Shown: positions 1-64,000 of the stretch, piece after piece
How positions within the stretch are numbered: the stretch's first letter is position 1
Layout of the letters: every line of letters begins with the position of its first letter
Assembly: GCA_002049455.2 (NCBI GenBank)
Contig: KV918828.1
Coordinates: 221,698 to 285,697 of the forward strand
Direction of reading: 5' to 3'
DNA length: 64,000 bases
Source of the DNA: Porphyra umbilicalis
Taxonomy: Eukaryota > Rhodophyta > Bangiophyceae > Bangiales > Bangiaceae
Notes under the pieces: model-generated
What the model saw: only the letters and a program-made list of their open reading frames with translations
Told to the model about the DNA's origin: nothing
Databases searched by the model: none
Translations under genes and position numbers: made by a program

Positions 1-125
1 GTGGTGGTGCCCTCCCGTCACACCTCCTCCCGGGCAGGGCCCACCACCAACAGCTGCGAGCGTGGTGGTGCCCTCCCGTCACACATCCTCTCGGGCAGGG
101 CCCACCACCAACAGCTGCGAGCGTG
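1..125. repeat. 61-bp hairpin minisatellite, copy 1 end
   Basis: About two units of a roughly 61-bp tandem repeat. Each unit contains CCCACCACCA and TGGTGGTGCCC as inverted arms around an ACAGCTG core, so each unit can fold. The same array, longer, opens copy 2 at 8998-9340. Confidence 0.8.
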
Positions 126-284
126 GTCGTGCCCCACTGTGTCCGACTGTGTGTGGGAAGGGCCGGTCTCTATCGAGTCTCGTGTCCGGCACGCGTCGTG
201 CTGACGACGCGACCGAGACACGGCGGCCGCGAACGCCGCCGCGTGGCGGCTTGCCACGCGATCGCCTCGCGTCATGCGCGCGCC

Positions 285-309
285 GCGGATCGTTTTAGGA
301 ACGATCCGC
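285..309. other. Perfect 10-bp stem-loop in the element leader
   Basis: GCGGATCGTT and AACGATCCGC are perfect inverted arms around a 5-nt loop. The hairpin is conserved in copy 2 near 9498-9522. Its role is unknown. Confidence 0.6.
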
Positions 310-1319
310 AGGCCCTGCTTATGACACCCCGACCAGGCTGTCTGAGTCCACCACTTCCCCCCACCGCGGCCGCGTCGTGCGCTGCTGGCCGTTCGCCCGT
401 CGGACATGAGCAGGCCGCGCTGGCGTGCCCCCCCGCAGGCGGCTCGCAGTCCCTAGTGACGGCTGACAGCCGACAGGTGGGCGCGACAGCACTGAGGGAC
501 CTGGGCCAAGATGCCTGGCTGCCGCTTCCGTATGGTCAGCAGTACAGCCACTTTTCATTGGTTGAGGGCGAACCACCATCAGCAGGACAATTTCTCCAGA
601 AATCGTGCCTCCAGCTGACTTCCATTTGATTGGCTCATGTCTGCGACCGTTGGAGCCCTCTCTCTGCGCCGTGCCCGTGACCCGTTTCTGGCGCCTTGCT
701 CTAGCTCGCACCTTTTTCTCGGTCTGTCAGCCTCGGCCTGGGGTTGTCAGCTCTTCGGGCGGGCTCGCACGCGGCAGCCGTCACGCCCCGCATCGTCGGC
801 CTCGTGCTGAGAAGCGTGGCGGCGGCTGCCGTCGAGGCCCAGCGCAGGCGTGTGGTGGCGGGGCTCGAGGCGACGCGTTTAGTCTTGGGCCCCGCGCGGG
901 CGCGGGCCACCCCTGGTGCGTGTCCCTGAGGGGGGGGTGTGGATGTGGCGGTGGCGTCGGTGGTGGGGCATACGCTCGCAGGGCGTGCCGTCGTGTTGGA
1001 AGCTTGCTTCGTGCCCCCCACGGTGTGCCGCCCAGCACCCGCCTCTCTTGCGCGGTATCGTCACACCCCCGCCAGCGCCATCGTCGCTGACGCGGCTGCC
1101 CGTCGTGCGCGCGCTTTTTTTGCGCGCCCTTTTTTTGCGGCGGCCGTGCCCTTGACAGCGGCCGGTGCACGGCGGGTTTGGGCTCGAGCTTGCGCGCGCT
1201 TTTTGACTTGCTTTGTGGGCCCCTTCTGGGGCGATACCCCCCCACCACCCCGTTCCGTCTCCCACGTCGGTTTGCCTCTCCCGGGCCCCCCCCCCTCCTT
1301 TCGTGGGCGGCTTCCGGGG

Positions 1320-1363
<44 letters not shown>

Positions 1364-1859
1364 GTGCGGCGGGTGCGGCCACGGCGGGGGCGGCTGCCGC
1401 GCCAGTGCGCGCTTGGCGGCCGCCTGCGCTGCCAGAGGGGGGCACGCGTTGACGCGCTTGGCGCGCGCGCGCTTTCCGTCCGCTTGCCGGTGGTGTGGTG
1501 CTGTGGGCGGCGGCCGCGCGCCGGTGGTGTGGACGGCTGCCGGCGGTGTGGCGGCCGCCGCGCGCTGGTTGTGTGGGCGGCGGCCGCTCGCCGGTGGTGT
1601 GTGCGGCTGCCGCCCGTCGGCGGTGTGGGCGGCGGCCGCGCGCTGGTTGTGTGGGCGGCTGCCGTCACCGGCTGCTGCGGCTGCCGGTCGGTGGTGTGGG
1701 CGGCTGCCGCCCATCGGCGGTGTGGGCGGCTGCCGCGCGCTGGTTGTGTGGGCGGCTGCCGCCCCCGGCTGCTGCGGCTGGCTGCCGCCCGTGGCTCGCG
1801 TGGCCGGTGGCCGCCCCCGGTGGTTGGTCCTCTCCTATTAAGGGGCGGCTGCCGACGCC

Positions 1860-4786
1860 ATGATGTGGGAGAAGAAGCCTCCCGACACCAAGCGGCGGAG
1901 GGCCAAGCGGAGGCGGCAGCGGTGGCGGAACGACGAAGATCGGCGGCTGCTTCGCGACTGGACCGACGCGGTCGCCCCGCACTTGGCGCACTGCCAGTGC
2001 GACTGCTGCTGCCCGCCCCCCCCACCGCGTCCAGTTCTGCAAGGTGGTCGTCTGCCACCAACCCGTCGACCACCTCCGCCGCCGTGGACGGGCGGCGCGC
2101 CACCACAAGAACGACGGCCGTGGACGCCGCCGCGGTGGACGGGCGGCGCGCCGCCCGACCGTCGTCATCCAAGCCCGCCGCGGTGGACGGGCGGCGCGCC
2201 GCCCGACCGTCGTCATCCAAGCCCGCCGCGGTGGACGGGCGGCACGCCGCCCGACCGTCGGCAGCCAAGCCCGCCGCGGTGGACGGGCGGCGCGCCGACC
2301 GACCGTCGTCAGCCAAGCCCGCCGCGGTGGACGAGCGGCGCGCCGACCGACCGTCGTCAGCCACGCCGGCCGCGGTGGACGGGCGGCGGGCCGCCCAACG
2401 GTCGGCAGCCAAGCCCGCAGAGGTGGACGGGCGGCGCGCCGCCCAACCGTCGGCAGCCGAGCCCACCGAGGTGGACGGGCGGCGCGCCGCCCAACGGTCG
2501 GCAGCCAAGCCCGCAGAGGTGGACGGGCGGCGCGCCGCCCAACCGTCGGCAGCCAAGCCCACCGAGGTGGACTGGCGGTGCGCCGCCCAACGGTCGGCAT
2601 CCAAGCCCGCCGAGGTGGACGGGCGGCGGGCCGCCCAACGGTCGGCAGCCAAGCCCGCGAAGGTGGACGGGCGGCGGGCCGCCCAACGGTCGGCAGCCAA
2701 GCCCACCAAGGTGGACGGGCGGCGCGACGCTCAACGAGCCGCCTCCAAGCCCGGGTCGGTGGACGGCGGGCGGCCCGTCGGTAGGCCAGCAACCAGGGCA
2801 GGAGCGACCGCTAAGCCCGCCCAGGTGGCCGGGGGACAACCCGCCGCCACCCGACGAGCGGCGGCCGAGCCCGAGGCCGCCGGGGCGAGAACACCAGTAG
2901 AGGCACCCTCTGTCACTGCGGTCGGGGCTGCGGCTGCCGCCACCCCCGCGCTGTCCCTCTTTGGCAAGCGGCCGCCCCGGCAGCAGTGGGCGCAACCTGC
3001 CGTCCGCAAGCGGCGCTTCGTCCTCATTCGCACCCCTGAGGATCGGGCGGCTGTTCATCGCACCTCGGTCGCCGCCGCCTCTGCGGCTGCGGTCGCCTCC
3101 GCCGAGGCGGCGGCTACTGCGACTGCAGCGGCAGCCGAGTCGGCGACCGCGTCGGCGAAGTACCGGGCGGCGGTCGCCGCCGCAGCGCGGGCCAAAGTTG
3201 AGGCCACCAACGCGAGTGTTGCTGCGACGAAGGCGGCGCAGGCTTCGAGCAGAGCGGCGGCGGCCTTGGCGTACGTACGAGGACGGTACTTGGCCGCCGC
3301 CAACCCTGGTGGTGCCGCCGCCGCCTCTGCCGCTGCCGCCGCTGCCGTCGGTCGGCCGGCCGCCGCCTCTGCCGCTGCCGCCGCTGCCGTCGGTCGGCCG
3401 GCCGCCGACTCTGTCGCTGCCGCCGCTGCCGTTGGTCGGCCGGCCGCCGACTCTGTCGCTGCCGCCGCTGCCGTTGGTCGGCCGGCCGCCGACTCTGTCG
3501 CTGCCGCCGGCGCATCCGGTCGGCCGGTGGCCGACTCTGTACCTGCCGACGGTGCTGTCGGTCGGCCGCCCGTCAAGCGCCGCACGGGTGGCCGTCCCCC
3601 CTGCCGCCAGCGACCCGTCGCCGTGCCGGCGCCGCGCCCTTTAGCGAGTATGGGGCGCGGACCAGCGTGGACGATGGCTGAGAACGATGCATTGATCAAG
3701 GCATGGCTTTATCGAGGCGAACAACCCAATCCATGGGGACCGACCAGTCAGGCAAGGACTTTTGGCGGCGGGCGCTGACGGGCTGGCTGCAGCTGCTCCG
3801 CGGAGAGCCGGGCGCCGCGGCGCGGGAGCAGCGGGGGTTTGACGCCATGAGGAAGCAGTGGGCCAAGATCGTGGCGGGCGTCATGGAGTTTTCCAGCTGC
3901 GTGGTGCAGCGCGCCTGTCCAAGCCGACGGGCATGCCCACACCCGACCTCATCAACTGTGCGGAGGGCTCTACTGCAGCAAGCAACATCTACAGTCGCAT
4001 CCGCGGCGACCACGAGGACGACGTCGCCAAGGGCAAGACCACTAAGCGGCGCAAGAAGCAAGTGTCGTGCCCCTGGGCACATTATTGGGAGCAGCTCAAG
4101 GATCAGGACCGTTTCAAGTCGGCGGCCGCTGCCTTTGCTTCAATCCAGAAGAAGGCCGCCGACAAGCAAGTGAAGTTGGCGGCAAGGGCGCGGCCGCCGC
4201 TGGTGTGGATGGCGGCGGCGACGCCGCGGAGCAGCAGGCTGCCGACGGCGACCCGGCACCGGCGGCCGCAGCGAAGGCGGCCGCCGGTAACAATGCTGGC
4301 GGCGCACCGGCGGCGGTCGACGTCATCGACAGTGACGACGAGCCGTGGGGGGACCGCCCTCTTGGTACCAAGGCGGCCAAGCGTGCCCGTGCCGAGAACA
4401 TTTTGGATGACCGCACGATCGGCCGCGTCGCAAGCGCTGTGGAGAAGCTTGGCGACGCGACGGAGCAGCGGACCATGATGATGGCATTCAGCCAGCCCTT
4501 CATGCGCGAGACGGCGATGGGGGCGGCGTACTGGGCGCATCAGACGCAGAAGATGATGGCCAAAGAGGGCATCAAGGTGTCTCGTGGCGAGCCGGCCGCC
4601 GCCGGGGGGGCGTCGGGCGACGCCGCCGACGGAACTGGTGGCGCGGCTCCCCCCCCGCTGGTGCGGCGGCCGGCGGGTCACCCGTTGACGACGTCTCGGC
4701 GTCTGGGGAAGCAGCGGTGTCCGAGGCGATTAAGGTCATCGCCGTCGACGGCGACGGCGACATCTTCCTGGTTCCATCAGGCAATA
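1860..4786 (+). pseudogene. Element ORF1, copy 1: repeat/Ala-rich protein with trihelix-like domain, frameshifted
   Basis: Starts at an ATG conserved with copy 2 (11206). It has a basic N-terminus (MMWEKKPPDTK...), 13 tandem 16-residue units (VDGRRAAQRSAAKP type), a long Ala-rich helical stretch, 14-residue VGRPAADSVAAAAA repeats (about 3347-3565), then a trihelix/NAM-associated-like domain beginning MGRGPAWTMAEN at 3650. In this copy the Ala-rich frame runs without a stop into the trihelix start, which suggests a fused protein. Compared with copy 2 the domain is broken by single-base insertions near 3708 and 3735 and by further frame changes near 3910 and 4187. At 4346 it keeps TGG where copy 2 has TGA. 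Between the basic N-terminus and the repeat a further frame change is needed near the C run at 2014-2025, so the true start is uncertain. Confidence 0.55.
2129..2752 (+). repeat. 48-bp coding minisatellite, 13 units (copy 1)
   Basis: Thirteen 48-bp units. Because 48 is divisible by 3, all three plus frames stay open and each encodes a different 16-residue repeat (VDGRRAAQ..., WTGGAPPN..., GRAARRPT...). Variation between units mostly separates early units (RPSSSKP) from later ones (QRSAAKP). Confidence 0.9.
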
Positions 4787-4787
4787 N

Positions 4788-6050
4788 GCGGCTAGGCGTC
4801 ATGCTCGCCAGGTTGCCATCTTGAGCGGGCTCCTCGAGCATGCCCAGCTCCCCAGGTTCAAACCACGGATCAGAACCGGCACCATCATATCCTCTGAGGT
4901 GTATCGAGTCGCGCGCCCGGTCAATCACAGGCGCCACATCAGGCAAGAAGCCGCACCGTAGGGGACGAGAAGGGCCCCGAGGGGGGGGCCTACTGCTGCC
5001 CGCCATGGCTATGAGCACGGCGGAGGCAGGAGGTGGGTCCGGCGGTAACAAAACGCACACACAAGCAAATCGCAACACGCTAGTACTGGCAGGAAGCGCA
5101 CCGATGAGGAGCACGGCCGGGGACACAGCACGACAGAGGTCGCACGGCGGCGTGGATGGCGGTCCGCACCGCGGCCACGGTGGGCCTCGACCCCCACTGC
5201 CTCCATTGTGCGGAAATGGCGTCTGCCCCGCAGGACCTGCGCGGAAGGTTCGCATTTACCGACTTTTGCGAAACCCGATACCGTTTACCGATCGGAATAC
5301 CGATTTACCGATTTTGTTACAGATATTGGTATATATCAAATACTGCTATTTAATTTATATTGTGTTACCGAAATCCGTCCATTAACATCTCATACAATTG
5401 CACATCGTCCGTCCGCACGGACTGTGCTCAAGGTGCGCGCTGTCCCTGCGAGCCCGTGTCGAAGCCGTTGTGAGTCAACATGCCGTGCCATCTGAACGAA
5501 CGAGCCCATGCATTTGTACGTTCCACAGCCCGGTCTACTCCTTGTTCGGTCCGTCATCGTGGTCGGCTGCATGGAAAAAGAGGATGCAGTCGCGAGGGGT
5601 CTGTGCACTGGGAAAGGCAGATGCGGACAGTAGAATGGGCTAGCATGTGTCGGATGCGGTGCAGGGAGCGTTGGGAACTACGCACAGTAATGCCAGCGCG
5701 CACAGTCTCTGGCAAACGTGATGAATGCTGCAGGATGCGTGCATCGGACCTCGTTGCAGACACGCGCGGGGCAGCGTTTTCCATCCCCGCTGCGGGTCTC
5801 TGGGGGTGCTGTGCCAGTCCAACATAACTGGGCTGACTGACCAGTGGCCGATTGTCGCCTGCGGAAAAACGTAGCACAGCTGGGAGCGCTGATGATGAGT
5901 TATTAGCGCCTTTAGTTTACCGAGTTCATACCGACGCTTTTGGTTACCGATAGCGATCGGTATACCGAGGGTTACCGATTTCGTTTACCGATCGAATTTA
6001 TCGAGATGCCAACCTTACTGCACGGACTACTGGTCTCTGCTTCCCACGCT
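4788..6050. other. No confident gene; truncated minus-strand coding-like stretch and TACCGAT-rich DNA
   Basis: On the minus strand about 4795-4960 reads like protein (FLPDVAPVIDRARDS, DPWFEPGELGMLEEPAQDG) but is cut at the ambiguous base and loses frame upstream, so it may be a gene fragment. AT-rich blocks at about 5260-5320 and 5925-6000 share repeated TTACCGATCGG-type words in direct orientation. A lone diverged unit of the 110-128-bp repeat found at 6050-6440 sits near 5185-5250. Confidence 0.35.
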
Positions 6051-6440
6051 CAGGCCCCCAATCAACCTACGGACGACTGCTGTCTTTTGGATCGACCCCC
6101 GCTGCCCCCACTGTGCGGATATGGCGCCTGTCCCACAGGCCCTGCGCGGACTCCAACGCCCAGGCCCCCAATCAGCACACGACGGACGACTGTCGTCCTC
6201 TGGGTCGACCCCCACTGCCCCCATTGTGCGGGAAATGGAGCCAGCCCCACAGGCCCTGCGCGGACTCCTGGTCAAGGCTCCACACGCCCAAGCCCCCAAT
6301 CAGCCTGCCGACGACTGCTGTCCTCTGCTGGGACCCCCATTGCCTCCATTGTGCCAAAAATGGGGCCTGCCTCAAAGGGCCCTGCGCGGACGGTTGGCCA
6401 GGGCACCCCAGGCCCAGGCACCCAGACAGCTTGCCGAGAA
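6051..6440. repeat. 110-128-bp tandem repeat, about 3.5 imperfect units
   Basis: The word CAGGCCCCCAATCA or a close variant recurs at 6051, 6161, 6289 and 6415. Between the words lie shared segments reading GACGACTG, CGACCCCCACTGCCCCCATTGTGCGG (variants) and CCTGCGCGGACTC. The short ORFs across it are by-products of the repeat. Confidence 0.75.
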
Positions 6441-7189
6441 GTGCTGCCCTGTACAATGCCGTCAACTGCTGCCCCCGGGCGGAACCCACCCCACGCGAGC
6501 ACAATGCTGAGGGCCTTCAGAGATAGCTGACAGAGTCGGATTGAAAAGCTGATGCGTGGCCTCATGCGTACAGTACAGTGAATACAGTCGTTCTCTCAAA
6601 TTTCCGGCACTCCATCTGTTTCAGACCGGCCTCAACGGCCCCGCAGAGGTGAGTTTAAAACAGTTTGGCGACAATTAAAGTGCGAGATACTTGAGATCTA
6701 AATTCACATTCACATGATATTGACTCTCCGATGGCGCCCTTTTTGGAAAAGTCCTGGGCAGCAATCTTTGTGCAGAGCTCGACCTCGCGTGCCAAAAGGA
6801 TGTAAATTCTGGACTCAGTAAGCAACAGCTGGATTTTGATCGTCATGGACGCAAGAGCCAACGGTCACGGACTGCTTGGTGACTCTGACATGTGGCCGGA
6901 AAGCGCTCTCATACTGTACCCCCGACGCCACCCGCTGCCCTTTCAAGGAAACCCCTGTGCCCCCCGCACCGGCCCAGCCTGGACGGACTCGAACACAAAA
7001 GATCGAGGCGTCAAAAATGGGTCGCACCTGTAAATGGCTCACCGCTGATCGTACATGCTGCAATGTCAACGATGAAAATGAGTGTGGACAAACACCGGCG
7101 TTTCAGGCCTTCGCAGAGTGCAGCTTTCTCTCTAGCAGAGCTTCAAGCCCACGGCTCATGCGGCAATAGAAGTTGGCCGCGCTGCGGTC
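6441..7189. other. Nothing recognised
   Basis: Mixed composition with short ORFs only and no domain, repeat or RNA gene seen. Confidence 0.4.
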
Positions 7190-8216
7190 GCTGCGCGATC
7201 GCGACGGTCTCACCGCGCGGCCATTTGACCAGCAGCCCAGTCGTGTCCCACATGATGCCTGGTCAAATGATGGGCCCCAACATGCCCAACCGAGCGCAGG
7301 GGACCGCGACGGCGGCATGAGCGGGCCGCCCAGTAGGCATGGGCAATCGATAAATTGATATCGGTAGATACCGATTATATCGGGCCAAACTTCGTAATCG
7401 ATTAGATATCGATTTTACCTCGTCAAAATGGGGTCAACCTATTGTGGAGTAGGTGTGTTGCACAACCTGCCGCGGCCAGTAGTTGTCAAGTCTCGAGCCA
7501 CAAATGTGTCACTCCGAGAGGAAGTCTGGCTTTTTCGATCGCACCTTGACACGAGCCTACCGATGACCTGTCTCGCCAGGTCTCGCACCAGCCTCGTCGT
7601 TGACGCTTTTCAGGGCAATGGCGCGTCTGACGCGTCCCCAGCTGTGCCCATGTCATCTCGGATGAGGATAAAGCGAAATGACCTCACGCTGCTGCCTTTA
7701 CGACTCGCCCCCGTGGAACCCCGCGCGGGCCACGACCATGGCAGGACAGTAGCGCAACCCCAAATTTGTACGAGGTTTGTCGGTCACGCACGCTACTCGT
7801 GCTGGGGCCGACCTTACCTTCACGTCGGTGCCTGCAGCGGTGGCGAGATCGTCTGCAGGACCTGTTCTGGTACCACACAAGACTTACGTTGTGCCCCGAC
7901 GGCGGAGCGCGGATGGGCACGGGTGCCTCATTTCATACAGAGGGCATTGCGCAAAAAAGCAATCCTTTGACAACCGCAAACGGGGAGGAACTCGCACATG
8001 AATATACACTTCTCCATAATTATGAGCAGATCGACATCAAATCGATAATCAGCTGTGACTGAAACAGACTCATTCGATTGAGGGGAGTCTTCCGATTTCC
8101 CATCCCTACAGCGCATTGGCGGCCACGCCACGCACCGTGGAAACTGGCGGCCACAGCGGACCGCAAGCAACCGGGGCGGTGCACCGCGCGGTCATTTGAC
8201 CAGCAGCCCCCATGAG
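7190..8216. repeat. Diverged unit(s) of the 249-bp dispersed repeat, split by a MITE
   Basis: 7212-7333 and 8117-8216 together match the tandem units at 21865-22970: CGCGCGGTCATTTGACCAGC, GGGCCCCAACATGCCCAACC, GACCGCGACGGC, GCGGGCCGCCCAG, then CGTGGAAACTGGCGGCCACA. The two halves join cleanly once 7334-8108 and one 8-bp flank are removed. Confidence 0.75.
7334..8108. mobile_element. 775-bp hAT-like non-autonomous element (MITE)
   Basis: The left end TAGGCATGGGCAATCGA and the reverse complement of the right end TAGGGATGGGAAATCGG match at 14 of 17 positions and resemble hAT termini. It sits exactly inside a known repeat unit, after CCGCCCAG (7326-7333). The 8 bp on the right, CAGCGCAT (8109-8116), match 5 of 8, as expected for an old 8-bp target duplication. 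Both ends are rich in ATCGAT/GATATCGAT words. No transposase is encoded. Confidence 0.7.
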
Positions 8217-8996
8217 AGCAAACCTAGCAATGTCAAAGGACTATCCTTAAAATCTCAATTGGGCTTGCGACGTGGCGCCCCCTCACGGGCCGCCTATTGT
8301 AGGGTCCTGAAATGGGCCATATGTGCAATAGAGTTACTCCGTACCGGGCTACTTTTCCATCGATAGTCCTCCGTGTTGGTGGGCGGTCCGTGGCCCAACC
8401 CCTTGGAGTAAACTTTCCGCGGAATCTCGGAGCCTCTGAGGTGGGGCGATCCGCAAGATCCGCTGCAGATTGCGGTCGACAGGCCAACGAAAGGCAGCGA
8501 TCGTTTGACACGATGCAGACACGAAGCACATGTATGACACAAAGTGAGAGATCGTCGTTAAAAACGTCGATTGAGCGCCACCTGGTGGCGCCACGGGCTG
8601 CCACGGCACACGGCGAAGGGATTCTTCCAGCCAATGGTACTCTCGCCAGAGAGAAATCGCTGAGAATCACAATGAAGAGTGAGACGTATTCTCCCGCGGC
8701 CCACACCACGGAGCATGGGAGCCGCACGTTGGCACGGATGTCTCAGATGATCGACCGACATTCGAGGGATCCGCCCCAGAACGAGTGTCGTGCGCCTCGA
8801 GATCGAGAAAAGGAGGCAGATCCAGGGCAACGAGTCTTGGCCTGAGATCCCTGTTTGTGGCTCTCTGTGATGCGGCGCTGCCGTACCAGATGTTGCATAC
8901 AGCTCGAGACTGAAAAATGACAAGCACCTGGGAGGACAGCTCAAAGTGGCGAGCGCAGAGGCGCGCCAAGACTTTTCGTGGCCGCCCGCCACACAT
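8217..8996. other. Nothing recognised
   Basis: Unique-looking sequence between the split repeat and the hairpin minisatellite of copy 2; no supported gene. Confidence 0.4.
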
Positions 8997-8997
8997 C

Positions 8998-9340
8998 GCC
9001 CGGGCAGGGCCCACCACCAACAGCTGGGAGCTTGGTGGTGCCCCCCCGCCACACCCCCTCCCCAGCAGGGCCCACCACCAACAGCTGGCAGCGTGGTGGT
9101 GCCCTCCCGTCACACCTCCTCCCGGGCAGGGCCCACCACCAACAGCTGCGAGCGTGTTCGTGCCCCCCTGCCACACCCCCTCCCGGCAGGGCCCACCACC
9201 AACAGCTGCGAGCGTGGTGGTGCCCTCCCGTCACACCTCCTCCCGGGCAGGGCCCACCACCAACAGCTGCGAGCGTGGTGGTGCCCTCCCGTCACACATC
9301 CTCCCGGGCAGGGCCCACCACCAACAGCTGCGAGCGTGGT
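8998..9340. repeat. 61-bp hairpin minisatellite, copy 2 (about six units)
   Basis: Tandem units containing CCCACCACCAACAGCTG followed by GAGCGTGGTGGTGCCC, with spacing of 58-61 bp. CACCACCA and TGGTGGTG form the arms of a potential hairpin in each unit. Confidence 0.85.
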
Positions 9341-11205
9341 CGTGCCCCACCGTGTCCGACTGTGTGTGGGAAGGGCCGGTCTCTATCGTGTCCCGTGTCC
9401 GGCACGCGTCGTGCTGACGACGCGACCGAGACACGGCGGCCGCGAACGCCACCGCGTGGCGGCTTGCCACGCGATCGCCTCGCGTCATGCGCGCGCCGCG
9501 GATCGTTTTAGGAACGATCCGCAGTCCCTGCTTATGACACCCCGACCAGGCTGTCTGAGTCCACCACTTCCCCCCACCGCGGCCGCGTCGTGCGCTGCTG
9601 GCCGTTCGCCCGTCGGACATGAGCAGGCCGGGCTGGCGTGCCCCCCCGCAGGCGGCTCGCAGTCCCTAGTGACGGCTGACAGCCGACAGGTGGGCGCGAC
9701 AGCACTGAGGGACCTGGGCCAAGATGCCTGGCTGCCGCTTCCGTATGGTCAGCAGTACAGCCACTTTTCATTGGTTGAGGCGAACCACCATCAGCAGGAC
9801 AATCTCTCCAGAAATCGTGCCTCCAGCTGACTTCCATTTGATTGGCTCATGTCTGCGACCGTTGGAGCCCTCTCTCTGCGCCGTGCCCGTGACCCGTTTC
9901 TGGCGCCTTGCTCTAGCTCGCACCTTCCACTAGTTATCCGCGTCGGCCGCAGCTCTTTGGCCCCAAACAATAAGAGGTGGAGTGTATCGCTTTTTCGGTG
10001 GTGGGGGCGAGTCCACGCACATTTTCTCGGTCTGCCGGCCTCGGCCTGGGGTTGTCAGCTCTTCGGGCGGGCTCGCGCGCGGCAGCCGTCACGTCCCGCA
10101 TCGTCGGCGTCGTGCTGAGAAGCGTGGCGGCGGCTGCCGTCGAGGCCCAGCGCAGGCGTGTGGTGGCGGGGCTCGAGGCGACGCGTTTTGTCTTGGGCCC
10201 CGCGCGGGCGCGGGCCACCCCTGGTGCGTGTCCCTGAAGGGGGGGTGTGGATGTGGCGGTGGCGTCGGTGGTGGGGCATACGCTCGCAGGGCGTGCCGTC
10301 GTGTTGGAAGCTTGCTTCGTGCCCCCCACGGCGTGCCGCCCAGCACCCGCCTCTCTTGCGCGGTATCGTCACACCCCCGCCAGCGCCATCGTCGCTGACG
10401 CGGCTGACCGTCGTGCGCGCGCTTTTTTTGCGCGCCCTTTTTTTGCGGCGGCCGTGCCCTCGACAGCGGCCGGTGCACGGCGGGTTTGGGCTCGAGCTTG
10501 CGCGCGCTTTTTGACTTGCGTTGGGGGCCCCTTCTGGGGCGATACCCCCCCACCACCCCGTTCCGTCTCCCACGTCGGTTTGCCTCTCCCGGGCCCCCCC
10601 CCCCTCCTTTCGTGGGCGGCTTCCGGGGGGCGGCGGCGGCGGCGGCAGCGGCGGCGGGTGCGGCGGGTGCGGCCGCGGCGGGGGCGGCTGCCGCGCCAGT
10701 GCGCACTTTGCGGCCGCCTGCGCTGCCAGAGGGGGGCACGCGTTGACGCGCTTGGCGCGCGCGCGCTTTCCGACCGCTTGCCGGTGGTGTGGTGCTGTGG
10801 GCGGCGGCCGCGCGCCGGTGGTGTGGACGGCTGCCGCCCGTCGGCGGTGTGGGCGGCCGCCGCGCGCTGGTTGTGTGGGCGGCGGCCACTCGCCGGTGGT
10901 GTGTGCGGCTGCCGCCCGTCGGCGGTGTGGGCGGCGGCCGCGCGCTGGTTGTGTGGGCGGCTGCCGTCACCGGCTGCTGCGGCTGCCGGTCGGTGGTGTG
11001 GGCGGCTGCCGCCCATCGGCGGTGTGCTTGCGGTCGGTGGTGTGGGCGGCTGCCGCCCATCGGCGGTGTGGGCGGCTGCCGCGCGCTGGTTGTGTGGGCG
11101 GCTGCCGTCCCCGGCTGCTGCGGCTGGCTGCCGCCCGTGGCTCGCGTGGCCGGTGGCCGCCCCCGGTGGTTGGTCCTCTCCTATTAAGGGGCGGCTGCCG
11201 ACGCC

Positions 11206-12722
11206 ATGATTTGGGAGAAGAAGCCTCCCGACACCAAGCGGCGGAGGGCCCAGCGGAGGCGGCAGCGGTGGCGGAACGACGAAGATCGGCGGCTGCTTCG
11301 CGACTGGACCGACGCGGTCGCCCTGCACTTGGCGCACTGCCAGTGCGACTGCTGCTGCCCGCCCCCCCCCCCGCGTCCAGTTCTGCAAGGTGGTCGTCTG
11401 CCACCAACCCGTCGACCACCTCCGCTGCCGTGGACGGGCGGCGCGCCACCACAAGAACGACGGCCGTGGACGCCGCCGCGGTGGATGGGCGGCGCGCCGC
11501 CCGACCGTCGTCATCCAAGCCCGCCGCGGTGGACGGGCGGCACGCCGCCCGACCGTCGGCAGCCAAGCCCGCCGCGGTGGACGGGCGGCGCGCCGACCGA
11601 CCGTCGTCAGCCAAGCCCGCCGCGGTGGACGAGCGGCGCGCCGCCCAACGGTCGGCGGCCAAGCCCGCAGAGGTGGACGGGCGGCGCGTCGCCCAACCGT
11701 CGGCAGCCGAGCCCACCGAGGTGGACGGGCGGCGGGCCGCCCAACGGTCGGCAGCCAAGCCCGCAGAGGTGGACGGGCGGCGCGGCGCCCAACCGTCGGC
11801 AGCCGAGCCCACCGAGGTGGACGGGCGGTGCGCCGCCCAACGGTCGGCAGCCAAGCCCGCCGAGGTGGACGGGCGGCGGGCCGCCCAACGGTCGGCAGCC
11901 AAGTCCACCAAGGTGGACGGGCGGCGCGACGCTCAACGAGCCGCCTCCAAGCCCGGGTCTGTGAACGGCGGGCGGCCCGTCGGTAGGCCAGCAACCAGGG
12001 CAGGAGCGACCGCTAAGCCCGCCCATGTGGCCGGGGGACAACCCGCGGCCACCCGACGAGCGGCGGCCGAGCCCGAGGCCGCCGGGGCGAGAACTCCAGT
12101 AGAGGCTTCCTCGGTCACTGCGGTCGGGGCTGCGGCTGCCGCCACCCCCGCGCTGTCCCTCTTTGGCAAGCGGCCGCCCCGGCAGCAGTGGGCGCAACCT
12201 GCCGTCCGCAAGCGGCGCTTCGTCCCCATTCGCACCCCTGAGGATCGGGCGGCTGTTCATCGCACCTCGGTCGCCGCCGCTTCTGCGGCTGCGGTCGCCT
12301 CCGCCGTGGCGGCGGCTACTGCGACCGCAGCGGCAGCCGAGTCGGCGACCGCGTCGGCGAAGTACCTTGCGGCGGTCGCCGCCGCAGCGCGGTCCAAATT
12401 TGAGGCTACCAACGCGAGTGTTGCTGCAACGAAGGCGGCGCAGGCTTCGAGCAGAGCGGCGGCGGCCTTGGCGTACGTGCAAGGACGGTACTTGGCCGCC
12501 GCCGACTCCATTGGTGCCGCCGCCGCCTCTACCGCTGCCGCCGCTGCCGTCGGACGGCCGGCCGCCGACTCTGTCGCTGCTGCCGGCGCGTCCAGTCGGC
12601 CGGTGGCAGACTCTGTCCCTGCCAACGGTGCTGTCAGTCGGCCACCCGTCCAGCGCCGCACGAGTGGCCGACCCCCCCTGCCGCCAGCGACCCGTCGTCG
12701 TGCCGGCGGCCGCGCCCTTTAG
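11206..12722 (+). pseudogene. Element ORF1, copy 2: N-terminal basic, 16-residue repeat and Ala-rich part
   Basis: ATG at 11206 (MIWEKKPPDTKRRRAQRRR...) is conserved with copy 1; the segment RWRNDEDRRLLRDWTDAV looks like the start of a Myb/SANT-like helix. Ten 16-residue repeats follow, then KRPPRQQWAQPAVRKRRF and alanine-rich helices with regularly spaced charges. The basic start and the Ala-rich part are in different frames (a change is needed near the C run at 11362-11372), and the Ala-rich frame stops at 12720-12722, six bases before the trihelix ATG. Copy 1 reads through this junction. It may be one gene with small indels or two overlapping ORFs. Confidence 0.45.
11475..11954 (+). repeat. 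48-bp coding minisatellite, 10 units (copy 2)
   Basis: Ten units of the same 48-bp repeat that has 13 units in copy 1, so the unit number has changed since duplication. All three plus frames are open. Confidence 0.9.
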
Positions 12723-12727
12723 GCAGC

Positions 12728-15067
12728 ATGGGGCGCGGACCAGCGTGGACAATGGCGGAGAACAATGCAATAATCAAGGCGTTGCTTATTGAGGCGAGCA
12801 ACCCAATCCGTAGGACCGACCAGTCGGGCAAGGACTTTTGGCGCCGGGTTCTGACGGGCTGGCTGCAGCTGCTCCGCGGAAAGCCGGGCGGCGCGGCGCG
12901 GGAGCAGCGGGGGTTTGACGCGATGAGGAAGCAGTGGGCCAAGATCGTGGCCGGCGTGATGGAGTTCTCCAGCTGCGTTGTGCAGGCGCGTCTCTCGAAG
13001 CCGACGAGCATTGCGACCCACGCCGACCTAGTCAACTGTGCGGAGGGGCTCTACTGCAGCAGCAACATCTACAGCCGCATCCGCGGCGACCACGAGGACG
13101 ATGTCGCCAAGGGCAAGACCACCAAGCGCCGCAAGAAGCAGGTGTCGTGCCCTTGGGCGCATTGTTGGAAGCAGCTCAAGGACCAAGACCGTTTCAAGTC
13201 GGCGGCCGCTGCCTTTGCCTCCATGCAGAAGAAGGCCGCCGACAAGCAATTGAAAGCGGCGGCAAGGGCGGCGGCCGCCGCTGGTGTCCATGGCGGCGGC
13301 GACGCCGCGGAGCAACAGGCTGTCGACGGCGACCCGGCACCGGCGGCAGCAGCGAATGCGGCCGCCGGTAACAATGCTGGTGGCGCACCGTCGGCGGTCG
13401 ACGTCATCGACAGTGACGACGAGCCGTGAGGGGACCGCCCCCTTGGTACCAAGGCGGCCAAGCGTGCCCGCGCCGAGACCATTGCGGATAACCGAACGAT
13501 CGGCCGCGTCGCCAGCGCGGTGGAGAAGCTTGGCGACGCGACGGAGCAGCGGACGATGATGATGGTATTCAGCCAGCCCTTCATGCGCGAGACGGCGATG
13601 GGGGCGGCGTACTGGGCGCATCAGACCAAGAAGATGATGGCCAAGGAGGGCATCAAGGTGCCTCGTGGCGAGCCGGCCGCCGCCGGGGGGGTGTCGGGCG
13701 ACGCCGCCGACGAGGCTGGTGGTGCGGCTCCGCCCCCCGCCGGTGCGGCGGCCAGCGGGTCACCCGTTGACGACGTCTCGGCCTTGGGGGAAGCAGCCGT
13801 GCCCGAGTCGATCAAGGCCATCCCCGTCGACGGCGACGGCGACGTCTTCCTGGTGCCCTCAGGCAACACGCATCCCGCCAAGTAGTCAGGTGCCGCGCCG
13901 GTGGCCGCGGATGGGGCGTCCCCAGCGTCGGCGGCCGCCGAAGGTACTTCTACAGCGTCGGCGGCCGCCGAAGGTGCATCTTCATCCCCTGCATCGGTGG
14001 CTGCCGGCTCTGCCTCCGCCGCGCGCGCATTGTCGGCGGCTGCCGCTAGATCAACATCGGCACCGGCGGCGGCGAGCTCGCCACCAGGGGGCGGCCGTGC
14101 TGCTCCCACTTCGGGCAGGACGCAAGCGTCTAAGACGCCCACCGCTTCTTTTGCCGTTGCGGCTGCCGCTGCTTCATCGGCGGCTGCCGAAGCGGCGTCA
14201 TCGGTGCAGGCGGCCGCTCGAGGAGCGGCGTCCGCTACTGCTACTGCTCCGCCGACGCGGCCGTTGACGACGGCCGCGGCCGTATCGCGGGCTCGGCTCG
14301 CGGCTACTCGCGCGGTGCAGGCGGCCGCTCGAGGAGCGGTGGCCGCTACTGCACCGCCGTCGCGGCCGTTGACGACGGCCGCGGCCGTATCGCGTGCTCG
14401 ACCTGCGTCTACTCGCGCGGCTGCGTCTCGTGCTCGGCCACCGGCGGCGGCGGCCGCCCGTAGTGCATCTCAGGGTCTGCCGCGGGCGGCCGCCGCTCCT
14501 GCGTCGCCGGCTCTTAGCCCAGGCGCTGCTTCGTCCTCTACGGCGGCCGCCGCTATGCCGCCGAGGCCGGCTGCGGGTGCTGAGCTGCTCACATTGGCGG
14601 CGGCCGCCAACAAGACTTTGCCGACACCTCCGGTGGCCGCGAGGCAAGCGGCTTTGACTCTGCGCGGCCGCCGGGCGATGGCGACCAAGCTGAAGAACGC
14701 GACCGCCGCCTTGGCGTCCCCGCTGCCGACGACCATCGATATGACCAAGCCCTCACCAGAAGCGGCCGCGGCTGCTGCCACGCCGTCCATGTCACTCGTG
14801 TCCGCGGCGGCGGCCGCAATGTCTGTACCAGCGGCTGCCGCCGCCTCTACGTCCGGGCCCGCGGCGACCGCTCCCCCCCCTGAGCGTCCACAGCAGCGCC
14901 GCAAGCGGCCGCCGCCGTCGGTGTCGTCGTTCGACGAGTCGACGTCCGACGGCGGCGGCTTTGACGGCTTTGACTCCGACATTATTGCCAAGTTCGCGCG
15001 CTACGGCGGCCGCTCCTCGTCCGAGTCGAGTAACTCGGACGGGAGCGACTCGGAAGAGGGTGCCTGA
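12728..15067 (+). pseudogene. Element ORF1, copy 2: trihelix/NAM-associated-like DNA-binding protein with two in-frame stops
   Basis: ATG at 12728. The first 170 residues match the layout of NAM-associated/trihelix-like partner proteins of plant PIF/Pong elements: WTMAEN, then NPIRRTDQSGKDFW, MRKQWAKI, CAEGLYC and CPWAHCWKQLKDQDRF. The frame stays open to 15067 apart from TGA at 13427 (TGG in copy 1) and TAG at 13883. After the first stop come KAAKRAR (NLS-like), a helix with RTMMMVFSQPFMRETAM and HQTKKMMAKEG. After the second is a roughly 390-residue Ala-rich tail with a 37-residue duplication (about 14209-14425), ending in an acidic serine tail SSSESSNSDGSDSEEGA. Inferred role: DNA-binding partner that brings transposase to the element ends. 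Confident about the fold similarity, less about expression. Confidence 0.6.
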
Positions 15068-15699
15068 GTTACCAATGCCTGTTGCGTCTCGTCTTGTTCG
15101 TGCTCTCGTCTTTTCTCTTTTTCTTGGCCCGCAGATGCTCTTTGTGTGTCGCTCGCGGTTCATCTTTGTACGGGATTTTTTTGTTTGCGTTGTGCTTCTG
15201 TGTATGTGTCGCGCATTTTGTCTGTGCGGGAGTGTCGTGGTCGGTGTAGTGCTGCAGGGTGTGTACTCATAGCTGTAGATGGTTTTTTTTTTTCCCCGTT
15301 GGGCAGGGGTTTTTTTTTTCCTATCACCGTCGTACTCGCGAAATAGCCTGGGTGCGGGACGGGCGCGTGGCACGACGGGCGCGTGGCACGACCAGCTCTG
15401 GCACGGCGGCTTGCCATGCGCGCACGCTGAGGGGCGGCTGACAACTTGGCGAGAGACAGTGCTGCTCGTGCCACAGGCCGCGCGGGCCCCCAAATCGGCC
15501 TCTCGTGCCACAGGGGAGGGTGCAGCCGCAGTCGCCGGGGGGGGGGCTGTCACTGGTGTGCCCGTCGGGCTCTTTCGGTCGTCACCGCGGCTAATCTTAA
15601 TACGTATTAATGGGTATACACTCTTTTCGTGATCGATCTGTCAGCAGTCTCGGCGACTGTCACCATCCAGCCAATCCAGCCTATCAAGGCTGCAAAGGC
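15068..15699. other. Spacer after ORF1; nothing coding
   Basis: Pyrimidine-rich DNA with two T tracts (about 15282-15293 and 15311-15320) and a perfect 14-bp palindrome TTAATACGTATTAA at 15597-15610. No gene supported. Confidence 0.5.
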
Positions 15700-16640
15700 G
15701 CCCGCGGGTCTGTCGACAGCGCACATTGCGAGCGCTGGCAGCCGCGGCCACTACGAGGCCGCCCACCGGCGGCCGCGCGGCAACCGCGCGCGTGCCTCCC
15801 GGGGGTGGGGGGGAGGGATGCGGCGGACCAGTGCCCACGTGCCTCCGGGCCCGCCGCTCGCGCAGCCTGCTGAGTGGCGCGGCCCGCACCAGCGCGGTCG
15901 CTGGTGTGGCGGGGGGGATCCGCCCAGTACATTTGCGCTGTGTGTGCCGCGCCTGCCTGCGCGCAAACTGCGAGAGCTCTCGGCCGCCGCTATAGCGAGG
16001 CCGCCCACCGGCAGCCGACTGCTGACAGCCTGCGTGCCTGTGTGAAGGGGGGGGGCATGCGCCGGAGCTTAGGCCGCGCGCGTCCACGCGTGCCACCCGC
16101 GCCGACAGCTGAGTGGCTCGGTGCGCACGACGATGCGTTCGTCGGGGGGAGGGATGGGACCTGTGTTTGCGCCTTACGTCCGGCGGCCACCAGAGCCCAG
16201 TGCGAGCGCTGGCGGCCGCAGCGATCGCGAGACCGCCAACCGCCGGCCGATAACAGACCGCGTGTGTGCGCCCGCGGGGAGAGGGGGTGGGGATGTGGCG
16301 GACCTTTGGCCGCGTGCGCGCACCGCCCTCGCGGCCAGCTGGGTGGCGCGGCGTGGACGGCGATGTGGTGAATTAATTGGGGGGGAGGACATGTGCCTCG
16401 ACTTTGCGCTGTGTGTGCAGCGGCTACCAGCGCCCACTGCGAGGGCTGGCGGCCGCCGCTTTCGCGACGCCTCCCACCGGCAGCCGCACGGCGATGAGAT
16501 GACTGGTGTGGTGGGGCGGGACGGGTTCCGTTCTGGCGACGCGGTGGCGAGAGAGGGGGGGGGGGACGGGCCCGGCCTTGCCGCGGTGCCTGGGGTTTGG
16601 AAAGGGGACGGGGCCTTTACGACATAAGCGGCAATCCGCC
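15700..16640. repeat. 237-bp tandem repeat, four diverged units
   Basis: The word GCGAG(C/A/G)GCT(G/C) plus GGC-GCCGC-GCGA(G/C) CC-CCCACCGGC recurs at 15728, 15970, 16202 and 16439 (spacing 242, 232, 237). Each unit also holds a G-rich run and a CGCTGTGTGTGC-like segment. Confidence 0.75.
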
Positions 16641-16659
16641 ATGCCTCACAGCCTCAACA

Positions 16660-18500
16660 AGCGCGGCAACCGTCGTTTTGTGCTGCAGCAACACGCAGCA
16701 GCAACACGTGCGGCGGCCGCCGCTGAGCGACAACACGTGCGGCGGTCGCCCCGCCGCGCCCGTTTACACGGCGGCCGCAGCGGAACAACAAGACGCGCGG
16801 CGGCCGCCGTGCAACCACACCAAGGGCGACCGCCGTAGCGCATCAACAACTGTGGCGGCCGCCGCGCCGGACCACGTGCGGCGGCGGCCGCGAAGTGACA
16901 ACAACGGCGGCGGCCGCCGCACAGCAGCAACAAGTGTGGCGGCCGTCGCGCTGTTCCACGACAACACGTGCAGTGGCCGCCGCTGAGCAACAACACGTGC
17001 GGCGGTCGCCGCGCCGCGCCCGTTTACACGGCGGCCGCAGCGCAACAACAAGACGCGCAGTGCATCGACAAGTGTGGCGGCCGCCGAGCCAGACCACGTG
17101 CGGCGGCGGCCGCGCCATGACGACGGGGTCGGCGGCCGCCGATGCGCTCCAGCAACACGTTCGGCGGGGGCCGCTGAGCGACAACACGTGCGGCGGCCGC
17201 CCCGCAGCGCCCATTTACACGGCGGCCGCAGCGATAACCAAGTCGCGCGGCGGCCGCCGTGCAACCACACCAAGGGCGACCGCCGTAGCGCATCAACAAC
17301 TGTGGCGGTCGCCGCGTCGGACCACGTGCGGCGGCGGCCGCGAAGTAACAACAACGGCGGCGGCCGACGCAGAGCAGCAACAAGTGTGCCGGCCGTCGCG
17401 CTGTTCCACGACATCAAGTGCGGCGGCCGCCGCTGAGCGACAACACGTGCGGCGGTCGCCCCGCCGCGCCCATTCACGCGGTGGCTGCAGCGGAACCACA
17501 AGACGCGCGGCGGCCGCCGTGCAACCACACAAAGGGCGACCGCCGTAGTGCATCAACAATATGGCGGCCGCCGCGCCGGACCACGTGCGGCGGCGGCCGC
17601 GCCGTGGCGACGGGGTCGGTGGCCGCCGATGCGTTGCAGCAACACGTGTGGTGGCCGCCACTGAGCAACAACACGTGCGGCGGTCGCCCCGCCGCGCCCG
17701 TTTACACGGCGGCCGCAGCGGAACAACAAGACGCGCGGCGGCCGCCGTGCAACCACACAAAGGGCGACCGCCGCAGCGCAACAACAATATGGCGGCCGCC
17801 GCGCCGGACCACGTGCGGCGGCGGCCGTGCCGTGGCCACGGGGTCGGCGGCCGCCGATGCGCTGCAGAAACACGTGCAGTGGCCGCCGCTGAGCAAAAAC
17901 ACGTGCGGCGGTCGCCCCGCCGCGCCCGTTTACACGGCGGCCGCAGCGGAACAACAAAACGCGCGGCGGCCGCCGTGCAACCACACAAAGGGCGACCGCC
18001 GCAGTGCATCAACAAGTATGGCGGCCGCCGCGCCGGACCACGTGCGGCGGCGGCCGCGAAGTGACAACAACGGCGGCGGCCGACGCACAGCAGCAACAAG
18101 TGTGGCGGCCGTCGCGCTGTTGCACGACATCACGTGCGGCAACCGCCGCTCAGCAACAGCACGTGCGGCGATCGCCGCGCCGCGCCCTTTGACACGGCGG
18201 CCGCAGCGCAACAACAAGACGCGCGGCGGCCGCCGTGCAATCACACCAGTAGCTGGTGCCACCCGGCACCCCGCCAGGACATAACAGCAGGTGCGGCATC
18301 CGCCTCTCAACAATACCAAGGGCGGCGGCCGCAGCGCAGCGACAAGTGTGGTGGCCGCCGTGCAAAGTGACGTTCGACGGCGGCCGCTGCGGGTGCCGTG
18401 TAGCACAAGCGTCTTCGGCGGTCGGCCGCTCGTGCGGCCGCCGTCGTGCAAGCGCGACAAGGGCGGCGGCTGCCGCCGCCCAACCCTGTGCTGCCGCCAT
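16660..18500. repeat. GCGGCCGC/CACGTG-rich satellite, seven units of 190-260 bp
   Basis: CTGAGCRACAACACGTGCGG or a variant recurs near 16724, 16981, 17172, 17431, 17660, 17888 and 18148. Each unit is itself built from roughly 30-bp pieces ending in CGGCGGCCGCCG-type palindromes, with ACACGTGCGGCGG motifs between. Units also share CCGTTTACACGGCGGCCGCA and GTGCAACCACAC(C/A)AAGGGCG. ORFs across it are repeat artefacts. Confidence 0.85.
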
Positions 18501-18682
18501 CGCAAATAAAATATGAAAGGAAAAGGGGAAGATCACACCATCGCACCTGTTGAATCACCGTTTCCCGAACGTAGCGTAAGAAACAAAACCACTGAATAGA
18601 GAACATGGTGCACATCGTACCAGATCACAAAAAGATGGCGACAAAGAATCAGATGACGCAAAAAAAGGAAAGACACCAAGGC

Positions 18683-20383
18683 TCAATCAACATACGGCTC
18701 CAGCAGCTCATCTCGCTGCGCAAAAACATGCGCACACAGGTCATCGCGAAGCGCCTTGTGCTCTGCGACGGACTTTGCCTCGCCGGTGGCCATGAGGATG
18801 CGCATAAACTCGCTGATTGGCGCCACTGGAGCGCCCACGACATGAGGGGGCGGGACGCCGGGGGTCTGCTCTGGATCCCGTAGCGCACCCGCAGCAACCC
18901 CAACGGCCCCCGTATTGCCAGCGCCCCCCGCTTCAGCGCCGCCACCGGCAGTGCCCGCACCTGCGTCGGCGCCGCCGGCCCCAGCCCCAGCCGCCGCTCC
19001 AGGGCCGGCACCGGCGGCGCCCGCGCCCGCGTCGGCGGCGCCCGCCCCACCAGCGCCCGCCGCTCCACCACCGCCACCGGCGGCGCCCGTGCCCGCGTCG
19101 GCGCCGCCCGCCCCAACAGCGCCCGCCGCTCCACCACCGCCACCGGCGGCGCCCGTGCCCGCGTCGGCGCCGCCCGCCCCACCAGCGCTCGCCGCTCCAC
19201 CACCGCCACCGGCGGCGCCCGCGCCCGCGGCGCCGCCCGCATCAGCGGTGCCGCCCTCCCCGTCCGCCCCATCCGCCTCCGCCGCTCCGGCGGCCACCGT
19301 CCCGACAGTCTCGCCGCCACCCCCCCCGTACACCGACGAGCGCGACCGCGACACAAACCCGTCGCGGCGGGTCTCGACAACCATGTTATGCAAAATTGCA
19401 ACGGTTTGCGTGGTCAGCACCATTCGAGGTACCGACCAGTACCGGCACGGGTGCAGCATAATGTGGAAGCGTGCCGTCAGGATCCCAAAGAGGCGCTCCA
19501 CGTCCTTGCGTAGCTCCTCTTGCAGGCGGTTGAAAGTCCGTTGCTCTCGAGTTTGGGGGTTCGGATAAGGGGCGACGAAAAACGCGAAGCGGAGAGAAAT
19601 GCCGTCCACTAGGTAATATAGCAAGGTGCGAGTATTGCCATTCACAGTGAACGGACAGTCACGCGGGGGCCATTTGCCGGTGATCACATCCATATACAAC
19701 GGAGATTGGTACAGGACGTTAATATCATTCAGGCTCCCGGGACACCCAGAAAAAATGTGGTATATCCAAGTGTCCTCGTCACAGATAGCCTCAATCACAA
19801 TGGACCGCTGGCCATCGCGGCCCTGGTAGGTGCCCGCACGCCCCTTGGGGCAAGCGGACCACTGCCAGTGAGAACAGTCAAGCGACCCGAGACACCCTGG
19901 AAACCCACGCTCAGCGTTGCGGGCGAGGAGGTTACCGATTTCCGCCGTGGTGGGCGGTCGCAGGTACCGGGGGCTGAACTCGTCCACGATGAACTCTGTG
20001 AAGAGCGTCACCGCCCGAGATATCGTTGAACTGGAAAGCCGCACGTACTCGTCCGCGCGATCGCACGACTCCCCATACCCGAGCACCCGGAACGCTGCAA
20101 CCAGCTTTTTCAGAGGATGCGCTTGCGGCCGCCCTGTCGCGTTCACGCTCTGTACCCAAAACGGGCGGTCCTTAATAGCGTGGTAGATGCGCAGGAAAAC
20201 CGGCATAGGCATGCGAAAACGACGCTCAAACTCCCGCAGGCCGTAAACTGGGGGAAGGCCATCCACGCCGAAGTAGTCCCGCAGAATACTGTGCAGACCA
20301 AGCTCGAAATTGCGGGGCCTGTTGGCCGCTCGGCCGGGCGTGGAGCCGCGGTATCGCGGGCGCTGCACACGTCGCGCCGCCAT
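18683..20383 (-). CDS. PIF/Harbinger transposase (HARBI1/DDE_Tnp_4-like nuclease)
   Basis: 566 residues from ATG at 20383, intact and intronless. N-terminal helical region, then the DDE core: GSLDCSHWQW (D169), PGSLNDINVL (D220, conserved in plant-type PIF proteins), FTVNGNTRTLLYYLVDGIS (D260) and RKDVERLFGIL (E296). D260 and E296 are separated by 35 residues, a DD35E spacing. ARFHIMLHPCRYWS and AILHNMVVE are further family signatures. After about residue 345 comes a roughly 220-residue Gly/Ala-rich tail with 22-residue repeats (GGADAGTGAAGGGGG type), unusual for the family, ending in a normal-looking segment (EFMRILMATGEAKSVAEHKA...). It would cut and move the element with ORF1 as partner. 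It could still be active, since no stop or catalytic change is seen. Confidence 0.9.
   Translation of the reverse strand: MAARRVQRPRYRGSTPGRAANRPRNFELGLHSILRDYFGVDGLPPVYGLREFERRFRMPMPVFLRIYHAIKDRPFWVQSVNATGRPQAHPLKKLVAAFRVLGYGESCDRADEYVRLSSSTISRAVTLFTEFIVDEFSPRYLRPPTTAEIGNLLARNAERGFPGCLGSLDCSHWQWSACPKGRAGTYQGRDGQRSIVIEAICDEDTWIYHIFSGCPGSLNDINVLYQSPLYMDVITGKWPPRDCPFTVNGNTRTLLYYLVDGISLRFAFFVAPYPNPQTREQRTFNRLQEELRKDVERLFGILTARFHIMLHPCRYWSVPRMVLTTQTVAILHNMVVETRRDGFVSRSRSSVYGGGGGETVGTVAAGAAEADGADGEGGTADAGGAAGAGAAGGGGGAASAGGAGGADAGTGAAGGGGGAAGAVGAGGADAGTGAAGGGGGAAGAGGAGAADAGAGAAGAGPGAAAGAGAGGADAGAGTAGGGAEAGGAGNTGAVGVAAGALRDPEQTPGVPPPHVVGAPVAPISEFMRILMATGEAKSVAEHKALRDDLCAHVFAQRDELLEPYVD
18950..19235 (-). 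repeat. 66-bp repeat inside the transposase tail
   Basis: About 3.5 units; CGGCGCCCGTGCCCGCG recurs at 19081 and 19147, with a close copy about 66 bp earlier. The unit encodes 22 residues in frame, so expansion lengthens the Gly/Ala tail without breaking the ORF. Confidence 0.85.
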
Positions 20384-20569
20384 AGCGCGACGGCGCCACT
20401 CCAGGAGCGTAGCAACATGCGCTGCGACGACGGCTGATGTCGCCGCGTCGTCGTTGCCACCCTTCTCCCCCTCTCATCCGCCCAGTGACATGAAACCACC
20501 CCCCATGGAACCGCCGTCCATGGCGCTGGAGTCCTGTGCTTGCGCGCATGATGCGAACAGGGCGGCGGG

Positions 20570-20765
20570 AGCACGGCGGTTGCGAGCACGGCGGTCGTGA
20601 GCACGGCGGTCGCGAGCACGGCGGTCGTGAGCACGGCGGTCGCGAGCACGGCGGTCGCGAGCACGGCGGTCGCGAGCACGGCCGTCGCGAGCACGGCGGT
20701 CGCGAGCACGGCGGTCGCGAGCACGGCGGTCGCGAGCACGGCGGTCGCGAGCACGGCGGTCACCG
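20570..20765. repeat. 15-bp minisatellite upstream of the transposase
   Basis: About 13 units of GAGCACGGCGGTCGC (variants GTCGT, GGTTGC, GGCCGTC), starting roughly 190 bp upstream of the transposase ATG. Subterminal arrays of this kind can be transposase or partner binding sites; that role is inference. Confidence 0.85.
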
Positions 20766-20770
20766 TGGTC

Positions 20771-21864
20771 GCGAGCGCGGTGCTCCTCCGTGTCGCTGGC
20801 GGACGGAGCGCGACGGGTGCAGCCGCGGATTGAGCAGTCGGTCCCCCCACCCCCAGAATGCCATCGGGCCTGGGCAGCATATCGTTGCTGCCCCCACCCC
20901 TCCCAGAGTATCGGCGGGTCCATACAGGACATCGGACATGCCGCTACCCCGCGCATCATACCAACGGGGAGGAAGTTTGACGCATGCTCCCCTGTTCAAC
21001 AGAACGGTCCCTGCTGGACCACACAATCCACAATCAAGTACGTATCAGAGGCTGTCACAATAGGAGGACAGTTGACCAACACACCTTTACCGGAAAGTTG
21101 ACCGATAGTCACGAAGCACCATGTCCTGCCACACACTGTGGATTCGACTCCCGCGGTCGTTTTTTCGCCATTCCGAGGACAACGTATCGTGTTTAGTGCA
21201 AGGTCCTTGACACTTCGTCACCTTGGGTACTCGATTTGCGGTCAGCTGAGTGCGCCATCACCGCGACCAACACGAGACCGTGTCAACGTGACAGGCCCGC
21301 GTGTGCTCCACTTTCCCCGATGTTGAACGGCTCGTTTCGTTCAGGTGTCATGTGTCCGGCCCATGGAGTCAAGGTACTGGTGTGTCCCTTCGTCCGGCGT
21401 CCGTGTCTCGCTCATACGTTCCGACGCCTCCAGCCAGCTGTGTCTGTCTGGGAGCGCCCAACGTTCGGTCAAACGTTCGGTCACATGTCAGATACAGCCC
21501 TGTCTGTAGCGTGCGATCGTTTGCCGGTCGTCGTTTCAGGTGATCCGAGGCCGTGGGACACGTGGTGGATCCATCTCATTTGACGATCAGCCAATGAGAG
21601 GGCGTCCAGGATAGTCCTCGTGTCCTGAATAGGGGTGCCGTGCCGTATTTCGCCTTCGAATAGAACATGCACCCTCTATTCTGCAACCCGGACTATTGGA
21701 CCGAGAAGGAGTTATGTAAATTGTCGGGGGTGGTTCGAGGTGATTCGACGTTGTTTGGGGCACGGTTACATTGACAAGAGGGTGGTTCGTGGACCAATAA
21801 CCGAATATAGACACGTTGCACCAATAAAACAGACACGTTTCGTTAGTCCATCATTGCTAGGTTT
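20771..21864. other. No gene recognised
   Basis: Composition falls toward neutral. Only short ORFs occur, without domains. No terminal repeat matching the left side of the Harbinger-like element was found here. Confidence 0.4.
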
Positions 21865-22970
21865 GCTCTGAGCGAGGGGACAATGCACTGGGCTGGTCAA
21901 ATTTGCGGTTCTCGCTGATCGCTGACGGCCGGTATTGCTGATCCCCCAATTTGGTCCTCATCGGCCAACACCGGGACTGCTTTGTAAAACAGGCCAACCA
22001 TTGGTCTAGAACAGGATCAAACAGCTGCTGAGTGCGTATCTTCGACGCGCCATTGGCTCTCCAACCGCCAGGTCCGTGCAGAATCGAGATTCTCCGTTTT
22101 CTTGAGAAATTCTTCCTTTCTCAGTCGTCTCATGTGGTAAAGTAGCCGAGAGCAGTGAGTTATCGAGATTTTCTTCAGGTTTCTGAGATAATCTCAGAAA
22201 ACCAAGTGCGCCGATTGTGCGTTTGCGGGCCGTACGGGCACATTCTGTACAGATGGGACTCGACATGCACTGCTGTCACTCCTCTTGGCCAATCACAAAC
22301 GTCCCTGCATTGCTTTTGCACTCCCGTTCTCTGGCGATGAGGCCAAAATTGGGGGATCTGCAATACCACTGTATTCGTGGTCAAATCAGGGGCCCCAGCA
22401 CGCCCAACCGAATGCAGCGAACCGCGACGGCCGCACAAGCGGGCCGCCCAGTGGCAGGCCCGTCACGAACCGTGGAAACTGGCGGCCACAGCGAACCCCA
22501 AGTGACCGGGGCGGAGCACCGCGCGGTCATTTGACCAGCAGCCCCCACGAGCGGGGGGCTAATGCACAGGGCTGGTCAAATTTGCGGTCCTTGCTCATCG
22601 CTGACGGCCGGTACCACTGTATGCGTGGTCAAATCAGGGGCCCCAGCACGCCCAACCGAATGCAGCGGACCGCGACGGCCGCACAAGCGGGCCGCCCAGT
22701 GGCTGGCCCGTCACGAACCGTGGAAACTGGCGGCCACAGCTGACCCCAAGCGACCGGGGCGGTGCACCGCGCGGTCATTTGACCAGCAGCCCCCACGAGC
22801 GGGGGGGCCAATGCACAGGGCTGGTCAAATTTGCGGTCCTTGCTCATCTCTGACGGCCGGTACCACTGTATGCGTGGTCAAATCAGGGGCCACAGCATGC
22901 CCAACCGAATGCAGCGGACCGCGACGGCCGCACAAGCGGGCCGCCCAGTGGCTGCCCTGTCACGAACCGT
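21865..22970. repeat. 249-bp tandem repeat, three units with inverted internal ends
   Basis: Units begin at GGGCTGGTCAAAT (21890, 22569, 22818) and end at ATTTGACCAGCAGCCC (22544, 22792); the third is truncated near 22970. Unit length is 224 bp plus a 24-25-bp spacer (GAGCGGGG-type ending AATGCACA). Unit ends are inverted repeats of one another, so the unit looks like a MITE that became tandem. Unit 1 is interrupted by the element at 21935-22363. Confidence 0.8.
21935..22363. mobile_element. 429-bp TA-flanked MITE (mariner-like)
   Basis: Inverted ends of about 33 bp: left TTGCTGATCCCCCAATTTGG, right (reverse complement) TTGCAGATCCCCCAATTTTG, continuing through CCTCATCG. It is flanked by TA on both sides (21933-21934, 22364-22365). 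The uninterrupted sister units read CCGGTACCACTG exactly where this unit has the insertion, so the target duplication is TA. No ORF of note inside. Confidence 0.8.
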
Positions 22971-23690
22971 GGACACAGGCTGGTGTGAAACTGTTGTCGC
23001 CAGGCCATCAACGTGAACCTGGCGTGTCGTTGCCCGGCTGTCAGAGTTCATTCACTCGGCGTTCTTTGTTGCGCTTGCAATAGATCTCTGGCTGGGACGT
23101 GCGCACCTGAGGAAAGAATACAGGTCGTGTCAACCGCCCATCTTTCCATGCGTGCGTGCTCTGCGAGCTTTACGTGGTTACTTCTTTGTCAAACTAGTTT
23201 TTTACTGGTCCGCTACCTGCCTGGTCGTCTTCACTCATAGGATGCGGATTGGCTCTCATCATTTTTGTAAGGCTTCTGGGTCTCTCCGGTTTCGTCGGCA
23301 GGGCAGTTCGTGACCGACGTGTTCTTCGTCACATGTTCTGGCCTGACCCTCACCGCAATCGTGATCAGGCCACAAGATGAGTCGTCGGGGAAAGGCCCTC
23401 TGGCACGTCCTGGACTGTGCTTTGAAGTCCTGGAATGATGACCCCAACGTGCCAAGAGATTGCAGGGTTTCCTTTATGGTACTGGTCACAATGGCCAAAA
23501 TCGCCTGTGTGCACCCTCACCTGTATGATGACTTTCAAAGATTGAGCGCGTCTCTATGAAATATGATGAGTGCTGCGTCAGTGTGACAGTGCTTTCGTTC
23601 GTTTTGTGCATGCTGCAGTGCATTATTGTCGTTCCGCCAAAAAAGAGGTGAGTCTAGGAGTAGCAAAGAGGCGCTTTTCTGCGTTTGATT
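22971..23690. other. No confident gene
   Basis: A 60-codon plus ORF with ATG at 23377 and an overlapping minus frame ending DETGETQKPYKNDESQSASYE (23231-23455) are both weakly protein-like. Neither has a recognisable domain. Confidence 0.3.
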
Positions 23691-26104
23691 GGCCCAGACA
23701 GCGATCGGCTTGACTGGGGTCTCTCCAGCTTTTGCGGGGACGACCCTACCAGGGCAATGAAGCATTGGAGGATGGTCCAGCTTTACGGTGTTCCCTCCCC
23801 TTGCCCGCCCCCTCCCGTAGCGGCTCCCGTGATGCGCTCCTCCCTTCTGCGACGCGGCGTCCTACGCCATCCCCCCCCCTCCCCCCCTGCTCCCATCGTG
23901 TCCTAAACTTTAGTGCACCCTACTCCCCCCCCCCCCCCCGCACCGCCGCCCTCCATGGATGGCACGCCACTCGCCGCCCCCAACGCGGCTGCGCTTGCCC
24001 GGTGCGACGTGACGACGCTTTCGGCTGACGCGGCGGCCGCGCGGGTGCCCCCCCCGCAGCGAGGCGGCCAACGGGCGGCCACCGCGTGGCGGCGAGCGAC
24101 GCGCGGTGCGGGCGCTGCCGCCGCCTTCGACGTCGCTTCGTCGACTGGCGCCGCGCTACGGAGCGCCACGGGCGGCGGCCGCCGCCGCGGCGCCACTGAC
24201 ACCGGCGGGAAGCGTACCGCCGTCGGCGCAGGCACGGGCGTGACGGCCGCCACGGGCGCGGCCACAGCCGCCGCACGCACCCAGAGAGGGCGGCGCCCGG
24301 GCAGTCGTCATTGGCATTGGCCGCCGCCGTGGCCGACGGCAGGCGGCGGGTCCGCGGCGGTCGCCCGCCGCGGAGGGTGCTGTCGAGGGGCGGGCGGGAG
24401 GCGACGCACCACTGGCGGTGGGGGGGGGGAGAGGGACGGGGGGCGGCGGCCGCGTGCACCGCACCCGCGTGTCGGCAGTGGTGACGCTGCCCCGTGTTGC
24501 GTGGGCCACTGCTGGCACGGCCGCGCGGGGACGCCGCGGCCACACAGCCGGAAGCGGCCGCTCGAGCTGCCGCCTCGCACCCCGGCGGTTGGGCACTGGC
24601 CGGCAACGGCGCGGCGGATCATTGCTGCGGTCGCCGCCGCGCCCGCCGCCGTCGCGTCGACACGGAGCCGTCACGGCGGACGCGCCTGCCGTGTGTGGCG
24701 AGGCTGCGAGAGCGGCGTCATGGGGGATGGCGAGAGTGCGCGGGTCGACGACCGCTACGTCGCCGCTGCTACCAGATAAGGACGCGGCACGCAGCTGTTG
24801 GGGCCTTTGCCGTGCCGCCGCCGCCGCCGCTGCCACCGCCACGCGCGTTCGTCCCCTCTGTTGGCGAGCTTACGACGACGCGTCGCGGCATTGCGGCGGT
24901 GTGGGGGCCTCCCCATATCACGGGCTGCCCGCGAAGGCGTCGGTGCGCGTCCGTGGGGTGGGGCGGGGGGGGGAGGGCGGGGTGGTGCGGTGGCGCCGCC
25001 GCGGCGGCGGTCGGCGGCCCGCGCCGCCCCGTCTGGGTGGCGGGTGCACGCCTGGCGTCGCAGAGGACGGTGGCGAAGGCGGCGGTGGCGGCACGCGGCG
25101 GAGGCGGCGGCGGTGGCCGTACGCGGCGGTAGCGACGGTGGCGGCACGCGGCGGTGGTGGTGCTGTCGTCGTTGTCGCCTTGTCCGCAGCGAGGATGCGT
25201 GGCGACTGTGGCGGCGGCGGCGGCCACGGTGGGCAATGACGCCCGTACAGGTGGCAATGCGCCCCCTCCAGCGGCCCGCACACCGCCGCGACGGCCATGA
25301 ATCTGCACTTCTGCCACGGCACAGGCGCGCATCTGGTCGATGCTGGTTGGCCCACGCCGCCGTCGCCGCCCGCGCCGCCGTCGGCGTGGGGGTGGCGTGG
25401 CCGCCGCGTGCCGCTGGCGACCCTGCGGGCGGGGGGTGAGCACGCTGCGCGGCGGCATTGCCTCGGAGGTTGCAGGCGGCGGGCGTGTCGCGCGCGTGGT
25501 TGTCTCCGCACGCATGGCTGCCGGCGGCAGCAACAGCGTGGCGCGGCATGGTGGGGAGTAGGGAGACGAGGGAACGGCGGGGGGGGGGTGGCGCCAGCGC
25601 GTGGCAGTGATCAGCAGCTGATGTCGTCCGTAGGGGCCCGATCGTCGGGTCGGCCGCGTGCCCCGGGCGGGCGGGCGGGCGGGCGGGCGAGCCGCGGTGC
25701 CTTTCACTGTTTCTTCCGAGCGAGCGGCGGGCGGTGGGGGGCCCCCGCGTCGCCCGCCCCGCCGCCTGCCGTCCTTTTCCGTTGTCACCCGCGCGGCCTC
25801 TGCGTCGAGGGGAGGGGGGGGTGTCGCGGGGGGGGGGGACGGCCCCAGGCAATTGGGCGAGTGGCGACGCCGCCGCCCCGCGTGGCTGGCGGTGCGGCCG
25901 CAGCCGGCGGTTGCGGCAGACTGGGAGGGCTGGGGGTTGTGGCGAGCCAAACGTGCGGGGATGCGCTGGGCTTGCAAGGGACAGTGCCGCTCCTGCACGG
26001 GATCTTTTGCATCGTTGCTTATTTTCGTTTTTTTGACACAAATAGATTCCTTTGGTCCAACTTTCTGACACGCGCCGAGGCTGTTCGTTGCGCTTGCGCC
26101 CTCT
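23691..26104. other. GC-rich stretch without a defensible gene
   Basis: Open frames on both strands are long but consist of Ala/Arg/Pro/Gly runs expected from base composition, with many C and G tracts. The beginning of the plus frame at 23955 (MDGTPLAAPNAAALARCD) is mildly protein-like, but quality is lost after about 90 codons. Confidence 0.4.
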
Positions 26105-26228
26105 TTAATTCAACAAATCCCACAACTTGCCAGCCCCAGCCGCCGGCCTGCTTTTTCTGCCACCCCTGCCCAGCAGCCACGAAGACAGCAGGTCTCCCAC
26201 TACCGACGTCCTAGCTATGGCGTCGTCT

Positions 26229-26603
26229 TCACCCCCTCCTCCCCACCTGGGCGACCGGCCCGACTCGGCCACGCGAATTGAGCGGCGCCGTCGGAGACGG
26301 CAACGCGTTGTCTTGGCGCTTGTGCTGGCGCGGTCGAAGCTGGGCCTGCATGTGCAGACTCGCGAGCGCGATTTTGCGTATGAGCGCCTCGTTTGGGCAA
26401 ACGAAGTAGACGCGCAGCAGCGCGGCGTGAACATCCGCCGCAGACTCCTCAAAAGCTGCGAGCTGCGGCGGCCCGTCCGCCGCGGCCGAGCCAGTAGGAG
26501 GAAGGGAATCAATCGGGCCCGCAACAGCGGCAGCCGCCAACGCGTTCTGGGACGCCATCGTTGTTGGCACGCCGGATGCCTCGCAGGAGGCAGATGAAGA
26601 CAT
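26229..26603 (-). CDS. Small hypothetical protein
   Basis: 124 residues from ATG at 26603: MSSSASCEASGVPTTMASQN, an Ala-rich segment, then a helical stretch with AAFEESAADVHAALLRVYF and NEALIRKIALASLHMQAQL. A single frame change near 26275 would continue it to 26105 through EDDAIARTSVVGDLLSSWLL. Not recognised; could be the tail of a larger or transposon-derived gene. Confidence 0.35.
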   Translation of the reverse strand: MSSSASCEASGVPTTMASQNALAAAAVAGPIDSLPPTGSAAADGPPQLAAFEESAADVHAALLRVYFVCPNEALIRKIALASLHMQAQLRPRQHKRQDNALPSPTAPLNSRGRVGPVAQVGRRG

Positions 26604-27167
26604 ACTTAGGAGACGTAAAAAGCTCGTGGTGCGCGCACGCGGGGGCCAGGCATCTACGGGTGGCAGTCGGAGCGCTTCTCTTGTCGAAAAGCGCCGCCGG
26701 TGTGCACCTTCCGGAGATCCCGGAATGAAATTCACTCAACAGAAAGCACTCAAGGCTCTTTCAATTAATTCCATGAAATCAGTGGGGCTCTGAGCCGTAT
26801 TCTCTATGCGTACCGCGATTCACCTACCCACCATCTTAGATTGCCGGCTCGGTATCGGGCCGCCTACACGTCGTCAACGTGGCTAGCTGTGGCCAATGGC
26901 TGAGCGACACCGTATACCGCATACCGCGATACAGTCATTATTCGGTTATGGCCATCGCCATTTGTTTACAGTTGCGGACAGTAGTTAGGTTCCTCTGGCT
27001 CGACTTGCGATCGGCTGCCATGAGGTCATTTCAATACTACTGGGAAGAAAGAGAAGTACGAAAGAGAGCATTTACGGTGAACTCGGACGAGATAAAATCC
27101 AATTTTACTTGCCTTCGCAGAACCTGATCACGCAAGAGTGTGCCTCGTACCGACCCACCATGCCCCA
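26604..27167. other. Nothing recognised
   Basis: Short low-quality ORFs only. Confidence 0.4.
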
Positions 27168-27476
27168 TCACTCTTCATCGTCCGCACCAGCCAAAACCAC
27201 GTCAACCTTCACATCGATGGCCTCAACATTGGTCTCAGCCACCACCCAGCGACGCATCACCTGCGCATGGACTTCACCGCTTACGCTCTCGAACTCACAC
27301 TGCAGCGTCGTGTTGGCCATCATGGCTCCTAGAGAAGACACGTCCAAGTTTTTGTTGTCAGCAACAGGCTGAACGTCATCAGGCTGGCGTCTGAGCTCAG
27401 TGTTGGCCCTGTTGGGCAGGCAGTCCGCCTTCAGGCAGACCGGTGGGCAATCTGCGCGGGCAACATTGCGTTCCAT
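27168..27476 (-). CDS. Coding-like fragment, unrecognised
   Basis: About 100 residues on minus with a mixed, protein-like composition (LDVSSLGAMMANTTLQCEFE, VMRRWVVAETNVEAIDVKVD). The first residue is not a clear start, so this may be one exon or a remnant. Confidence 0.3.
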   Translation of the reverse strand: MERNVARADCPPVCLKADCLPNRANTELRRQPDDVQPVADNKNLDVSSLGAMMANTTLQCEFESVSGEVHAQVMRRWVVAETNVEAIDVKVDVVLAGADDEE

Positions 27477-28516
27477 TCCTGCAGGATGAGCTAGGATTTG
27501 TGTAAGTTGATCCTACCTGAGAATAAGTTCAAAAGGTCGACCATAAATGTGATTGCAGTCCACATTCCCCGTTCTCTCGGCGCCTGTGGTACGTTCTTCG
27601 GCCCGGATATATCCACTGTGGATATAACCGGGACGGATTTAACCGAATAATGACTGTACCGGCAAAAGAGCCCGGTGCGGAACGACCCTTAACGTTGCGC
27701 ATCGCCGCCTGCAGGCGGCGTTGTCTAGTGTCCATATCTAACTGAGAGCGCGTACGCGAAAACACCCTGGCCTGGAGTTGTGCTGTGATGGATGATCATT
27801 TAGATGTGTAAGTTCTGCAGCATTATTTGTACTTGAAACATGCCCCGTCGCGCTTCACGTGGCTATATTTTTCATGCACTGCATTGGTTTTTATTTCATG
27901 TCCCTGCGGGCGTCCACGGGCAGGCGCGCGCGCCCGAGCCGTCCGCCCCGGAGCGCGCCGGCCCCCCACCCAGGCGACTCCGTGCTTGCGACAGTCCCAA
28001 GTCACGCACGGCTCGCCGACAGCCTCACCTCCCCCAGCCGCGCCGGCCTCACACCTACGTCCGCCTTCGCCACCGCTACCGCACAGCCCACCCGCCCCAC
28101 GGGGCAAGCGCCACGGCACTTCTGCCCCCTCGTCCATGGTGGCTAGGTGTGCTTCCAGCGGAAAGCCTATCGCAGCAGGGGGCGCGGGCGCAGGGGCCGC
28201 CGCCGCCGCCATGGGGGCTGCCATCGACAAGCCAGCGGCGTCTTCACCCCCCCCCCCTCCAGCCCTACGGCCCTTCAACCCCTCCACAACCCCCCAAAAG
28301 TACCCCCCTGTCCGTTCTCCTCCCCCCACGACGTACCGCGCGGTCAGCTGCGAGACATCCCGCACGGCCAGTTTCGCCACCGCGACACCACCACCCCCTC
28401 GCACGGGCCACACGCACGACGCCACCATCTGCTCGTCGCACGCCCGCGCAGAGCACCACGCGGGCAGCTGCGTCACGCCACTCGCGACTGCCCGCTCAAG
28501 TCACTGCGCGCCACGG

Positions 28517-28663
28517 TCACACCACGTTCCACTCGTCTCGGCTGTCCCCGATCTTGGCCCTCTCCTGCGCGTTCAAAGATTTGAAGAACGTAAACACCGT
28601 CTGGAGTATCTCAGGGGCAGGTTCCACCAATTGCGCCTTCAATTCCTCACCCGACGCGGTCAT
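28517..28663 (-). CDS. 48-residue coding-like ORF, possibly an exon
   Basis: ATG at 28663; MTASGEELKAQLVEPAPEIL then QTVFTFFKSLNAQERAKIGD, ending DEWNVV and TGA at 28517. Well-balanced amphipathic composition. A downstream minus frame (about 28476-28000: ACDEQMVASCVW, LAVRDVSQLTARYVVGGGER) is also protein-like and could be joined by an intron starting GTGTGA at about 28520, but this is unproven. Confidence 0.35.
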   Translation of the reverse strand: MTASGEELKAQLVEPAPEILQTVFTFFKSLNAQERAKIGDSRDEWNVV

Positions 28664-28699
28664 AAGCAGCACGCATGTTCGTTTACAGCTCGTCTATAG

Positions 28700-29699
28700 C
28701 ACAGCCCCCCGTTTCAAGCCATCTGAACGAGAAAAAACCCTTCCATCACATGGTTGGACCTCACAAACGCCCAATGTACGGCCATGCTGCCAGAACACAT
28801 GCAGAGATACGTTGCAGAGTCACGGTTCTAACCATGTCGGACTCACGGTACGGCAACGTCCGCCTGGCCAGTACGAGGTCTCTCCGTGGCCACTCCGCTG
28901 TTTCGCAAGTACTCCCGCAACGTGCACTAGCTCGGAAAAAAAATAGAATGGGGGCCCCTATGCGCATGTTGGATAGTATGGCGCGTCCCAGAAGAATGAT
29001 CGGATTCGAGAAAAGCTCACAGCAAATCACAGCAGGTCACGGCAAGTCACAACAAGTTCGGGCGAGGCGCTGTAATTCGATGTGGGACAATCTCGGCCGC
29101 TCGATGCCAAATGGGAGAATCGCACACTGTCCGCTTGCTGACGCGTCAGTGTGCGACACGTAGAGGCACGACAGCAGAGCTGGAGCCAAGTCATGTGGTT
29201 GTAATATGATATCCTATTCGTGCGAGAGTGGGAAGAATCATGAGCGAGAATAAAAATGCGCCTGTTGACCTTTTCGCGCTGGCTTACGTAGGACTGATGA
29301 CGCTGCCGTGCTAGCTGAGAACCAAGAGGTGGAAGCGGACACCTGGACGAACGCTCAATAGGCCAAGTGGCGGCAACTCCCGGTGGTATTGGCTGTCATG
29401 AGGAGCCTAGTACCGACACGGACTCGGTGCCGGGCTGGGGAAGCCGGGACAGTGGGCCTGAGGGCCGACGCCAGGACGGCGCTGAGCTGTGTGCACCCGT
29501 CCTCGCCCTGAAGATGGAAGTGTTCGGCGGAGATCGTGGGAGGCCGGCGAAGGCCGATGCTCTAATGGAGCAACACGCGAGAAGAGGGGCCCGCGGCCGG
29601 GGAAGAGCGCGCACAGCGGGCGGGGCTTTCCACCACCAGGTGGGACCAGCGAGTGCAAAGAGATTAGAGCCGAACGAAAGCAATGAAACATACACAACA
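28700..29699. other. Nothing recognised
   Basis: Short ORFs only. Includes a short tandem of CACAGCAAATCACAGCAGG-type words near 29020-29060. Confidence 0.4.
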
Positions 29700-30304
29700 T
29701 CAAACCACGACGCCCTCCCGGCAGTGGCGAATGAAGATATGCAAAGAACGCTTGGGAAAAACCGTCCACTGCTTGGCGTCCTTCATCGTAGACTCGAAAA
29801 TCCCGACCAGATCTCCTACTTGCGTGTCATCATCAATCATCACAGCCTCAGAGATCCCCTCATCCATGAGCACCTTCTTGACCATACCGAGGGAGACATG
29901 ATCGATCTTGATCGTGTACTGCTTCTCGAACAGGTCGAAGATGCCGCTTGGGTCCAGCAGACCAGCCGCGTTGACCTCGACCGCCACAGCCCCTGCATCT
30001 TTTGCAGCAGTAGATGGATCCTGATTGTCGTCGATGGTGTGCACAATGCCGTTCGCAACCAGTCGGCTACAGGGCGACGCAGTTGGCGCCGGAAGCCACA
30101 TAGGGGAGGACGCTACAGTCAGCGCTCGTGAGGTTGACCGCGCCGCCGCGTGCTCAGGCAACGCCGTCTGGATTGTCGTGAGCGGCGTGTCAACACCTAA
30201 CAGGACGTCACGACCACGACGAGGGCTATCGTCGGGCAATGCAGGCAATCCGCCTATCTTGTCAGCCGCCGCCAAAATCTTGGCGCTTGTGGAAGACTGT
30301 TCTG

Positions 30305-31159
30305 CAGGGTTGTAAGTTCATGTTGAATCTACAGATGGTTCGATGAATCAGGTTGATTTCAAGAATCGAACCAAACCAAACGACAAACGACTTGGTTGTA
30401 TTTACGACTAATTGCCCGGGCAGACAGGAGCTTTCGATGACCACTTCAAATTGATCAGCCAGGTGGTTCGGCGCTGTGCGGCCGCTCTGACTGCCTCGTT
30501 GCCATACCCCCTGCAGGGCAGTCGCGCTGAGAGTTCTGCTCCCAGAAACTCCTTCATGTCAACTGTTGCCAATCGGCTGTGTAGCACCCTAGGCGCTGAG
30601 TACGTTGATCGATTCATCTGCTGTCAACGTGTGCGTGCATCATAGCCTTTTTGACTGGAGGATGGATGGGTCGTGGTCGCACCCAGGATTGCGTGGAGTG
30701 CAGCAAGCTGCTTCTCGGACAACGGGGCATCCACTCGCCCTCAACGCCCCGTCTACACGTATCGGTGTTTGGTCCTTTCTGTTTGGTCCCCCCGTCTCCG
30801 TTACTGCGCGGAGGCCCAGGCGGTTGTCAACGTCTTCGCCCTGGCGTCGGCTCGTACCAGTCGTTTGGATTGTGTCGAGTTGGTGGGGCAGGCAAGCAGG
30901 GCTCTGTCGCCGGGACTGCAGCAGGCCTGCTATGCACACGCTACATCGGCTTGGCGACTCAAGCTCGATGGAGCTCGAGTCAGGCAACCCGATTTCCCCA
31001 AGCACAATCTCAACCACATTTAACGTAGCACACTAAGTATTACGCGGAACAAGAACGGCCTCTGACATGTTGCGTTCAACCTGAACGCTCCAGCGTTCAA
31101 GTGAATCAGGTTGAATTCCGTTCATGATTGGCAAACCAAACCAAACGCTGACAACCCTG
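30305..31159. mobile_element. 855-bp hAT-like element with perfect 8-bp target duplication
   Basis: Ends CAGGGTTGTAAG (left) and, reverse complemented, CAGGGTTGTCAG (right). CTGTTCTG occurs immediately on both sides (30297-30304 and 31160-31167). Both ends contain TGAATCAGGTTGA and AACCAAACCAAAC subterminal words. It is inserted in the minus-strand ORF. The sequences inside have open frames on both strands but no recognised transposase motif, so it is probably non-autonomous. Confidence 0.85.
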
Positions 31160-31547
31160 CTGTTCTGTACTGCGGTAGGCAAAGGCAGCTCGGAGCTTGT
31201 CCTGGTTCTTCTCGCACGTTGCGGCTGTGACCTTGCCTCTGCGGCTGGCGATAGGTATGAGGTTGTCCATGTCAAGAGCCGCGAAGCCCGGCTCCGCGGG
31301 GGCCCCAGCGGCGCGTGAGCCCGTCTCTGCACCGTCGCGCCCGACGTACCGCTTCGGAGCGGCACTCCGCATGCTCCTGAAGTACTCGTCCATCATAGCT
31401 TTCGCCTGGAAAACCATCACCAAGGCAGACATGACGAAGTTCCGCTTGTGGCGGAAAACGACTTTGCCTTTCTCGGTGACCTGAGTGAATCGAAGCGGCG
31501 GGGGGCAATCCACAATCCAGACACAGGAGTCGTCAATATCAACCATA

Positions 31548-31945
31548 TTGCTGATCCCCGAATATTGTCCTGGTGGACAGAGACTGACTTGTGGACCGAA
31601 TGTCTCCACCAATCAGACGCGCCCCTGGGACTGGCTTGGTGCTTCTGATTGCTTACATGTGCGCATACAGCCTGGAATCAACATCAGCTCCGCTTTTTGT
31701 CTGCCCTTCTGGCAAGGAAACAGTAGAAAATCTGAAGATCTCGCGTGGGCAGCTTACTCCCTGCCAAGAAAAGCGGATCAAGCGGCAACAAACAGTGAAT
31801 TCTGCTGGATGCAATGTCCTGGCACCAACTGCGGGCTTTCCATTGGCTTCGATGCCTTCTTAGTGTCATTTTAAACCAACAGAGTGCTCTTATTCAGAGC
31901 CAGTCTCTGTCTCTGTCCCCCAGGACAAAATTCGGGGATCAGCAA
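31548..31945. mobile_element. 398-bp MITE, same family as 21935-22363
   Basis: Inverted ends of about 38 bp beginning TTGCTGATCCCCGAATATTG (left) and TTGCTGATCCCCGAATTTTG (right, reverse complement), then CCTGG and GGACAGAGAC. TA precedes the left end (31546-31547). The right flank is GA, read here as a mutated TA because removing the element plus those two bases restores the host ORF frame. The first 12 bp are identical to the 429-bp element. Confidence 0.75.
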
Positions 31946-32949
31946 GAACAGCAGATGTATGACACAAGGTTACAGGTCAGAAACTGTACCAGGACGCATG
32001 CCGATCCAGGCACGTCCCGTGCGTCCTCGTCCCGACGATAGGAGGGGCATTCAATCCTACATGTTCGTAGAGAGAGTCGTACTTGATCGTCATGGCAGTG
32101 TTTCCCTACTGGATGCAATGGTCGCAGTGAGCCGTTGAAGGAAGACTATCTTTAATCGTGTAAGACTTGATGTGCCGCGGGGGCGTCTCACAAAAGGGAC
32201 TCCCCGGGCTCAATAGGCAAGGACATTTGATAGCTACCATGTCACACTTCTGAGCATCGTGCTTCGCACCGGCCTCCTGCGACTGGTAGCCACAAAACTT
32301 ACACGTCACTGGTGCCCACTGCCGGCTCCCTATGCCAAATAACCACTCCGGCGCGAGCTCATGAGCAGGAGCCGCGCGTGTGACAACCCTTTTCGCGGAA
32401 AACGTCGCCACGGCTCACAACGAGGCGCAAGATGGCGCCCGCTCGCCTCCCTCACCGTGCAAATGTTCTGAGCTACGCCCAAGCGCGACGAAGGTCGACC
32501 GTGAAAACAAAGACCATCAAGAAAGCAAAGCGGCTAGCAAAACGGGATTTGGAGCTTGCCACACCGCCAATGCCGCATGCAACTGTAGTGTTTTCTGCTC
32601 TCAAAGCCGACGGGGCACGACCTCGTCAAAAAACCCAGCACAGGATGCGGAGCGACACGAAGGAGAAAGAACACAAACGCCTGGATCACAGGGCGCGAAG
32701 CACACCAGAACGTCGGAACTATCGCAAACGAAACGCTGATTTATCCATTGAAGCAGGTCGACCCCATATCTCACACTCATATACCCTCGGGAGAAGCAAA
32801 ACGCGCACATGAACCCTGCCCACGAGGCGGTCATGGGGGGGACCGGTGCCCAGAGGGCCACGGTCCTGGAACAGGAGTCTCCGGTGGCCGCTGCCACGGA
32901 TCAAGTGACACTCTTCCACTGGAGAAGATATCCGGCCCATATTTTATTG

Positions 32950-33684
32950 GGTCAGTCTGGACTTGTAAGTCCCCTGAAATCCCAAGGGACTTAGCCCCAG
33001 GATTTTCCAATTCTTCGATAGAAGTTCTTGATAAATATCTTCAATGACCGAGATCTGACCTCGGTTCCGGGTCCTGCCCCGAATGGGGAAGCTTCCGAAA
33101 GCTTCCCGGCCCCTCCAGGGGGCCCAGATGAAAGAAGCCGGCGCCCCTTCCGTCTGTGTCAGGCCCCACAGGGAGGCCCGATCAGGTGATACTCCTTCGT
33201 TCACTTCCTCGGAGGGGGTGTTACGGGTGTGGTTGGGGACCACTCCGGGCACCCGCCCGAGGGGGCGTCACACTTCACCCCCCTCTGGGGAACGCTACGT
33301 GGAAACTCGCAACCCGCTCCCTCCGGCCCCGGCCTGAGGGTCGTGTCATCCGAGTCCGGGGGGATTCCCCCACATATCCTCCACCTCAGGGCCCGCGTCT
33401 CACAGGCCCGAGGGCTGTGTGTCACCGCCTTCGACAGCCACAGGGGAAGGCCCGGGACTCGTATCCTCTATCCAGAGAGAGGCCCCGAGTCGAAGCACAT
33501 AAGACGGTCACCGCTGACCGGTGTTGCGGTGTGCCGGGACACCCGTAGGTGTCCGGGTCGTCACGTGTTGGGGACGGCGCTTCCAGCGCGAGTCCGGGCT
33601 GAGTCCCGCATCCCCGACGTCCCTATGCCCCCCCTTGGTTGGGGCCCTCCTCTTATTTCCGAGTATCCGTTTTTACGAGACCCG
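32950..33684 (+). other. Stem-loop-rich leader
   Basis: Successive short inverted repeats: AAGTCCC/GGGACTT (about 32968-32992), ACCGAG/CTCGGT (33047-33065), GGGAAGCTT/AAGCTTCCC (33086-33107, perfect), CGGTCA/TGACCG (about 33505-33520) and CGGGACACC/GGTGTCCG (33535-33555). It has no convincing ORF of its own and lies directly before the ATG at 33685. Could be a structured 5' UTR or the end of a mobile element. Confidence 0.4.
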
Positions 33685-35464
33685 ATGGCGTCTGCCGGTG
33701 AGGCCGACGCAGCGGCCGCCATGGCAGTTGATAGTCGCCACGGCGGATCGGACGATGTGCTCGGCCCGGAAGAGGAGATTGACGTCTTTCTGGCCAACCT
33801 CCTGTCGGCCTCGTGGCCGGCCCCGGCCGTCGTGGACGACCAGTTCCGGTGGTTCCCCTGGAAACCCCCCCGGGCTTTCGCTCGTCGAGCAGCGTTACGC
33901 GGCGATCGATGGCCGCTGGTTGACGCACGTCTGGACAAGCATCCGTGCTTTCTATGGAACGCTTTATGCCGTCCCCGAGACCCCGGGCACGGACTTCCCT
34001 TTCATCCGGCGGAAGGAGGATTGGCAAGTTTGATAGGTTTTGAACCACTTGGCAAACCGGGAGCTTCCTCCCGATGTGGGTAACGCACCCTTCTACTCGT
34101 GGGAGTACTACCCCGGTTCACCCCCTAAGTTAGGGGCGTCAGAATCCGGCTTCTATATGCCGGCGGTCTTGGGGGAGTGGTCCTGTCGTAGCGAAAAGGG
34201 CATCCTCGCCCTCTGTGAGCAGCGCGAGTTGCGGGACATCCCGGTGGCACGCCGCCAGGTGCTCTACCCCGCCACTTCGGCGTGGTGGGCCTCCGTGGAA
34301 GTACCGCGCGACATGGCCGCGCGGGTGTCCCAGATGGTTGGGCTGCAGGGCAGCCAACGCATGGGGGAGACCCTTGGGGGTCCCTACCATATTATTTTTG
34401 TGACCTTGTGGCCCGCAGAGGTTGCCAACGAAAAGCTGCATGGCAGCTGCAAAAGGATGTTCAAATGGAGCAACAAGCGCGGGCCGGGAGTGGCCCTACA
34501 AATGATGCGCTGCGACGAATCTCAGTCGGCGATCATCCGTGAGCTCATCGACGCGGACGAGGACTTCACCGCTCCAACGGTTGGTGTGGGCCCCACCCCC
34601 CGCTCGTGCCGCATACCTGCAAGAAACGGCGACAGCCCTGGTCGTGGTGGAGGCGGTGACGGGGGGGACGACGGTGCGGGAGCGGCGGCAACTACCAGCG
34701 GTGTGGCCGCCGATGGCCATGGCTCTCCCGCGGCGACGTCGCCTCTTACCACGGCCGCCCTAACGTTTACAGGCCGTGCGCAGCGGATGGCCATCGGCGA
34801 CCTGCGAAAAATCGCGGAGCTCGAGACGTTGGGCGGCGCACTCGACTTGGAGAATAGAGAGCATGTGACGGTGCACAACACTGTCCGCATTATGGCCAAG
34901 TTCGAATGGGGCGCGGCGCCATCTCTCCAGCACCTGCGCGCGAGCGAGCGCTTCTTCGGCCGTTTGTGGTACTCTTTCGTGCGTTACGTCAGCATGGACG
35001 GCTTCACGCGCTGAGGCCGGCTGCGCCTGGTCGTGTGCTCGGTCTGTGCCGAGAGCCGCAGCTGCGACGTTCTGCAGCGGATGCGTCAGGCAACTCATCG
35101 TGAGAGCTGCGTGCTCACGCGTCACGGTTGTGTCCGGCTGCAATGGGACTTTGCCACCGCTGACGATGAGTACCCCGCACTCGAGGTCGTGAGCGCCACA
35201 GACTTTGTCCGCGCCGAGGACCTTAAAGTTGATTGGCAAGATCTTCGAGACCGCCTTGGTGTTGAAGCGACGCCATCCAACACGGAGTCCTCGCCCACCG
35301 AGCGCCGCGCGTCCCGCTACTTCACCAACGCGTTTTATCCGTGGACTAGTCGAGAGCTGGCTCCCGGTCTGTTGCTGGCGATCGCAGTGGAGTGGCGAAT
35401 GTGTGTACGGCGTGGGGAGGGGCTCGTGAGACCCCGAGGGGACAGGCAAGAACGGGGAGGGTAG
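33685..35464 (+). pseudogene. Decayed hypothetical ORF, one frameshift and three stops
   Basis: ATG at 33685 (MASAGEADAAAAMAVDSRHG). The frame changes by one base at the C7 run near 33867-33873, then runs to TGA-TAG at 34031-34036, on to TGA at 35012 and finally to 35464, all in one frame. Protein-like blocks: LTHVWTSIRAFYGTLYAVPE, APFYSWEYYPGSPPKLG, ARVSQMVGLQGSQRMG, YHIIFVTLWP, HVTVHNTVRIMAKFEWG, VCSVCAESRSCDVLQRMR, YFTNAFYPWTSRELAPG. Not recognised. The pattern fits a repeat-element protein or an old gene mutating freely. Could also contain sequencing errors at the C run. Confidence 0.5.
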
Positions 35465-36289
35465 AGCGGGGAGCCCTCGTGTCTTCTTCATTTAGCCGCC
35501 GGGCGACATACTGTGCATGAGATATCTTGTCTTGGTAACGTCATCATCGCATGCCCCCTTCACCTCATAGTCTTGCGGGTGTTCCATCCGGACAAGCGCG
35601 TGTGCGACTGCACTGCCTGCCATTGTTATTCATTGTCCTGAACGCTGTCAGTGCCACGCTCGTGGTGAGAACGACAGCAGCCTTTTTGATCGCGTGGCTG
35701 CGCACGCCACAGTAGTGTTACGCACCAGCGGCGACTTCCGTGGTCCAGAGGTACAACGTGCGGCCTTTTTCGAAGAGCTGCTGTCCAAAAAGGCGCGGGG
35801 TGCATCCACAGCTGGGACATCGGGTGTTTCTTGCGTTTCTTTTTCGGGACACCACCGATGACACCCGACCCGGCAAAGTATCGGAATCGAATGTCTCAGC
35901 GCTGTCAATGCGCCGGCCTTGCGCCCGGGGCGTGCTAAATTGCACCCCTGGGGCGTGCAATTTCACGTGTTTTGGGCGTGTCACGCCCTGCACGCCCACA
36001 ATGTTAGGGGCGTGATTGGGGCGTGCTTGGCAAAAAAAGTACATCATTTCAAATGCGCTCTTGGGGCGCCAATCCACCGAATATTTTTCGGTGCAGTTCC
36101 GTGCCACCTTCGTTACTTTTTCAGGGCGCGGTGTCTTACTGCTCCGTCGAGCGTCCACAAACAAGGTGCTCGACGCAAAGAGGCGTGGGGACCATTTTTC
36201 CGTCGTGTGCCCACAAACGATGTGCTCGACGCCATGATGCGCGGGCGTCATCTGTGCGGGATAGGCACAGCAACGGCCACCTGCTATCA
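35465..36289. other. No confident gene; short direct repeats
   Basis: Contains a GGGGCGTG-rich cluster (about 35926-36025), echoed at 38320-38415, and a roughly 60-bp direct repeat with CCACAAACAAGGTGCTCGAC / CCACAAACGATGTGCTCGAC near 36152 and 36211. Minus and plus frames are open but unconvincing. Confidence 0.35.
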
Positions 36290-36694
36290 TCAGCCAGGGA
36301 GGAAGTAGAGAGGCTCCTCGACACGGGCGCCAATGAGGACGTTGAATGCGACGCATCGCGCGCCGGAAACGACCACGCCGACTGCATTGGTAGAGGGGGC
36401 GCCGGCGGCGAGCTACGCGCCTCCTGAAGGAGAAGGTCGCCCGATGCGCCACTGCCGGCACCGGCGTCCCTGGACAGGACGTTGGTCGTCCCGGCGACGA
36501 GGGCGCCCCCGTGGCCATGACCGAGAAAGATTTGATGACCATCTGCTCTGGCTTTGTGCGCTGTGAGATGGGTGGGACTCCGGCCGGTGGGGCGGCCGGT
36601 GGAGGCCAGGCGAGCCGAAGTCCCGTGGTGCTGCAAAGCATCTTTGACGCAGAGTGGCAGAGGCCAAGAGAGTGTATCGCATGCAGCTGTTTCT

Positions 36695-38208
36695 CAGAGA
36701 TGGGAGGTGATTTTTTTATGATTTAAATCATGCTGATTTTAATGATTTAAATAATTTACCCGGAGGGTCTCATGATTTAAATCACATGGGCATTCCCCTG
36801 CTTACACTGATGAGACCTGACACTGCCGGTGTGCACCGACGAGCAAGAGTCATGGCCCAAAGCGATGTGGCGCCACATTGTGGCGCCACAAACTCGGCGC
36901 CACAAACTCAGAGCGTGTGCTGGACCGGGGGTCACGGTCATCGTTACACTCTCACCGACCGCCGACACAGCCACAACTCCCTTCACAACACCACCGCCGC
37001 CTATGCTATGGACTCCCCCCCCCCCCCCGCCCTCCTATCCTTGGGAGCAGCCACGATGCGACGACTGGCGCACTCGTAGGCAGCGAGATCCCCGGGGGAA
37101 GTGCTCCTTCAGCGGGACCCGCGACAGAGGACGGTCCCTACCTCCCTCGTCCCCGCAAGCGTGGTCGCCGGCCGGCAGAGTGTGCTGCGTACTATGTTAT
37201 CGACAAGAGCGCACGTCAAAGGACCTGTCGAGCATGCATGGTACGCATGTCGCATCAGGCCGGTCGCTACAAGGCCCACCTGCTGTTGTGCACCAAATTC
37301 AAGACCAATAATGCTGATGGTGCGGGAAACCCGGCGCGGGCGTCGACACGTCGTCGGCAATGAGGAGGGGTCGCACCATCGCCGTGGTGGTGAGCGCGGC
37401 AAAGCGGGCGCCCGCCACGGCGCCACCCGCCGCCGCCGCCGCCGCGGCGGCGGCCGCCGGCGCACCCACGACCATGTGCACCCCGGACCGCCCGCCGGAT
37501 TCGGCGGAAAGTGGCGCATCAACGGCGGCATTGGCAGCTTTAACGCGGCGGGGGGCGACGTGCAGGGCGGCCGCCACCGCCACCGGCAGGACTAGCAGCG
37601 GCGGCGACGGCGACAGCGGCGGCGGCGGCGGTGGCGGCGGCGGCGGCGGCAGTCGTGACGTCGCGCCGTCGGTGGGCAGCGGCAGGGACGGGGTGACGAG
37701 CGCGGACAGCGGTCAGGGCGGTGAGGCGGTCACTGGTGGTGGGCACCGCCGGCGTCGCGCCGCCCGCCAGGGCGGCGGCGAGCGCGGAGAGCAACGCGTC
37801 CGTGGTGCCGCCGTCGGCGGGGGCATCCTCGGCAACGCCCGCGCGCTCTCCGGTTAGCGTCGCGCCGAGGGCGTCTGCCACCGAAGTCACGGGCGGCCAC
37901 TACAGGTCCGCAGCGGCGGCGGTGGTGTCGGCGGTCACGTCCGCCACGGCCCCCCCCCGCGACACGTCGACGGCCGCCCAGTCGGTGACGCCCGCCGCAC
38001 GCGACACAAAGTCAAACAATAGCGTTAATGGTCCTTATCAGGGCTTATCACGTGGTACATGTATTTATTTTCACGCATAACGAGCCTAAATGATTTGAAT
38101 CATGCCCAATGATTTAAATCAAGAAAAATCGCCTCATACGATTAAAAATCAAGGGTTGATTTAAATCACATTTACCCGGGGCCAGAAATGATTTAAATCA
38201 CACCTCTG
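36695..38208. mobile_element. 1514-bp hAT-like element with perfect 8-bp target duplication
   Basis: CTGTTTCT lies on both sides (36687-36694, 38209-38216). Left end CAGAGATGGGAGGTGATT; right end, reverse complemented, CAGAGGTGTGATTTAAAT. Both subterminal regions repeat the palindrome TGATTTAAATCA several times (36718-36782 and 38090-38202) and share TTTACCCGG, while the middle is GC-rich. Carries a BED-like finger ORF (37006-37363). Confidence 0.85.
37006..37363 (+). pseudogene. BED/hAT-type zinc-finger ORF inside the hAT-like element
   Basis: ATG at 37006 (MDSPPPP) lies directly before a 15-C run. One frame after the run reads PPILGSSHDATTGALVGSEI, RPRKRGRRPAECAAYYVIDK, then CRACMVRMSHQAGRYKAHLL and C, a C-x2-C...H-x3-C pattern like the BED finger of hAT transposases, and stops at 37363. 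ATG and finger are in different frames across the C run, so either the run length is wrong or the ORF is broken. No DDE or dimerisation domain is present; after the finger the element is Ala-rich low-complexity DNA. Confidence 0.5.
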
Positions 38209-38319
38209 CTGTTTCTTCCATGTTTTCTGGCATTTTTGTGGTCCTTTGAACCATTCAATATGCAAGAACTTTGGGTAATTTGAATCGCCTATCAAGTAAG
38301 TGTCAAAACACGGGGGCTA

Positions 38320-38415
38320 CATTAGGGGCGTGAAGAGGGGCGTGCCAATGTTGGGGGCGTGCAGAAGGGCGTGATTAGGGATGCATCGCCCACCCCGCCA
38401 CCCAAAAAGGGGCGT
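38320..38415. repeat. GGGGCGTG cluster
   Basis: Five GGGCGTG words in about 95 bp (TTAGGGGCGTGA, GAGGGGCGTG, GGGGGCGTGC, AGGGCGTGATTAGGG, AAAGGGGCGTGATG), matching the cluster at 35926-36025 in direct orientation. Confidence 0.6.
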
Positions 38416-38428
38416 GATGCACAACCCT

Positions 38429-38567
38429 ATGTATTGTGCTTCTCACAAAAACTGGATCCGCAACATCCGCTTCAGCATCATGAACCGCCCCCTGAGCCAA
38501 TGAAACAGTGATTTTGCAACGGAAGCTGATGCACCGAGGTCCAGTTTTTGTGAGAAGCACAATACAT
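38429..38567. mobile_element. 139-bp foldback element with perfect 28-bp arms
   Basis: ATGTATTGTGCTTCTCACAA... (38429-38456) is the exact reverse complement of 38540-38567. CCT abuts both sides and might be a 3-bp target duplication. Internal sequence also has weaker symmetry (GCTTCAGCATCA / GGAAGCTGATGC). Non-coding. Confidence 0.75.
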
Positions 38568-39667
38568 CCTTGTGACGCCTTCGACCACACGAAGGAGCTG
38601 TGTGGACAGCCAAGGGAGCGCGTGTAGCTCTAGACGCTTCGCAGACGAGGGGCACATGAGTTGTCGAGGAACCTCCAGGTTCATGAGACTCAGAGGGTTG
38701 CGAAAACAAGACTTTGGGCGGGGGTCGAGGATAGAGCAGGGGGGAGGAAGGGGGGGAGGCGGGGGGGGAAGGCTGCAGGCCAAGGACAGACGTGGGGACG
38801 GGGGGCGCACGGGTGGGGGAGGAAGGGGGGCGGATGGGAAGGAAGGAGGTGGGTCAGGGGGGCTCAGGGGCTATCACATGGACGATAAAATGATGAGTAA
38901 GCCTGTGCTGGTACGCAGGGAACTGGGACAGGGTTGTGCTGTGGTGACATGAAGGGCGGGGGATGGGGGGGGCGACGGGTAGCCCTGAAAAACTCGCACA
39001 GTACAATGTGACCACGAAACTCGGGCTCCAGAGCCTCTCTCATGTGCTGACCACACCTCTTCGTCGACCTTGGCCGAGAAATCGGCCCATACAGCCACTA
39101 TGGGGCTCCGTGGTGCATCGGAGTGACTCGACATCCGGATCCCTGCGGCGAACGCGGGCGGGAGCAAGACGCTCCGATCGGAAATCACTGGAAGGGCTCT
39201 GTGGACGCGGAATTGCACCGATCCGGCCATGTACTTTTTCCTGCTCTTTTCCAGGGAAACACGCTGTTCTCGTCCAGAAGTGCTCCGTGTGAGGCGCGGA
39301 TTCTGTTCGGCGTTCTGTTGGGTTGCCGCCTGCAGCGACGTCACCCGCCGGCCCGCCCACCCACCCGCCCACAGGCGCCACACCTCGCGGCGGGCTCTGT
39401 CCGCGGCCGCTCGACAAGAGGGGGCTCCACCGCCACGGCCACCTCTATCGCCCGCTCGCCTCCCCCCCCGCGGCGTTGCCCTCCTCCCATCCGCCGCCCC
39501 TCCCCCCTGCTTCCTCGTCGCGGACGCGCCGCCGCCGACAGCATCGCTCCGACCGACTTGCCGGCGCGTCGCCGGGCAGCGCACGTCCCTCCCCCCCACG
39601 CCGCCGGCGGTGCACGGCCGACCCCCCGGCGTCGCCCAGTCTGGCGGGGACCCACCCCGGGGCAGCG
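38568..39667. other. Purine-rich and mixed DNA, no confident gene
   Basis: 38700-38880 is a G/A-rich tract with many G3+ runs. A minus frame around 38960-39260 (RVHRALPVISDRSVLLPPAF, AVWADFSAKVDEEVW) is weakly protein-like but has no recognised domain. Confidence 0.35.
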
Positions 39668-40129
39668 ATGGACATGCGGCGAGGCCGCCACGGCGTCGGC
39701 TCCGCCCTCCCCTCTCTCAGCGTTTTTGTTGTCCAACTCCTCTGGTCGGCCGGTTGCACCCTCCTTCCCGTCCTCCCCGGCGGCGTGCTGCCGCCGCCTC
39801 TCCGCCGCGCACACGGCGGTTGTGCGGCGGGCCCGCTGCCGCAGCTCGACACCAGCGGCCTGGACGGGGGGATGAGCGTCGCCAGCTCGGCGCGCGTTGC
39901 GTGTGAGAGTTGGGATGTGCTGTCGGCCGACTGTGTCCACCATGAGGCGGATGATGGGGCGGGCGCGAAGACTGGTGCGAGTAGTGGTGCGAGGACTGGT
40001 GCGAGGACTGGTGCGAGGACAGACCTGAGGACAACCGAGGGGGGCGCTGTCCGAATCATGCGGGTGCCAGACTGCCCGGGATGGTCGCCCCGCTGGACTT
40101 TAAAAGGAGACGGGCTTGACTGGGATTAG
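39668..40129 (+). CDS. Hypothetical protein with hydrophobic N-terminal segment
   Basis: 153 residues from ATG at 39668. MDMRRGRHGVG is followed by LPSLSVFVVQLLWSAGCTLL, which could be a signal peptide or membrane anchor, then a mixed region, a short GARTGARTGART repeat and a C-terminus RIMRVPDCPGWSPRWTLKGD. Not recognised. The frame upstream of the ATG stays open but is only Pro/Arg-rich. Confidence 0.3.
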   Translation: MDMRRGRHGVGSALPSLSVFVVQLLWSAGCTLLPVLPGGVLPPPLRRAHGGCAAGPLPQLDTSGLDGGMSVASSARVACESWDVLSADCVHHEADDGAGAKTGASSGARTGARTGARTDLRTTEGGAVRIMRVPDCPGWSPRWTLKGDGLDWD

Positions 40130-40869
40130 CTCGGCCAAGCAGGCATCAAGACAACGACATTTTCGCACATCGCGCACGAGCAGCCGCAGGGCGGCAGAAT
40201 TAAAACGCTTGACGTCAAGGGCACCGCTATCGCCCTGATTTACACGCCTCTTCACTGGACGGCGACGCCGGTGATGGGGACGGCGGGGGTCGGAAGGGCG
40301 GTCTGTGATCCCTGCCTCATCCGACAGGCACGTCTGTTGCTGCGGGCCCGCTGCTCAGGTGGACCGCGACGCGGGAGCCGTGTGGCTGGCCGTCACTGCC
40401 GCCCGCGGCGGAGAACGACGCGGTGTGGGCGTTGGCGGGGCGGTCTCGGCGGACGACCCGCCCGCCGCGACCGTCGACGCGGCGGCCCACCACGTAACTA
40501 CTGCCCTCGCCGCCGAGGGCGTGTCGGACCCTGATGCGGCGGCCGTGCTGGCGGGGTAGACCTCCGCTCTGCGCCTGTGGCGGACAGAGGTGGCGCTGCG
40601 GTGGTTGTCGCGCGGGCGTCACCCGTGGGAGCGGGGCGTCCACCCGCAGCTGTAGAGTCAAGGCGAGTGAGTGATCGTGGGGGTCTACTGGGTTTGGGGT
40701 CGGGGCGGGTGAGGCGAACGGAAGCTGGCCGAGCTGGTGACGTTTGTTTGGTTGCCTGGGCAGGCGCCCGCCTGAAGTAGCGACTTGTCGGGGGCACGCT
40801 GACGGGCCGGGCGCTGTTCGTGACGCTGGGTGTGGCCGATTCCTTCACTATTACGCACATCTACTGTAA
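40130..40869. other. Possible gene remnant (40305-40559) and spacer
   Basis: A plus frame ending ADDPPAATVDAAAHHVTTAL...VLAG at 40559 looks protein-like but has no clear start or domain. Confidence 0.3.
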
Positions 40870-42387
40870 CTACGTCAAATAGCGCCACTTGGGGCCCTCA
40901 TCTTGTGGGACCCCAAGTGGAAGTCGCACATCCATGAGGCTCTCGATGAGGAGTTCCCAACTATCGAGGAAGACCAACCTGTGGGTCGAGAAGAGCTCCA
41001 CATCACACAACCGCGCTCGCTTCAACATGTGATACATCTTGACGCACCAACCCAGCGTGCGGCCTGCATCGTAGAGTGGCTCGAGGTCGCTCTGCGCACC
41101 ATACTTGGTGAAGAGCCGCAGGTAGGAGAGTCGTACTTCCTCGGGCACCGCGAAGTGCAACTCGTGCCAATCGTAGAAGGGGTGGCCCATGCAAGCAAAC
41201 TCCCAGTGAAATAGGATGGGTCGGCTGGCCCCGTCGCTTGCCGACAAACCCGTGTTGCGGCGGCCGACATCGCCGTGCACCAGCGTCAGCGGGATGCTGC
41301 CGCTGGCCAGTCGGTTGCACAGTTGTAGTAGGAATGGCACATACTTGACAAACCTAGCGAACTTGCGCACGTCGCCGCACCAAATCCGCACGATGTCGGC
41401 GTCGGAGGCATGGACGGGCAGGGTGGCGGTGGCGGGATAAACGGTGGCGTCGTCTTCTTTGAGGTCCACCCACTTCCGTAACTCTTTGGCAAGCTGCTCG
41501 GGGCCGCAATCAGGGACGCCGACCGCCCGCAAGTCATCCAGGTGTTTGATCGACCGCATCTGCAGCCGCCCGAGAAGCTGCGCGTACGTCGAGAACTCCG
41601 CCCCAGCAAGCGTCGGCGTGAAAGCACGCGACACAAAGCAGTTGAGGTCAAGGTCCAACATCTCCACTGCCGGCGCGTCTTCGGGAAAGAGGGAGGCCAC
41701 CTTTTGGGTGACCTTGGCCTCCTTGCTGCCAATCGCCACCGCCTTGAGGTAGAAGACGCCCGTACTCGATTCGACCTTGAGGACGGAGGAGCTGAAGGAC
41801 ACGTGCACTTGCACCACGCGTCCGCGAACGATCGCGCCCGTCGAGGCGATGAAAGTCGTCAGCCGCGCCGAAGCCTTGTCAAACCAGCCCTTGAGAAAGC
41901 GAGGGTCCACCAAGAAGGCAACCAAACGCTCAGGGTCCCGACACAGGAGCTTGGAAACAATCTCGAGAGCTTTCTCCGCGCCCCAGTCTTTGACACCGGA
42001 CTTCAGGAGCTGGTCCACACATGCAGTGTCTCGCCACGAGTACGGACCGGACGCTTGCAGAACATGCCCTTGGCACTCCATAAGCAGCAGGTTGGCCACG
42101 CCCACGTCTTTGGTCGGGGGCCGTCCCAGGTAGGGGCTGATCCCAATCAGGTTGCAGTTGACAATGAAGTAGGCGCTGTCCGGAGCAAGCGCCCTTCGCA
42201 CATCGTCGCACACTTGTTGAATCGCAACCTGGGAAGGGTAGGCGAAGAAAGGTAGGTCCCACGAGTCCCCCAGCCGCTCCAGCAACACACCCTGACCAGC
42301 AGAGCCCAACAGGACAACGCGCACGTAATACCGCCTCGGCTGCGGCTGCGCCGCAGCCGAGGCCGCCGCGGCACCATCAGCCTCCAT
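40870..42387 (-). CDS. APH/choline-kinase-fold protein with altered metal-binding motif
   Basis: 505 residues from the first ATG (42387), intronless. Residues about 20-130 form an N-terminal alpha/beta region (YYVRVVLLGSAGQGVLLERL). Residues about 190-250 look like the kinase N-lobe, with VFYLKAVAIG (K215) as candidate ATP lysine. The C-lobe has the Brenner motif LVHGDVGRRNTG (H371, D373, N378), as in aminoglycoside phosphotransferase/choline kinase proteins (Pfam APH type). The next motif is normally I-D-W-E, with Asp binding metal; here it is ILFHWEFACMGHPFYDW, with His394 in place of Asp. So it may be inactive as a kinase or bind metal differently. Substrate unknown. The alanine-rich start and lack of introns match neighbouring genes. 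Confidence 0.75.
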   Translation of the reverse strand: MEADGAAAASAAAQPQPRRYYVRVVLLGSAGQGVLLERLGDSWDLPFFAYPSQVAIQQVCDDVRRALAPDSAYFIVNCNLIGISPYLGRPPTKDVGVANLLLMECQGHVLQASGPYSWRDTACVDQLLKSGVKDWGAEKALEIVSKLLCRDPERLVAFLVDPRFLKGWFDKASARLTTFIASTGAIVRGRVVQVHVSFSSSVLKVESSTGVFYLKAVAIGSKEAKVTQKVASLFPEDAPAVEMLDLDLNCFVSRAFTPTLAGAEFSTYAQLLGRLQMRSIKHLDDLRAVGVPDCGPEQLAKELRKWVDLKEDDATVYPATATLPVHASDADIVRIWCGDVRKFARFVKYVPFLLQLCNRLASGSIPLTLVHGDVGRRNTGLSASDGASRPILFHWEFACMGHPFYDWHELHFAVPEEVRLSYLRLFTKYGAQSDLEPLYDAGRTLGWCVKMYHMLKRARLCDVELFSTHRLVFLDSWELLIESLMDVRLPLGVPQDEGPKWRYLT

Positions 42388-44416
42388 GGCGAACACAAGA
42401 CCCGTCGTCGATGCCAATGCCTAACCGCCGCGCGTTGCACCTACGAGAAACAGAACAAGAAAATAAAGAAAACAAAGGAGCAAGCAAACATAACATGTAC
42501 ATGGTGACACAGACACAACCGGTCAGAATCTCCTTTTGCGCTCATCAATGCACCATAGGCCGCCACGCACTGGGCCACACGAGGACGCCTGACTCGTGGG
42601 AGATGAACAGCACAATACGTCGGAGCTGGCAAGCTCAAGTCCGAAAAGGGATGTCGTTGATGACGTCGGCAACAAAGAGGGTAAGCCGAGGCGCTCAAAC
42701 CACCTCCTCAAATAGAGAGAGAAAGCCACAACAGCCGTGGCACTACAACCAGCAATGCAAAGCGGGAGGCAACACCCACTCCTCTGGGTGATCCCAAGGA
42801 GAAGATGGGCCCGAGTAGGCGGCCGCCACGCGCCCGTTGGGTGTGGAGAGGGCGCCGACGAAACGAACGTGCCGAAGGCGCATCGTGGATGTAGAGTCCC
42901 AGCCACGCGGCGCGGTCGTGCAACCGCCGTGACACCCCGTGGTGCAGTGTCAGGATTCGTGGGACCTGGGAAAGAGGGCTACGCAACCCCCTCCCCAAGC
43001 GGCAAAGGGACCCCACTACGTCGGTACAGTCTTTCTGCAATGCTGGGCACCCTCTGTGGCACGAAAGTAGCCTCGGTTCTTCGTGCAGAAGACAGCTCGA
43101 TCGGCCCTCACGGCACCGCAAAGCTGTCCTGTTATTATCCGTCATGCCCCAGTTCGTGACAACTGCTCCAGCAATCTGGCTCAAACTCATACCCAGCGAA
43201 AAATGGACATATGACAGGCTTCAGCAGTCTCTCACGAGGTCGGAGGTGTTCTCCGTTTCTGATGGGGCGCCCCGGTACCAGTTCGTGACACAATGACTGA
43301 TTGTGTGAGAACGGATGTCACAGCAGTAATGGAGCAAGACTGTAGCGGGAGGACCGGCCCCATTTCGCTTGACGAATGGGGCAGGTCGAACGCCCGCCCC
43401 ATTTCTGCGCTTCGGAGTTGGTGGAATCCTGGAAGTACGAATCATGACCATTGAAGACCAGAATGGGGTCGATCGCGTTGACAGAAAAGCCCAGTGGCCC
43501 CACTTCCTTAATAACGAGACACGTTTCTGCTTCGTGGCGCAACGTGTAACGAATATGAGATGGGGCCGGCGTTGTTGGGATTGCCCTTACGCTGACGACG
43601 GAGCGCGCTCCGTCTCCACAGTTTTTTTTTTTTGTCTCTGTTCTGCTCAGTGCACGCGCTGCCCACCACCAACGCGCGCGCCGCGCCAGGCGCCCCCAAC
43701 GCCCCCGCCATCCGCCCGCGTTGGCCTCTCGCGACCGCCGGCGCGTCGAACGCGACCGGCCGCCCACCCGCGTCGGGCGCAGCCGCTGCCGCCGTCACGG
43801 GCGGGTGGCGCGCCCCCAGCACGCCCACACGCGTCGGCGAGTGGGGGGGGGGAGGGATGGGGGACCCGCGCCGCCCCGATCAAAGGGGAACCGCGACGCG
43901 CAGTGGCGGGTGGCTGCGGTGCGCGGCGCGGCGGCGGCGGCGGCGGCGGGAGCCGGCGGCCTCGTGCGCGGCCCGTTGAGGGGGGGGGGCCGACGTGGGA
44001 GGGCCAACGCGGGGCGGCGCGCTCGACCCGCCGAGCAGCGACTGGCGGCGGGCGCGGGGCCACCGCTGCCGCCCTTCTCGCCGCTGTGCGTTGCACGGTG
44101 GCGAGCAGGGGCCGCCACGGTGACGTCGACGCGGTCGGCCCGCCGCGGGGAGGCGTGCCTTGATGCGGACCCCGCCGTGCCGCTCGGAGCGCACACCGAG
44201 TGCGCCACAGGGGAGCCCGACCGGGTGGAACAATAGAATCAGTGGGTGTCGAACAGGCGAGCGGTAGAGCAGGGCCTGTCGAGGCCACATATACACAACA
44301 CACCCTGGGCACGCGGCGACGGCAAACACGCACACCCCTTTGCACTTCCCACTTCCCCCCTCATCTCCCCTTTCCGACCCTTTCCCCCAGCGCGCCGCCC
44401 CGACCCCCGCAGCCCC
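42388..44416. other. Intergenic, no confident gene
   Basis: 42400-43350 has near-neutral composition with short ORFs only. 43620-44220 is GC-rich with open frames on all strands and a T12 tract near 43622. Nothing recognised. Confidence 0.4.
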
Positions 44417-47400
44417 TCATCTCCGCCCCAAGTTGCGCAACGCCGATAGGCGGCTCTTGGGCTTGGCCGGCGCGTCCGCCCCGTCGGCCGCCGCCGCCTC
44501 CTTGTCCTTGCGGAAGGACAACAGGCGCTTCGGCTTGGCCTTGGACGCCGCCGCCTCCGCGCCCGCGGCCGACGACGAGGAAGCAGGGCGGCCAAAGCTC
44601 ATCAACCGCCGGGGTTTGGTTACGGGCAGCCCGCCGACGCCGCCGCCGCCGCCGTCGGCGCCATCGACGCGGGCGTCGGCCAGGCCCGCCGCGGCAGCGG
44701 CGGCCGCCCCCCCCGCACGCGTAAAGGAGCGCAGCCCCCGTCCCGCCTTGCGGGGGCTCCCCGACCCCGCCGACCCCGCTGCCGCCGCCGCGGCGGCGGC
44801 CGCCGCCGCTGCGGCCGACGGCGGCGCCGACGGCGCGCCCTCGTCCGACCGCTCCGACACGGGGGAAAGGGCGTGGATGCCCGACACGATGCGCGGCAGC
44901 CGCTGCCCGTCGGCCGCGCCGCGGGCGGCGAGGAGTGCCGCCAGTGACGCGCCGCCGTCGGCCTTGCCGTCGGCGCCGACGGCACCACCACCCCCACTGG
45001 CCGCGCCACCGCCACTCCGGGCACCGCCCGACGGCGACGAGCCGAGCGCGCTCTCGCTGCTGACGGGTGACATGACGGCGTCCAACCCGCCGGGGGGGGC
45101 TGCGGCGGGCGCGCTGCCGCCCGCCGCCGCTGTCGCTGCCGCCGCCGCCGCCGCCCGCGCCGTGTCTTTTTGGTTGCTGCTGGTGCTCCGCCGCAAGTTG
45201 ATGCGGTGCCGCACCTTTGGCTTTTCCGGCGACGCCGCCGCCGGCGGCGGCGCCGACATGCGCGTAAACGACGTGGAGCGCCCCGAGCGCAGCGGCGGCA
45301 GGCCGCTCGCCGGCACGGCGCGCAACGAGCGCGGCGCGTCCGCGTCGGGCAACGACTCGAGGGAGGCGCCGCGCGCATAGTCGGCCGACGGGCCGACGCC
45401 GGCGCTGGCGCCGGCGCTGGTGGCAGCGGCGGCGGCGCCCCCCCCCCCCCCCCACCACCCCCACCGGCGCCGCCGGTCGAGCCCGGCAGGCGCACCTGGT
45501 TGGAGGTGCGGAGCCACGGGGCGGGGCCCTTGAACGTCGGCCGCCCCGCCGGGTCGACGGTGACGGGGACGGGCAGGCGCATCGCGTCGGCCGAGGCGCG
45601 CTCCCGCTCCCGCGCTTCCAGGGCGAGGCGGAGGGATTCGGGCATCCCCGCGTCGAGGCTGCCGCCGCTCGAGCGGCGGACAAAATCCCCAGACAGCCGC
45701 CGCCCCGCGTCGGACGACCGCATCGAGACGAGGCCGCCGCTCGGGCGGGGCGTCAAGCTGCTCACCGCCCGCAGCCGCTCGCCAATGGTGCTCGACGCGC
45801 GGCCAAAGGCGCCGCTGCCGGCGGCGTGGGAGGCGCTCGACGACGCCGCGTCGCCGTCAAAGGAGCTGGAGCCAGCCGCCGCAATGGCCGCGGCGGCCGC
45901 CGCGGCGGCGGCCGCCGGCTTGGCCGCCCCCGCCGGCGGCCGCGCCGGTGCCTCAGCCGCCCCTGCCGCTGCTCCTGACGCCTCGTCGGCGCCGTCCTTC
46001 TTCTTCTTTTTCCTCCGCCGCTTCTTGCCGTCCTCCCCCACGACAACAACTGTGCCGTCACGGGCGACCTTTTCGTTGCCGCCACCGCCGCCACCGCCGT
46101 CGCCGCCCGAGCCGCTGCCACTCGCACGCCGCACGAGAGCAGCAAGGCCGCCGCTGCTCCCCCCCCCACTGCGGCGCCCGCCGCTGCCAGGACCATCCTC
46201 CCCGTCATGGCCGCCGCTGCCAGACAGTTTGCGGAGGAGCGACGGGCCGAGGCCGGTAAGCACGTCCTTGACGCTCGTCGGCTTGGCGTCGCCGCCACCG
46301 CCACCACCCGCGGCTGCTGCGGGCGCGTCGGGGGCGGCCGGCTCAAACGCCGACGCGCTGGCGGTGGGGGAGGCAGGCTCGTCGGCGCGACCGCCGCCGC
46401 CCTCGCCGCCACCGCCGGCGACCGCCGTCGCCGGCATGTTGCCCGTCGATGTAGACGGCGCGTGCTTGCGCAGCAGCGCGAGCACCCGCGGCGCCGCCCC
46501 CCGCCCGTACAACTCGTCTTCCGCCCGCTGCTTTTCCCGGTCGGCAGCCTCATTGGCGGCGGCGGCGGCCATGGCTGCCGCCGCCGCCGCCGGGTGCGCA
46601 TCAATCGCGTTGCGCACGTCCACGTCCGCGTCGGCGCCCAGCCGCTTGAGCACCGCCGCGTACTGCGCGTGCGCCGCACACACGGGCGCGAGGAGCGGGA
46701 GCGTGCGCGCGAGCCGGATGCGCACATTGACGACCGGGTCTTCGACGAGGTCCATCATGCGGGGCGCAAAGATTTCCGCGACGCGCCGCCGGGAAAAGAC
46801 CGACAGCGCCACAACGCCGCCGTCGAGCAGCGCGAGGCGCATCCAAAACGGGCCCCCGGCCGCGTCCCCCCAGTACCGGTCCACCGCGCTGTCCCGGTCC
46901 GCCGGCAGGTTGATTGTGCGGACGCCCTTGATGATGGCGCGCATGGCCGTCGTGCGCACGACCGGCGTGCCCTGCTCCATGAGCCTGTACAGCAGGGGCA
47001 GGACGGATTGTTGGAGCGAGTTGGGAGGCATCAGGCCGATGGACAACTCGAGTTGTTTGGCGAGCGACTCTTGCACGCGCCACTCCCCCTCAGAGAGGAG
47101 CTCGAGGTTGTCAAACAGCGGGCACAGGCGGTCAATGGCCGCGCCGGGCGGCGCCGCCTCGGCGGGCACCTCCTCCACCTGCGCCGCCGCGTCGGCCTCC
47201 CCCCCGCCGACTCCGTCAGCCGCCTCCACGGGGATGACGACGGGCATGGCGGCGAGCGCCGACATGGCGTCGTGAAAGTGGCCGAGCGCGTTGCTCCGGA
47301 TGAGCGCGTTGCTGTCTGCCAACAGCGCACACACGGCGGCAAAGAGGCGGTCAAACACCCCCCCGCCACTCGCCAGCAGCGCCGTTGACTCGTGGATGCC

Positions 47401-47915
47401 CGCCGCCACAATCCACCGCACCTCCTCGTCCGAATCCTTGGCAAAGTACTCGGCGAGGCCGCTGAGTTCGGCGGCGTACGGCTCACCGAGGGAGATGGCC
47501 ATGCCCGGCAAGTTGTACGCGCAGTTGCGGCGAATGAGCGGGCCGTTGCAGGTGGCCATGGCCAGGTAGGCGCGGTAGACGTGTTCCCGAAAATCCGCGC
47601 CGACGGGCGCCGCGGCGGCGGTGTCCGCGCCGACCCGCGCCGCAGACGCGCACGTGACGGCATAGACGAGTTGGCCAAACACCTCCGAGACGACTTCCAG
47701 CAGCAGGTACGTGTCGTCCGACACGAGCCGCTGGTCCTCCGACGCGTAGCGCAACGAAAAGGCGCTGTGGACGTCAAGGAGTGGCGGGAGGAGCTCCTTA
47801 AAGAGCAACGACGCGCCGGGCGTCTTGAAGCCGCGCTTCCGCTTGACCTTGGAGCCTCGCTTTTTGGACCCGTCGGCGCCCCGAGGGGTGGCCGCCTTGT
47901 CGGCGGCAGCGCCGC

Positions 47916-47947
<32 letters not shown>

Positions 47948-48888
47948 TCGGGTTGAATGCCAATCCCACAGCGGTGGCGCTGCTTTTCAAGCACGTGCGC
48001 CACCGACCGCAGCGCCGTGGCGCGCACCTGGGGCTCCTCGGGGGAGCCCTCGTCGAGGACCGCCACAAAGCGCGGCCAAATGCGCTCCGCCACGTGGTCG
48101 GTCGGCATCGTCGCGCCCAAAAAGGCGAGCGACTCGACGACCGTCCCGCGCACCGCCGCCGACTCGTCGGCGGCGAGCGCGAGCACCCGCGGCAGCAGCT
48201 GCGCCTCGACCGACGCGGCGGGGAGGCACTGCGCGAGGGCGCCGAGCGCCCGCGCGGCGAGCTTGCGCGCCGGCTCCGACCCCCGCGACCGCGCGTGCGC
48301 GTCGAGCGTCGCGAGCGCGGTCGCCAGCTCCCCCGCCGCCCACTCGACGGTCGGCATGGCGTCGACGAGGACCCCCCCCCAGAGCGTGTACACATCCTCA
48401 ATGTCCTCGGCGGTCGCGTGGCGCGCCGACGCAACGACCGCAAACGAGGCGGACGTGATCATAGACGCGACGGCGGCGGGGAGCTGCAGGGAGACCACGT
48501 CAAACAGCCGCTCCGCCGCCTTGAGCTGCAACTCGACCGACCACTGGGGCACCAACTCGCACAGCACCGGCACGAGGATGCGGAGGGTGTCGCTGAGGCA
48601 GTGGTCGAGCATCTGCTGCATCTCAAAGAGGATGAAATCCCGCTCCGTGTCGGGGCCGGCTTCGAGCACCTCGGCCATTTTCTGGACGCTGTAGATGGCG
48701 TCCATGTTGGGCGACTCCTCCTCCTCGTCCACCTCCGCATCGGGGTCGGCGTCGGCGTCGGCCGCCGCCGCCGCGCCCGCCACCGCCGCGTCATCCTGTA
48801 CGGGCTCCCCGCGGCCGCCATCGGCGGCGGCGTCTGCGTCGCCATGCACCACGTCGCCAGCGGTGGCGCCCCGCTTGCCGAGCGCCAT
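44417..48888 (-). CDS. PP4 regulatory subunit 1-like HEAT-repeat protein
   Basis: About 1490 residues from ATG at 48888 (MALGKRGATAGDVVHG; a GTG 21 codons upstream is also open). Likely scaffold or regulatory subunit of a PP4/PP2A-type phosphatase. After an acidic leader (VDEEEESPNMDAIYS), HEAT repeats run to about 46600. Stretches recalling PPP4R1: RRNCAYNLPGMAISLGEPYA, KDSDEEVRWIVAAGIHE, EWRVQESLAKQLELSIGLMP, VEDPVVNVRIRLARTLPLLA, ADVDVRNAIDAH. Lys-rich KKRGSKVKRKRG (about 47850) and KKRRRKKKKK (about 46010) could be nuclear signals. A disordered Ala/Gly/Ser tail follows. The frame must change at a 16-C run (45438-45453) to reach the real tail, which ends SRLSALRNLGRR at 44417 and holds basic RxxS motifs (RRLMSFGRP, KRLLSFRKD). 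One run-length error explains this. Confidence 0.8.
45438..45453. other. 16-C run that breaks the PP4R1-like frame
   Basis: Upstream HEAT-repeat frame and downstream tail frame differ here. Each is clearly protein-like only on its own side of the run. Confidence 0.75.
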
Positions 48889-49228
48889 GCGCCCCACCTG
48901 CTGGACGCCCCACGCGCCCGCGGCCCGCGACTGCCAAGCGGTCACCGACACCCAAACGGAGGGACGACACTCTCCGGTCCCGTCTGCGTCGTCGACGTCG
49001 TCGTGTTCGTTGGAAAAAAAAAAGGGTCGCGCGGAGGGGAGGGGGGCGCGGCGTCACTTACATCCGGCGCCCCGCGTCACGACCCCCAACACGCGCAACC
49101 CACACCACTGCCAAGCAGACTCAGCCCAGGCCCCTGGTAGGGAAAGAGGTAAGCAGCGGCGGCGAGCGGCGACGACGGTGCCCTCCTCCCTTTCAACAAG
49201 TCGACCCGTCCACGGGACACTGCCGCCG

Positions 49229-49325
49229 TCACCACCACAACCACAACCACCACAACCACCACAACCACCACAACCACCACCACAACCACAACCACCTCCA
49301 CCACCACCACCACCACCTCCACCCA
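49229..49325. repeat. CAACCAC microsatellite
   Basis: CCACAACCACAACCACC-type simple repeat running into CCACCACCACC, about 350 bp upstream of the PP4R1-like start. Confidence 0.9.
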
Positions 49326-49329
49326 GACG

Positions 49330-51439
49330 CCGCACGGCCGTGTAGACCCCGCCTCGGCACAGAGATGCACTCAGGGCACGCCGCCGCCCCCTCGCCACCC
49401 ACCCCCACCCCCCCCACCCACGCGCACCTCACCGCCCGTGCCGCTACCGGTCCACCACCGTGGCACACGCGGGCGCGGCGCGCCGCGGCGCCGCGTGTGG
49501 TGCACCCGCCCGCCCGTGGCGGCCGACCACGTACCCGCGGTGCGCGTGCAGCGCCGGCGGCGGGGGGGGAGGGGCGCGCGCGTGCGCGCCGCGCACCGGC
49601 GCGACTGCGATTGCCAGCGGCGGCGGACCGCCAACCCCGCCGCGGCCACCGTGCGTGGTCGGCGGCAGCAACCCCGCACGGGCCGGTACGAGGGCAGGCG
49701 GGGGGGGTCGCGCGGGAGGGCCCGTCGGCGAGAGCCAAGGACAAGGACAAAAAAAAAAAAACAATACCGGCACAAAAACAAAAGCCGTGCAGCGATGAGC
49801 GGCTAGGGGGAGAGAGGGGGCGGAGGGGGGCAGCGTGCGAGCACAAGCACCACACGGGCCTCGGCTCGGCCCGCGGCGACGCGCCGACCTCCCCCGCCCG
49901 CGTCCGACACCCCCCGCCGACCCACTACGCCAACCGGCTGCGCAGCGCGGAGCGCCAGCCTGCCCACGCGGTGGTGGCGGGAGGGCCCCCCTCCCGTCGA
50001 GTGCAAGCCCCGCCGTGGAGTGCAGGCCGCCGCGACGGGAGGCGGACGGGGAGCCCAAAAAAAGCTCGGCCACAAACGCACGCCCACCCATCCAGCCCGC
50101 CTCGGTCAGGACGCGCAATACGGAGGGGTAGGGGGGGGAGGGCGGAGCAGCCCCCTTCCGCGGCGCCCCAATGTCCCCTACGGCCCCAGGTTGGCGCCAC
50201 CGGCACCGCAACGGGAGGTGTCATTGGCGCCGCGAGAGGGGCGCCCGCGCCGCCCTACCTGCCCGCCATGCGAGCAGGGGGGAGGGGGGAGGGAGGGAGG
50301 GAAATAATAAAGCCGGCGGCGCCAGTCGACGAGCGCACAATTCAAAAAAAGAACGGGGCAAAGGCGGTGAGCACCGTGCCGCCTGCCGTCGACGCAGGGG
50401 GGGGGGAGGCGAGCGGCAGCGGTGCCTCGACAGCGGGGGGCGGCAGTGCAAGCCCCGGTACGTGTTTCCCCGTGGCGAGCCGTCGGCGGGGGCCCCCGCC
50501 TACGGCCAGCACGCCCAGGGGGGTGCGACGGGCGGCACGACCAACCCCACGCCGCCCACCGGCTTGATGAGCAGCAGGGGCAAAACGGCCCCGCGCAGGG
50601 GAGGGGGGGCGGCGAGGGGGGGGGCAGAGCGCGGCGGCGTGGCGCCGCGCGCCGCCGACGCCGCACGGCGCGGTGCGGCGCGGCCGCAGGCGCGGCGTTC
50701 GCGTCGGGCAGAAATATTTCGGATGGGCAGAGCCGTGAGACCCTGCTGGGCGTCGCGGCGCGGTGGCCTCTCGCGGAACCATGAAAACAGGCCAAGTTTT
50801 TCATGTGCATGTTTCGATGGGTTGGGAAAAGGGAGGCGGTGGCGGGCGCCCTCCCCCCCTTCCCCACCTCGCAGGCCTCTCTGAGCGGGTGCCCCGCCCG
50901 CCTGCCTGACCACGTCGATGCCTCTCAAGCGGACGAGAGCCTGGCGGTGGCGGTGGCGGTGGCGGTGGCGGTGGCGGTGGCGGTAGCGGTGGCGTCTGTG
51001 ACACGCGCCACGGCCAGTGGCGGGGCGGGCAACCCCTGCACGTGGCTGTTGGTGCGGGTGTGCCGCCTGCTTGACAGCGCAACGCAGCGTCGGGCGGGCG
51101 TGGTCGGCTTGGGAGCTTGGCGTTTCCGCGGCTCCGCGCGCCGTGCAAACGGCACCAAAACGAGGGCATGGCATAGAAGAAAAAAGAACTGTTTCGTTGC
51201 CACACACGCTCTATGTACACACGCGGTGCCGCTTCGATCGGCTCGGCACCGCTCCCTACTATATACACCGGGGTCCGGCGCACCGCCGAGCCCCCAACCG
51301 ACCCGCGTCGATGCCAAACACGAGCGCCACGCCCGGACCGCATCCACTAGGCGACACGGCGCGAGCCACCCGCACCCCTCCCCAACGCCACCACCGGTGC
51401 GCAACGGCGCCGTCCACGGGACACTGACGCCCCCCCCCC
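49330..51439. other. GC-rich intergenic DNA
   Basis: No domain found. A minus stretch about 50340-50640 (GAVLPLLLIKPVGGVGLVVP then, after a C-run frame change, ATGKHVPGLALPPPAVEAPL) could be a gene tail, at low confidence. A GCGGTG hexamer repeat lies at 50943-50990. Confidence 0.35.
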
Positions 51440-51999
51440 TTACTCAAACGAAAACTCCGAAACATCAAACGCCGGCGACGTAAAGAGCGCCACGCGGTCG
51501 GCGAGGCGGTGGGCCTCGCGCGGCGCCACGACCATCGTGTCGAGGTGCCCCGGCTCCCCCCCCACGACCGTCGTCAGGTGAAACGTCGGCAGCGCATCGA
51601 GGCCGGCCGCGCGCACGACGCCCGCGTTGGCCGGGTCGGTCACGTCGAGGGCGAAAAAGTGCACGTCGCGCCCCCCGTACGCGTCGGCGAGGCGCGCGAC
51701 GCGCCGCTTCATCGCCGCGCACGAGCGGCAGTGGGGGGCAACGTAGGCCGTGACGACGAGGCCGCCGTCGGCGGCGGGCGCGCGGACGGCGGCGCGAAAG
51801 GCGGCTTCGCCGACAATCAAAGGGACGGCGCCGGTGGGGGGGGGTGGGGGGGGGTGGCCGTCGGCGGGCGGGGGGCCGCCACCACCGCCGTGAGGGGGGC
51901 GGCGACGGCGGTGCGGGGGCGACGGCGGACCACGCCCACGGCGCGGGTGGGGAGGGCGCGGCGGCCGGTCAAGGCCGCAGGGGCGGCGGTGAACGCCAT
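51440..51999 (-). CDS. Plastid thioredoxin-like protein (HCRSC active site), frame broken at G run
   Basis: ATG at 51999 begins MAFTAAPAALTGRRALPTRA, rich in Ala/Arg/Thr and free of acids, typical of a plastid transit peptide. The thioredoxin fold follows in another frame: LVVTAYVAPHCRSCAAMKRR (CxxC codons at about 51730-51719), DVHFFALDVTDPANAGVVRA, LPTFHLTTVV (cis-proline motif) and a final helix, ending at TAA 51440. The frames meet in the paired G runs at 51836-51854 (C runs on the coding strand), so one run-length error would give a single protein of about 185 residues. HCRSC instead of WCGPC resembles thioredoxin-like plastid proteins of the WCRKC kind rather than classical thioredoxins. 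Inferred role: thiol redox exchange in the plastid; partner unknown. Confidence 0.75.
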
Positions 52000-52805
52000 G
52001 GCCGTGGGCCGGCTGGGGGTGTGGAGAAGGGGGATGGGGAGATGCGCAGAGAAGGGGGGGACGGAGAGGAAAGAAGCCGCGGACGTCGACTCGGTCGACG
52101 CGGGTGAACGAGGGTGAGCGGACGCGCGCCAAACGAGGGGAGGTCGGCGGCAGAGAGAAGCCGGGAAGAAACGCTATCGACGGTCGGCGGTGGTGGGTGA
52201 GGCCGACACAGACTGCCGCGGTATGGCCGCGCTATTGTAGCCGTCCGCGGCGGCTGCTCGGCCGCAACACCCAAACACGCCTACGCGGCGGCGGCGGAGG
52301 GGGGCGGCGATGGAACCGGCGGCTCTGCAGGCAACCCGCTGCCTACAACCGCCGGCCACGGTTGCAAGCGCGCCGTGGACACGGCCGCAGGTGCCCGACG
52401 AATCCACCCCATCCGCAACGCGCCGCGCCCGCCCGCAGTCACTGTAGATGCACGTCCCCCATTGCCTGCGTGATGGAAGCCCGGCGGCCCAGCGCGGCCG
52501 GGGCCCCACCAAACCGCCGGCGGCCGGGCGCCGCGCCGCCGCCGCGGCGTGTGCACCGCCGCGGCCGTGGCGGTGGCGGCGGCGCGGCGCGGCCGGCCAC
52601 ACCCTCCATCGGCCGCCCGTGCAGATGGAACGCATCCGCGCGAATCTGCGAGCACCGCCCCCGCAATGGACGGTCAGCGGGCGCTGGCGGGCGCCGTGGC
52701 CCCGCGTGAGGCGCCCAATCGGGGGCGGGGGGGGGGGAAACCCTGGCGACCCCTCTGCCGCCGCGCCGCCAGTGCCAACCAGACGGCCGCCGGCGGCCCA
52801 CCGCG
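52000..52805. other. Intergenic
   Basis: GC-rich, with open frames only from composition. Nothing recognised. Confidence 0.4.
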
Positions 52806-53437
52806 CAGTGGGTGCTCATCGTGTGTTCACGTGCAAACGCGCAATTCTTGTAAAAAGCGCCGTACAAAGGACCCGCCTGGATGGCGCCAACAAGGGAGAT
52901 TTCGCCCACAACAATTTGGGCAGCGGAAGAGCGCGTCGTCCGGTGTTTGTCAACTTTACACCAACCGAACCGTCTCGAGGCGCTGAGCACAGCCATAGCC
53001 TTCCCTCAGCCCGGTCGCCGCTTCCCTGCGCGTCGTCAACAGTTGCGACATCAGCATCTGGCGGAGGGGGCCTAGCTGTAGAACGACCATGTCGCTTACG
53101 CCGTAGGCATTGACAATCTTTCAGCAGCAGCCTGTGTATCTGGCCAACAACAGCCACACATGCGGTGACGAACGATATTGATTGACGATTGGATCATGGC
53201 GACTCTTAGCCGTCATGGCGATTGGCTCCGTGTCGCTCTTGACAGCTGGAGATTTTCTGTGCACCAACCTGTGGGTCACCCCTTGAAATGTAAGCCACCA
53301 GCTCTTGCGCCCTCTCTCGCAGTTCCTCCACAGTTCTTCCACAATTCGACGTCCGTGCGGATGGCTTTACGGAGGGGGTTTCGGAGCTTTTTGCAAGAAA
53401 AACGCGTTTGCGGCTGAACACACGATAAGCACCACTG
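52806..53437. mobile_element. 632-bp inverted-repeat element, probable non-autonomous DNA transposon
   Basis: Left end CAGTGGGTGCTCATCGTGTG and right end (reverse complement) CAGTGGTGCTTATCGTGTGT, continuing as TTCA, GCAAACGCG, TTCTTG(T/C)AAAAAGC over about 60 bp. No clear target duplication. Internal sequence is non-coding and lower in GC than its surroundings. Confidence 0.65.
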
Positions 53438-53483
53438 CGGCGCGGCGCGCCGCGCGGTGGTCGGCCGGCGGGAGCTCATCTCT

Positions 53484-53529
53484 GGCGCGGCACACGCGCT
53501 GCTGTCTGGACAGCAGCGCGTGCCGCGCC
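53484..53529. other. Strong 46-nt hairpin
   Basis: GGCGCGGCACACGCGCTGCT and AGCAGCGCGTGCCGCGCC pair along about 20 bp with one 2-nt bulge and a short loop (TCTGGA). Confidence 0.7.
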
Positions 53530-54355
53530 GGGGACGTGCCCCCCGCGCGGGTGCACTGGGAATTGCAGTCGGGTCGGCGCGCGGGGGGATGGAAGGCCCG
53601 ATTGGGCCATCGATGGAAGGGCCCCGCGCGGCGTAGCCGGATGACGTGGTCGTGGCCCGCAGCGCGGGCGCAGATCCAATTACACCCGCAAGGGTCCCGG
53701 GTCCGACCGGCGCCAATGCGCAACTTAACCGTCGAGCGTCTTCGGTGGCGCCCGCGCGCGCGGCGGCGCGGCGGGCGGGGGAAGCGGCGCACTCCCCCCC
53801 CCCCCCCCCCCCCCCCACGAGCGAGCGGGCGCGCGGGCGCGGGCGCGGGCGCGACGGCGACCGCCCCGCGCCGTTGCCGCCGGCGGCCGTTGCCGTCGCA
53901 CCCCGCGTCGGGCGGCCGGCGGCGGCGCCACGCCGCCCGCCGCGGCGGCCGCCCCATGGGGCCGCCCCCCGTGGCCGCCCCCCCGGCGGCAGCAACCGCA
54001 ACGGGCAACACGGGCGCGCGGGCGCACGCGCCCGGCCGCCGTTGGTGTTGCGGGGCGGTGGGTGCGCCCCACCGCGCGGGCCGCAGACGGCCCCGCCGCC
54101 GTTGCCGCGGCAGCGGCGCAAACCGCGGCCGCCCGCTGCGGCAGGTGGCGCGGCTGCCGACCCCGCGCAACGCCCCTGCCGTCGGCCGCCGCGTGGCGGC
54201 GCGCGCGTCGGCGGCACCCGCCGCGGCGCCTCCCCACGCACGGAGCGACGCGGAGGCGGGCGACGCCGACCCGCCGCGGCAGCACGTGGCCGTTTTGTCC
54301 GCGTGGGTGCGCCCCCCCCGCAGCCCCACCCGCTCCCCCCCCCCCGGCTCCCTAT

Positions 54356-55830
54356 CTAGTCCATCCGAAACACGCGGGCGCCCGGGTAGGCGGCCTCGAG
54401 GTACCGCCGCAGCCGCTCCGCCGCCGCCCGCGGCCCCGCGTCGAGCGGCCCGCGGGCGGCGGCAAGGACGACCACGTCGGGCGGCGGCGGCGGCGGCGGC
54501 GGGCGCTCGGCGGCATCCCCCGGCGGCGGGCGGCCCCACGGACGGGGGCCAGAGGCGGGGGGGGGGGCGCCGCCCCCCCCCCCCGCCCAAACACCGACCC
54601 GCCGTGCGGGCGGAGCTTGACGCGCACGTCGAGGTCGGCGCGGGGGCGGCGGGGGCGCCCCCCCCCCCCCCCCCCCCCCTCGGGGCGGGCGCGTAAAAGA
54701 CCAGCCGCACCCCCGCCGCCGTCGGCGTCACGTCAAAGTCGTCGGGGAGCGCCGCGGGGGGGGGCGCAAAGAGCCCCGCCGCGCCGCCGCCGGCGCCAAA
54801 GGCGAGGCCCGCCGCCCACTCGGCGCAGAGGCGGTCCGCCACCGACGCGGCGGCGGCGGTGGCGGCCGCCGCCGCGGCGGCACCGTCGGCGGCGGCGGGC
54901 GGCGGGGGGCCGTCGCTTCCTGACGGCCCGCCCGCAATGGCGGGGGCGGCATGCGGCGCGCCGCGCCCGCGGGGCGCGGCGCGCGACCCCCCCCCCCCCC
55001 CGCCCCCGGCCCACCGTCGGCGGCCGCCGCCGGCCCGAGGCGCCCGACCAGGATGGGGGTGTTTGCAAAAACCGGGGGGGCCCCCGCGCCGCCCCCCCCC
55101 CCCCCGCCACGCGCGCGGGCCGCGGCGGCCGCACGCCCAGCCGCAGCGCCGGCAGCTTGAGCAGCAGCTGCACCGCGTCGGCCCCATAGCGCGCCGCGGC
55201 ATCACGCCACAGCCGCCGGAGGAGCCCCCGCTCCCCCGGCAGGTGCTGGCACAGGCGCCCGGTCGGGGCGACAAAGGCGCGCACGGCCGTGACTTGCACG
55301 ACGACCACCGACGCGGCGGCGGGGGTGTCTGCCCGGGGACCCCCCCCGTCGGCGGCGGCGGCGGCGGCGGCGGGGGGGGCCCCACCTGCGGCGCCTCGGC
55401 CGCCTCGGCGGCGACGGCGAGGGTGCCCGCCACCCCCCCCCCCGCGTCGTAAAAGAGGAGCGTGGCGGGGTCGGCGCCCCCCCCCCACCCGCGCCGACGG
55501 CGACGGGGGTGGCCAACCCCGCGCCCGCCGAAAAGACCGCTTGCCGCAGCCACCCGCGGAGCCACGACGCAACGGCGGCCACGGCGGCGGCTTCCCCGTC
55601 GCCGTCGCCGCACCCGTCGTCACCGCCGTCACACCCGCCGCCGCCGCCGCCGCCGACGCCGACGCCGGCGGGGCGGTCGCCGCGGGGCGGGTGCGGCACC
55701 CACACTTGAAAGACGAGCGGCGTGTCGACGGTGCGGGGGCGGTCGGGCGGGATGTCCACCGGCGGGCGCGCGGGGGGGGGGAGGGGGGTGGCCGCCCCCC
55801 GCGTCAGCGTGGGGGAGAGGGGAGGGCGGG
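54356..55830 (-). CDS. Unrecognised low-complexity protein, frame scrambled at C/G runs
   Basis: The minus strand ends with PDVVVLAAARGPLDAGPRAA, ERLRRYLEAAYPGARVFRMD and TAG at 54356. Upstream, separate frames contain PDDFDVTPTAAGVRLVFYAP, RADLDVRVKLRPHGGSVFG, AASVADRLCAEWAAGLAFGA, LCQHLPGERGLLRRLWRDAA, RYGADAVQLLLKLPALRLGV, ADPATLLFYDAGGGVAGTLA, WLRGWLRQAVFSAGAGLATP and RPRTVDTPLVFQVWVPHPPR. Each looks real only between runs of 10 or more C or G (for example near 54559, 54658, 54985, 55085, 55435, 55480), so at least five run-length errors or indels would be needed. The start is not placed; it probably lies at or above 55800. No family recognised. Confidence 0.45.
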
Positions 55831-56600
55831 CCCCCCCCCCCCGCCCCCGCGCCGGGCGGCCCGCCGCCGCGGCCGCCGGCGGCCGCGCGTGCACCCGCGC
55901 GGCCGTCGTTGCCGCCCGCGCCGCGGTGGGCGGTCGCCGCGGCGGGGGGCGGGGCCCCCCCCCGCGGCCGCCCCCGCCGCGCGGCGGGCAGCAGCGGCGG
56001 CGGCCGCCGCGGCGCGGCGCCGCCGCCGCCGCCGCCCCCCGCGGGCGGCCGCCCCCACGGGGCGGCGGCGGGCGGCGGGGGGGCGCCCCAGGCGGCCGCG
56101 GCGGCTCGCGGGGCGGCGGCGGCGGCGGCGGCGGCACGCCCCCGTCGCTCGGGGGGGGGGGGGGCGTCGCCATGGGGGCCCCGCGGGGCGGCGCGCGCCG
56201 CGCGCCGCGCGCGCCGCGCCGCCGCCGCCGAGCGCGGGGGGGCGGGCGGGGCGGCGGCCGCCGCGCCGTGGGGGGGGGGGGGCGGCCCCCGGCGGGGGGA
56301 CCGAGGGGGGCGGAAACAAACGGCGCGAGGGGGGGGGGGAAACAAACGGCGCGAGGGGGGGAAGGGGGGGGTGGGGGCGGCAGAGGTCCGCGCCGGGCGC
56401 GTCGGCAAGAGGCGGGGGGAGGCGCACGGAATAGGGGGGGGGGGGGTGGGGGGGGGGGGGGGGGGGGGGGGAGCGGGTGGTGGACCGCGGCGCGTGGCCG
56501 GCGCCGCGAGCGGCCCGCGACGGGGCGGTGCGGTGGGGGGTCGGCGACGCGCCGAGATCTTTTGGTGGTGTGTGCTGTGCTGCGCCCCCTTTGGACTGCG
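55831..56600. other. Extreme poly-G/poly-C tract
   Basis: Many G or C runs of 8 or more, the longest at about 56449-56471. Reading frames here are meaningless. Confidence 0.6.
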
Positions 56601-56691
56601 TCTGGGGGTGTACAGTACAGCAGCGGTGATTTCTTCCGAGCAGACACTGGTGGAAAAATCCTTCTTGTCCGTGGCGCGCACCGGCGTCCAT

Positions 56692-56915
56692 ATGGATATA
56701 CATACTAGGCGGTCCCGCGGCCTGGGGCGCGGCGGGGCGCCGCTCCCAAGCGGCACGGCTTGCACGGAATGCGGTGGCGGGCCGTCCTCGGCTTGTGGTG
56801 CAGAGGCAACGGAGGGGTCTGCGGGGTGCCTCGCCGTCACGGGCCTCCCGTACTGTATTGATTGTGAGGCGCTCGGGCGCTCGGGCTGCGCACGGGGCCA
56901 AGGATGAAAAATAAA
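56692..56915 (+). other. Possible 3' end of a plus-strand transcript with poly(A) signal
   Basis: An in-frame ATG at 56692 (MDIHTRRSRGLGRGG) leads to a Cys-rich tail (ACTECGGG...LPYCIDCEALGRSGC) and stop at 56905-56907, followed at once by AATAAA (56910-56915). The cysteine spacing suggests metal binding, but upstream sequence is low-complexity and no family is seen. Confidence 0.3.
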
Positions 56916-57001
56916 GATCTTTGATTGTTCGCCCCCAGTTGTGGAATAAATAAGTTAGCGCGCTCCCGCAGCCCCCTCCACGGTCGCCCTCAGCGTCCGC
57001 C

Positions 57002-57654
57002 TCACACCCCCCCTGCGAGCACCGCGGCCACGCGCGGCAGCCACCCCGCCGCCACCGCCACGTCCAGCTGCATGCACAGGGGCGCGGCGACCATGGCCGC
57101 CGCCGGCCCCGCCACAATCGCCTGCGACGCCCCCTCCCACACGTGGTGGCCGGCGACCATGGCCACTTGGGTGGCCGCAATGCCCGCCACCCCCACCGCC
57201 ACGGCAACGCGCCGCCGCCCGCCGGCGGCGGCGAGGAGGCCCCGCGCGGCGAGCCACTCGGCGCCAAACAGGGCGGCCGCAAACGCGCCGACGGCCGGCT
57301 CGAGCGCCGCATAGTAGGCGACAAAGGCGACCGACACGATGAGGCCGACGTCGACCGCCAGCACGGTGCCGAGGCGCCGCCGTGCGGGCGCGGCCGCGCC
57401 GCTGCTGGTCACGGGGCGGGTCGTGAGCGCCGCCAGCAGCAGCAGGATGCTAACCTTGAGCACCGGCACCGCCGCCGCGTGGATGGTATAATTGACCGCC
57501 TCGGTGTGGGACGACATGTAAAAGGCGTGGAGGGACGCGAGGCTGTCGAGCGCCACGGGGGGGGGGGGGAGGAGGTGACCGTCGCCAGGGCGGCGGCATT
57601 GACGACGCCGATGAGGGCAACGTCCGCGGCGCTGGCGTTGAGGGCGGCGTCCAT
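57002..57654 (-). CDS. Mpo1/DUF962-like 2-hydroxy fatty acid lyase homologue (YGL010w-like)
   Basis: ATG at 57654 (MDAALNASAADVALIGVVNA). After a 13-G run (57557-57569) the frame must change by one base to continue VALDSLASLHAFYMSSHTEA. Family marks: SHTEAVNYTIHAAAVPV (the H...N...H region), several membrane helices (VSILLLLAALTTRP, VGLIVSVAFVAYYAALEPAV), then TQVAMVAGHHVWEGASQAIV, equivalent to the Q-x2-GH-x3-EG block of Mpo1-like proteins. Mpo1 is an ER membrane iron-dependent enzyme of fatty-acid alpha-oxidation in yeast; the function here is inferred by similarity. About 217 residues in total, a normal family length. Confidence 0.75.
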
Positions 57655-58650
57655 GGTAGTGGGTGGTGGGTCGGGGGCACAAGGATGCAGCGGGGCGTCA
57701 CGGGGGTGGTGACTTGGGAGGAGTGGGGGTGATGGGTGTGGGGGTGCGGGTGTCGGTGGTCGAGTGTGGTGCTTGGCTGCCGAGTCCGTCGGGAGAGATT
57801 TGTTGGAGCGGAGGGGGAGGCCCTATGTACCCAGCTGGTACGTCTGCGACTGCCGTGGCGCTCTTGTACAGGGCCGCGGGGGCGCCCACGGCGAGATTTA
57901 CCAACTCGCCAGAGGCGCCCAGGGTGGAAAGGCGGCGCGGGCGCGCTCGCGGCCGCCCGTGCGCACACGCGCGGCCGCACCTGTGCGGGGTAGCGGCACC
58001 TTGGCTTGGCGGTCCGGGCATGGCACACGTGACTGGAATTTGGGGGTGCTGCGTGTTCCCAAGCTGTCGTCCTCCGCCCCTCCCAACAGGAAGCACGGTG
58101 TAGCGGGCAGCATTGCGTCTGGCGAGCCGGCCTGGCTTCCCAGAGGCTTGGAGCAGTACTCTACTGGCGGGCACGCGCTAACGAGCAGGGACCGGGTGGC
58201 ACCCTCCGAGGGGATCTGTATGCGCGTGGTCCGACCATGGCGGGCGCCGACGGGGTCCGCGGAGATCAGCTGAGGCCTGGCAGCCTAGAGCCCCGTCTGT
58301 GCCACTGCCCTGAGAGAGGGATTGGAGCTTGACCGCAGCCCTCCCCCCCCCCGGCCAAGCCCCCCTGCAGGTCTCGACCCACTGGATGCCTGGCGTCTTG
58401 TTGGCTCAGAATGAGTCCACCACGGCCGTTGAGAGAGGCGGGAGATACTCGACATTAATATCTGACGGGCATTGGCCCAGTCGGGTTGGCGCCCCCACTG
58501 GTACTGGCGCACACTGCCCAAGTCACGAGTCAAGCGTGATCCACCGTCACCGCCACAGCCCCACTGTACTTGGCAGTCTCTCCCCCGATATTGGCGTCCG
58601 CCGCCGACGGCTGCGTGTACATGGACCCTGAGGGGGGTGGCGACGGACAG
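57655..58650. other. Intergenic
   Basis: No supported gene. Frames on both strands are open but unconvincing. Confidence 0.4.
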
Positions 58651-58695
58651 GGTACCATCATGGTACCGCCGCGTGATTATGATAATCACGCGGCG
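58651..58695. other. Two adjoining perfect palindromes
   Basis: GGTACCATCATGGTACC (58651-58667) and, sharing one base, CGCCGCGTGATTAT-G-ATAATCACGCGGCG (58667-58695, 14-bp arms). They lie immediately before the 16-bp minisatellite. Confidence 0.9.
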
Positions 58696-58705
58696 AGATG
58701 GGACG

Positions 58706-59157
58706 GGCGGCGGTGGGAACCGGCGGCGGTGGGAACCGGCGGTGGTGGGAACCGGCGGCGGTGGGAACCGGCGGCGGTGGGAACCGGCGGCGGTGGGAAC
58801 CGGCGGCGGTGGGAACCGGCGGTGGTGGGAACCGGCGGCGGTGGGAACCGGCGGCGGTGGGAACCGGCGGCGGTAGGAACCGGCGGTGGTGGGAACCGGC
58901 GGCGGTGGGAACCGGCGGCGGTGGGAACCGGCGGCGGTGGGAACCGGCGGCGGTGGGAACCGGCGGCGGTGGGAACCGGCGGCGGTGGGAACCGGCGGCG
59001 GTGGGAACCGGCGGCGGTGGGAACCGGCGGCGGTGGGAACCGGCGGCGGTGGGAACCGGCGGCGGTGGGAACCGGCGGCGGTGGGAACCGGCGGCGGTGG
59101 GAACCGGCGGCGGTGGGAACCGGCGGCGGTGGGAACCGGCGGCGGTGGGAACCGGCG
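58706..59157. repeat. 16-bp minisatellite, about 28 units
   Basis: GGGAACCGGCGGCGGT repeated about 28 times with rare variants (GGTGGT, GGTAGG). As 16 is not divisible by 3, each frame cycles through GNRRRWEPAAVGTGG. The ORFs here are not genes. Confidence 0.95.
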
Positions 59158-59205
59158 CGATGATTGAATTCATCGCGCCGGTTCCCACCGCCGCCGGTTC
59201 CCACC
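59128..59205. other. 36-bp perfect inverted repeat ending the minisatellite
   Basis: 59128-59163 is the exact reverse complement of 59170-59205 with a 6-nt centre (TTGAAT). The right arm contains two minisatellite units in inverted orientation. Confidence 0.9.
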
Positions 59206-60500
59206 GTGACGCCCCCACCCAACTGCCTCGCCCGCACGCGGGTGCGGATCGCCGCCGAGGCGAAACGAAGACAGTCATCCGAAAGCTGCCGACAAAGTCG
59301 AACGCCTCCTGCGCGCCCCCGCTGGTACAGAATCGTGGACTGGCTGCACACGCGTCAGGTTGCCCATGCGGGTTTACTCTGCCGCTACATATCGCCCATG
59401 CATGTGCCGGCTGGCTGCCGTTGCCGACGGCATCGAAGACCGCACAAGATCACATGCAGGCCCGACTGCGGGGGGTGCAGTGGGCCAGAGCACACGTGCT
59501 ACTCTTCCGCATTGCGAATCCCAAAGTCTGTGCACTGCGTTGGCGTCCGTGCGCATGGCCCTCCAGCCTTGAAACGATGCGAAGAAGGCAGACTGGCTCT
59601 CTCGGCGGTCTTCGAGGCGTGAGTGTACAGTCAATCCCCGACCTTGTCACACCCGCTCAAGGCCCAGGTGGGCCTTGAACGAGTCGACCGACGATCGCCC
59701 CCAGAGAGGCGATCAAGGCATATTCTCACGTCGCGCAAGGCTCTGAGCACCATTTCAGAGACCGACCTGCATTGATTGCATCAGGAGGGCAGCTTCTTGT
59801 CACGATTGTTGATGAAGTAGCCTTCCTAACTGGCTGTGGCAATAGTGCTGGCAGGTGCAATTGGTGCCGTAGGTGTGGGCCATCATCGAGGATTGACTGT
59901 ATCGTCAACCGTGTCGCGGGAAGCGACAAAGCCTCTTGGCAAGACGAGAGCCACCGTCAGACATCCTGAACATGCTGATCGACGCACTACGCGAGAACGA
60001 GCGCGTGCGAGCTACAAAACCTACCAGCTGTTCACGCCCGACTGGCGACACCCATGAGCATACACGGCGTACGCGACAGCCGAAACGGCGGATTGCGCAA
60101 AGCCGCACGGGTACAACACGTCCTATCACACCCTGGTGCTGGCGAATGGAAGCGTAATCGTGTCATTGTCTTGGGCGGGGTGGAGCGGCATCGGCAGCTA
60201 CGAAACCGTCGTATTTACATCGTCGAAATGAAGGACGCCGGCCCGTTGCGTAACTGCGTGTAACGGATGTACATATGGCGCGTTGTGTCCTACCAGCGCT
60301 ACGAATGCCAAAGCCGCGAGAGGCTTGGCCCTACCAAGGGGAGGCGGCTGGCATGGTGCTGAAGGGCGCGGCGTCGCTGAGCAAAGAAATCGGCCACAGA
60401 CAAGCTACCATGAGAGTAGAGGTGGCACAGTCCGCCCAGACGAGGTATTCGTTACACTTGCAAGCAACAGAATTTGCATTCAAAAAGAATAAAGTGTTCC
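59206..60500. other. No gene recognised
   Basis: Neutral composition with short ORFs. A 10-bp-arm palindrome TCAAGGCCCA-GG-TGGGCCTTGA lies at 59657-59678. Confidence 0.4.
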
Positions 60501-60508
60501 TTCTGTTT

Positions 60509-60867
60509 CTACAGCGTTCGCAGGACCAACCACACCAGCGCGTGCACCACCCCGAGGAGCATATGCACACCCACCGTCGCCGACACAGCCCCGTAACCGA
60601 CATCTAACCGCCCAAGGCGGTGGCCACATCCACTCGCGAGACGCAGCTGCAGCACAACCCGACGTGGCATCCGAAGGCACTGTCATCACCAGGCATCACC
60701 AACCAGCGGTCGCCTGCTTCGTATACAGCCTGATGCAAGGTGACCGACGACGTACGGCAGGCCACCCCGCGGCTGTACTGCCACTTACATGGGGGCTTGG
60801 CGGCCACCACGACCACAGCCGTGTCGGTTGCAGCCACCACCACCGCCAGCACCAGAGGAGAGGCCAC
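60509..60867 (-). CDS. Possible small membrane protein or exons, unrecognised
   Basis: Two overlapping minus frames look protein-like: 60867-60604 (MASPLVLAVVVAATDTAVVV, then SRGVACRTSSVTLHQAVYEA) and a frame ending at TAG 60509 with a clear hydrophobic helix (VSATVGVHMLLGVVHALVWL). They could be exons of one membrane protein, but no splice sites could be placed. Confidence 0.25.
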
Positions 60868-61150
60868 TTTCGCCGGTTGCCATCGGAAAGGCCACCCCCG
60901 TGCTCAAACCGGACAACGAAGGAAACCACACGTACGTGTGTCACCGCCGCAGCCTGCCCGCGCGGCGCCACGGCGCGAGCAGGTCCACACTCGCCGACGC
61001 CGCCAGCCGGCCACACCGTGGCCGCCGCCATCCGCTACGGCAGCGCCGACCAAGCCCGCGGTCGCCGCCGTCCACATCCGGACACCCACATCACGACGAC
61101 CATCATAGGCAGTGCCCTCATAGATGGCTGCAGCCTGGTCAACGGCAGCC

Positions 61151-64000
61151 CTATTGCCCCGGGTTGAACGGCGGCAGCTGTGGCGGGGCCCCCCAGTTGA
61201 CGCCCGCGACGGGCGGCATGTTCTGCATGACAGGCGGTGCGGTGGGCGCGGCGCCCAGGGGCGGCGGCATATTCTGCATCACAGGAGGGGCGGTCGGCTC
61301 CGCCCCCACCGCTGCGGCGCCTGGGGGACCCGCCGGGAGCCAGCCGCCGCTGCCAAATGGCCCGCCCGCCAGTGGCGCCGCAAGTGCCGGGGCCTGCGCC
61401 CGCGCAGCAGCGTGCGCGTGCGCCTGTGCCAGCGCCTGCGCGCGCTCACGCTGCACCATTGCATACCGCTGCTGTTCTTGCTGCCGCCGCTGCTGTTGCA
61501 GATGCGCCTGCACTTGTGCGTGAGCATGTTGTTGCTGGACCTGCGCGAACGCTTGCTGCGCCGCCGACTGTTCTCGCTCGGCCCGCGCTTGCATGCGCTG
61601 CTGGCCCTGCCGCATCGCCAGCAACGGCGCCTGGAGCTCCGCGCGTTGCCGAGCACCAAGCACCTGCTGCATGCTGCCAAGAGCCGGTCCTTGTTGCTGA
61701 AGCTGCTGCAAGTGAGCCCACGCCGCAGCCACTGGATCGGCAACCGCACCAGGCGCAGACCGCCGCCGGGCCTTGCGCCGCATGGGCATCGCCTCCGCGA
61801 GCGGCGGCGGCAGAAGTGCTGGTGCCGCCGGCGGAGGGGCAAAGAGCGGGGCAGCTGCAGCAGCAGCAGCAGTTCCCGTGCCGGCATGATTAGCTGCCGC
61901 CGCCGCCACAATCTGCGCATGCCGCGCCGCCCGCTGCGCGGCCGTCTCGGCGTTGGCGTCCTCGCCCGAGAAGCGACCAAAGAGTGACATGACCTCCTCC
62001 AAGGTGAGGCGCTGGCGGCCCAGCGTCTGAACGCCCTCTACGCCCAGGGCGCCAGAGGCCATCTCCTCCTTCTTGGCTTGAATTTCCAGGATCTTGGTCT
62101 CCACCGACGAACCGATGTGCAGGCGGTAGACGTGCACATGCTTGGTCTGTCCGATGCGGTGGCAACGGCCGACGGCTTGCGCTTCGACGGCAGGGTTCCA
62201 CCACCTGTGAGAGTGGACAACCACAAGGGAGGGACGCAAGCGATTGGTGGGAACGGTTGCCGCGCAGAACAAAGACATGGGGGGTTGGTGAGGACGAGGG
62301 AGATTGGGGAGAACGAAGGGCGAGAGTGACCGAGAGAAAAAACAAAGCGGACCAGACAGAAGCGCAAGGAGCGAAAAGCACCCACACGAGGTCAGCACGA
62401 CAGTCAGGTCACGCTCTCCACGAGACACACCACGACGATAGGTCGACAATAGCGGCAAGGCGACAAGAGCAGAAGCATCGAGGGGGGTAGAAACGTACAT
62501 GTCCATCATGAAGACGTGGTTGGCATTGGTGAGGGTGAGCCCCGTCCCCGCTGCGTGCAGCGACATGAGTATGACGCTGCAATCCGAGCGGGTCTTGAAC
62601 TCGTCAATGGCCGCCGTCCGGTCGTCCATCTTCATCGTGCCGTCGATGCGGGTGTAGCGGAAACCGTCTTGTTCCATCGGCACCTCAATCAGGTCGAGCA
62701 TTGCGGTCCACTGGGAATAGACGAGCGCCTTCTCGTCTGGCTTGGTCTCCCGCAGCAGAGCGAGCTCGTCCATCAGCGCCTGGATCTTGGTCGACAGCAG
62801 GAACTTGCGGCCGCCCTTCTCGTCGGGCTTAGCGGAACCGGCGGCGGCGGCTGCCGTCGCATCAACCTTGGCCGGCGGCTCCTCCTCGTCTTCTTCCTCA
62901 TCGGCCGCGAGCGCGTCGGTCTTGATGCCTGCCAGGTTCGGCTTGATCACCACACCGCCAGCCACGCCGGCAGCCACCGCCTCGGATGCCTTGCGCTTGC
63001 TGGCGGCGAGCGCGTCGATGGCCATCTCGTCAAACCTCTCCACATCCCCGCTGTTGCCCTTGCCGACCAGGCGGGCGGGTGCTTTTCCCTTACCCTTGCC
63101 CTTGCCCTTGCTGCTGCCCTGGGGCCCGCCGATGGCCGCCGCCTCCTTGCGTTGCTCGTACACAGCGTGCACCTCCTGGCGGATGAGGCTCAGGTTCAAC
63201 TTGGCATTGACGTCGGCCAGCGACTGCCGGCACTGGGGGCACGTGTCGCTCTCTGCTGACCACGACGTGTTGCACGTACTGCAACTAAAGTGGCCACAAG
63301 AGGTGACGATGGCCTCGGGCCCAAAGCCGTCAAAGCAGATCGGGCACACCTTGCCCTCGTCCGACTCGTTGTCGGGCGCCATCACCTCGATGAGGCGCTT
63401 TTGCACCGGCTCGGGCAGGTTGGACAGCAACGACGCGCCGCGGGCGATGCGGGTTGCGGCCCGCTCCAGCTCCTCCCGCGAGAAGCCGTCATCCTTGGTG
63501 ATGAGATGCGGGTGGGAACACGCCTGCCGCAGCCGCAGAAGCAACACCAGCACGGAGAAGAGGTTGGCCATAACCGTTCCCGCCTTGACGTACTTGTTGA
63601 ACTGCACGCGAGTCTTGTTCTCCAGCGCCTGGTAGATGGCCCGCTCGTCGGCGCTGAACTGGAGCGCCCGCAACGCCACGTTCTTGGGCGGCAGCGTCAG
63701 CAGCGGGACGCCGTCAATCGTGTCACCCTTGGTGCGCCGCAGCAGCACCGTGCCAAGCACGACTTGGAAGCGCTTGAAGGCGCGCTCCCGCACGGACGGG
63801 ATGCCCGAGTTGAGCCGCTTCTTCCACAGCTTATTCCACTCAGAGTACGTGTCGACAATGTAGTAGCGGAGGAAGAGGAAGAGGCTGTAGATGTCGTCGA
63901 CGCTGTTTTGGATGGGCGTCCCCGACAGGCACCACCGCCGGTCGGCACGGAGGAGGTAGGCACCACGCGCCTGCAGTGACCGCCGGTTCTTGATCACCTG
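61151..64000 (-). CDS. SNF2-family ATPase with internal RING finger (Rad5/Rad16/HLTF class), 3' part
   Basis: The gene enters from the right edge, so helicase motifs I-II are outside. Present: IKNRRS, LSGTPIQN (motif III, about 63906-63928), the SNF2 second half with RRTKGDTIDGVPLLTLPPKN, a C3HC4 RING (CPICFDGF...CGHFSCSTCN...CPQC, about 63222-63349), a Lys/Gly linker (GKGKGKGKAPARLVGKG), and the helicase C lobe: ALVYSQWTAMLDLIE, RIDGTMKMDDRTAAI, SLHAAGTGLTLTNANHV, WWNPAVEAQAVGRCHRIGQ. A RING between the lobes marks the Rad5/Rad16/HLTF/SHPRH group, nuclear DNA translocases that act as ubiquitin ligases in DNA repair or damage tolerance; the exact orthologue is not decided. The C-terminus is Ala/Gln-rich coiled coil with a doubled APTAPPVMQNMPP, ending PPFNPGQ. 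One intron at 62205-62498. Confidence 0.9.
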   Translation of the reverse strand, partial: QVIKNRRSLQARGAYLLRADRRWCLSGTPIQNSVDDIYSLFLFLRYYIVDTYSEWNKLWKKRLNSGIPSVRERAFKRFQVVLGTVLLRRTKGDTIDGVPLLTLPPKNVALRALQFSADERAIYQALENKTRVQFNKYVKAGTVMANLFSVLVLLLRLRQACSHPHLITKDDGFSREELERAATRIARGASLLSNLPEPVQKRLIEVMAPDNESDEGKVCPICFDGFGPEAIVTSCGHFSCSTCNTSWSAESDTCPQCRQSLADVNAKLNLSLIRQEVHAVYEQRKEAAAIGGPQGSSKGKGKGKGKAPARLVGKGNSGDVERFDEMAIDALAASKRKASEAVAAGVAGGVVIKPNLAGIKTDALAADEEEDEEEPPAKVDATAAAAAGSAKPDEKGGRKFLLSTKIQALMDELALLRETKPDEKALVYSQWTAMLDLIEVPMEQDGFRYTRIDGTMKMDDRTAAIDEFKTRSDCSVILMSLHAAGTGLTLTNANHVFMMDMYVSTPLDASALVALPLLSTYRRGVSRGERDLTVVLTSCGCFSLLALLSGPLCFFSRSLSPFVLPNLPRPHQPPMSLFCAATVPTNRLRPSLVVVHSHRWWNPAVEAQAVGRCHRIGQTKHVHVYRLHIGSSVETKILEIQAKKEEMASGALGVEGVQTLGRQRLTLEEVMSLFGRFSGEDANAETAAQRAARHAQIVAAAAANHAGTGTAAAAAAAPLFAPPPAAPALLPPPLAEAMPMRRKARRRSAPGAVADPVAAAWAHLQQLQQQGPALGSMQQVLGARQRAELQAPLLAMRQGQQRMQARAEREQSAAQQAFAQVQQQHAHAQVQAHLQQQRRQQEQQRYAMVQRERAQALAQAHAHAAARAQAPALAAPLAGGPFGSGGWLPAGPPGAAAVGAEPTAPPVMQNMPPPLGAAPTAPPVMQNMPPVAGVNWGAPPQLPPFNPGQ
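62205..62498 (-). other. 294-bp intron in the SNF2 gene
   Basis: 5' site ATGGACAT|GTACGT, 3' site CTCTCACAG|GTGG. Splicing joins HVFMMD-M-WWNPAVE, exactly the conserved DxWWNPAVE block. 294 is divisible by 3 and the intron has no in-frame stop, so unspliced RNA would add 98 residues without truncation. Confidence 0.9.

Follow-up and report, generated by a model that had tools for sequence, protein, structure and literature searches.

The window, a stretch of 64,000 nucleotides from Porphyra umbilicalis (C68:221698-285697), contains a complete element of 13,653 bp which, judged from its sequence, is a genuine and unusually large piece of mobile DNA of the PIF/Harbinger kind. Very probably it is a large cut-and-paste PIF/Harbinger transposon. 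The set searched for other copies is the 83.8-Mb genome in 665 contigs, and copies are named here by contig. This genome has twelve phycobilisome-linker matches, one of them with a phycoerythrin beta gene next to it, which suggests a red alga; in the PDB that gene matches best an entry labelled as a bacterial fluorescent protein, followed by entries for R-phycoerythrin or phycoerythrin. The limits of the element, in window coordinates, are as follows.

8216..21868, no strand: complete element, 13,653 bp, defined by alignment limits common to other copies and by a paralogous empty site
8213..8215, no strand: left target-site duplication, TGA, with an identical triplet at 21869-21871
8216..8232, plus strand: left terminal inverted repeat, GAGCAAACCTAGCAATG, 17 bp, with an exact inverted match at 21852-21868
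21852..21868, minus strand: right terminal inverted repeat, read from the end sequence
21869..21871, no strand: right target-site duplication, TGA, read from the end sequence

The 17-bp inverted repeat is short and starts with G; PIF/Harbinger terminal repeats usually begin with A or G (PMC4482050, available text). GAGCAAACCTAGCAATG has 83 exact copies in the genome, against none for the reversed control, and 203 copies when up to two mismatches are allowed, against eight for the control. TNA precedes 79 of the 83 exact ends, and its middle base is G, T or A in 20 ends each and C in 19. The large copies with both ends read are those of the window, C215, C19, C290, C217, C8, C128, C49, C52, C14, C10 and C65, and matching TNA duplications flank ten of these twelve. 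The duplications of C10 and C65 do not match: in C10 the first base of the left end is changed and the right end may belong to something else, while the right end of C65 has three mismatches. Four of four smaller copies (C5, C26, C441 and C467) have matching duplications. Adjacent end pairs number 22, two of which (C193 and C99) are left out as not being single elements; triplets match in 19 of the other 20, C43 being the exception. For many of the exact ends there is no second exact end close by. These 3-bp duplications fit the TWA or TNA of PIF/Harbinger elements. They are TNA and not the ANT of the Pangu group, and the NuwaII pattern C-TNA-G, read by eye, is present in only two of six copies with matching duplications.

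A paralogous empty site is located on C265, where the sequence is CGA in place of the TGA found on both sides of the window element. The joined flanks of the element align with this site over 379 bases across the junction, 316 to its left and 63 to its right, at 95.8% identity and with no gap, followed by another aligned piece (217 bases, 97.7%). Since the alignment crosses the junction without a gap, the 13.65 kb were inserted as one unit. The initial annotation had proposed a search for common ends; the ends did prove to carry terminal inverted repeats and to be flanked by 3-bp target duplications, an empty site was found as well, and the copies have evidently inserted repeatedly as complete units.

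When six other large copies are aligned to the window, the left limit falls at 8210-8217 in all six and the right limit at 21869-21881 in five, the alignment of C10 ending at 21766. The span first proposed, 8997..20770, is therefore too short; it falls short of the left limit by 781 bp and of the right limit by 1,098 bp. The accompanying claim of a PIF/Harbinger element of unusual size was right, even understated, nearly 12 kb having been given for what is 13,653 bp. End to end, the other copies measure 14,644 bp (C215), 13,937 bp (C19), 14,549 bp (C290), 13,750 bp (C217) and 12,258 bp (C8); lengths computed from end positions are 13,223 bp (C128), 13,729 bp (C49) and 14,192 bp (C52). The right flank of the window element carries an unrelated 248-bp array. 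The tRNA and Rfam scans of the window gave no matches, a Pfam test of one stretch at 28001 gave none, and the NCBIfam scan gave only a weak IS5-type match (0.0023), far below the cut-off.

A second subfamily, whose copies are 71-75% alike to those of the window family, has its own end sequence, GAGCAAAGCCACCAATG, of which there are 22 exact TNA-flanked ends against none of the control. Eight of the 22 ends form four pairs, 12.5-15.1 kb long, and the triplets match in all four. The lengths are 15,131 bp (C38), 13,847 bp (C55), 12,476 bp (C113) and 14,419 bp (C428), the last three computed from end positions; the ends of C38 and C428 were also read in sequence. Short derivatives are present as well. 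Thirteen end pairs lie less than 6 kb apart, all with matching triplets, and six of them measure 1,122-1,124 bp; in the one derivative whose whole sequence was read, about 400 bp of one end and about 360 bp of the other remain. A 24-kb end pair on C78 was considered as a giant derivative and rejected, since its ends belong to a short derivative into which about 23 kb have been inserted.

In another reading, the element would have had the usual PIF/Harbinger length at first and would have grown through nested insertions of other elements, as is seen in the longest elements of Medicago. The insert in the C78 derivative points in this direction, as do the C14 copy, which reaches 22,067 bp with its matching parts spread out, and the right sides of C38 and C428, which differ by unmatched sequence. 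However, alignments to six other copies cover from 93.7% (C8) to 100% (C215) of the window element, so that the window copy does not owe its size to an insert of its own, and the second subfamily, for all its divergence, keeps the same gene layout at its full length. An old insert common to both subfamilies is the form in which this explanation survives, and overall it is improbable.

The genes and arrays inside the element are listed below.

8975..9353, no strand: 61-bp array, about 6 copies (tandem-repeat finder; about 10 copies in C290)
11473..11937, no strand: 48-bp array, 9.7 copies (tandem-repeat finder)
12728..13429, plus strand: start of ORF1, the partner gene (weakly NAM-like in homologues), with a stop after 233 codons here
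13520..15067, plus strand: downstream remainder of the same ORF1 frame, as two listed ORFs (13520-13885 and 13901-15067)
15068..18682, no strand: tail-to-tail spacer with 18 GGCGGCCGCC palindromes (motif count)
16702..18178, no strand: 29-bp array with a 228-bp higher-order unit (tandem-repeat finder)
18683..20383, minus strand: DD35E transposase, 566 codons from the first Met (Pfam matches and DDE triad)
18919..19237, minus strand: 66-bp array, encoding a 22-residue Gly/Ala-rich repeat in the transposase tail (tandem-repeat finder)
20553..20761, no strand: 15-bp array, upstream of the first Met of the transposase (tandem-repeat finder)

Tandem arrays are found in all eight copies that were run through the tandem-repeat finder, and the number of repeats varies from copy to copy. 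In five other analysed copies of the window subfamily, the 48-bp array has from 8.7 (C217) to 16.7 (C215) repeats; C38 has an array with a period of 96 that extends over 2.8 kb. Of the minisatellites first described on the outer sides of the genes, the 15-bp array is the one at 20553-20761. The spacer had been described as mostly two tandem families; the arrays are real, but they make up about 1.48 of its 3.6 kb and not most of it. It is very improbable that the elements inserted into ordinary satellite DNA of the genome and that the repeats belong to it, even though the right flank of the window element does hold its unrelated 248-bp array. The arrays of the element sit between the inverted repeats, and 15 of the 16 contigs that match the part with the 61-bp array also match ORF1 or the transposase (C122 is the exception), among the matches listed in a search that skips very common words and could therefore miss satellites.

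At 29 loci the ORF1 and transposase genes are arranged tail to tail, always in the same order, which provides the second ORF within the element that is usual for PIF/Harbinger, and the proposed partner ORF facing the transposase across about 3.6 kb is confirmed. This count comes from 40 ORF1 and 38 transposase places, taken one per locus by hand among the best 40 candidates scored, and genes were paired when on the same strand within 15 kb. Thirty pairs were found; the thirtieth joins the transposase of the window to the partial copy at the window's left edge and is not real, so 29 are kept. The initial annotation would have been contradicted by genes occurring apart with their own ends; what is found is one end pair enclosing both. 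That ORF1 and the transposase belong to separate, smaller transposons which came to be adjacent by chance with satellite between them can hardly be credited: within 15 kb the partner is absent at 10 of the 40 ORF1 and 9 of the 38 transposase places (best candidates scored), but order, orientation and spacing are kept at the 29 loci, one inverted-repeat pair and one duplication surround both genes, and the C265 site without the whole unit argues strongly against it.

The transposase has 35 residues between the second D and the E of its DDE triad and matches Plant_tran (9.5e-59) and DDE_Tnp_4 (1.8e-13), in keeping with a PIF/Harbinger transposase; the DD35E Harbinger assignment made from the window alone was thus borne out. 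Transposases of this type are numerous in the genome: at least 150 Plant_tran matches were scored among 624 first-look candidates. In other copies the transposase frame has an open N-terminal extension, while the window copy has an in-frame stop upstream. Counted from its first Met, ORF1 runs for 592-905 codons in six other aligned copies, which were picked for their long frame. The window, C215 and C10 copies were left out of this set: the frame is broken in the first two, and C10 has no long frame bearing the marker motif. The ORF1 frame of about 3.9 kb originally reported was not found: the domain frame stops after 233 codons in the window, and a 733-codon frame ahead of it uses another reading frame. 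Since ORF1 is interrupted and the transposase extension is closed, the window copy, if it moves, probably needs proteins from other copies. The ORF1 of PIF/Harbinger elements is a DNA-binding protein of the Myb/SANT or NAM-associated type. In Pfam, ORF1 of the window has no NAM or Myb match, and its counterparts in C38 (1.1e-4, 23.5 bits against a cut-off of 27.7) and C55 (0.071) match the NAM-associated family PF14303 below the curated cut-off. A profile of the ORF1 domain compared with solved structures gave no convincing homologue, with one match at E 0.58.

In comparisons with the distant copies C55 or C38, dN/dS is 0.27-0.37 for ORF1 and 0.12-0.35 for the transposase, whose repetitive tail aligns badly and adds noise to the ratio. 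Closer copies compared among themselves give 0.30 to 1.12, a range to be expected if many of them are in decay or too much alike. By these ratios, both genes are under purifying selection between the subfamilies.

The spacer between the two genes has a distinctive composition. Its repeat unit is 228, 257, 330, 488, 308 or 140 bp in different copies, and GGCGGCCGCC occurs in it 11-40 times in each of eight elements, against 0.1-0.2 from a first-order spacer model; as the motif was chosen after viewing the arrays and array copies are not independent, these counts are a lead and not a test. Outside the spacer, the same elements have 7-16 copies, which in C55 exceeds the spacer count, over a longer stretch. 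The flanks of five copies contain 7 in 70,862 bases, and the window to the right of the element contains 14 in 42,132 bases. Since the repeat units have turned over while GGCGGCCGCC stays dense, the spacer may have a function. It may serve as a binding array for a protein of the element itself, or it may stop transcription coming from either gene. This whole reading, in which the spacer is a maintained functional part and the large size would be selected and not a by-product of array growth, is tentative and rather unlikely.

At the left edge of the window lies part of a further copy.

1..4786, plus strand: left part of another copy, with its left end at C68:219706, before the window, and a single N at 4787

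Its flank matches the flank of the complete copy at C52:24247-38438 in two long pieces (97.6% and 95.3%), its interior matches that copy at 99.0% up to about the single N, and the triplet beside its end is the triplet beside the C52 end. The sequence past the N is not that of the element, and its best match elsewhere is on C50 (86%). This left half was rejected as independent evidence, since the complete C52 copy has the same insertion flank. It is either the C52 insertion seen twice in the assembly or a segmental duplication of it, a second haplotype and a misjoin being among the possible origins, and as evidence of mobility, the use first made of it, it is weak for that reason.

The cut-and-paste transposon that these observations favour has short inverted ends and inserts at TNA with duplication of the triplet; its copies of 12-15 kb carry two conserved tail-to-tail genes inside one end pair, and short derivatives keep the ends. 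By analogy with rice Ping/Pong and zebrafish Harbinger3 (PMC2836001, available text), the ORF1 protein would bind the ends and recruit the transposase, which would cut and join them. The tandem arrays, internal and varying in copy number between copies, account for part of the extra length.

Rice Ping/Pong and zebrafish Harbinger3 are compact elements and are not known to carry large internal arrays. Both ORF1 and the transposase are needed in the rice Ping/Pong and mPing and the zebrafish Harbinger3 systems, and both are present here; short derivatives are a further common feature, those of the known systems being mobilised in trans (PMC2836001, available text). The Ectocarpus Harbinger families, as far as the available text describes them, have two tail-to-tail genes as in the present family and fall into two groups with ANT or TNA duplications, the latter as in the present family, but the giant transposons named there are KDZ, EnSpm and Sola-1, not Harbinger (PMC12477816). 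In Medicago truncatula, the available text gives 22 complete MtPH elements of 2,180 to 25,288 bp (PMC2213677). These resemble the present family in being PIF/Harbinger elements that can reach great length, and MtPH A6-4 has a variable 60-bp tandem repeat of 2 to 35 copies, but nested insertions are present in the longest, and the core elements listed in the table measure 3.2-6.0 kb (PMC2213677). The PIF/Harbinger elements of the PHIS survey also have a DDE transposase, two ORFs, short terminal inverted repeats and a 3-bp duplication, but its candidate autonomous elements have a mean consensus length of about 4,124 bp, against 12.3-15.1 kb here (PMC4482050, available text). The main text of a giant-transposon review mentions neither Harbinger nor PIF (PMC6431247), and among the titles listed by a literature search with little coverage of subscription journals, none concerned a giant PIF/Harbinger family in red algae.

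PIF/Harbinger elements with genes placed tail to tail, with TNA targets or with tandem repeats inside them are all known already. What is new is the size of 12-15 kb in two subfamilies with genes under selection, together with the palindrome-rich spacer. At about three times the published mean length (PMC4482050, available text), this family in its two subfamilies is well suited to the question of whether repeat arrays inside DNA transposons have a function or are neutral.

Four other copies of the PIF/Harbinger element, on contigs C8, C128, C49 and C52 (C52:24247-38438) of the same assembly, have a left part that is 91-97% similar to the window element, whereas their ORF1 region is only 86-88% similar. 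Because of this difference between the two regions, these copies may be recombinants between subfamilies. Among the 624 first-look candidates from the whole genome, 150 Plant_tran transposase matches were scored, with a stop marked in nine of them (counted by hand from the listing).

A single N at window 4787 is the point at which the left copy (window 1-4786) ends abruptly, and is likely an assembly join; the sequence past it is 86% similar to contig C50. Three other features lie in the window:

22364-22980, tandem array of a 248-bp repeat, 2.5 copies, in the right flank of the element
44623-49053, minus strand, open frame of 1,477 codons with a HEAT-repeat match (1.1e-6)
61154-64000, minus strand, open frame that matches SNF2-related, RING and helicase C-terminal domains

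Judging from its domain matches, the last frame is probably a host SNF2-RING gene.

At C78:215104-239231, on a further contig, a short derivative of the family, retaining both element ends, is interrupted by another insert of about 23.0 kb. The two ends of this insert, the only parts of it that were read, form inverted ends of its own, GTGCTTTGCTGAG, with an apparent ATA duplication, and the insert may itself be a giant DNA transposon.
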